DNA of 35,477 nucleotides, from positions 1 to 35,477 of the IMG/VR virus record IMGVR_UViG_3300017917_003478, one strand, 5' to 3'. This document shows, one piece after another, positions 1 to 35,477 of this stretch (positions within the stretch are counted from its first letter, which is position 1; each line of letters begins with the position of its first letter). The notes below the pieces were generated by a model. It saw nothing but the letters and a program-made list of their open reading frames with translations. It was not told the origin of the DNA and ran no database searches. The translations under genes were made by a program, and so were the position numbers. Origin of the DNA: a virus.

Positions 1-2943
1 ACACCTAATATAGGAGCTTTAACTGAAGTAGATGATAAAGTAAGAATAATAGAACCTAATTTAATACCAGGAGATGTTTTAACTCCTTATATTAGTATTC
101 AAAAACCTGGAGATATTCCTTATACAAATGATTTATCAATTGTAGATATATCTTTATCTCCTCAAGATTCTATTAATGAAGATATAATAGCTCAATTAGG
201 AACTTTTAATATTGATGAGTATATAGGTGATCCTAGATTAGCTTCTTTATCATCATACCCTGCTTTAACTGAATTAAGAAATTTTTACTTTCAAAAATAT
301 TCTAGATCACAAAATATATTTGATTTAATAAAACTTTTATCTTATTTTGATAATTCATTATTTAAAATGATAAAAGATTTTGTTCCTGCTAAATCTAACC
401 TTTCAACTGGTTTAACTATTAAACCCCACATTTTAGAGAGAAATAAAAATGCTAGATTTGAGCCTTCATTTACTTTTATAGATCATAGTGGTTCTATAGA
501 AACAGCCTTCATATCAGGTTCTAATGGATTAAATTTAGATTTAAATACAGATTATACTGAAAATATAGTTGATGATTTAATTCCTCCATTTTTATTTAAT
601 CATAATGATAGAAGAGAATTATTTACAGGAGAGTTAGGAGGATCTGAATTAGAAGTATATTATCCTGAAAGTAGAAGTATTGTTTATGAATTAAATAAAT
701 TACCTATCTCAACATCTGCAGCTATAGCTAATAGATTTTCAGAATTACCATTCACTCCTACTTTAAATAATATATTGAATGCTAGAACAACTAATAATTA
801 TTTAGATGTTGATTACTCTTATAATCCTAATACTCCGGTTAATATAAATTTTTTAAGTGCGAGTTTAGCTTTAAGTTTAAGAACAAACGCTTATCCATTT
901 TTAGAAGCCCCAGTACAAGATAGCAATTATACATTAAAAAGACATACTCAACCTAGATATGAAGGAAGTAGACTATTTGGTAAAAAATATAATATTTATT
1001 CTACTAATGACATATCTTATGGATCTGACCCAGTAATAAATCTAAATTCAGTAAAATTTGCTTATTTTGATCAAGTTACATCTCAATCTTTAACCTTAAA
1101 TGGTAGAAGTAATGTTAATATAAAATATTTAATTGATAGTGCTTCAAATATTATTGAGTTAACAGAAGCTAATAATAATTTATTTGATGTTCAAGATATT
1201 TTTAATAAAACTAATGTTAATATATCTTTAGATAATACTAAGATTCCTTCAAATCAAAAAGCATTAAATGGTTTAAAAGCTATTTATGCTGGTGGATTTA
1301 GATATGAACCTATACTTCAAAATTATTCTAACTTACAATCTATTCATAGTAGTTTAGAATTTGCATTTACTGATGATATAGCGGTTCCTAACCCTAACGC
1401 TGGTAGTCAAATCACAGCTAGTTTAAACCCAGGTTTTACTTTAGGAGTACCTTTCTTAACAAATGCTTTAAGTTATACACCTCAACAAACACTTACTAGC
1501 CCCTTACAAGCTACAGTTAATTCAGGAATATCTTTCCCTGTAACAAGAACTACTCCTTCTGATGTTGAAATTAGACAAAGAGTAACAGGAAGTGTGACAG
1601 TAACCATGAAATTATCACCACCAAATGATGAACCTGTAATATTATATACAGGTTTAAATGGTACTGGTACTGAGTATAGAATTATAGCTCTTGGTAATAT
1701 ATCAGCATGGAGTGTACCTACTACTAATGCTGGTGTAGTTAATTTGAATGATGCTGTTTTAAGTATGAGAGTACCTGCGGGTAAAAGAGCAGCGATATCT
1801 GATCCACGTGGTGATTCAACAGGATGGGTTACAGGACCCGCACTTGTAAGTGGCCCAGGTTGTCCATTATGTAATGGCTCTCGTGGTATGGATGATTTCT
1901 CAGCTGAAATAGTAGATTGTAGTGTTAACTTCACAACCTCTTCTGCTCAGAATACTTTCCAAACTTCAACAAATTTAGTAAGTTTAAATACTGGATCAGG
2001 TACTTATAATATAACAGATGTTGATTCTTTAGTAATAACTGCTACTTTCCCATTTGAAGGTTTAATAATATTACCTGCAGGTGTACCTAATGGAAATATT
2101 CAATTACAAAATTTAAATGGAGCTATAGGTAATATTAACCAAACATTTTTATTCACTACAGTTCCTGGAAAAGCTAATGCTAAATTTACAACAAACCCTA
2201 CAGTGTCAATTGCTCCTTTTACCATAGGTAGTAATTATTATTTCACACAAGCCCCAGCTCAAGTTTATATTACAGGTTCATTTGATTATGGGTTCTTATC
2301 AGGTTCAGGTACTAATGCTAGTAGTTCAAATAACTGGTACTTTGAAAGAGGAAATAAAATAGGGTCAGGTAGTCAATTTTTATTATTAACAGCATCATAT
2401 GATTTATCTAAATTATACTATAATCATTATGTTCCTGGTGGACAATATTATGGAAACAAGATAATTCAAATTTTACCTTCTCAATCTTTAGAATTAGGTT
2501 ATCAAAATATAACAGAATACTTTAATCCTAAAAAAGGAGATTTAGTTAGATTTTATAATCATGATAGTGAAAAATTTTCATTTACTTCAACATTTGAAAG
2601 AGAAATAACAGATATTATATTACCTTCACAAATTATAGGTACAGGAGTTAATGGTACAGGTTCATATGAAGGTAGATTAGTATTTGAAGTATCAAGTGAT
2701 CACCTTACTACAAATATACCAAACCAAGCTTGTTCTAATAACCCACAAGGTGATACTATAGGTCATATTCTAGATTTTATAATATTATCAAAAATCCCAG
2801 ATGAGACTAATGTTATTGTGAGTCATGAAAAAAATCCTGGGGTAACCTCAGCCGGAATTTTATATACTGAAGATATAAATCCTGAATTAAAAAAAGAAGC
2901 AGGTAATATAATTAAAGTATTAAAATCACAAAACTTAATTTAA
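1..2943 (+). CDS. Large tail-associated structural protein, 5' end cut off by window edge
   Basis: Frame 1 is open from base 1, so the ATG at 367 is internal; at least 980 residues are encoded. The segment around 346-430 reads FDNSLFKMIKDFVPAK followed by a KPHILERNK motif, a pattern I associate with large virion proteins of uncultured tailed phages. The rest is Ser/Thr/Asn/Gly-rich with no catalytic motif, signal peptide or membrane segment. About residues 510-645 (bases 1530-1935) look like an inserted beta-rich domain with a CPLC pair and locally higher G+C. It heads a run of tail genes, 48 bases before the next. Tail, baseplate or fibre role is inferred from composition and context; exact role unknown. 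Confidence 0.6.
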   Translation, partial: TPNIGALTEVDDKVRIIEPNLIPGDVLTPYISIQKPGDIPYTNDLSIVDISLSPQDSINEDIIAQLGTFNIDEYIGDPRLASLSSYPALTELRNFYFQKYSRSQNIFDLIKLLSYFDNSLFKMIKDFVPAKSNLSTGLTIKPHILERNKNARFEPSFTFIDHSGSIETAFISGSNGLNLDLNTDYTENIVDDLIPPFLFNHNDRRELFTGELGGSELEVYYPESRSIVYELNKLPISTSAAIANRFSELPFTPTLNNILNARTTNNYLDVDYSYNPNTPVNINFLSASLALSLRTNAYPFLEAPVQDSNYTLKRHTQPRYEGSRLFGKKYNIYSTNDISYGSDPVINLNSVKFAYFDQVTSQSLTLNGRSNVNIKYLIDSASNIIELTEANNNLFDVQDIFNKTNVNISLDNTKIPSNQKALNGLKAIYAGGFRYEPILQNYSNLQSIHSSLEFAFTDDIAVPNPNAGSQITASLNPGFTLGVPFLTNALSYTPQQTLTSPLQATVNSGISFPVTRTTPSDVEIRQRVTGSVTVTMKLSPPNDEPVILYTGLNGTGTEYRIIALGNISAWSVPTTNAGVVNLNDAVLSMRVPAGKRAAISDPRGDSTGWVTGPALVSGPGCPLCNGSRGMDDFSAEIVDCSVNFTTSSAQNTFQTSTNLVSLNTGSGTYNITDVDSLVITATFPFEGLIILPAGVPNGNIQLQNLNGAIGNINQTFLFTTVPGKANAKFTTNPTVSIAPFTIGSNYYFTQAPAQVYITGSFDYGFLSGSGTNASSSNNWYFERGNKIGSGSQFLLLTASYDLSKLYYNHYVPGGQYYGNKIIQILPSQSLELGYQNITEYFNPKKGDLVRFYNHDSEKFSFTSTFEREITDIILPSQIIGTGVNGTGSYEGRLVFEVSSDHLTTNIPNQACSNNPQGDTIGHILDFIILSKIPDETNVIVSHEKNPGVTSAGILYTEDINPELKKEAGNIIKVLKSQNLI

Positions 2944-2961
2944 AGAAATAAAAAATACATA

Positions 2962-2969
2962 TATTTATA
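2962..2969 (+). promoter_or_regulatory. TATTTATA intergenic motif, candidate late promoter element
   Basis: Copy 1 of 8 of ATATTTAT in intergenic DNA, here 22 bases before the ATG at 2992. Its reverse complement is TATAAATA, the T4 late-promoter core, but all genes are on the + strand, so the polarity is unexplained. Confidence 0.35.
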
Positions 2970-2991
2970 ATTAGTAATTACAAAACATACA

Positions 2992-3651
2992 ATGGGATAC
3001 TTAAATAATACCTCAGTAACTATAGACGCTATTCTTACTAAAAAGGGACGTGAATTATTAGCTAAAAATGATGGTTCTTTTAGAATCACTCAATTTTCAT
3101 TATCTGATGATGAGATAGATTATACTTTATATAATCCTTATCATCCATCAGGATCTGCTTTTTATGGTGAAGCTATTGAAGCTATGCCTATATTAGAAGC
3201 ATTCCCAGATGAAACTCAAATAATGAAATATAAACTTTTAACATTACCTAGAGGTACTGCTAAATTACCTGTACTAGATGTAGGTTATACAACAATAACA
3301 TTACGTCAAGGTGCTTCACTTGCTATTACTCCTCAAACATTAAATTATTTAGGAGCTTCAACAGCATTTGAATCTTCAGGATACACAGCTACTATTGGTG
3401 ATTCAAGATTAATGTCTACATTTAATGGTGTAGGTATTAATACAGCTGAAGCTACAGCTTTAAATTCAACTACTACAATTGGAACTAATGTTTCAAGAAC
3501 TGTAATAGGAGCTACTATAAACTTAACAGCAACTACTGTTAATACATTATTTGGTACAAGAAATTCTTTAACAACTACCTTAACAATAACAGGTAGAGAT
3601 TCAGGAGCAAGATTAACAATCCCAGTAACTATAACTAAAGTAACTAGTTAA
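2992..3651 (+). CDS. Virion tail protein with conserved N-terminal domain and beta-rich C-terminal domain
   Basis: 219 residues. The first ~95 residues (TSVTIDAILTKKGRELLAKN, then FSLSDDEIDY and MKYKLLTLPRG) match a conserved N-terminal block I recall from structural proteins of marine tailed phages. Residues ~96-219 are Thr/Ile/Ala-rich and look like an immunoglobulin-type beta sandwich, as in many surface-exposed phage decorations. No enzymatic motif. The start at 2992 follows an A-rich leader and a TATTTATA motif; the next gene begins 12 bases after the stop. A tail or fibre-attachment role is inferred from neighbours; no T4 equivalent can be named. Confidence 0.6.
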   Translation: MGYLNNTSVTIDAILTKKGRELLAKNDGSFRITQFSLSDDEIDYTLYNPYHPSGSAFYGEAIEAMPILEAFPDETQIMKYKLLTLPRGTAKLPVLDVGYTTITLRQGASLAITPQTLNYLGASTAFESSGYTATIGDSRLMSTFNGVGINTAEATALNSTTTIGTNVSRTVIGATINLTATTVNTLFGTRNSLTTTLTITGRDSGARLTIPVTITKVTS

Positions 3652-3663
3652 TAAAATAAAAAC

Positions 3664-4704
3664 ATGAGCTATATACCTTTTAACGCTGAAGACTTTGTAG
3701 TAAGTGCTGATTCAATTACTTCAACATTATGGAGTAATAATTCTTCTACTTTAACTTCATTCTTTACAGCTTCAACAGCGATAACTAATAATGCATATTT
3801 ACCTGTATACGCTGTAAATCCAACTTCAAATACAACAGCTTTACCTCAATTTTCTTTAGCTTATGGTCAAGTAAATGGGACAGGTTCAGCTCCTATTAAC
3901 CCTACAGTAACTGGTTCATCACCTACAAGAATTACTTATGGTCAATTTAGAACATTAGTTAATGGAGATGAAAATACTAATTTTAATTTTGGTACTGGAA
4001 ATACAGACTCACCTGATGTTTATGTTATAAATGTTAACAGAGCTAATTATAAAGAAAAATTATTCTTAGGAACATTTAATTTATGGTTATCAGGTTCAGA
4101 TGGTACTAATCAGTCTTTAATTAAATTAACTGACAATAGTGTATCAACAACAACTGTAAACTATTGTGATGCTGGTAGAGTATTTGATATTGTTAGTGGT
4201 TCAAATGGTGTTACTACAACTTCAAACTTCTCAGGAGTAGCAGCAGGATATACAGTATCAGGTTCATATGGTAAATTTTTACCTGATGTAGGATTAATTT
4301 TATTAAATCCTAGAGCTTTAGCTTTATCTGCTAGTCAAGGAGGTATAGGTTTAACTCCAGATACAGGTTTAACTTCAAATTCCTTAAATAATATTAATAG
4401 AGGGTTATATAGAGCTATAAGTTTAGGAGCTAATTTTCAATTAAATAGTGAAGAAACTATAACATCTGATTACATATTTGTTAGAATTAAAAATAGTGAT
4501 TTTAATTATACTACTAATCCATCTATGATAAGCGGTAGTGGAGAATTTTATTACCCATCATTAGTTGAAAATCCTCAAACTTATATTACAACAGTAGGGA
4601 TGTATAATGATAATAATGAATTATTAGCTGTTGCTAAATTATCAAAACCCTTAGTAAAAGATTTTACAAAAGAAGCTCTTATTAGAGTAAAATTAGACTT
4701 TTAA
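3664..4704 (+). CDS. Structural tail protein with conserved C-terminal YITTVGMYND domain
   Basis: 346 residues, Ser/Thr/Asn/Gly-rich. The last ~75 residues form a clear domain: FVRIKNSDFNYTTNPS near 277-292, then YITTVGMYNDNNELLAVAKL and a terminal IRVKLDF. This ending is repeated in the 101-residue protein at 8835-9140, so the two are paralogues of a shared module. The middle is probably beta-structured. I recall similar endings in structural genes of environmental T4-related phages, where function is unassigned. Only 3 bases separate its stop from the next ATG, consistent with one tail operon. Structural role is fairly secure, precise role is not. Confidence 0.6.
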   Translation: MSYIPFNAEDFVVSADSITSTLWSNNSSTLTSFFTASTAITNNAYLPVYAVNPTSNTTALPQFSLAYGQVNGTGSAPINPTVTGSSPTRITYGQFRTLVNGDENTNFNFGTGNTDSPDVYVINVNRANYKEKLFLGTFNLWLSGSDGTNQSLIKLTDNSVSTTTVNYCDAGRVFDIVSGSNGVTTTSNFSGVAAGYTVSGSYGKFLPDVGLILLNPRALALSASQGGIGLTPDTGLTSNSLNNINRGLYRAISLGANFQLNSEETITSDYIFVRIKNSDFNYTTNPSMISGSGEFYYPSLVENPQTYITTVGMYNDNNELLAVAKLSKPLVKDFTKEALIRVKLDF

Positions 4705-4707
4705 TGA

Positions 4708-7113
4708 ATGAGTTTTTCTTACAAAACATTAGGTTCAAATGATATAACTTTAACCTCCTATATAGCTAACAAGCAATGGGAGGTTACCAATACTACTTTA
4801 TCTCAAAATGGTGTTACAATTTATATAGGTGAAAACTTACCTATATCTAGAACCTACCTTTTTGATCCTATTAATGACCTTCAAACCTCTAATGCTGAAT
4901 ATAGAAGGTTAGTTTTTGATTCTATAAAACATTTATTTTTTGAAAATTATACAACTGGATCATTAACTGGTGAGTTTTTTCATTCTTCTTCTTATTTCAA
5001 CTACGAGCAAAATACTTTAGCTTCAGGTTCAGGAGTATCTACTTTTAGAAGAATTAACACTACTACAGGTAGTAATACACCTGTTTTATATAACACTAAT
5101 GATAATTATGATGAAGATGCAGTGTTTGATCCTGATAGAGGAGGAAAAGTAGTAATAGTTTCTATAGATCAAAATGTATATGGATCAGGATTAAATCCTA
5201 ATTCAGTTTATATTTCAGGTTCAGGATATTATTTAAGAGATGATGGTGAAGGAAATTTATATAACTGGAGAAATGAAGGAAACTATGCTAAATATTCATC
5301 AGCTATATATGACCAAGATGTTTACTTAGAATTAGTAGGTAATGGTTTACAATTAGAATATGTTGGAAATGTATTTTATTCTCATGGTTTAATTGTAATA
5401 ACAGATGAAGATTATTTATGTGTATTTGGAGCCCCTCCAGGTGCTGTAAATGATTATTTTTCATATTTTAATATGACTACACCTGGAGCATTTGATGTTT
5501 TAGGTAATGATATATGTGACTGTGGAACCTTGGATCTTACTTCATTTACAACTTCATCTATATCAGGTTCTACTTTTCCTAATTTTACTTATAATAATGG
5601 TTTTATAACTATAACTCAAGATCAAGCTAGTGTAATACCTGGAAATTATAGTATAGGTTATACAGTAGTTAACTCTTCAGGATTAGTAAGTAATACAGGT
5701 TCAATAAATTTAACTATAACATCTGAACCTTTAGCAATAGAAAATATTATCTCTTCATCAGTTTGTTTTGGTACTGCTTCTTTATTACCTGTTACTTTTT
5801 CAATAAATTACGGTGTACCTTATTATAGTTACTCATTAGATAATGGTACTACTTGGACAGGCTCATCTAATTTATTTAATGTTACTGTAAGTGGAAGTAT
5901 GTCATCTTCACTTAGTAATACTATTTATGTTAAAGATTATTTAGGAGATATAGCTACAGCTTCATTTTCATCAATGTACCCAGCTATAACCTCAAGTACT
6001 GTTATTACAAAATTACCTTGCTCTGATTTAGCAACTGATGGTATTATAACAGTCTCAAGTAGTACGGCTGTATCTGCTTCTATAGATGGAGGATCTTATT
6101 TCGCTTTACCAAAACAATTTACAGGCCTAGGTACAGGTTCACATACTATAAATTATATTAATACTTTTGGATGTTTAACTAGTTCAGTTTATACTTTATC
6201 AAAATATACTCCATTAACTGCTAGTGTGACTATGAGTCATGTTAACTGTTATGGAAGTTCAACAGGTCAAATAAATATAAATTTAAGTAATATTATTGAT
6301 AGTTTAACTTTAGATTTTATTGATCCAACTGGTAGTTATGTAATTAGTAATACACTTATAACTTCAAGTAATTTAGTATTTTCAAACCTAGCAACAGGAA
6401 GTTGGACAGCCTCTTTATACACAACAGATTTATATGGTTGTCAAAATTATTATAATACTTTTACTATAACAGGTTCAAGTCCAATTACTTTTACAACTAC
6501 TGCTTCATATATTGACTCATGTTCAAATCAAATTATATTTAATGCTACTGGTGGTTTAGGAGGTTACACTTATTACGCCCAAGAAACTGATACTGGTCAA
6601 TCATTTTCATCTACAACACCTACAATTTCAACATTTAGTTTAAATGGAGGTATATATAGTGTATATGTAATGGATACAGGGTCATGTATATCAAATTTTT
6701 CAACACAAGAATTGTATGGTAGAATGTATATTTACAGTGGTTCATATTGTGATACATCAGCTATTCCAACAACAACTACTACCACTACAACAACTACTAC
6801 TACAACTACTACTTTACCTCCATTTGAAGGATATGGATATTATATATCATCACTTGGTTATTTCAATGCTTCAACAGCTTGTGCTGTAGAAACTGAATCA
6901 TTTATATTTAGAGATGAACCATCAATACTTGTAGGAGATACATTATATGATGATTTAGAATGTACTACACCTAAATCTAACGGAGACAGCCGTTGGTGGC
7001 GTATTACTGACGCTTTTGGTAGTGTTAATAGATCAGTTCAAATAAATAACTCAGGAGTGATTATAGGTGTTTCTAATTGTAGTACAGGCAATAATTCCTT
7101 ACTATCACCATAA
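4708..7113 (+). CDS. Tail fibre/adhesin with SprB-like repeats, poly-Thr linker and C-terminal tip
   Basis: 801 residues. Residues 1-245 are a probable virion-attachment region. Residues ~250-340 contain AFDVLGNDICDCGTLDL, resembling VCBS/cadherin-like adhesin domains. From ~347 to ~668 there are about four degenerate repeats of 65-85 residues with cysteines near their ends, for example VNCYGSSTGQININ followed later by GCQNYYNTFTIT; this resembles SprB repeats of gliding-motility adhesins in Flavobacteriia. A run of 15 threonines (688-702) then links to a ~99-residue C-terminal domain with LYDDLECTTP and RWWRI motifs, a likely receptor-binding tip. No chaperone or peptidase domain was seen. 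Host recognition is inferred from architecture. Confidence 0.65.
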   Translation: MSFSYKTLGSNDITLTSYIANKQWEVTNTTLSQNGVTIYIGENLPISRTYLFDPINDLQTSNAEYRRLVFDSIKHLFFENYTTGSLTGEFFHSSSYFNYEQNTLASGSGVSTFRRINTTTGSNTPVLYNTNDNYDEDAVFDPDRGGKVVIVSIDQNVYGSGLNPNSVYISGSGYYLRDDGEGNLYNWRNEGNYAKYSSAIYDQDVYLELVGNGLQLEYVGNVFYSHGLIVITDEDYLCVFGAPPGAVNDYFSYFNMTTPGAFDVLGNDICDCGTLDLTSFTTSSISGSTFPNFTYNNGFITITQDQASVIPGNYSIGYTVVNSSGLVSNTGSINLTITSEPLAIENIISSSVCFGTASLLPVTFSINYGVPYYSYSLDNGTTWTGSSNLFNVTVSGSMSSSLSNTIYVKDYLGDIATASFSSMYPAITSSTVITKLPCSDLATDGIITVSSSTAVSASIDGGSYFALPKQFTGLGTGSHTINYINTFGCLTSSVYTLSKYTPLTASVTMSHVNCYGSSTGQININLSNIIDSLTLDFIDPTGSYVISNTLITSSNLVFSNLATGSWTASLYTTDLYGCQNYYNTFTITGSSPITFTTTASYIDSCSNQIIFNATGGLGGYTYYAQETDTGQSFSSTTPTISTFSLNGGIYSVYVMDTGSCISNFSTQELYGRMYIYSGSYCDTSAIPTTTTTTTTTTTTTTTLPPFEGYGYYISSLGYFNASTACAVETESFIFRDEPSILVGDTLYDDLECTTPKSNGDSRWWRITDAFGSVNRSVQINNSGVIIGVSNCSTGNNSLLSP
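6769..6813 (+). repeat. In-frame ACN trinucleotide tract encoding 15 consecutive threonines
   Basis: Fifteen Thr codons in a row (ACA, ACT and one ACC, mixed), flanked by Pro and by Leu-Pro-Pro. It is a flexible linker between the repeat stalk and the C-terminal tip of the tail fibre. Mixed codons make it less slippage-prone than a pure repeat, but unit gain or loss would stay in frame. Confidence 0.85.
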
Positions 7114-7124
7114 TTTAAAACAAA

Positions 7125-8174
7125 ATGCCAAATAACGGATATATATCAAGTTCAGGAATAGATCAAGTATTTACAACAGGTCCTTACTCAGGATCTATTG
7201 TAACATCTAGTTATTCTAGTGGTAGTACTTTATTAGGTCCTACAATTACTTTTTATCAAGCTTTTATATCTGAATCAAGAGATGTTATAGTTCCTTGTGT
7301 TGATCCTAGCGGTAATTATCCTGTTTTTCAAAGATGGTATTATGATCCAATAAGTTGTTCTATTGGAGGTTGTTTACCTCCTACTATTACAAATGTTTCT
7401 GTTAGAGATTGTAATAGACAAAATGATTATAGATACTGGTTATTTTTCAATTCAGGATCAACTAATGCTGTTTTATCAACTATAGAATATAGTACTGTAT
7501 CTGATTTCTCATTTAATACTGGTTCAGTAATAGTTACTAACTCTTTATCAACTTATACTTCATCTATTGATATAAGTAATTTACCTTTATTACCACTTAA
7601 AACTACTCCTGTATATTTTAGAGTATTTGATAGTTGTAGTTTAGGATTATCTCCTTATAGTACTGTAGTATCAGCGTCATGTCAAACTGTACCTCCTCCT
7701 TCAATTTCACCTTTTACTGTAAGGTTAAGAAATAGTATGGTGGGTGGTAATAATACTTTATATTATACTTTTAATGGAGTTGAATATTCTTTATTTGGAA
7801 GTGCTACAACTAACTTAACTATATCAACATTAAGCAGTTTAACTATTCCTTTTAGAACTTTAACACCTGAAGGCTTTGTACAAACAATAATAGCCTCAGG
7901 ATCAACATCAGCTTTTAACGGATCTGTTACAACTATATTAAATGATGATACTCCAACTTATTACGGTGATATTGTTTATCAATCAGTTAATAATTATACC
8001 TCAAGTTTGTATTATAACTCAACAGGAACACCTGATGCTTCTGTAGTAGTAGATAGAACTTTATGGTCTGGTGCTGGAACCTTAGAAATAAATTTCACAA
8101 GTCTCATACCACCTGATAATGTAAACCCATGGTATTATTTTGAAGAAGGTGTAGACGGAATTATATCCTACTAA
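7125..8174 (+). CDS. Tail fibre-like protein with FN3-like domain
   Basis: 349 residues. The N-terminal ~85 residues include YQAFISESRDVIVPC and a VFQRWYYDP motif. Residues ~86-187 (from PPTITNVSVRDC to VVSASC) have the spacing of a fibronectin type III-like domain, with IEYSTVSDFS and PVYFRVFDSCSLGLSPYS. The remaining ~160 residues are beta-rich with no recognised motif. No enzyme signature. It lies 11 bases after the SprB-like fibre gene, so it probably belongs to the same fibre or adhesin complex. It could instead be a baseplate decoration protein. Confidence 0.55.
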   Translation: MPNNGYISSSGIDQVFTTGPYSGSIVTSSYSSGSTLLGPTITFYQAFISESRDVIVPCVDPSGNYPVFQRWYYDPISCSIGGCLPPTITNVSVRDCNRQNDYRYWLFFNSGSTNAVLSTIEYSTVSDFSFNTGSVIVTNSLSTYTSSIDISNLPLLPLKTTPVYFRVFDSCSLGLSPYSTVVSASCQTVPPPSISPFTVRLRNSMVGGNNTLYYTFNGVEYSLFGSATTNLTISTLSSLTIPFRTLTPEGFVQTIIASGSTSAFNGSVTTILNDDTPTYYGDIVYQSVNNYTSSLYYNSTGTPDASVVVDRTLWSGAGTLEINFTSLIPPDNVNPWYYFEEGVDGIISY

Positions 8175-8185
8175 AATAAAATAAA

Positions 8186-8821
8186 ATGTCAGTTTTCGCT
8201 AAACCTTACAACCCCTCAAAGTATTTTTCTTACCAACGAGGTAAAATTATTACTGAACAACCTTGGAAAAGACCTACTTACTCCAAAGTAAAAGAATTTT
8301 TATTAGAAATTCAAAACACTTCAGATATAATGAAAGATTATGATTTATATCTATTAGGAGGAGTGTTATGGGACTTTAATAAAACTTGGGATGTAGATAT
8401 TAATTTAATAGGTAATCCTACCTCTTATATAGTTTTAGAAGATTATATGCATTATATGTATGATGTAGCTTTTAATAAGTATAATTTATTAATAGATGTA
8501 GTTTGGGTTAACACTAAACCTGAGGATATTATTTATACTCCTGATTATAAATTTATAATAGATAATGACTTTTTAAGTATAGGTTATGCTAAAAAAACTA
8601 TAGGAGATGAATTTGAAGAAATAAATTTAAGTGAAAAACCTAATTATACTTTATGTGGTGATTATTTAGTTAAGGGTAATTGGAAACATAAACCTATGAA
8701 AGAATCACTTGTTGAAAAAATTAAAAATAATCCTAATCCTATAAATAAAGTAACTTTCCCTGTTAAGGAATTTTTAGAAACAGATGAAGAGTATTTCTTA
8801 AAAAATACTAACAGACCTTAA
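8186..8821 (+). CDS. Nucleotidyltransferase-fold protein
   Basis: 211 residues. The motif LYLLGGVLWDF (55-64) followed by WDVDIN (D69, D71) and a later LLIDVVWV (D104) fits the GG...DxD...D pattern of the DNA polymerase-beta type nucleotidyltransferase superfamily. In that superfamily the acidic residues bind metal for nucleotide transfer. Substrate cannot be inferred. It sits among tail genes, 11 bases after the fibre gene. A second protein with this pattern is encoded at 25824-26561 but the two are not obviously close relatives. The fold is moderately supported; activity is unproven. Confidence 0.5.
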   Translation: MSVFAKPYNPSKYFSYQRGKIITEQPWKRPTYSKVKEFLLEIQNTSDIMKDYDLYLLGGVLWDFNKTWDVDINLIGNPTSYIVLEDYMHYMYDVAFNKYNLLIDVVWVNTKPEDIIYTPDYKFIIDNDFLSIGYAKKTIGDEFEEINLSEKPNYTLCGDYLVKGNWKHKPMKESLVEKIKNNPNPINKVTFPVKEFLETDEEYFLKNTNRP

Positions 8822-8829
8822 TATTTATA
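8822..8829 (+). promoter_or_regulatory. TATTTATA intergenic motif, candidate late promoter element
   Basis: Copy 2 of 8, directly after the upstream stop codon and only 5 bases before the ATG at 8835. If it is a -10 element the transcript would start at or within that ATG, which is a difficulty for a simple promoter reading here. Confidence 0.3.
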
Positions 8830-8834
8830 ATAAG

Positions 8835-9140
8835 ATGGCTGCAATAACACAAGACATAAACGCTGTATTAGGATTCAAAAATGAATATATCATTTATGAA
8901 AACGAAGTTCGTTGTAAAATAGGAGAAAATGATTTTAATATGTCTCATAATCCTACTTTAACATCTGACACATCAGGTTCATTAAAACCCTTTGCTACAA
9001 GTTCAGATTTTGCTCCTTATGTTACAACTGTAGGACTATATAATGATAGAAGTGAATTATTAGCAGTAGCTAAATTAGCTAAACCCTTACCCTTATCAGC
9101 TACAGCTGATACAACAATAGTAGTAAGATACGATATTTAA
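8835..9140 (+). CDS. Short structural paralogue of the protein at 3664-4704
   Basis: 101 residues. From about residue 25 on (VRCKIGENDFNMSHNPTLT, then YVTTVGLYNDRSELLAVAKL) it aligns with the last ~75 residues of the 346-residue structural protein at 3664-4704. Its N-terminal ~25 residues differ and the long middle region is absent. It is therefore a mini-version of that module, likely a virion component by association. The ATG follows a TATTTATA motif by only 5 bases; the next in-frame ATG (residue 36) would cut into the conserved domain, so the first is kept. Confidence 0.6.
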   Translation: MAAITQDINAVLGFKNEYIIYENEVRCKIGENDFNMSHNPTLTSDTSGSLKPFATSSDFAPYVTTVGLYNDRSELLAVAKLAKPLPLSATADTTIVVRYDI

Positions 9141-9178
9141 TATTGTATAGTGCAATACGCAATTTAAAACAAAAAATT

Positions 9179-9625
9179 ATGTGGTTATATAAAGGAAAAG
9201 AAATTAAAGAATTATCAGATATGCCCGAAAACCAATTCGGGTTCATTTATGTAGTAACTCACAATTCTACAGGAAGAAAATATCTAGGTAAAAAGCAATT
9301 AATGTCAGTACAGAAAAAAGCTTTAGGTAAAAAGGAATTAGCTTTACTTACTGATGGTAGAGCTAGTAAGAAAAAAACTGTAATAAAAGAATCTGACTGG
9401 AAAACTTACTATGGTTCACACGCTGAAATAAAACAATTAATAAAAGATAAAAAACATTTGGAGTTTACAAGAGAGATACTTACATTCGTCCCTACTAAAA
9501 AACTCCTTACTTATTATGAGACTAAATATCTTTTTATAAATGAAGTTTTAGAAACTCAAAATGAGTATATAAATGACAACATTCTTGGAAAGTTTTTCAA
9601 GAAAGACTTTGCTCCCCAAAAATAA
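9179..9625 (+). CDS. GIY-YIG-type endonuclease
   Basis: 148 residues from ATG 9179, chosen over an upstream TTG (9143) because MWLYKGKEIKEL begins the conserved block and an A-rich leader precedes it. GFIYVV (21-26) and KYLGKK (34-39) correspond to the two halves of the GIY-YIG motif; R98, E114 in YYETKYL and the NDNILGKFF block (132-140) are plausible catalytic and conserved residues. This family includes Seg-type homing endonucleases of T4-like phages, which cut DNA and spread themselves. No flanking intron is visible, so it would be free-standing. A non-homing DNA-degradation or repair role is possible. Confidence 0.65.
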   Translation: MWLYKGKEIKELSDMPENQFGFIYVVTHNSTGRKYLGKKQLMSVQKKALGKKELALLTDGRASKKKTVIKESDWKTYYGSHAEIKQLIKDKKHLEFTREILTFVPTKKLLTYYETKYLFINEVLETQNEYINDNILGKFFKKDFAPQK

Positions 9626-9653
9626 TTTATTACATTAAATAAAAATAAACTCT

Positions 9654-9809
9654 ATGAAACGCTACGGTCTATTCACTAAGAATTCTGATGAAGCTATTAA
9701 TAACATACCTTCACGAAGTATAGAAGAAGCAAAATCATTCTTTATAGCAAAGAAAAAATTAACTGTAGATCAATTTGACCAATTATTTGAAGTTAGATTA
9801 GTAAATTAA
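9654..9809 (+). CDS. Small conserved-looking phage protein, 51 residues
   Basis: ATG 9654 to TAA 9809 encodes 51 residues beginning MKRYGLFTKNSDEAIN and ending with the segment FDQLFEVRLVN. It has a helix-rich make-up and no known motif. Upstream is an A-rich leader, the gaps to both neighbours are 28 and 16 bases, and the reading frame fills an otherwise empty 200-base interval, which supports it as real. I recall similar short proteins with a phenylalanine-leucine-phenylalanine end in T4-related phages, but no function. Confidence 0.6.
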   Translation: MKRYGLFTKNSDEAINNIPSRSIEEAKSFFIAKKKLTVDQFDQLFEVRLVN

Positions 9810-9825
9810 AAAATTAAAATAGGTT

Positions 9826-10761
9826 ATGGTAAATGGAATTTTATTAGGTTTAGTACAATCAGTACTAGGAAAAGGGCATGTTACGTCAAAAGGTAATTAT
9901 GCCTTCCACTGTCCTGTCTGCAACCACAGAAAACCCAAATTAGAAGTTAATTTAATTCCAACTACTAAAAATGAAAATCCTTGGCATTGCTGGGCATGTG
10001 ATGTTAAAGGTAAATCTTTATCTTCCTTATTTAAAATAATCAAAGTTGATGGAAGTAAGTATTCTGAATTAAATTCTATATTAGGTACAACATATAAAAC
10101 TGATAGAGTTGAAAATGAAAAACCTGTAGAATTACCTAAAGAATATAAACCTTTATTCAACCTTAATAAATCAGATATTATAGCCAGACATGCTTTAGCT
10201 TATATTAAGCAACGAGGAATAACTTCTGAAGACGTTTTAAAATATCAAATAGGCTACTGTGAATCAGGCCAATACTCAAATAAAATTATAATTCCCAATT
10301 ACTCCGCAGACGGTAAACTTAATTACTTTATAGCGCGTTCTTTTGAAAAAGATCCTGCTAGAAAATATGATGCTCCATCTGCTGATAAAAATGCTATAAT
10401 AGGCTTTGAAAATTTAATTAATTGGGATTTACCTATCATACTATGTGAAGGAGCATTTGATGCTATTGCTATTAAAAGAAATGCTATACCTTTATATGGA
10501 AAAACCTTATCAAAAGCTTTAACTAAAAAATTATTAACAAATAGTGTTAAAAATATTTACTTAGCTTTAGACAGTGATGCTTTAAAAAGTACACTTAAAA
10601 TTGCCGGAGATCTCCTCCAATCAGGAAAAGAATTGCATGTTATAAAATTAGAAGGTAAAGATCCATCCGATATGGGTTTCGCTCATTTTACAACTTTAGT
10701 ACAACAAGCTGAACAATTTACTTTTTCTGATCTATTTCAACTTAAATTAGAAGTAAACTAA
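9826..10761 (+). CDS. DNA primase (zinc finger plus TOPRIM)
   Basis: 311 residues. A zinc-binding region holds CPVC (29-32) and CWAC (55-58), as in CHC2-type primase zinc ribbons. The TOPRIM domain shows LCEGAFDAIA with E208, LALDSDA (D249, D251) and KDPSDMG (D279, D282), the metal-binding set that supports RNA primer synthesis. Size is close to T4 gp61 (~340). It has no helicase domain, so a separate replicative helicase must lie outside the window. The start context is GTTATG. Its stop overlaps the ATG of the nuclease gene by one base, so the two are co-translated. Confidence 0.85.
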   Translation: MVNGILLGLVQSVLGKGHVTSKGNYAFHCPVCNHRKPKLEVNLIPTTKNENPWHCWACDVKGKSLSSLFKIIKVDGSKYSELNSILGTTYKTDRVENEKPVELPKEYKPLFNLNKSDIIARHALAYIKQRGITSEDVLKYQIGYCESGQYSNKIIIPNYSADGKLNYFIARSFEKDPARKYDAPSADKNAIIGFENLINWDLPIILCEGAFDAIAIKRNAIPLYGKTLSKALTKKLLTNSVKNIYLALDSDALKSTLKIAGDLLQSGKELHVIKLEGKDPSDMGFAHFTTLVQQAEQFTFSDLFQLKLEVN

Positions 10762-11525
10762 TGAAAAAATCTTACGACAGAATTTTACAAATTTCAAAAG
10801 ACCATAAACAGATAACTTTACCTGATTCAAGGTTTTATCAAAGAAATGGTAATTATTATCCTTCAGTAACACATGTTTTATCTTGTTACCCTAAAGGTCC
10901 TCATTTTGAAGATTGGTTAAAAAAAGTAGGTTATGCCTCAGAATATATTGTAAAAAAAGCAGCAGAAGAAGGTACTCAAGTACATAACTTATGTGAAGAT
11001 TACTTAAATGGAGAAGAATGTTCATTCTTAAATCAATATGGTAATCCAGCTTACCCTCCAAATGTATGGCAAATGTTTTTAAACTTTGTTGATTTTTGGG
11101 AAACTCATAAACCAACTTTAATTGAAACTGAAGTACACTTATTTTCAGATGTATTAAAAGTAGCTGGTACTTGTGATTTAGTTATTGAATTAAAAGGTGA
11201 AAGATGGATATTAGATTTAAAAACTTCTAATCATTTACAAACAACATATGACTTACAAACAGCTGTTTATGGTCAATGTTATGAGGAATGTTTTGGTAAA
11301 AAAATAGATCGTTATGGTATATTATGGTTAAAATCTAAATCTAGAGGTGAAGATAAAGCAGGTAAACGTTTAAAGGGTAAACATTGGGAAATTGTTGAGT
11401 CTGAAAGAACACAACAACAAAATTTAGATATTTTCATGAATGTTAAGGCTTTATTTGATTTAGAGAATCCATCACCTAAACCTCATGTTTTAACGTTAAG
11501 AACTACAGTTAAAAGGGAAGCATAA
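10761..11525 (+). CDS. PD-(D/E)XK exonuclease, RecB/Cas4-like
   Basis: 254 residues with the full motif order of the RecB-type nuclease family: GTQVH (H75), E124, GTCDL (D139), LDLKTS (D152-x-K154) and QTAVYGQCY (Q166, Y170). No Cas4-type cysteine cluster is evident, so iron-sulphur binding is not supported. Such phage enzymes process DNA ends in recombination or repair, or degrade host DNA. It overlaps the primase stop by one base (TAATG), indicating a replication/recombination pair. The C-terminus is basic. Family assignment is secure, physiological substrate is not. Confidence 0.8.
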   Translation: MKKSYDRILQISKDHKQITLPDSRFYQRNGNYYPSVTHVLSCYPKGPHFEDWLKKVGYASEYIVKKAAEEGTQVHNLCEDYLNGEECSFLNQYGNPAYPPNVWQMFLNFVDFWETHKPTLIETEVHLFSDVLKVAGTCDLVIELKGERWILDLKTSNHLQTTYDLQTAVYGQCYEECFGKKIDRYGILWLKSKSRGEDKAGKRLKGKHWEIVESERTQQQNLDIFMNVKALFDLENPSPKPHVLTLRTTVKREA

Positions 11526-11526
11526 A

Positions 11527-11534
11527 TATTTATA
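11527..11534 (+). promoter_or_regulatory. TATTTATA intergenic motif, candidate late promoter element
   Basis: Copy 3 of 8, one base after the upstream TAA and 14 bases before the ATG at 11549. It marks the junction between the replication genes and the tagged-protein cluster. Confidence 0.4.
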
Positions 11535-11548
11535 CTAATAATATAGAC

Positions 11549-12301
11549 ATGATAAAATTAGCTACACTTTTAAAAGAAATTACTGACAAGCCTAAAGCTA
11601 TATTTTTAGCTGGTCCTGCTGGTAGTGGGAAAACTTATATTTCAAAACAATTAATCCCTTCTTCATTAAAAGTTATCAATTCAGATGATACTTATGAGGA
11701 ACTTTTAAAAGCGAGTGGTATTGGTCTAAAACAAAAAGATTTTACACCTGATCAATTATCTCAAGCAGCTAAATTACAAGCACAAGCTCGTAAAGACACT
11801 CAAGCTAAATTAGAAAAATCTATTGAAGATAAAAATGATATTGTTATTGATGGAACCGGTGCGGCTTCAGGTCCAGTATTAAAGAAAAAACAACAACTAG
11901 AAGATTTAGGGTATGAGACATTAATGTTAATGGTTTATGTCTCTCCTCTAACTTCACTTGAACGTAACGCCCAACGTGATAGAAGTTTAATGCCAGGTAT
12001 TGTTTTACGTACATGGAGAGATGTTAATAAAAATATTGATATCTACAGACAAGCTTTTGGTAAAAATTTTATATTACTAGATAATAACCCAGAAAATGCT
12101 AATAAAGGATTCTCTGATGAGTTAATAGCTCCTTACATTCAAGATTCAGCTGCTGTAGGTAAACCTAAAACACCTGAAGAAATGGCTAAATCTAAAGCTG
12201 AAAAAGATGCTTTAAATAAAGAAATAGAAGTTATGGTTAATAAATTACCTGAATTCGATTCAGTCGATTCAGCTAAATCAAAAATCCAAAATTTTATATA
12301 A
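11549..12301 (+). CDS. P-loop kinase, zeta-toxin/AAA_33-like, with N-terminal tag-like segment
   Basis: 250 residues. After the opening MIKLATLLKEI comes IFLAGPAGSGKT (Walker A, G22-T29), then VIDGTGAASG and a lid-like RDRSLMPGIVLRTWRD arrangement, matching small P-loop kinases of the AAA_33/zeta-toxin group. These phosphorylate nucleotides, sugars or RNA ends; the substrate here is unknown. The first ten residues resemble the shared leader of many genes in this cluster, with L-K-E at 8-10. The C-terminal ~50 residues are charged and helical. It is the first gene after a TATTTATA motif. A true toxin is not implied: no antitoxin partner is seen. Confidence 0.65.
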   Translation: MIKLATLLKEITDKPKAIFLAGPAGSGKTYISKQLIPSSLKVINSDDTYEELLKASGIGLKQKDFTPDQLSQAAKLQAQARKDTQAKLEKSIEDKNDIVIDGTGAASGPVLKKKQQLEDLGYETLMLMVYVSPLTSLERNAQRDRSLMPGIVLRTWRDVNKNIDIYRQAFGKNFILLDNNPENANKGFSDELIAPYIQDSAAVGKPKTPEEMAKSKAEKDALNKEIEVMVNKLPEFDSVDSAKSKIQNFI

Positions 12302-12303
12302 TA

Positions 12304-13218
12304 ATGAATATAGGTGAAGAAATAGTATCACAATTATTAGAAGAGTCAACTCCTATAATAGCTTTATACCCAGGTAAATTTAAACCACCACATGCTGGTC
12401 ATTTTAATGTAGTTGCTAAAGCAGCTAATATTGCTGATAAAGTTATTGTGATAATGTCTCAAGGTTCTAAAGATGAATTTACAGCTGAGGACTCAATGAA
12501 AGTTTGGAGATTATATGAAGATATTTTACCTTCAAATGTTCAAGTGATAATATCAGGTAAAGCTTCACCTGTAAGTGAAGTATTTGATATTATAAAAGAT
12601 AAAGAAACAGACTTTATTGTATTATATGGTAAAGGTGAAGAAAGTAGATATAGAGCTATAGAAAAAGATCCTAATACTTATTCTAATGTTAAAATAGTAG
12701 ATGCTGGAAATTTTGAAAGTTTAAACGCTACTGATTTAAGAACAGCTATTAGAAATAAAGATTTAGAAGATATTAAAAAATTCTTACCAGCTAGTATTGA
12801 TCCTAAACAATTCTTATCAATTTATACTCAAAATGAGTTTAAACCTGGTCCTGTATTACATGAGTCATTTACTCCACAAAAAGCACCATTAATGAAATCT
12901 TTTGTTGATTATGCTTGTGATAGATTAGATATAGATGAGCCTAAAATTTATATTATAAATTCTCCTACTTACTCTCAAGAGTATAAAAGTTTTGGAGGTT
13001 ATATACCTTCAGAACAAGAAATAAAAGTAGTAGTACATAACAGAAACATGGCTGATATTTTAAGAACATTAGCTCATGAGTTAGTTCATCATATGCAAAA
13101 TCTAAATGGAGATGAATTAGATGGAAATGACGGTTCTAATACTGAAAATGAAGCTAATGCTATGGCTGGGGTATTAATGAGAGAATTTGGAAGAAACAAT
13201 CCTGAAATATTTGAATAG
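12304..13218 (+). CDS. HxGH nucleotidylyltransferase fused to a zincin-like metallopeptidase
   Basis: 304 residues, two domains. Residues ~17-165 form a cytidylyl/NMN-adenylyltransferase-type domain: GKFKPPHAGH (H30, H33), a central VLYGKGEESR and NATDLRTAIR, the usual C-terminal signature region. Residues ~190-304 hold LAHELVHHM (HExxH at 258-262) followed by ENEANAMAG, whose glutamates could supply the third zinc ligand. The linker contains PVLHES (LHE at 185-187), a possible processing site. The first domain would transfer a nucleotide to a phosphorylated substrate, the second cleave peptides. The N-terminus (EEIVSQLLEES) is a variant of the cluster's leader. One of only two genes in the window ending in TAG. 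Confidence 0.75.
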   Translation: MNIGEEIVSQLLEESTPIIALYPGKFKPPHAGHFNVVAKAANIADKVIVIMSQGSKDEFTAEDSMKVWRLYEDILPSNVQVIISGKASPVSEVFDIIKDKETDFIVLYGKGEESRYRAIEKDPNTYSNVKIVDAGNFESLNATDLRTAIRNKDLEDIKKFLPASIDPKQFLSIYTQNEFKPGPVLHESFTPQKAPLMKSFVDYACDRLDIDEPKIYIINSPTYSQEYKSFGGYIPSEQEIKVVVHNRNMADILRTLAHELVHHMQNLNGDELDGNDGSNTENEANAMAGVLMREFGRNNPEIFE

Positions 13219-13220
13219 TA

Positions 13221-13382
13221 ATGAAGGATATGTTTAAGGATGCAGCTTATTTTGTAAGAATATTAATGGCTGTAGAGAAAGAATTTAATATTACTATACA
13301 AGATTCTGAAGTAAAAAACATAAATACTTTTGAAGATTTAATAGAATTAATACAAGAAAAAGAAAATGATATCACTAAATAA
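13221..13382 (+). CDS. Acyl-carrier-protein-like fragment lacking the attachment serine
   Basis: 53 residues, ATG 13221 to TAA 13382, overlapping the next gene by 17 bases. The run VEKEFNITIQDSEV followed by INTFEDLIELIQ closely fits the second half of acyl carrier proteins (their ExEFgIeIpDeea... and tv.d.v.yi segments). The preceding DSL motif with the phosphopantetheine serine is missing; an in-frame stop at 13212-13214 prevents upstream extension. So it cannot be a classical carrier as encoded. It may be a degenerate ACP, an ACP-like binding fold, or chance resemblance. Confidence 0.5.
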   Translation: MKDMFKDAAYFVRILMAVEKEFNITIQDSEVKNINTFEDLIELIQEKENDITK

Positions 13383-13905
13383 ATTATTTGAAGAAGAAAA
13401 ACCAAAATTAAATTACAAAATTTATTGTGATATGGATGGTGTTCTAGCTGATTTTGAAGCTAGATTTGAACATTTTGCTGGTTTAACTCCTGATGAATAT
13501 AGAGCTGAAGTAGCTAAAAAATATGGTTCTTCTAAAGTAGATGAAATGTTTTGGAACCTAATTGACAAACAAATTGGAGTTAGATTTTGGAGAGGAATAC
13601 CTTGGATGCCTCAAGGTAAACAATTATGGGAGTATATTAAACCTTACAACCCAACCTTACTTTCTTCACCTTCATGGGACGAATCAAGTAGAATGGGTAA
13701 AGCATTATGGGTTAAAGATCACATTCCAGGCATTAAATTAATTTTCAGACAAGCTAAAAATAAATCTGATTTTGCTGAATCAAATGCTATTCTAATTGAT
13801 GATAGAGAAGATACTATTTTAAATTGGAAATCTAAAGGAGGAATTGGTATAGTATATAGAACAACAGATCAAGTAATAAACGAATTAAAACAATTAGGGT
13901 TATAA
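13366..13905 (+). CDS. HAD-family 5'(3')-deoxyribonucleotidase-like phosphatase
   Basis: 179 residues. CDMDGVLADF (21-30) is HAD motif I with nucleophile D22 and acid/base D24; LLSSPSW supplies the motif II serine region; the lysine in QAKNKSDFA and the acidic ILIDDRED give motifs III and IV. This arrangement matches the NT5C-type deoxyribonucleotidases that remove phosphate from dNMPs, used by phages in nucleotide metabolism. The leader MISLNKLFEEEKPK is extra relative to bacterial enzymes and resembles the cluster's shared N-terminal segment (L-F-E at 7-9). The start overlaps the ACP-like gene. Substrate specificity is inferred. Confidence 0.7.
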   Translation: MISLNKLFEEEKPKLNYKIYCDMDGVLADFEARFEHFAGLTPDEYRAEVAKKYGSSKVDEMFWNLIDKQIGVRFWRGIPWMPQGKQLWEYIKPYNPTLLSSPSWDESSRMGKALWVKDHIPGIKLIFRQAKNKSDFAESNAILIDDREDTILNWKSKGGIGIVYRTTDQVINELKQLGL

Positions 13906-13906
13906 T

Positions 13907-14476
13907 ATGTCACAATTAAACAAACAATTCTCAGAACGCGACTTACAACGTATGCGTAATATTATTACAGGTAACACTGCTAATAATACTAGAATTCAAG
14001 CTGGTTATACAAATGCTAAAATAAAACATGTTGAGGGAGACACTTGGGAAGAAGACGGTAAAACCTGGACAATTAAAAATGGGATTAAACAAACTGTCAC
14101 CAAACACGACTCACTAAAGGCAATGGTGGAATTTCCACTTACTTGCCCCGAATGTGGTAAACCTATGAAAAATCATACATTAAATAAAAAAATGTATAGT
14201 ATTCATAAAATGTGTTCGGATTGTGTAGTTGAAATGGAAACTAAACTTAGAGTAGAAGGTAAATATGAAGAATATGAAAAGAAACTTCTAAATTCCAATA
14301 AAAATGAATCAGCAAATACTGCTGAACAAATGTTTGAGGATTTTTTAAATAATCCTTATGTTAGTTATGTAACCGAAGATGGTGTTGTTGAAAACTGGGT
14401 AGGTGGTAATATTACACCTGAACTGATAAAAACTGTAAAAGATAACATAAAACGATTAAGAGAAACAGAATTATAA
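13907..14476 (+). CDS. Zinc-ribbon protein of unknown function
   Basis: 189 residues. It begins with a charged helical region (FSERDLQRMRNIITGN), then a WEEDGKTWTIKNG segment, then a four-cysteine ribbon CPECGKPM (about residues 80-87) and CSDC (about 103-106), followed by a coiled-coil-like acidic region and a C-terminal helix. The cysteine spacing fits zinc binding to nucleic acid or protein. Its leader lacks the clear LIxE tag of its neighbours. Two bases separate it from the HAD gene. I recall similar openings in environmental phages without a function. Confidence 0.55.
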   Translation: MSQLNKQFSERDLQRMRNIITGNTANNTRIQAGYTNAKIKHVEGDTWEEDGKTWTIKNGIKQTVTKHDSLKAMVEFPLTCPECGKPMKNHTLNKKMYSIHKMCSDCVVEMETKLRVEGKYEEYEKKLLNSNKNESANTAEQMFEDFLNNPYVSYVTEDGVVENWVGGNITPELIKTVKDNIKRLRETEL

Positions 14477-14477
14477 A

Positions 14478-14485
14478 TATTTATA
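14478..14485 (+). promoter_or_regulatory. TATTTATA intergenic motif within an ATAAATATTTATA palindrome
   Basis: Copy 4 of 8, just after the upstream stop and 14 bases before ATG 14500. Here the palindrome also gives TATAAATA on the + strand (14472-14479), an exact match to the T4 late -10 core in the transcribed direction. Confidence 0.45.
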
Positions 14486-14499
14486 TAAAAACTTATTTC

Positions 14500-15072
14500 A
14501 TGGCAACTGTAAACATTAAAAACCTAATTAGAGAAAGTATATCAGATTATTTAAACGAATTAAATACTGAAAAAAAAGAAATTCAAGAAACTCCAACTTT
14601 AGAAGAAGGAGCATCAGAATTTGAAGATAAAGTAACTAAAGAACAAGGTAGTATTTTCTTAGTTCGTAAACCAACTAAAGATATGACTGAGGGAGGTATT
14701 GTTAATGCTGTTACACTTAAATCTCTTATAGGTGATGAGTATATTGGTGCTTACCCAACTACTGGTCAAGCAGCAGCTGCTGGTAAAAAAGCTTTAAAAG
14801 CTAGAGATGCTAAATTAAAAGAAAATATTCAAATCGGTAAAGATAAAGTAACAGAATTAGAAGCTAAAATAGAAGAATTGAAAAAAACTATTGAAGACAA
14901 TTCTACTAGAGCGGTTCATGATCCACAAAGAAGAGGTGAGTTAACTGAAACTAACGATACTTTATTTGCTCAATTAGAAAAAATTGAAAATGCAGTTGAA
15001 AAATTAAAAAGTGCATTAGAAAAAGAATCTCCTAAAAAAGCTAAAAAAGAAGAAAAAGAAGACAATGAATAA
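14500..15072 (+). CDS. Tagged coiled-coil protein, probable internal virion or core protein
   Basis: 190 residues. [20 protein letters not shown] is a clear example of the shared N-terminal amphipathic segment, with I-R-E (10-12) and L-N-E (18-20). Residues ~40-95 include a compact region with IFLVRKP and [10 protein letters not shown]. From ~95 on it is a long Lys/Glu-rich coiled coil ([19 protein letters not shown]), ending in a [12 protein letters not shown] tail. Such acidic/basic coiled coils are typical of phage scaffold and core proteins. It overlaps the next gene by 8 bases (ATGAATAA). Function is inferred from composition and tag only. Confidence 0.55.
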
Positions 15073-16702
15073 TACAGATAAATTTAAAAACCTTCTTTTT
15101 AAACTTATTAAAGAAGAAATAGAAAGTAGTGAAGATGAAAAGCCGCAAGGTTTTGAAAAAATAAACTACGATTTAGTATTAGAACCAGCCGATTTACAGT
15201 CGGCTTTATCTGCTTTAGGTGATATTAAAAATTATGGTATCTATGCTAATAATTTAAGAGACCCTAAAATCATTCAAAAAATATTTGGACCTAGCATTCC
15301 AGCTCAAAAAGCAAACACTGCTTGGAGAACTTGGGACACTTTAAATGATGAAGAAAGATTTGCTAAAGCAACTGACATTAGAAATAGAGTACCTGAAGCT
15401 TGGAAAGCATTAGAAACAGATTTAGCTGACAAATATGATGAGTGGCAAACTGAAAATGGTGATGGTTCATTCATTGAATTTATTTCTACTTTAAACTCTA
15501 CAGAATTAAGAAATGTAAAAAGTAATGGTTTCTTTGGTTCAAGAGGAGCTAATTATTATCCAATGAAAACACCTGATAACTTGAAAAAGTATAGTGGTGT
15601 TATGACTAAAGATAAAGATTATGTTGTAGATGGAGATAAAATTATTTTCCCTCAAAAAACTAATCCATTTGAAACTAAAGATTACCTAACTAAGGTATTA
15701 AAAACTATAATGGGTAATGCTAAATTAGCTTATAGTATTTCTCAAAGAGAAGCGGATGATCAACCAACCACTATCTCTAATACACAGGGTGCAGTTGAGA
15801 AAATTAACTTTGTTAAAACGTTTGATAGTCCTGAATTAGCGAAAAAATTTACGCGTCTTATACCTAAAGATTTCGCTCCTAAAACTTCAATGGAAGATAC
15901 TAAAATAACTGTGTCTGATATAACAGACGCTCAAAAGAAAAACCTTATGGCTACAGCATTAAAATTTATATCTGATAATACTAAAAAACCAGTTAAAGAA
16001 TCAATCAAAGATCAAGTTCATAGATTAATTCAAGAGGTGTTAGATGAAAAGAAACTAACTAAAGCTGAAACTAATAAAAAAGAAGATATAGTTAAAGGTT
16101 TAAAGAAATCAGGATTTAAAAAAGATGATCCTGCTCTTTACGCTATTGCAACTGCTAAAGCTAAAAAATTAGCTGAGAAAAAATTCCCTGACTTAACAGG
16201 TGATGGTAAAGTAACTAAAGCAGATATCTTAAAAGGTAGAGGAGTTGAACTTAAAAATGAAGATTTAGACGTAGGTCATCAAGATAATGAACCATCTATG
16301 TTAAAAAGTGATGTTTACAGAATAGCTAAAATGGCTGCTATGTTATACAAACAACTTAACAACTATGATAACATGGGAGAAGTTGATTTTCCTCATTGGT
16401 GGCAAGCTAAAATTATAAAAGCATATGATTACCTTCAAGCAGCTTACGGATACTTAGATGGTGAAGAAAAAACAGCTGCTATTGATTCAATGATGAATGA
16501 AAATGAAGAAGATGTAGTAGATACAGTAACACTAGATATTCCTTTATTTATTCGTATGTTAGAGTATGCTAAAGAAGATGCTCAAACTGATATGGATTTG
16601 CATGATGTAGCTGAAAACGCTATAGCATTAAATAAAAGTAAAGAAATGCTATCAATGGAAGATTATAACACTATAATAGGAGACTCCAACAATGAAGATT
16701 AA
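15065..16702 (+). CDS. Multidomain tagged protein with internal tag copy and EF-hand/dockerin-like loop
   Basis: 545 residues, apparently modular. N-terminal tag: [15 protein letters not shown] with I-K-E. Residues ~30-300 form a unique region. A second tag-like copy, [12 protein letters not shown], lies at 317-328. Next comes a [13 protein letters not shown] block I recall from marine-phage virion proteins, then [12 protein letters not shown] (376-387), matching a calcium-binding EF-hand/dockerin loop (D376, T378, D380, V383, D387). Residues ~411-480 contain [18 protein letters not shown]; ~485-540 contain [16 protein letters not shown]. No enzyme motif. It overlaps neighbours by 8 and 11 bases. 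A prohead core or packaged protein, possibly cleaved into modules, is the inference. Confidence 0.55.
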
Positions 16703-17537
16703 CCAAATTAAAGAATTAATTAGAGAAGCGGTTCAAGCTATTTTTGAAGCTGATATACAGTACAACGAAGGAGACAGAGTAGAAATAGACTCATCTTACG
16801 GTGGGGGTATTGGTACTGTAGTTTTATCAAAACATCCTTTTTATGCTATTAAATTTGACCAAACAGGTACAACAGATTCATTTCACTTTTCTGATTTAAG
16901 ACCATTTGATGATGCTGAAGAAGAAGAAAAAAATGCTGATATAGATACAGGTCTAAATGAAAATGTTTTACTACATGAAGGTATTAAAACTTCATCTAAT
17001 TTAAGATACCACTTAAATAAACAATTGCCATTACATGAAAATATATTCAGATATGGTTCAGATGCTCAATTAGAATTATTTAGAGAAGCAAGAGATTTAT
17101 ATAATAAAGGATTATTATATTTAAACCCTCATGACAGATGGTTAGTAGAAAATACTAGTATTGGTGAATATGGAGAATTTGAAGGTAAATTAGTTTCTTT
17201 AGATGTACCATTTGTTGAAGAAGAAATTTTAAATGAAGCTGAATATCAAGGTAAAGATGTTCAATTAAATAAACCTAAACGTGGTGGTTCTAAAAAATTC
17301 TACGTTTATGTTAAAAATCCTAAAACTGGTAAAATAAAAAAAGTATCATTTGGTGCTGCTGGTGGTGGACAAAATTTAGCTGTTAAAATTAGAGACCCTA
17401 AAGCTAGAAGAGCTTTTGCTAAACGTCAAAACTGTGCTAGAAAAAAAGATAGAACAACTCCAGGATACTGGTCTTGTAATATAGGTCGTTATTGGAAATC
17501 ATTAGGTGGAGGTTCAAATTTTAGCGGATACTGGTAA
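16692..17537 (+). CDS. Tagged modular virion-type protein with SH3-like N-terminal and basic C-terminal domains
   Basis: 281 residues. The tag [20 protein letters not shown] is the clearest in the window (I-R-E at 10-12). Residues ~22-72 look like a small SH3/KOW-like barrel (GDRVEIDS...GGIGTVVL). After an acidic stretch, LNE (88-90) and LHE (94-96) precede a domain with [18 protein letters not shown] (LHE 114-116) and [14 protein letters not shown] (180-182) precedes a basic C-terminal domain: [34 protein letters not shown] and [14 protein letters not shown] recall this last domain widely in marine phages. The LxE tripeptides at each border suggest processing. Biochemical role unknown. Confidence 0.6.
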
Positions 17538-18256
17538 TGGATAATTTAAACGAAAAAGAAAAACGTGATAGATGCTTACGTATAGCTGACCGTAAGTTTG
17601 ATAAACCATCAGCTTATAAATCTGGTGCTGTAGTTAGATGCCGAAGAGGAGATATATGGAAAGGGATAAAAGAAGCTCTTAATGAACTTTTATCTGAAGA
17701 TGAATCACTTCATAAATGGTTTAAAAGACAAGGTCCTAAAGGTAAAGAAGGCGGATGGGTAGATTGTAACGCACCTGACGGTAAAGGAGGATATAAAGCT
17801 TGTGGTAGAAAAGAAGGTGAAAAACGTTCCAAATACCCAGCTTGTAGACCTACTCCTGCTGGTTGTAAACGTAAAGGTAAAGGTAAAACTTGGGGTAAAA
17901 CTAAAGAAGATATGATAAAATTAAAAGACTTAATTACAGAACTAGATTCAGAAAAAATATTCCATATAGAAGGAACTATTATAATTGATAATCAAAAACG
18001 TGACGTTCAAGATATATTATCTGATGTTAGAGCTTTACCTGGTATCACTGTTGTACGTAATGTAGAGATACCACAAGATGCTACCTCTCGTTACTTTAGA
18101 AGTTCCCTTGAAATTAAAGTAGATCCTTACCCTTATATTAAACAAAATAAATTTGATGGTAAAACTACACTTGAAACTGTAATAAACAATATAAAAATAA
18201 TCCCTGGAGTAGTAGGATTTAAACAAACAGCTGAACCATATTCATCAGAAAACTAA
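17537..18256 (+). CDS. Fusion of DUF5872-like basic domain and a second tagged domain
   Basis: 239 residues. Residues 1-54 contain RCLRIADRKFDKPSAYKSGA and end with LNELLSE, like an additional tag. Residues ~57-125 (LHKWFKRQGPKGKEGGWVDC ... KYPACRPTPAGC) are basic and Cys-containing, resembling the DUF5872 family, recalled rather than searched. Residue 126 is an internal Met (ATG 17912) opening MIKLKDLITELD, which looks exactly like a gene-start tag, followed by an alpha/beta domain (IEGTIIIDNQKRDVQDILSD ... RSSLEIKVD) of ferredoxin/ACT-like appearance. It therefore looks like two genes fused. It overlaps both neighbours by one base. Confidence 0.6.
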   Translation: MDNLNEKEKRDRCLRIADRKFDKPSAYKSGAVVRCRRGDIWKGIKEALNELLSEDESLHKWFKRQGPKGKEGGWVDCNAPDGKGGYKACGRKEGEKRSKYPACRPTPAGCKRKGKGKTWGKTKEDMIKLKDLITELDSEKIFHIEGTIIIDNQKRDVQDILSDVRALPGITVVRNVEIPQDATSRYFRSSLEIKVDPYPYIKQNKFDGKTTLETVINNIKIIPGVVGFKQTAEPYSSEN

Positions 18257-18522
18257 TGAAACCTTATAAAGAAGTTATAAAAGGTAAATCACGTGTTCGT
18301 GAATTTAAAGTTAATACCCCTAATAAAGAATTAGTATGGCATAGAGATGAAAAAGATCGCCATGTTACTGTTTTAGAGGGAGAAGGTTGGCTTTTTCAAT
18401 TAGATAATGAATTACCTTTGGAACTTCGAAAAAAAGATGTTATATTTATACCAAAACAAAAATACCATAGAGTATTAAAAGGTAAAACAGACCTATTAAT
18501 TAAAATAGAAGAACATGACTAA
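18256..18522 (+). CDS. Small cupin-fold protein
   Basis: 88 residues. WHRDEKDRHVTVLEGEGW (28-45), then a PLELRKKDVIFIPKQKYHRV block, fits the two conserved cupin motifs, with candidate metal ligands H29, H35, E40 and H77. Cupins are small beta-barrels that bind sugars, metals or act as enzymes; nothing here selects among these. It is a single-domain form near the minimum cupin size. It has no tag. It overlaps the upstream stop by one base and the downstream tagged gene by 8, so it belongs to the same transcript. Fold well supported, role unknown. Confidence 0.7.
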   Translation: MKPYKEVIKGKSRVREFKVNTPNKELVWHRDEKDRHVTVLEGEGWLFQLDNELPLELRKKDVIFIPKQKYHRVLKGKTDLLIKIEEHD

Positions 18523-18934
18523 AATTGAATTAAAATCTATCCTTAAAGAAATGATTTTAGAAATGGTTGATACTCACCCAGTTCATAAAAAAATCAATGA
18601 TAAATTAATGCAAATAGCTAAACAAGGCTATGACGCTGAGGAAAGAGAAACATATAAAGGTGATCCTGAAAAAGGAAATAAAGTATTAGATAAAGCTAAT
18701 CCTGAGAATGTAGCTAAAATTCTTAGAGGAGAAAAACCAATGTATGAAGGAGAAGGTGAAGAAAAAGAGTATACTGTAAATTACTGGTATAGATTTGGTA
18801 AATATGGAGATGATAAAGATTGGGATGATATTAAAGTAAAAGCAACTTCTGAAGCTGAAGCTATAGAAAAAGCAAAACAACAAGCTAGAAAAGGAGCTAT
18901 GTCATCATCATTTGAAATAAGAAAAGGAAAATAA
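18515..18934 (+). CDS. Small tagged protein of unknown function
   Basis: 139 residues. MTKIELKSILKEMILEMVD is the shared N-terminal segment (L-K-E). Next is a lysine/glutamate-rich region (KKINDKLMQIAKQGYDAEER) and a C-terminal ~50-residue domain, EYTVNYWYRFGKYGDDKDWD followed by IKVKATSEAEAIEKAKQQA, which looks like a small alpha/beta fold. No catalytic motif. The start lies 8 bases inside the cupin gene. Packaging as an internal virion protein is inferred from the tag alone. Confidence 0.55.
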   Translation: MTKIELKSILKEMILEMVDTHPVHKKINDKLMQIAKQGYDAEERETYKGDPEKGNKVLDKANPENVAKILRGEKPMYEGEGEEKEYTVNYWYRFGKYGDDKDWDDIKVKATSEAEAIEKAKQQARKGAMSSSFEIRKGK

Positions 18935-18935
18935 T

Positions 18936-20486
18936 ATGTCTTTAAACACATTAAAAACTTTAATTAAAGAGGGTATTGAAGATTTTGTTTCACAACAACA
19001 ACGTGAAACTATATCTTTTGAAGATAATCCTCTTGAATATATTCTCCAAAAATATCCTTCACTAGATGCTGCTTTAGCAGATTTAATGACAGAACATTAT
19101 AGAGATTATATTACAGGTGTTTACGTAATAGCACCTAAACCTACTACATTTAGAATTTTACTTCATAATGGTCAAGAATTTTATTTAATTTACGGACCAC
19201 AATCTTATACAGCTAAAGTATCAGGTAAAAAATACTACTTACTTAATTTAAGTGAAGAACAATTTGCTATTAATGCAATTGCTTCTTTATTAGAATTAGG
19301 TATGCCTCCAGGATCTGAAGGCCCAGGTGAACAAACTGATAATGAAGCTGATTTAAAAGGAGAAGAAGCACCAGCTGAAGAAGCACCAGCAGAAGAACCA
19401 GCACCAGAAGAAGAGTTGAAAGAAACTGAAGAAGTTAAACCTAAATCTCCTTTAAGATTTAAAATTGTTAAAGAAGGTTTATCAAAAAAAACTTCCTTAA
19501 ATGAAGTAACTGAAGCTGAGGAAGGTATTGAAATCTTAAAATCTAAATTAGGATTAACAGACGAAAATTTCTCTAAAATATCAGGTAATAGGTATAAATT
19601 ATTAGTACCAGGTTCAGAACGTATTGAGTATATTAAAAAAATTCAAGCAATTGAAGATTTTGATTATGATCCAAGCGCTAAAGGTTCATCAATAGGAGCA
19701 ATAAAATATAAAAATTCATTTTTTATTATTAAACCATCAGGAGCTCAAGGTAGAGCTTCAGCAGGTACTGAAAATGAAGATGTATTAGAAAATGAGATTA
19801 AAAAGTATTTAGCATTAGGTGCTAAAAACATTATATTTAAAGGTTCAAATAAATCTTATACTGTACCAAATGCAACAGGAGTAACTGGAGTAGGATATGA
19901 TGTAGCAGGAGGTAAAAAAGCAGATGTTGTTATAACTGGAGCTAAAGGTAATTATCCAATTTCAATTAAAAAAGATAATGCTGGTTTCTGGGAAAGTGCT
20001 GACACTAGGTATAAAGAGTTAATGACTAAATTAGTAGCTAAAATCAAAAATGGAGATTTTGGTCCTGAATTAGTTTTTAAACCTTTTGTTGATAAATTAG
20101 GTAATGAAAAACAAGGTATAAACATAATGTATAATGATACTACCAATACTAAAGTATCAGGTGTATTAGTAACAGATTTACCTAATAAAGAAGAAGAATC
20201 AATTATATTTGGTTCAGATAATGCGGTTGTAATCTATAGAACTTATACTGAAAGTGATTTTAATCAACAAGGAGACAATTTAATTATTACTGTTTCTAAA
20301 ATTATAGAAAATTTACAAGACGTAGAAGAATTTGATTTAGAACCTGTATTAAATATCAGACATGATTCAACAAGAAGTGCTACTGGTGGTTTAAGAGCTA
20401 CAGTACAACCTAAAAACTTGTTGTATAAAGATGGAGAGATAACAGGAAATAAAATAGAATTATCTTATAACGATATTATATCATAA
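18936..20486 (+). CDS. Tagged protein with Pro/Ala/Glu linker and nuclease-like C-terminal domain
   Basis: 516 residues. Tag: MSLNTLKTLIKEGIEDFV (I-K-E at 10-12). Residues ~25-120 are an alpha/beta domain. A low-complexity linker (EEAPAEEAPAEEPAPEEE, 143-160) is followed by LNE (188-190). The C-terminal domain from ~200 includes GTENEDVLENEIKKYL, KKADVVITG (D330) and YPISIKKDNAGFWESADTRY (K345). The D...SxK-Q/D arrangement resembles PD-(D/E)XK restriction-type nucleases, but a serine stands where the second acidic residue normally is, so activity is uncertain. It ends the cargo-like cluster, just before the 118-base noncoding interval. Confidence 0.5.
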   Translation: MSLNTLKTLIKEGIEDFVSQQQRETISFEDNPLEYILQKYPSLDAALADLMTEHYRDYITGVYVIAPKPTTFRILLHNGQEFYLIYGPQSYTAKVSGKKYYLLNLSEEQFAINAIASLLELGMPPGSEGPGEQTDNEADLKGEEAPAEEAPAEEPAPEEELKETEEVKPKSPLRFKIVKEGLSKKTSLNEVTEAEEGIEILKSKLGLTDENFSKISGNRYKLLVPGSERIEYIKKIQAIEDFDYDPSAKGSSIGAIKYKNSFFIIKPSGAQGRASAGTENEDVLENEIKKYLALGAKNIIFKGSNKSYTVPNATGVTGVGYDVAGGKKADVVITGAKGNYPISIKKDNAGFWESADTRYKELMTKLVAKIKNGDFGPELVFKPFVDKLGNEKQGINIMYNDTTNTKVSGVLVTDLPNKEEESIIFGSDNAVVIYRTYTESDFNQQGDNLIITVSKIIENLQDVEEFDLEPVLNIRHDSTRSATGGLRATVQPKNLLYKDGEITGNKIELSYNDIIS

Positions 20487-20492
20487 CATTTA

Positions 20493-20524
20493 GACTAGAT
20501 TCATAGCCTAGTCGCTCGTAAGAG
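20493..20524 (+). other. Two adjacent short hairpins in noncoding RNA
   Basis: GACTAG (20493-20498) pairs with CTAGTC (20508-20513) over a 9-base loop, followed at once by CTC-GTAA-GAG (20515-20524), a GNRA-type tetraloop hairpin. Together with the terminator-like hairpin downstream they fill the largest gene-free interval (20487-20604). Either 3' UTR structure or a small structured RNA; no known family is recognised. Confidence 0.4.
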
Positions 20525-20536
20525 AAAAATTTCATA

Positions 20537-20572
20537 GAGAGCTGTGACCTCAAGTTTGGAGGTCCAGCTTTC
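20537..20572 (+). terminator. Long hairpin before the FAD dehydrogenase gene, terminator-like
   Basis: The arms 20537-20551 and 20559-20572 form about 14 pairs with one bulged T (20545), one G-U pair and a 7-base loop AAGTTTG. The core is GACCTC/GAGGTC. A moderately T-rich stretch (CTTTATTATATTT) follows, weaker than a classical T run. It could terminate transcription of the cargo cluster or stabilise a processed 3' end. Confidence 0.5.
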
Positions 20573-20604
20573 CTTTATTATATTTAACAGTTAAAATTTT
20601 ATAA

Positions 20605-21906
20605 ATGGAGAAAAAAATAGTAATAGTAGGTGCAGGAGTAGCAGGTATTAATGCTGCTACTAAATTAGTAGATAATGGCTATCCGGGTCATTTAATTACA
20701 ATTATTGATATGGGTAAAGATCCATATAAAAGATTACCAAGTGAAGTAATGACAGGAATGTTAGGTGCTGGTGGTTGGTCTGATGGTAAATTAACTTATC
20801 ACACTGCTATTGGAGGTCAATTATCTAAGTACTGTGGTGAAGATAAAGCAATGGAATTAATGGATCAAGTTATTAATAACTTTAAACGTTTTCATCCTAA
20901 ACCTGAAGAAGTACAATGTTCAAATCCTGAAGCAGAACCTGATTTCATTAAACCCTATTTTGGATTAAGATTATTCCCAGTATGGCATGTTGGAACTGAT
21001 TATTTACATGAAATTGGTAAAAATTGGTATGAGTATTTAGTAGAAAAAGGTGTTAAATTTATATGGGAAACTAAAGTAACAGATATTAATTTTAATAAAC
21101 AATTATTACGTTTTAGTGATCCAAATCTGTTCTGTGTCTATGATGAACTTATTTTTGGTGTAGGTAAATCAGGTATTGACTTTGGTAAAAAATTAGCAGA
21201 CAAATATGACTTACCAACTGAACCTAAATCAGTTCAAATTGGAGTTAGATTTGAAGCACCACAAGAACACTTTCAAAAATTAATTGACATTTCATATGAC
21301 TTTAAGTTATATAGAAAATTTGATGATAAAGGAGTATCATTACGTTCATTCTGTACTAATAATAATGCTGCTTATGTTGCTGTAGAAGAAACATATGGAA
21401 ACTATACTTACAATGGTCATGCTAAAAAAGATGAAAAGTATAGAAATGATATGACTAACTTTGGAATTATTATGGAGCTAAATGGTATTAAAAATCCATT
21501 TGAATGGTCAAGAAATGTTGTAAAACAATTACAATCAACAGATGGTAAAGGTTTATATTACTCTCCATCTCGTAAAGTATCATTTACTTCAGAAGGAGAT
21601 CATGTAGAAGCTACTCAAATAACAGAGGCTGATATGGTTGATGTAAGACATACATTTGAAGGTTACTTTAACTACATTGATGAATTTATCGATGATATGA
21701 AAAAAGTATTCCCAACATTAAAAGACGATTGGGGTATGTACATACCTGAAGTAAAATATCTATCTCCTGAGCCACTTGTTGATTATACTAACTTAGCATT
21801 AACTAGATATCCAAATGTTCACTTTGTAGGTGATGCATTATCTGCTAGAGGTATAACAGTAAGTGGTGCACATGGAATTTATGTTGCAGAAGATTTGTTG
21901 AAATAA
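20605..21906 (+). CDS. FAD-dependent dehydrogenase (COG2509-like)
   Basis: 433 residues. VIVGAGVAGINAA (7-19) is the Rossmann GxGxxG dinucleotide-binding motif (G9, G11, G14). GAGGWSDGKLT (55-65), a central FGVGKSGIDFG and a C-terminal VGDALSARGITVSGAHG, the typical second FAD contact, match uncharacterised FAD-dependent dehydrogenases of the COG2509 type. The electron donor and substrate are unknown. It is full length and undamaged. It stands alone between two hairpin structures, unlike its tightly coupled neighbours, so it looks like an independently transcribed auxiliary metabolic gene. Family placement is by motif recall. Confidence 0.7.
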   Translation: MEKKIVIVGAGVAGINAATKLVDNGYPGHLITIIDMGKDPYKRLPSEVMTGMLGAGGWSDGKLTYHTAIGGQLSKYCGEDKAMELMDQVINNFKRFHPKPEEVQCSNPEAEPDFIKPYFGLRLFPVWHVGTDYLHEIGKNWYEYLVEKGVKFIWETKVTDINFNKQLLRFSDPNLFCVYDELIFGVGKSGIDFGKKLADKYDLPTEPKSVQIGVRFEAPQEHFQKLIDISYDFKLYRKFDDKGVSLRSFCTNNNAAYVAVEETYGNYTYNGHAKKDEKYRNDMTNFGIIMELNGIKNPFEWSRNVVKQLQSTDGKGLYYSPSRKVSFTSEGDHVEATQITEADMVDVRHTFEGYFNYIDEFIDDMKKVFPTLKDDWGMYIPEVKYLSPEPLVDYTNLALTRYPNVHFVGDALSARGITVSGAHGIYVAEDLLK

Positions 21907-21932
21907 TAAAAAGTATTAAAAACTTTTGAAAT

Positions 21933-21960
21933 GGGAGGCTTGGCCTCCCTTTTTTGTTTT
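21933..21960 (+). terminator. Rho-independent terminator after the FAD dehydrogenase gene
   Basis: GGGAGGC (21933-21939), loop TTG, GCCTCCC (21943-21949) form a perfect 7-base-pair GC-rich stem followed by six T residues and then GTTTTT. This is the clearest intrinsic terminator in the window. Confidence 0.85.
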
Positions 21961-21986
21961 TATATATTATACTAAATAAAAAGGTT

Positions 21987-22289
21987 ATGGAATATCAAAA
22001 AATTCATGTTATAACTGAAGAAATGTATCAACAGTTACTTGATATGGTTTTTTCTAAAGATGAAAATGATTTACATCTAGCTGAAGAAATTATATTAAAT
22101 GCCAATACTGATGACTTAAATACTTGTCATTACATTGAAGATATATGTTTAACTACCGTTATAACAAAACCTGCATCACCTATAGCTAGATATTACTTAA
22201 ACTTAAGAAATGAGCCTAATTGGAAATTAGTCCAAGAAGCTCATCTAGCCTTTCAAGACGATATGTTTGGCCTTCCTGATGAAGATTAA
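21987..22289 (+). CDS. Small protein sharing a motif with the MoxR/VWA-module partner
   Basis: 100 residues from ATG 21987, preferred over a TTG at 21954 because that lies in the terminator T run and the ATG has the recurrent GTTATG context. Residues 23-40 (SKDENDLHLAEEIILNAN) align without gaps to residues 249-266 of the protein at 23508-24620 (SKSQDNINLALEMLSNVN), a helical-repeat-like motif. The rest is acidic and helical with no catalytic signature. It lies upstream of the MoxR ATPase gene by 32 bases and probably joins the same operon, perhaps as an adaptor. Function unknown. Confidence 0.55.
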   Translation: MEYQKIHVITEEMYQQLLDMVFSKDENDLHLAEEIILNANTDDLNTCHYIEDICLTTVITKPASPIARYYLNLRNEPNWKLVQEAHLAFQDDMFGLPDED

Positions 22290-22321
22290 TATATTATACC
22301 ATTAAATTAAAAATAAAAGTT

Positions 22322-23506
22322 ATGTCACAAAAAACAAATCTAGTAGCATTAAATGCTAAAGAATTAAAAGAATTCTTAAATCACATTATCGAAAACAATA
22401 GATTCTTACAGGAACAAAATAAAACACCTGTATCAATTGAAGTAATTGGTGAATCAGGTATTGGTAAAACATCAGCTATTGTTCAATTGGCAAAAGAATT
22501 AGATCTTAATTTCGTTAAATTGAATTTATCACAAATTGAAGAAATTGGTGATTTAGTAGGTTTTCCAATTCGTCAGTTTGAAATCCAAAGAAATGATGAA
22601 AGTGAAAAAATTTGGGTTGATGAAAATGTATTAGATGAAAAATTCAAACAAGGTTATCACACAACTGGTTTAAATAGAATGGGTTACTGTCCACCTGAAT
22701 GGATTAGTGGTAAAGAAAAAGGTGGTATCTTATTATTAGATGACTGGAATAGAGCTGATATGAGGTTCATACAAGCTGTAATGGAGCTAATTGATAGACA
22801 ACAATATATTAGTTGGACTTTACCTAAAGATTGGCACATTATCTTAACCGCCAATCCTGATAATGGAGATTATTTAGTTTCAAGTATTGATAACGCTCAG
22901 AAAACACGATTCATTACTGTTCAATTAAAATTTGATACAGAATGTTGGGCTAAATGGGCTGAAGAAAATCAAATTGATGGTAGATGTATTAACTTCTTAT
23001 TACTACACCCTGAACTAGTAACTAAAGATGTTAACAGTAGAAGTGTCTCAATGTTCTTTAATTCAATTTCTTCAATTAAGAGTTTTGATGATTCATTACC
23101 TTTAATTCAGATGGTAGGTGAAGGTTCAGTTGGACCAGAATTTAGTTCTATGTTTACTATGTTTATTAATAATAAACTAGATAAAATGATTTCACCACAG
23201 CATGTAATAGAACAAGATGAAAAATATGTTTTAAATACATTGAAATCAATTGTAGGTAAAGATGATAGTTATAGAGCTGATTTAGCATCAACTTTATCAA
23301 CTAGAATTGTTAACTACTTAGATTTATTTGCAAAAGAAAATCCAGTAGAAAAAACAGTAGTAGATAGAATTTCTAAAATTGTAAATGAAAAAATATTTGC
23401 AAATGATATTTGCTATAACATGGTTAGATCAATTTACAATAATAATCCAAGTAAATTCAAAACCATGATGATGAATAAAGATTTAGTTCAATATATAATG
23501 AAATAA
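22322..23506 (+). CDS. MoxR-like AAA+ ATPase
   Basis: 394 residues. Walker A GESGIGKT (43-50), Walker B ILLLDDWNRA (D140, D141) and a sensor-I-type ILTANPD (about 175-181) identify an AAA+ ATPase, and the order and NRAD/ANP motifs match the MoxR class. MoxR proteins act as chaperones or activators paired with VWA-domain proteins; exactly such a partner is encoded at 24646-25821. A ~150-residue helical C-terminal half follows. The start context is AGTTATG. Two bases separate it from the next gene. In the phage it may remodel a host or virion complex; the target is unknown. Confidence 0.8.
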   Translation: MSQKTNLVALNAKELKEFLNHIIENNRFLQEQNKTPVSIEVIGESGIGKTSAIVQLAKELDLNFVKLNLSQIEEIGDLVGFPIRQFEIQRNDESEKIWVDENVLDEKFKQGYHTTGLNRMGYCPPEWISGKEKGGILLLDDWNRADMRFIQAVMELIDRQQYISWTLPKDWHIILTANPDNGDYLVSSIDNAQKTRFITVQLKFDTECWAKWAEENQIDGRCINFLLLHPELVTKDVNSRSVSMFFNSISSIKSFDDSLPLIQMVGEGSVGPEFSSMFTMFINNKLDKMISPQHVIEQDEKYVLNTLKSIVGKDDSYRADLASTLSTRIVNYLDLFAKENPVEKTVVDRISKIVNEKIFANDICYNMVRSIYNNNPSKFKTMMMNKDLVQYIMK

Positions 23507-23507
23507 T

Positions 23508-24620
23508 ATGAGTATAATAAAATCATCAATTTTTGAACCATATATTCCTAGTAGTTACGATAAAACAGAACATCAAAAGTCTTTTTTATATCACAATTAC
23601 AACCATAGTAATGAAGGAGATATTTATTTTACTGAAAAGGAAAGTAAAGAATATGAAAAGTTAATTAATTCTCTATTAAATCAGAAAGTTAATACTACAT
23701 TAACTGGGAAAATTTACTTAGGTAAGTTATCTTCTTTACCAAGACATAAGATAAAAGACTACTTTAAAGAAAATAAAGTTAGTAAGACCTCAAGATTAGA
23801 TCAATCTGATACTATTATTCTAAATAAAGAACATTTAGTAGAATTTAATAAAATGTTTGAATCAGCTTCATCATGGTATAGATTAAAACCATGTAAAGTT
23901 TATAGATTTGATTCAGAACATGATGTAGAATATATAGAAAATCACTCTAAATCTTATTATAATGGGAACATAATATATGATGAACCTTTTATTATAATGA
24001 TTAGAGAAGATAACAAAAATAAAATAACACCTAAACTTTTAAACTTTTTACAAGGTAAAAAATCAGAAGATCTTTTTTATAAAAGTTTATATAGAGAAAA
24101 AAATCTTGTAGAAGTTCATAATTACTTAGAATATATCTTAAAAAATCCTAACGTTAAAGTTATATTTGATGAAAATATAATGGAACCACTTAACGAAGAT
24201 GGTTTTGAATTAGATGAAGAGTATTTAACTACTTTAGATGGTATGTTTGAAAGTAAATCACAAGATAATATTAATTTAGCTTTAGAAATGCTTTCAAATG
24301 TTAATATTGAAAAAAATTCATTAACTATTGCTTTATTTTTAAATAAACATAAAAATAAATTTGCTTGGGGTACTGGATTAAGTATAACTAAAAATAATAG
24401 TTTTAAAAGTACATTAAAATATTTTAAATCCAAAAATATTAATTTTGAATCAGATTGGAGATCTTTTAGTGCTAATTTATATAAATTACATAAAGACAAT
24501 CCTAAAAATTTAGAGATTATTAATGAATTTATCCAACAAAATATAAATCAGTATTTAAAAGAATTTAATCCTAATCAATATATAGAGGTTTATTTAAAAA
24601 GTTTGGCTCTTAAAGGTTAA
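23508..24620 (+). CDS. Unknown protein encoded between MoxR and VWA genes
   Basis: 370 residues, not recognised. The N-terminal ~165 residues appear alpha/beta (SSLPRHKIKDYFKENK, RLKPCKVYRF, EPFIIMIRED). From ~175 it is helical, with FELDEEYLTTLDGMFESK leading into the SKSQDNINLALEMLSNVN motif also found in the small protein at 21987-22289. The C-terminal end includes WRSFSANLYKLHKDNPKN. No Walker, metal or nuclease motif. Tight coupling (2 bases after the ATPase stop, 25 before the VWA gene) suggests a third component of the MoxR/VWA module. Very AT-rich. Confidence 0.6.
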   Translation: MSIIKSSIFEPYIPSSYDKTEHQKSFLYHNYNHSNEGDIYFTEKESKEYEKLINSLLNQKVNTTLTGKIYLGKLSSLPRHKIKDYFKENKVSKTSRLDQSDTIILNKEHLVEFNKMFESASSWYRLKPCKVYRFDSEHDVEYIENHSKSYYNGNIIYDEPFIIMIREDNKNKITPKLLNFLQGKKSEDLFYKSLYREKNLVEVHNYLEYILKNPNVKVIFDENIMEPLNEDGFELDEEYLTTLDGMFESKSQDNINLALEMLSNVNIEKNSLTIALFLNKHKNKFAWGTGLSITKNNSFKSTLKYFKSKNINFESDWRSFSANLYKLHKDNPKNLEIINEFIQQNINQYLKEFNPNQYIEVYLKSLALKG

Positions 24621-24645
24621 TTTCATATATTAAATAAAAAAGGTT

Positions 24646-25821
24646 ATGACAGATGTATATCAAGAAGTAGCAAAGCAATCCAAATTGCTTATGTTAAAAG
24701 AACCATTTTATGGTTTATTTTTAATAGCTCTAAATAAAGAGTTAAGAACTGACATTCAAACTGCGTGTGTCACTCCTGATAAAATTAATATTAAACTTTG
24801 TGTTAATCCTGAATTTTGGTTAGGTTTAGATGAGAAAACTAAATTAGCAGTATTAAAACATGAGTTACTTCATATTGTATTCTTCCATTTAGAAAATTTT
24901 GAACGATTTGAAAACAAAAAGTTATCAAATATTGCCGCTGACTTAGAAATTAACCAATATATTGAAGCCGAATATAAAGGTGATAGTTGGGATGGTTTAG
25001 AATATGATCAGGGTATGTTTAAAGATCTTAATTTATTGCCTAAACAAGGTACTAAATACTATTATGATGCTATCCAAAAAGAAATAGATGACAATCCTGA
25101 TGGAGATATAGCTCAATTTGTTAATGGTATAGAAATGGATTGGCATGATTTATGGGAAGCAATGGAAGGCATGAGTGAAGCTGAGAAAAAATTGATCCAA
25201 AAACAAATTGACCATCAATTAAAAGAGATTGCCTCTGAAATGCAGAAAAAAGGTAGAGGTTTAGTTCCATCTGAATTAGAAAGCTACATTAATGGTTTAT
25301 TTGAAATCAAAGAACCAGTTCTAGATTGGAAATCATACTTAAGAAGATTTGCGTCTGTTTCACCTAAAGTATTTACTAAAAAAACAAGACGTAAACCTAA
25401 TAAACGTTTTTATGGTAATCCTGCTCTAAAAATAAAACAAAATAAACGTACATTAGTTGCTATTGATACATCAGGTTCAGTTTCAGATGCTGAAGTATTA
25501 GAATTTTTTAATGAAATTTACCACATGCATAAGACAGGTACTGAAGTAACTGTTATAGAATGTGATGCTGCTATCCAAAGAGTATATGAATATAATGGTA
25601 AATTAGAAGACATATCAGTTAAAGGTAGAGGTGGTACTAGTTTTGATCCAGTATTTGATTACCTATTTGAACATAGAAATGAGTTTAATAATTTAATTTA
25701 TTTAACTGATGGTGAGTGTAGTGCTCCAAAAACACAAGTAAGAAAACCAATATTATGGGTTCATAGTTCAAGATCAAGTATAAATGAAGATTTACCAGGA
25801 ACAAAAATAAAAATTAATTAG
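24646..25821 (+). CDS. VWA-domain protein with N-terminal metallopeptidase-like domain (DUF2201 type)
   Basis: 391 residues. KHELLHIVFFH contains HExxH (72-76), in the predicted metallopeptidase-like region typical of COG3864/DUF2201 proteins. The C-terminal domain shows the MIDAS motif DTSGS (274-278), a later GRGGTSFDP threonine site and IYLTDGECS, all expected of an intact von Willebrand A metal site. MoxR/VWA pairs usually cooperate, the VWA protein acting as substrate adaptor. Both motif sets look complete, so neither domain appears decayed. Context GGTTATG. The gene ends with TAG 3 bases before the next start. Confidence 0.8.
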   Translation: MTDVYQEVAKQSKLLMLKEPFYGLFLIALNKELRTDIQTACVTPDKINIKLCVNPEFWLGLDEKTKLAVLKHELLHIVFFHLENFERFENKKLSNIAADLEINQYIEAEYKGDSWDGLEYDQGMFKDLNLLPKQGTKYYYDAIQKEIDDNPDGDIAQFVNGIEMDWHDLWEAMEGMSEAEKKLIQKQIDHQLKEIASEMQKKGRGLVPSELESYINGLFEIKEPVLDWKSYLRRFASVSPKVFTKKTRRKPNKRFYGNPALKIKQNKRTLVAIDTSGSVSDAEVLEFFNEIYHMHKTGTEVTVIECDAAIQRVYEYNGKLEDISVKGRGGTSFDPVFDYLFEHRNEFNNLIYLTDGECSAPKTQVRKPILWVHSSRSSINEDLPGTKIKIN

Positions 25822-25823
25822 TT

Positions 25824-26561
25824 ATGAATTTAAAAGTAAATTACTTACCTGAAAAGTACGAAAGTATAATTTTACCTCTAATGAACATGTCTGATAAACT
25901 TGTATTAGGAGGAAGTTTAGTTTTACATATATTGGATATAATGGATTATGATTTTGAAAATCGTAAACCCGACATTGATTTTAGTTTAAGAGAAGCCCTA
26001 ACTGAACATGAATTATCAGTAATTAGAGATTTTTATGAGTTAAATTTCATTATGAGAAGAAATGATTATAATGTTGAACCTGTTTCTCATGAGGGTGAGT
26101 TAATAGAACAAAGACACATACCAAAATCTGTAGATCATTTTTTAACTAAAGATATTATTCAATTATATAAATTTGATCCTAATGCTAAACCTGATCATTC
26201 ACATTATTCAGAACATTGGGACAAGGAATACATTATTGATTTCTTCAATTCAGCTTATTTACCTAAAAGAGAATTAGTTACTATTGATTATAAAGGTTAC
26301 GAATTAAGATTATCTCACCCTTCATATATTTTATCTCATAAATCAAAATATGCTTATGATAATAGAGTAGGTAAACAATATAAACACTTCCAGGATTTAC
26401 AAAAAATTGATTGGGACAAGTATTTTAAAATTGTTAAAAAAATAGAACCTAAATATGATCAACGTAAAAGTGAGGAAGGTTATATTATTCAAAAACTATC
26501 ACATTATACTTGGAGTCCAAAAAGTAATGATAAAGAACTTGTTGATTGGTTAGAGTTTTAA
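25824..26561 (+). CDS. Nucleotidyltransferase-fold protein, AbiEii-like
   Basis: 245 residues. KLVLGGSLVLHIL (GGS 29-31) followed by KPDIDFSL (D50, D52) is the GG/S...DxD signature of the polymerase-beta-type nucleotidyltransferase superfamily. SHPSYILSHKSKYAYDNRV and KHFQDLQ resemble the conserved lysine/arginine-containing helix of AbiEii-type enzymes. The C-terminal tail is Lys/Tyr-rich. AbiEii proteins are toxins in some bacteria, but no AbiEi-like antitoxin is beside it, and in a phage it may modify host RNA or nucleotides. It follows the VWA gene by 2 bases, context GTTATG. Fold likely, function open. Confidence 0.55.
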   Translation: MNLKVNYLPEKYESIILPLMNMSDKLVLGGSLVLHILDIMDYDFENRKPDIDFSLREALTEHELSVIRDFYELNFIMRRNDYNVEPVSHEGELIEQRHIPKSVDHFLTKDIIQLYKFDPNAKPDHSHYSEHWDKEYIIDFFNSAYLPKRELVTIDYKGYELRLSHPSYILSHKSKYAYDNRVGKQYKHFQDLQKIDWDKYFKIVKKIEPKYDQRKSEEGYIIQKLSHYTWSPKSNDKELVDWLEF

Positions 26562-26562
26562 T

Positions 26563-26570
26563 ATTTATGA
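26563..26570 (+). promoter_or_regulatory. TATTTATG variant of the intergenic motif
   Basis: Copy 5 of 8, one base beyond the upstream TAA and 12 bases before ATG 26583. The last base differs from the others (G for A). Confidence 0.3.
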
Positions 26571-26582
26571 TTAAAACCATAA

Positions 26583-27065
26583 ATGTCAACAATTGTACTT
26601 TTAAGTTGCACCAAATCTAAATTAGATAAACCATCACAGGCGCAAGATTTATACTCAGCATCTCCTATGTTCCAAAAAACATTAGAGTATGGCAAATCTT
26701 TGAAACCGGATAAAATGTATATCTTATCAGCTAAACATTTTCTAGTACCTCTAACTAAGGTACTAGCTCCGTACGATAAAACCTTAAAAGAAATGCCTAA
26801 AGATGAAAAAGAAGCATGGGGTGATAAAGTACTTTCTCAAATGAAATCTGCTGGTATTAATGTTGAAAAAGATAAATTCATATTTTTAACTGGTAGTGAG
26901 TATATGAAACCATTACTAAAATTTATTCCTGAAGGTAATATTGAAAAACCAATGGAAGGTAGACGTATGGGAGAAAGATTGCAGTGGTTAAACAGTCAGA
27001 TTAAAAAGTTACATGAAGTAGCTAAACATATTAAAAAATTAGTATATGAATATTTCTCAAAATAA
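26583..27065 (+). CDS. DUF6884-like protein
   Basis: 160 residues. LLSCTKSKLD (6-15), YILSAKHFLV (46-55) and LAPYDKTL (61-68) match the motif order of the DUF6884/YaaA-like group as I recall it, in which an N-terminal C-x-K-x-K stretch and an SAKHGL-type motif are conserved. Some relatives are linked to nucleic-acid modification or DNA-binding stress proteins; the activity here is unknown. It is followed by a lysine-rich C-terminal helix. The last 20 bases overlap the next gene in another frame. Assignment is by pattern only. Confidence 0.5.
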   Translation: MSTIVLLSCTKSKLDKPSQAQDLYSASPMFQKTLEYGKSLKPDKMYILSAKHFLVPLTKVLAPYDKTLKEMPKDEKEAWGDKVLSQMKSAGINVEKDKFIFLTGSEYMKPLLKFIPEGNIEKPMEGRRMGERLQWLNSQIKKLHEVAKHIKKLVYEYFSK

Positions 27066-27285
27066 ATTACAAGAAGTTTTAACGTTATACCTTAATGATA
27101 TTGAGGATTACGGCACACCAGACGAATTGGTATTAGCAGAAGCTGCTTTGTCTCCAATTAAAAATCTATTAACTGAATCTAAAAAACCGACTAAACAATT
27201 AATTGAAGAAATATTTACTGCGTCAGAGCCAAAAAGTCAAATAGTTATTACCGACTTTTTAAAATATTTTAACCAAATTAAATAA
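27046..27285 (+). CDS. Small protein with tag-like N-terminus
   Basis: 79 residues, overlapping the previous gene by 20 bases. MNISQNKLQEVLTLYLNDIED is amphipathic and loosely like the shared leader (L-Q-E at 8-10), and EIFTASEPKSQIVITDFLKYF forms a second helix. No domain recognised. The overlap and regular spacing to the next gene (4 bases) support it as a coupled gene, but it is short and less secure. Confidence 0.45.
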   Translation: MNISQNKLQEVLTLYLNDIEDYGTPDELVLAEAALSPIKNLLTESKKPTKQLIEEIFTASEPKSQIVITDFLKYFNQIK

Positions 27286-27289
27286 TGTT

Positions 27290-27532
27290 ATGTCCAATCA
27301 AGATTATAAGACAAGAACTTTAACTACACCTGAAGGTACTACAATTACCTACTTTGACGGTAAGTTACACAACTGGGATGGTCCCGCCCTTAAACACCCA
27401 AAAGAAACAAAACTAAAACCTGAATATTACCTATATGGCTTTCAGTATACTAGAGATGAATGGGTAGAGGCTCGAAGAGATAGAAACGGAGTTCCACCAG
27501 ATAAAAACCCACAAGTAAAATCAAGATTTTAA
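27290..27532 (+). CDS. Small MORN-like/HWDGPA-motif protein
   Basis: 80 residues. TYFDGKLHNWDGPALKHP followed by YYLYGFQYTRDEWVEARRD resembles the HREDGPA...WYLNG motif that recurs in small proteins of T4-related and giant viruses, present here once. Function is unknown. The start has the GTTATG context after an A-rich leader, and a hairpin follows the stop. Confidence 0.5.
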   Translation: MSNQDYKTRTLTTPEGTTITYFDGKLHNWDGPALKHPKETKLKPEYYLYGFQYTRDEWVEARRDRNGVPPDKNPQVKSRF

Positions 27533-27543
27533 TAAATAAGTTT

Positions 27544-27565
27544 GGCTTCTTAAGAAGCCTTTCTT
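27544..27565 (+). terminator. Hairpin with partial T run after 27532
   Basis: GGCTTCTT/AAGAAGCC (27544-27559) is a perfect 16-base palindrome that would fold as a 6-pair stem with a TTAA loop, followed by TTTCTT. A plausible intrinsic terminator ending the MoxR/VWA region, weaker than the one at 21933. Confidence 0.6.
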
Positions 27566-27594
27566 ACATTAACGTATTAAAAAAATAAAGTTAT

Positions 27595-28125
27595 ATGAAA
27601 ATAGGATTAGTAGGTACAGTAAGTGTTGGTAAAACTACATTAGTTAATGCTTTAAAAGAATTACCACAATTTCAAAACTATCATTTTGCTACTGAACGTA
27701 GTAAGTATTTAAGAGATTTAGGTATTCCATTAAATACCGATTCAACATTAAAAGGACAAACTATATTTTTAGCTGAACGTGTATCTGAATTAATGAGAGA
27801 GAATTTAATTACAGATAGAACAGTTATTGATGTAATGGCATTTACTAATGCTTCTAAATCAATTAAAGAAGCTGATAAAGTATCATTTGAAGAATATGCT
27901 CGTAATTTTATTAATGAATATGATTACATTTTTTATGTTACTCCTGTAGGAGTAGAAATAGAAGATAATGGTGTAAGAGAAACTAATGCTGAATATCGTG
28001 ATTTAATTGATTTTACTATCAGAAATATACTAAACAACTATCCACATAGAATTAAAGGTTTACATACTATATCAGGTACAACTGAGGAGCGTATAAAACA
28101 AATATTAGAAGTGGTTTCTCTTTAA
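27595..28125 (+). CDS. P-loop NTPase/kinase, NadR-like (AAA_28 type)
   Basis: 176 residues. GTVSVGKTT (7-15) is Walker A. HFATERSKYLRDLG and the central TDRTVIDVMAFTNAS segment match AAA_28-type proteins, which include the ribosylnicotinamide kinase domain of NadR. The C-terminus is short with no adenylyltransferase domain attached. It may phosphorylate a nucleoside or nicotinamide riboside; the substrate is not decided by the sequence. It lies alone between a hairpin and a TATTTATA motif, suggesting its own transcript start in the 27560-27594 region. Confidence 0.6.
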   Translation: MKIGLVGTVSVGKTTLVNALKELPQFQNYHFATERSKYLRDLGIPLNTDSTLKGQTIFLAERVSELMRENLITDRTVIDVMAFTNASKSIKEADKVSFEEYARNFINEYDYIFYVTPVGVEIEDNGVRETNAEYRDLIDFTIRNILNNYPHRIKGLHTISGTTEERIKQILEVVSL

Positions 28126-28133
28126 TATTTATA
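28126..28133 (+). promoter_or_regulatory. TATTTATA intergenic motif, candidate late promoter element
   Basis: Copy 6 of 8, directly after the upstream TAA and 26 bases before ATG 28160. It stands at the entry to the packaging/head block. Confidence 0.4.
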
Positions 28134-28159
28134 TTAAAACCTAATTAAAAATATAGAAA

Positions 28160-29617
28160 ATGAGTTCATTCGATCTAGTAAAATTTAGAAACCAATTATT
28201 AGCTGAGGATCAATCAGTTGAAGAAAATATTTTAAATGAAGATTTATCATACCTTGCCTCTTGGAAAGTATTAAAAGGACCAGGTGGTTATATCTTCCAA
28301 ATCCAAGATCCAAATAGTGACAGTACTATTGGTGCTAGAGTTAATAAAGCTGGAATGGCTACTTTAGATGGTGAAGGAGTAGAAGCAGCACAAGCTGTTC
28401 AACAAATAGCTGATAAATTTGGAACTGAAACTGAAGTATTATATGGTGATGATAGTTTAACTACTGTTATTTCTGAACCTGATTTTAACGCTATTTTTCC
28501 TGACACTATAAGTGAGGCTAAAATGACTAGAGCTGATGAAGTTGGATCTGACGGAGTAGCTGAAGAAGATGCTTTAGATGAAACTTTAAATTTAGACCCA
28601 TCATCTCCTCAAATCTCTCAATATTGGGATATTATGGTAAAAAATCAACCTGAAGATGTAATCAAAATCTTAACTGATTTAACAGCAGGTAGATTATCAT
28701 TTAAAGATTTCTTAGATACTACTGAAGATGATATTTTTGACTCATTTAGAGATGAATTTATGGATTTAGATGAAAATGCATTAAAAGAAAATGTAATGGA
28801 AAGAATGGGTATCTTTGATGATATTGATGCTGATTTAGAAAATGAAGAAGAACCAGTTGAATATTTAAAAGATATTATTAAATACTGTGAACAACAGATA
28901 GAAATGTATTCTGATGATATGGAAGATTTAGATGAAGGTGCATTAAAAGAAATGGCTTCATTTTATAAAGTAGCAGATAATTCACCAGAAGCAAAAGCAG
29001 CTATAGCAGCAGCAAAAGAAAAATACAAACCAGGTACTACATTATATAACACCTTAGATACTTTAGAAAAAACAGGTGAAATTGATTATAAAGAATTAGC
29101 TAAAACAACTGGAAAAGATATGGCTACATTCAATAATCCAAAATCAAGAGAAGTATTAGAAAAAGATTTAGCAGCATTCGTACAAGCAGGTTCATCACCT
29201 TCAGCTGTTAGAACAGGTAGACCTGCATCAGAAAAACCAGAAGGTACTCCAAAAGAAAAAACCGGAAAATTAAAAATAACTAATCCAAAACCAGCTTCAA
29301 CTAAACTAGCTGACTTAGCACCTGCTGATGTATTCTCAGGAATGGGTCCAGATGAAGAAGAAATGGAAATGGAAAAACAAGCTGTAAAAGCTGCTAAAGG
29401 TAACAAAAGATTAGGTACTACAGTTGAAAAATTAGCTCAAGTAACTAAAGAAATGAAAGCTTTAGCTAAAGAATATCAAGCAGCTAAAGGTACTCCAGAA
29501 GAAGCAGGTATTGTTGCTCAATTAAAAGCTTTAACTGCTGAGAAAAAAGCATTAGAGAAAAAAACAGCTCCAAAACAAATGTCTGCTGCTGATTTAATGG
29601 GTGGAGAAGACCTATAA
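28160..29617 (+). CDS. Acidic modular virion or core protein upstream of terminase
   Basis: 485 residues, strongly acidic in the first two thirds. The opening MSSFDLVKFRNQLLAEDQ resembles the cluster's leader (L-A-E at 14-16), and ENILNED gives LNE (25-27) before a compact domain with YIFQIQDPNSD. The centre has Asp/Glu-rich helices (MGIFDDIDADLENEEEPVEY, DEGALKEMASF). The C-terminal third is Lys/Ala-rich, Pro-containing and coiled-coil-like (KLAQVTKEMKALAKEYQ). No enzyme motif. Composition fits an internal head or scaffold-type protein. A small-terminase role is possible by position, but the protein is far larger than that family. Confidence 0.5.
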   Translation: MSSFDLVKFRNQLLAEDQSVEENILNEDLSYLASWKVLKGPGGYIFQIQDPNSDSTIGARVNKAGMATLDGEGVEAAQAVQQIADKFGTETEVLYGDDSLTTVISEPDFNAIFPDTISEAKMTRADEVGSDGVAEEDALDETLNLDPSSPQISQYWDIMVKNQPEDVIKILTDLTAGRLSFKDFLDTTEDDIFDSFRDEFMDLDENALKENVMERMGIFDDIDADLENEEEPVEYLKDIIKYCEQQIEMYSDDMEDLDEGALKEMASFYKVADNSPEAKAAIAAAKEKYKPGTTLYNTLDTLEKTGEIDYKELAKTTGKDMATFNNPKSREVLEKDLAAFVQAGSSPSAVRTGRPASEKPEGTPKEKTGKLKITNPKPASTKLADLAPADVFSGMGPDEEEMEMEKQAVKAAKGNKRLGTTVEKLAQVTKEMKALAKEYQAAKGTPEEAGIVAQLKALTAEKKALEKKTAPKQMSAADLMGGEDL

Positions 29618-29634
29618 TAAACAAAAATTAAGTT

Positions 29635-31230
29635 ATGTCTGAAAATACTCAACTCCCGTTAAAGGAGATTATCAAACAAGAGTGGCTTAGATGTGCTCAA
29701 GATCCAGTTTACTGGATGAAGAAATATTACTGGATCCAACACCCACAAAAGGGTAGGATCCAGTTCAATCTTTATCCGTTCCAAGAAAAAGTATTAGTAC
29801 AACTTCAAAAGAACGAATATACGATTATTAATAAATCTAGACAGTTAGGTATCTCAACATTAGCCTCAGCCTATTCTTTATGGTTGATGTTATTCCAAAA
29901 AGATAAAAATATACTATGTATCGCTACTAAACAAGAAACAGCGAAAAACATGGTTACTAAGGTTAGGTTCGCATATGACTCGCTTCCCAAATGGATGCAA
30001 ATTAAAACGGCGGAACATAACAAATTATCGCTACGTTTAGCTAACGGATCACAAATTAAAGCAGTAGGAGCAACAGCGGATGCGGGTCGATCAGAAGCCG
30101 TTTCATTCCTTATTATTGATGAGGCAGCTTTTATTGAAGGTATTGATGAGATTTTCGCATCAGCACAACAAACCTTAGCTACTGGGGGTCAATGTCTAGC
30201 TTTATCTACACCTTATGGTACAGGTAACTGGTTCCATAAATCATTTACTAAAGCACAAGCTAGAGAAAATAAATTTGTTCCATTATCTTTACCATGGACT
30301 GTTCATCCTGAACGAGACCAAACATGGAGAGACGCTCAAGATCAAATCTTAGGTATAAGAAATGCAGCACAAGAGTGTGATTGCGATTTTAGTACATCAG
30401 GGGATACTGTTATTGAACCTGACATGCTTAATTTCTATGAATCCACTTTCATTTCAGATCCAATGGAAAGAAGAGGAGTAGATGGATCTTTATGGATATG
30501 GGAAACACCAGATTACACTAAATCTTATATGGTAATAGCCGACGTTGCTAGAGGTGACGGAACTGACTACTCTACCTTTCATATTATGGATGTTGAAGTT
30601 GCTAAACAGGTAGCTGAATATAAAGCTCAAATTCCAACTAAAGATTTTGCAAATATTTTATTCTCAATATCAACTGAATATAATGATGCTTTATTAGTAG
30701 TAGAAAACGCTAATATTGGTTGGAGTGTAATTGAACAATTAATTGAAAGAGGATATAGAAATTTATATTACTCTTCTAAAGCAGATACAACATTTGGTGT
30801 AAGTGAAAATCAAATGGCTAGAATGGAAAATGGTCAAGGTATGGTACCTGGATTCACAACTTCTATGAAAACTAGACCATTATGTGTTTCAAAATTAGTA
30901 TCTTACATACATGAAAAATCTGTTATAATTCAATCTAAAAGGTTAATGGATGAATTGAGAGTATTTGTTTGGAAAAACGGTAAAGCTCAATCACAATCAG
31001 GTTATAATGATGACTTAGTAATGGCATTTGCTATTGGGTTATTTTTACGAGATACTGCCTTAAGAAATAGACAACAAGGAATTGAACTAACTAGAGCTAC
31101 ATTAGGAAGTTTTGGAGTAAGTAATCATACAGCTCCTGGAGTATATTCAGGTAATTCATTCGCTCAAAATCCATATCAAATAGATGATGGGCGCGGAGGA
31201 ACCGAAGATATATCATGGTTACTTAGATAA
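29635..31230 (+). CDS. terL: Terminase large subunit, T4 gp17-like
   Basis: 531 residues. The ATPase domain has NKSRQLGIST (66-75), where the usual lysine before S/T is isoleucine and a lysine lies earlier at 67, as in many terminases; Walker B is LIIDEAAF (D162, E163) and the coupling motif LALSTPYGTG (188-197). The RNase H-like nuclease domain shows IADVARGDGTDYS (D303), LLVVEN (E357) and GYNDDLVMA (D459/D460). It packages DNA into proheads through the portal encoded next. T4 gp17 is longer (~610). Context AGTTATG. The first ~250 codons use more G+C-rich codons than the rest. Confidence 0.95.
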   Translation: MSENTQLPLKEIIKQEWLRCAQDPVYWMKKYYWIQHPQKGRIQFNLYPFQEKVLVQLQKNEYTIINKSRQLGISTLASAYSLWLMLFQKDKNILCIATKQETAKNMVTKVRFAYDSLPKWMQIKTAEHNKLSLRLANGSQIKAVGATADAGRSEAVSFLIIDEAAFIEGIDEIFASAQQTLATGGQCLALSTPYGTGNWFHKSFTKAQARENKFVPLSLPWTVHPERDQTWRDAQDQILGIRNAAQECDCDFSTSGDTVIEPDMLNFYESTFISDPMERRGVDGSLWIWETPDYTKSYMVIADVARGDGTDYSTFHIMDVEVAKQVAEYKAQIPTKDFANILFSISTEYNDALLVVENANIGWSVIEQLIERGYRNLYYSSKADTTFGVSENQMARMENGQGMVPGFTTSMKTRPLCVSKLVSYIHEKSVIIQSKRLMDELRVFVWKNGKAQSQSGYNDDLVMAFAIGLFLRDTALRNRQQGIELTRATLGSFGVSNHTAPGVYSGNSFAQNPYQIDDGRGGTEDISWLLR

Positions 31231-31235
31231 TTTAA

Positions 31236-31243
31236 TATTTATA
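31236..31243 (+). promoter_or_regulatory. TATTTATA intergenic motif, candidate late promoter element
   Basis: Copy 7 of 8, 5 bases after the terminase stop and 18 bases before the portal ATG at 31262. Confidence 0.4.
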
Positions 31244-31261
31244 TAAAATACAATTTACATT

Positions 31262-33190
31262 ATGGTAGATACCTCATTATTTGGTAGATTAAAAAGAATT
31301 TTTTCTACTGACGTTATTATAAGAAACGTTGGTGGTAATCAATTAAAAGTAATGGATACAGACCGTATCCAACAACTTGGTACATTACAGACAAATTCAT
31401 TATTTGATAGATATAATAAAATATACACTACTACTGGTGGTTTAAATTTTAATTATAATACTGATACTACCTATCCTACACAAAGAATCCAATTGTATGC
31501 TGATTATGAAATGATGGATCAAGATTCTATTGTTGCTTCTACATTAGATATATTAGCTGATGAAACTTGTTTAAGAAATGATATGGGAGAAGTATTACAA
31601 ATACGTTCTTCTGATGAAAATATTCAAAAAATACTTTATAATTTATTCTATGATGTATTAAATATAGAATTTAACTTATGGTCATGGACTCGTAACATGT
31701 GTAAGTATGGAGATTTTTATCTCAAACTAGAAATCTCAGAAAAATTTGGTGTTTATAATGTAATACCATTCTCTTCTTATTCAATTCTTAGAATAGAAGG
31801 TCAAAATCCTCAAAAACCTCAAGAAGTAAAATTCAAATACGATCCAACTTTTTCAACTTCAACTTCACCATTAGGGTTCCAACAGATGTCTCAAATATCT
31901 GTAAACCGAGATGATAAAATAGAGTTTGATAATTTTGAAATGGCTCACTTTAGATTATTATCTGATTTTAATTATTTACCTTATGGTAGATCTTATATAG
32001 AACCAGGTCGTAAAATCTTTAAACAATTAACTTTAATGGAAGATGCGATGTTAATACATCGTATTGTTAGAGCACCTGAAAAACGTACATTCTTTGTTAA
32101 CGTTGGTAATATTCCACCTAATGAGGTTGAGAATTACATGCAACGTACTATTAACAAAATGAAAAAAACACCTTATATGGACCCTCAAACTGGTCAATAT
32201 AATTTGAAATATAATATCCAAAATATATTAGAGGATTTCTATATTCCTGTAAGAGGTGGTGACGCAACAACTCGTATTGAAACTACTAAAGGTTTAGATT
32301 ACGCAGCTATTGAAGACGTTCAATATTTAAGAGATAAATTATTCGCTGCTTTAAAAGTTCCAAAAGCTTATTTTGGATATGAAAAAGACTTAACAGGTAA
32401 AGCTACATTAGCAGCTGAAGATATTAGATTTGCTCGTACAGTAGAAAGAATACAAAAGATATTAGTATCAGAATTAACAAAAATTGCTTTAGTTCATTTA
32501 TATTCACAAGGATATGATGGAGAGTCATTAACTAATTTTGAATTATCTTTAACTACACCTTCTATCATTTATGAACAAGAAAAAATAGCGTTGTTAAAAG
32601 AAAAAACAGCATTAGCTACTGAGTTAATTCAAAATAAAATTGTACCATCTGATTGGATTTATGACAATATATTCCAATTTAGTGAAGATCAATATGATGA
32701 ATATAGAGAATTAATGATTGAAGACGCTAAACGTAAATTTAGAATTGATCAAATTGAAACCGAAGGAAATGATCCATCTAAAACTGGAGTAGCTTATGGT
32801 ACACCACATTCATTAGCTTCACTTTACGGTCCAGGTAGATATGATGGTACAGGAAATGTTCCTAAAGGATATGATGAGAAAAAAGATGTTTACCCAGACC
32901 AAGTATTAGGTAGACCAAAAGAAAAAGCATCAAGTATTGGAACCCAAGAAAATCCTCTAGGTAGAGATAGATTAGGTACTAAAGAAATGGGTGGTGCAGG
33001 TGAAGAGCCAAAAGGATTTAAAACAGCTTATAAAGGTGGTTCTCCATTAGCTCTAGAAAATGCTAACACACAAATTGCATATCATCAAATACAAGATTCT
33101 TTAAAAAGTATGTTCCCTCAACGTAAAATAAAATTATACGAAGAGAGTGATTTATTAAACGAAGACAATCTTTTAAGGGAGGATATATAA
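31262..33190 (+). CDS. Portal vertex protein, T4 gp20-like
   Basis: 642 residues. Motifs of the gp20 family are present in order: MMDQDSIVASTLDILADE, a stem-region LMEDAMLIHRIVRAPEKRTF, FVNVGNIPPNEVENYMQ, then ILEDFYIPVRGGDATTRIET and LFAALKVPKAYFGYEKD. The portal forms the dodecameric DNA gate of the head and binds terminase and neck proteins. The C-terminal ~130 residues are Gly/Lys/Pro-rich, and the last 18 (LYEESDLLNEDNLLREDI) hold three LxE tripeptides, like the tail of a processed head protein. T4 gp20 is ~524 residues, so this is extended at the C-terminus. Confidence 0.9.
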   Translation: MVDTSLFGRLKRIFSTDVIIRNVGGNQLKVMDTDRIQQLGTLQTNSLFDRYNKIYTTTGGLNFNYNTDTTYPTQRIQLYADYEMMDQDSIVASTLDILADETCLRNDMGEVLQIRSSDENIQKILYNLFYDVLNIEFNLWSWTRNMCKYGDFYLKLEISEKFGVYNVIPFSSYSILRIEGQNPQKPQEVKFKYDPTFSTSTSPLGFQQMSQISVNRDDKIEFDNFEMAHFRLLSDFNYLPYGRSYIEPGRKIFKQLTLMEDAMLIHRIVRAPEKRTFFVNVGNIPPNEVENYMQRTINKMKKTPYMDPQTGQYNLKYNIQNILEDFYIPVRGGDATTRIETTKGLDYAAIEDVQYLRDKLFAALKVPKAYFGYEKDLTGKATLAAEDIRFARTVERIQKILVSELTKIALVHLYSQGYDGESLTNFELSLTTPSIIYEQEKIALLKEKTALATELIQNKIVPSDWIYDNIFQFSEDQYDEYRELMIEDAKRKFRIDQIETEGNDPSKTGVAYGTPHSLASLYGPGRYDGTGNVPKGYDEKKDVYPDQVLGRPKEKASSIGTQENPLGRDRLGTKEMGGAGEEPKGFKTAYKGGSPLALENANTQIAYHQIQDSLKSMFPQRKIKLYEESDLLNEDNLLREDI

Positions 33191-33196
33191 GGATAA

Positions 33197-33204
33197 TATT
33201 TATA
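33197..33204 (+). promoter_or_regulatory. TATTTATA intergenic motif, candidate late promoter element
   Basis: Copy 8 of 8, 6 bases after the portal stop and 27 bases before ATG 33232. Its flanks (ATAATATTTATAATTAG) closely match copy 1. Confidence 0.4.
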
Positions 33205-33231
33205 ATTAGTATTTAACTATTTACCATATAA

Positions 33232-34092
33232 ATGGCACAAATCAAACATAACAAGTACAAAAACACTGGTATATTATTTGAACTTTTAGTGAGAAAAATT
33301 ACAGCTGATACTATGTCTAATCAAGACTCTAAAGCTGTTAATTTAATTAAAAAATTCTTTGTTAATAGTGAATTAGCAAAAGAAAACAAAATGTACCAAA
33401 CTATATCTAAAGCTCATAATATTAATGAGACTAAAGCTGAGACTATTATTTCAACTATATTAGAAATTAATAAAACTTTAGATAAAGATAAACTAGCTAA
33501 AGAAAAATATAATCTTATAAAAGAAATTAAAAATAATTTTGATTTAGATGATTTTTTCAAAGCTAAAATTTCTAACTATAAATTACTTTCCTCTACTTAT
33601 ACTCTATTAGAAGCTAGTGCTTCTCCTGTTAAAAATTTAGAAACTATTATTAATTCTAAATTAAATATTATAGAGAATATTACTTTACCTGCAGTTTCAA
33701 CTGAGTTATCTCCTATGATAACTGAATTTCAAGATTTAGATAAAGGTACTAGAGCTTTAGTTTATAAATTAATGTTAGAAAAATTTAATACTAAATTTGA
33801 TAAATTATCAAGTGAAAAAAAAAGAGTATTAAAAGAGTATATTGTTAATATTACTGATACTACTAAATTAAAATCTTTTGTTGATACTAGCTTTACTTCA
33901 CTTAAAGAATCTTTATTAAAAGTTCTACCTCAAATTGAAGACGCTACAGCAAAAATTAAAGTTAATGAAGCTATTAATTTAATAACCCCAGTCTTAGAAT
34001 CTAAAAAATTAAAAGACGAACATATAGTTTCTTTATTACAGTATCAAGAGTTACATGATGAGTTAAATAAAATTCATAATGGAAAAAAGTAA
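33232..34092 (+). CDS. Helical head-assembly protein downstream of portal, function unknown
   Basis: 286 residues, almost wholly helical and Lys/Leu/Ile-rich. The start KHNKYKNTGILFELLVRKIT is a block I recall as conserved next to portal genes in environmental T4-related phages. No catalytic or metal motif, and no LIxE tag. It overlaps the next tagged gene by 14 bases, so translation is probably coupled. Core, scaffold or chaperone roles in head assembly are all possible from position; T4 gp21 and gp22 equivalence is not shown by motif. Confidence 0.6.
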   Translation: MAQIKHNKYKNTGILFELLVRKITADTMSNQDSKAVNLIKKFFVNSELAKENKMYQTISKAHNINETKAETIISTILEINKTLDKDKLAKEKYNLIKEIKNNFDLDDFFKAKISNYKLLSSTYTLLEASASPVKNLETIINSKLNIIENITLPAVSTELSPMITEFQDLDKGTRALVYKLMLEKFNTKFDKLSSEKKRVLKEYIVNITDTTKLKSFVDTSFTSLKESLLKVLPQIEDATAKIKVNEAINLITPVLESKKLKDEHIVSLLQYQELHDELNKIHNGKK

Positions 34093-34642
34093 ATTAAAAG
34101 AATTAGTTAAACAAGTATTTACAGAATACTTAGATGAAATGTCTACATCAGGTGGTGCAGGCGCATATTTAACTAAATACGCTTTTAAACCTAAAGATTT
34201 AGATGAAGCTGTAGCTTACTCTACACCTAAAGCTTTTAATAAAACTTCTAAAAAAGAACAAAACACTCCTGCAGGATTTGAAAAAATGCCTAAATCAGGA
34301 AAAGCTTATACTGACATAGGGTACAAACAAGTAAAACTATCAGATAGATTAAATTCAAAAGATTTATGGGCTGGAGAACATCTTAATGAAGCTAGATATA
34401 GTACTTTTAAAAAAGAAGTAAAAACAAGAACTCCTCAACAGCAATTACATGAAGGGGTTAAAGCTATTCAACGTAGATTAGATGAAATCAATAGAATAGT
34501 AGAATTTACTACTAGAATGAAAGCTGAATTGAAAGAAAGTGATGAAGGAGTAATGTATTTAGAACGTACTAAAAAATCACTAAATAAAATTAACGAAAAA
34601 ATTCAAGAAATTAATATTAAAATCAACAATTTAACCGAGTAA
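34079..34642 (+). CDS. Tagged head/core protein with coiled coil
   Basis: 187 residues. MEKSKLKELVKQVFTEYLDE is the shared leader, with L-D-E at 18-20 directly before STSGGAGAYLTKYAFKPK, a Gly/Ser-rich opening that would become a new N-terminus after cleavage. LNE (102-104) and LHE (123-125) bracket the start of a C-terminal coiled coil (RRLDEINRIVEFTTRMKAEL). Composition and position among portal and head genes suggest a prohead core or internal protein. Overlaps the genes on both sides (14 bases, then 1 base). No T4 counterpart can be named. Confidence 0.6.
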   Translation: MEKSKLKELVKQVFTEYLDEMSTSGGAGAYLTKYAFKPKDLDEAVAYSTPKAFNKTSKKEQNTPAGFEKMPKSGKAYTDIGYKQVKLSDRLNSKDLWAGEHLNEARYSTFKKEVKTRTPQQQLHEGVKAIQRRLDEINRIVEFTTRMKAELKESDEGVMYLERTKKSLNKINEKIQEINIKINNLTE

Positions 34643-34788
34643 TGGTAGCAAAAGTTAAATCAGCTTCAACAGTTGTAAAAGTAGACAAACCAAAAGTTTC
34701 TAGACCAGGTGTTCATGCAAAAAGTAAAACATCTAAATTAAAAAGTTCTAAAAATTATAAAAAATTATATAGAGGACAAGGAAAATAA
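34642..34788 (+). CDS. Very basic 48-residue protein
   Basis: ATG 34642 overlaps the previous stop by one base (TAATG); TAA at 34786-34788. About a third of the residues are Lys or Arg, with a C-terminal SKNYKKLYRGQGK. The composition suggests nucleic-acid binding or a packaged basic peptide. I recall similar short basic proteins before capsid genes in environmental phages. No fold assigned. Confidence 0.6.
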   Translation: MVAKVKSASTVVKVDKPKVSRPGVHAKSKTSKLKSSKNYKKLYRGQGK

Positions 34789-34794
34789 TATACC

Positions 34795-35477
34795 ATGACA
34801 GTACAAAATTTATACACTAAATACCTAAACGGTGAGATAACTAAACAAAAGTTTCTTTACGAGGTTCGTAGAGACCAAAATCTTACCATGATATCACCTA
34901 GCAACTCTTTTGATGATGTTGTTAAGATATTAAAAAATAAATCTATCATTTCTGAAAAAGCAGCTAAAGAATCAACTGGTAAACAAGAAGTAGATATTAT
35001 AGCTAAAACTATTGATATGGTTAACCCATATGAATATAATAGAGGTATGGAGTATGAATTAAACATCATGGATGTACCTGCTACTTCAGGAGATTTATCA
35101 GAAGAAAACATACTTAAAGCTCAGAAAAAAGTATTAGCTAACTTAACTAAAAACCCACAATATTATTGTGAAAAAGTTCATGGTAAAGGTGAAGTGAGTG
35201 AAGATTGGGTTGAAGCTACTAAAAAAGAAATCGATAAGATTGGTAAAGGTAAATCTAAAATGATTAGAGAAGGATTAGAAGAAGCTACTGATACCGAAGC
35301 TGATAAAGACATGGTTCGTAAATTAATGGCTATGTATGAAACTGAACCTTCTAAATTTGAAAGAGTATATAAACAAGCCCAAGTTCAAGCTGAAACATCT
35401 GAAGATGTTAAATTTAAACATATATTAAGTTTATTTGATCGAGCAAAAGCAGCAGCTTTACAAAGTTTAGCTAATCA
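34795..35477 (+). CDS. Head-assembly protein, 3' end cut off by window edge
   Basis: Open from ATG 34795 to the window end: 227 codons, no stop. MTVQNLYTKYLNGEITKQKF and YEVRRDQNLTMI open a helical domain; SFDDVVKILKNKSIIS and MVNPYEYNRGMEYELNIM follow. KSKMIREGLEEA near 154-165 is another internal tag-like segment (I-R-E), after which a Lys/Glu/Ala-rich helical region begins. This fits a prohead scaffold/core or protease-associated protein, located where T4-like phages keep gp67/68/21/22. No protease catalytic residues are visible in the part present. The identity depends on the missing 3' end. Confidence 0.6.
   Translation, partial: MTVQNLYTKYLNGEITKQKFLYEVRRDQNLTMISPSNSFDDVVKILKNKSIISEKAAKESTGKQEVDIIAKTIDMVNPYEYNRGMEYELNIMDVPATSGDLSEENILKAQKKVLANLTKNPQYYCEKVHGKGEVSEDWVEATKKEIDKIGKGKSKMIREGLEEATDTEADKDMVRKLMAMYETEPSKFERVYKQAQVQAETSEDVKFKHILSLFDRAKAAALQSLAN

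Follow-up and report, generated by a model that had tools for sequence, protein, structure and literature searches.

The window, meaning the whole stretch of DNA analysed (35,477 nucleotides), is the entire IMG/VR virus record IMGVR_UViG_3300017917_003478 from an uncultured T4-like phage. An earlier note, made from the letters alone, had claimed that many unrelated proteins of this phage begin with a common N-terminal segment. This was borne out: the seven named N-termini (at 11549, 14500, 15065, 16692, 18515, 18936 and 34079) were all found in place, and their resemblance is far above chance. The three N-termini listed as looser likenesses (12304, 13366 and 28160) fit too, backed by homologues and synteny. 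One extra copy, inside the protein encoded at 17537, had been missed. The tags, with the support for each, and the head genes nearby are as follows.

11549..11578, + strand: tag MIKLATLLKE on a P-loop kinase (11549-12301; N-terminus MIKLATLLKEITDK); profile and strict register
12304..12345, + strand: tag MNIGEEIVSQLLEE (..VSQLLEES) on an HxGH cytidylyltransferase-like / HExxH zincin protein (12304-13218); strict T4 register
13366..13395, + strand: tag MISLNKLFEE on a HAD 5'-3' deoxyribonucleotidase (13366-13905; begins MISLNKLFEEE); strict register and homologues
14500..14535, + strand: tag on a coiled-coil-like protein (14500-15072); profile and strict register
15065..15115, + strand: tag on a 545-aa protein (15065-16702); profile and homologues
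16692..16727, + strand: tag on a protein with a C-terminal phrog_7595/HVA1-type domain (16692-17537); profile and strict register
17912..17941, + strand: internal tag MIKLKDLITE at about aa 126 of a DUF5872 fusion protein (17537-18256); homologue alignment
18515..18550, + strand: tag MTKIELKSILKE on a 139-aa protein (N-terminus MTKIELKSILKEMIL); profile and strict register
18936..18971, + strand: tag MSLNTLKTLIKE on a 516-aa protein (18936-20486; N-terminus MSLNTLKTLIKEGIE); profile and strict register
28160..28207, + strand: class B variant tag MSSFDLVKFRNQLLAE on the protein directly upstream of terL (28160-29617); synteny and homologues
29635..31230, + strand: terminase large subunit (context), with a tag-like N-terminal helix that nevertheless leads straight into the conserved terminase start
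31262..33190, + strand: T4 gp20-like portal (context, marking a T4-type head); 64% to immuto gp20
33232..34092, + strand: conserved head-region protein of the immuto gp73 family; found in the isolates immuto and Mel-JY01 only, plus one uncultured phage
34079..34126, + strand: tag MEKSKLKELVKQVFTE on a gp72-like protein; profile, and the homologue immuto gp72 (MKKSQIVKAVQEVLEE)

The leader is about 10-19 residues long and is common to proteins with unrelated bodies. An AlphaFold2 model of the 516-aa protein, built from six sequences, was unusable (mean pLDDT 45) and speaks neither for nor against the description of this protein as nuclease-like. Two details of the segments needed correction: the Glu of the 15065 protein stands at residue 17, and the first site of the 34079 protein, LVKQ, has no Glu, the Glu being found instead at VFTE.

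The frequency of the tag was assessed in two ways. The strict register test was the pattern [LIVMFY]..[LIVMF][LIVMF].E with the Glu at residues 9-16, and its expectation was taken from internal positions. The profile was constructed from the seven named segments, leave-one-out, with the threshold p<0.01. The strict test recognized 8/36 proteins of the window against 0.6 expected, and the profile scan, a check proposed in the earlier note, 8/38 against 0.4 expected. In Flavobacterium phage immuto, the corresponding counts were 19/211 (3.4 expected) and 9/218 (2.2 expected); in Mel-JY01, they were 8/229 (3.7 expected) and 8/235 (2.35 expected). Among 102 IMG/VR loci, 172 of 1,221 ORFs passed the strict test against 20 expected, and LLxE was enriched 4.7-fold and LLxE[AGSE] 11-fold at residues 6-10 relative to internal positions. 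The tags of immuto are clustered in its payload/head block (11/28 genes vs 8/183 elsewhere, p=1.2e-6). No obvious tags were seen among the genes inspected of Rhodothermus phage RM378. Primase, nuclease and MoxR do not carry the tag at an equal frequency. TerL matches the profile (p=0.0009 in the window; N-termini of TerL from relatives, MSQDIKQIIREEY), and therefore the motif by itself is no proof of packaging.

The conserved register of the tag consists of hydrophobic residues at -6, -3 and -2 and Glu at 0. Among 168 distinct tagged N-termini, 73% are hydrophobic at -6 (Leu in 56%), in contrast to 25% of 725 internal look-alikes (p=3e-30); -6 played no part in selecting the tagged N-termini, while -3 and I/L-x-E belonged to the selection pattern. 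The same spacing is observed in T4 IPII/IPIII (MKTYQEFIAE|A) and gp24 (MAKINELLRE|S). Mutants of T4 IPIII mapped the targeting function to residues 4 and 7 and processing to residues 8 and 10 (PMC9026906), and the hydrophobic positions -6 and -3 of the tags are equivalent to residues 4 and 7. The P1' residue after the first Glu is A, G or S in 33% of tags versus 14% of controls, and is often E, V or I. With so many P1' residues that are not small, the tags may be cut at another place, or not at all.

Homologues of the tagged proteins were compared for their N-termini, with a single-linkage cluster of mixed families (cluster 0) left out of the analysis. Kinase homologues with divergent bodies retain the tag (MKLIDLILE, MIKLADLILE), and L104|7965 is bare. 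The leaders of nucleotidase homologues diverge (MISIKELFKEE, MKNSIVDLLEA, MSKYKLQDLMEA), though L-x-E is kept; those of L110/L111 are bare. The module that starts at the internal tag of the 17537 protein is a separate tagged protein elsewhere (L097|14426, MISISKLLNEGNLDKIFH; L101|15320, MIKLNNLLNEATLDKIFH), aligned from query residue 126. The 28160 protein is syntenic with immuto gp77 (MADNFNLRSFLTEN) and has homologues in L011/L012 (FDLKKAKNFLLTEN). The same bodies bear different tags, as in the pairs L035|2636 and L046|2117 (E=1e-33) and L101|13305 and L109|3733 (E=3e-33), and BLAST homology starts at or just past the tag. One family (family 47) includes tag classes A, B and C. Bare members of payload families are also found in T4-type relatives (NMNAT in L102/L103/L105/L106, and the kinase in L104). 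The HVA1-type domain has a bare start in HTVC111P, HTVC202P, Kolga and CRP-902, and is preceded by the T4-register MKKFKQYIDE|G in kyanovirus C48C1. Judged from these sequences, the label is modular, the same bodies occurring with different labels or none, and the HVA1-type domain carries it where the head is T4-type but starts bare in the other phages.

The tag co-occurs with a T4-type head. Close relatives encode a gp21-like protease, a scaffold and a capsid protein; in the last of these, KSGLLE|G is conserved and INSLLES occurs at the N-terminus. Two of them (L010 and L011), whose portals are 83-84% identical to that of the window, have the protease, the scaffold and an MCP with KSGLLEG. 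The gp72-like gene sits between the gp73-like and protease genes in relatives. Protease and capsid genes were observed in relatives only, because the window stops before them.

A second N-terminal label, RMQKLAGI (class C), is present in relatives and absent from the window. The scaffold protein has a matching C-terminal tail. With a profile of 30 scaffold C-termini, 13 unrelated N-termini score higher than any of 382,736 internal positions outside the scaffolds. In viral contigs, MQKLAGIIxE is N-terminal in 69/77 distinct ORFs, and the sole isolate matched with the class C segment by tblastn was immuto. A literature search for RMQKLAG strings returned nothing relevant.

Many unrelated proteins of this phage and its relatives start with a short, seemingly removable label of the kind with which T4 loads its head, so the enzymes probably travel within the virion and reach the host together with the DNA. 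It is very likely that the segments are T4-type capsid-targeting propeptides and that the tagged proteins are cargo targeted to the prohead, processed by its protease and ejected with DNA. This reading, which the earlier note had taken from the T4 capsid-targeting sequence (CTS), gained support from the register, the head genes in relatives, the tag exchange, the bare domain in phages without T4-type heads, and a labelled cytidylyltransferase in cyanophage virions. That protein, T4-GC190 of cyanophage S-SM1, was detected in purified virions by mass spectrometry (PMC3037559). It begins with MKKFSAFLNE|A, a T4-register leader, and is a remote homologue of the 12304 protein (E=6e-5 to S-SM1, 1e-5 to Melnitz). 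The short amphipathic leader, with its hydrophobic -6 and -3, would dock a new protein to the prohead core during assembly. A cut by the gp21-type prohead protease after (I/L)-x-Glu at 0, or after a neighbouring site of this kind, would release the cargo within the head, from which it would leave with the DNA at ejection. The payload would be large and fast-changing: P-loop kinase, HxGH cytidylyltransferase-zincin, deoxyribonucleotidase, DUF5872 and HVA1-type modules, and unknowns. The reading predicts packaging in this phage, the point of cleavage, injection, and activity at an early stage of infection. Counting against it are the profile score of TerL, the bare payload members in T4-type relatives and the P1' residue that is often not small. 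As for class C, the balance tips slightly towards two routes of head entry, one by the T4-type CTS and the other by imitation of the scaffold's own C-terminal tail (cargo posing as scaffold), with labels freely exchangeable for swapping injected enzymes.

Instead of being injected, the tagged proteins may be accessories of the prohead core or scaffold. Their leader would likewise dock to the core, but their role would be head assembly, and they would be destroyed or left in the head. Consistent with such a role, the gene at 34079 and other tagged genes lie among head genes, and several tagged proteins are small, acidic and coiled-coil-like, comparable to T4 gp67. The kinase, cytidylyltransferase and nucleotidase domains, however, have no known assembly role, the payload turns over fast between relatives while head genes do not, and T4 internal proteins with the same leader type get injected (PMC12373910). 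The accessory role is therefore unlikely, though it deserves serious weight.

Far less probable is a docking helix whose partner is not the prohead but, for example, the inner membrane, a host enzyme or a phage replication complex. The conserved Glu and the register fit a known protease site, RMQKLAGI matches the scaffold tail, and the leader is missing from the same domain where the head is not T4-type; these observations outweigh the many docking roles of short amphipathic helices and the similar helix of TerL, which is not a packaged protein. A compositional likeness by chance is hardly tenable. Amphipathic helices rich in Glu often occur at N-termini, and some genes without sign of packaging match the weak motif LxE, but chance was rejected on the positional enrichment (4.7-fold and 11-fold in the IMG/VR loci), profile and register tests; the conservation at -6 (p=3e-30), the immuto block (p=1.2e-6) and the exchange of tags independently of the body also speak against it. 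Preference is accordingly given to the capsid-targeting propeptide.

It has long been asked which of the many unknown phage proteins enter the host as infection begins, and answers so far come mainly from T-even phages. If the preferred reading is true, a simple N-terminal test would predict which proteins are injected by a large group of T4-like phages, uncultured and from marine and freshwater habitats, and would mark out dozens of enzymes as candidates for host takeover or anti-defence. The scaffold-tail label, if true, would add a new way of loading and might serve to pack proteins of choice into phage heads. The literature yielded no virion proteomics of immuto or its clade, and no paper joining capsid targeting, T4-like phages and metagenomes; immuto has a cultured host, Flavobacterium sp. 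LMO8, so direct testing is possible.

The closest known system is the CTS of T4 IPI-IPIII (PMC9026906; T-even Ip proteins, PMC12373910), which shares the short N-terminal leader on unrelated bodies, the same hydrophobic/Glu register, and the T4-type portal, gp21-type protease and scaffold also present in this clade. It differs in consensus (K-x-L-K-x-L-I-K-E here, MKTYQEFIAE in T4) and in number (about 16-20 tagged genes in one genome here, 3 in T4 and at least 10 across T-even relatives). The payload here includes nucleotide-related enzymes, and there is a second label, which matches the scaffold tail. T4-GC190 of S-SM1 in Kyanoviridae (PMC3037559) is a remote homologue of the 12304 domain with a T4-register leader and is present in virions. 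It has a T4-like leader in place of K-x-LIKE, the window protein is fused to a zincin-like domain, and the sequence link is weak (E=6e-5). In giant phages such as SPN3US (PMC10052503), a diverged gp21-type protease removes N-terminal propeptides from head proteins by cleavage after Glu, and other proteins are packaged and ejected; the likeness covers this processing, packaging and ejection, and 42 head proteins remain uncleaved in this separate phage lineage.

The window, a complete and linear IMG/VR virus entry of 35,477 bases, is a fragment of a T4-like myovirus with the following features (numbers elsewhere in the text also denote gene starts).

Features of the window
11549-20486, payload cluster
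22322-25821, chelatase/chaperone-like cassette with the MoxR/VWA pair: a MoxR-like ATPase, then an unknown protein, then a VWA-type protein
29635-31230, terL
31262 (start), gp20-type portal
33232 and 34079 (starts), two head-region proteins
Also encoded: tail fibre-like proteins, primase, exonuclease; an oxidoreductase

Among annotated portals, the closest to this one belong to Flavobacterium phage immuto (64%) and to Microcystis phage Mel-JY01 (51%). The order in immuto is terL, portal, gp73, gp72, gp71, prohead protease, gp69, scaffold-like gp67 and major capsid protein; the window ends just short of the protease gene. In a tail-type protein (4708-7113), a C-terminal domain is preceded by a stretch of some 15 threonines (IPTTTTTTTTTTTTTTTLPP).

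All ten N-termini named in the earlier note as candidate capsid-targeting tags were found in the window. In leave-one-out scoring of the window proteins with a profile of the seven main segments, 8 of 38 reached p<0.01 (0.4 expected); the profile also selected tagged proteins in immuto and Mel-JY01. The tag is absent from all three proteins of the MoxR/VWA cassette. Residues 6-10 are enriched for LLxE in each set examined. Among 102 IMG/VR loci, picked solely by portal or nucleotidase similarity and with ORF starts assigned by a simple caller, the strict register was present in 172 of 1,221 ORFs (20 expected), a count inflated by homologues and set against internal positions, an imperfect match for N-termini. 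Hence 168 distinct N-termini were also aligned on the selected Glu (position 0): position -6, outside the selection pattern, is hydrophobic in 73% (Leu 56%), versus 25% (Leu 6%) of 725 internal look-alikes (p=3e-30). Independent of the internal-position null, the comparison within immuto gave 11/28 in the block versus 8/183 in the rest (p=1.2e-6); 16-20 immuto genes are tagged by inspection.

The leaders are exchangeable. Different leader classes are found on homologous bodies, and BLAST homology begins approximately at the leader end. The deoxyribonucleotidase body is conserved while its leader varies (MISLNKLFEEE, MISIKELFKEE, MKNSIVDLLEA, MSKYKLQDLMEA, and MKKVMGNLADLLLEE in immuto); it is bare in two loci (L110 and L111). 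The protein at 17537 fuses DUF5872 to a module which two relatives (L097 and L101) encode as a tagged protein of its own, and the leader is kept internally in the fusion. The C-terminal domain at 16692 (phrog_7595; annotated as HVA1 in some records) is common to smaller pelagiphages and roseophages. It begins bare (MAKYKGRTVKLNKP and similar) in HTVC111P, HTVC202P, Kolga and CRP-902, follows MKKFKQYIDE/G in kyanovirus C48C1 (the slash marks the predicted cleavage point), and carries another, not tag-like extension in CRP-6.

A further leader class matches the C-terminal tail of the relatives' scaffold protein (e.g., ENNDFVxRMQKLAGII), and is seen as the start MKKQILSEQFRRMQKLAGIITES in immuto gp83 and others. 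With a profile of 30 scaffold C-termini, 13 unrelated N-termini scored higher than any of 382,736 internal positions outside scaffold proteins. When viral contigs were scanned independently with a DNA pattern, the element was N-terminal in 69 of 77 distinct ORFs and C-terminal in 3, the pattern demanding a following Glu and thereby leaving out most scaffold tails. The element was not found within the window. A conserved payload neighbour (13907-14476), with a zinc-ribbon-like CPECGK..CSDC, has the start LNKQFSERDLQRMRNIITG, retained by its homologues and loosely resembling the RMQKLAGIITE label.

The capsid protein of the relatives starts with MSxINSLLES and has a conserved KSGLLE/G about 30 residues in, which resembles a T4-type cleavage site. 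Most of their proteases contain an (L/I)-x-E site within the first 25 residues, likewise a predicted cleavage position. The putative cytidylyltransferase T4-GC190 was among the 41 proteins that mass spectrometry detected in purified virions of Synechococcus phage S-SM1 (PMC3037559); its record translation, MKKFSAFLNE/AERSF, has the exact T4 register. The 12304 protein shows remote kinship to it (E=6e-5) and to the Melnitz homologue (E=1e-5), which starts with MKKFSEIIE/A. HTVC008M and Melnitz include more payload relatives: the kinase (E=4e-28), nucleotidase (E=1e-27), cupin (E=3e-24) and HVA1-type domain (E=5e-29). In the 12304-13218 protein, an HxGH cytidylyltransferase-like domain (KPPHAGHF) is joined to a zincin-like domain (HELVHH); transferase-nucleotidase fusions also occur in three relatives (L104, L107 and L108).

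The leaders are associated with T4-type heads, and their best reading is that they would target proteins to the prohead, be cleaved after the Glu, and be borne by proteins ejected together with DNA. We infer packaging, with indirect experimental support, and injection is suggested by the T4 precedent. Against this reading, the leader is missing from some payload members, the P1' residue is in many cases not small, and TerL itself is leader-like, its start LPLKEIIKQEW (IKQIIREEY in relatives) being a look-alike that runs on into the conserved N-terminal part of terminase. Strongly tag-like proteins adjoining a gp25-type baseplate gene are not obviously cargo (immuto, L001 1526-1945, MKLDLLKKLIKEAVKEAV; Mel-JY01, L009 15464-15994, MEPKKFIEIIRAVIREEI). 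Tandem paralogues starting with MIKLKSLLQEIISDRVWHLTT lie in Mel-JY01 (60276-62718; L007 11277-13719). A tagged relative (L074, ORF at 1478) has a weak match to Pfam Tox-ART-HYD1 (E=6e-4), which suggests packaged ADP-ribosyltransferases comparable to T4 Alt.

The targeting principle was already known, and Ip genes of T-even phages were previously found via their leaders (PMC12373910); no report of such leaders in the present clade was found in the open-access literature. New are the number of tagged genes, the enzyme payloads shared with kyanoviruses, the swappable leader classes and the label matching the scaffold tail. In T4 Ip1-3, injected inhibitors of GmrSD nucleases, the leader is the only shared part (PMC12373910). 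T4 IPII/IPIII (MKTYQEFIAE/A) and gp24 (MAKINELLRE/S) have hydrophobic residues at the same positions as the tags, -6, -3 and -2, with Glu at 0, and this register is also that of the class B leader, MENFDLKKFLVEN. Amber-suppressor scanning in T4 assigned targeting mainly to residues 4 and 7 and processing to 8 and 10, which correspond to -6, -3, -2 and 0 (PMC9026906).
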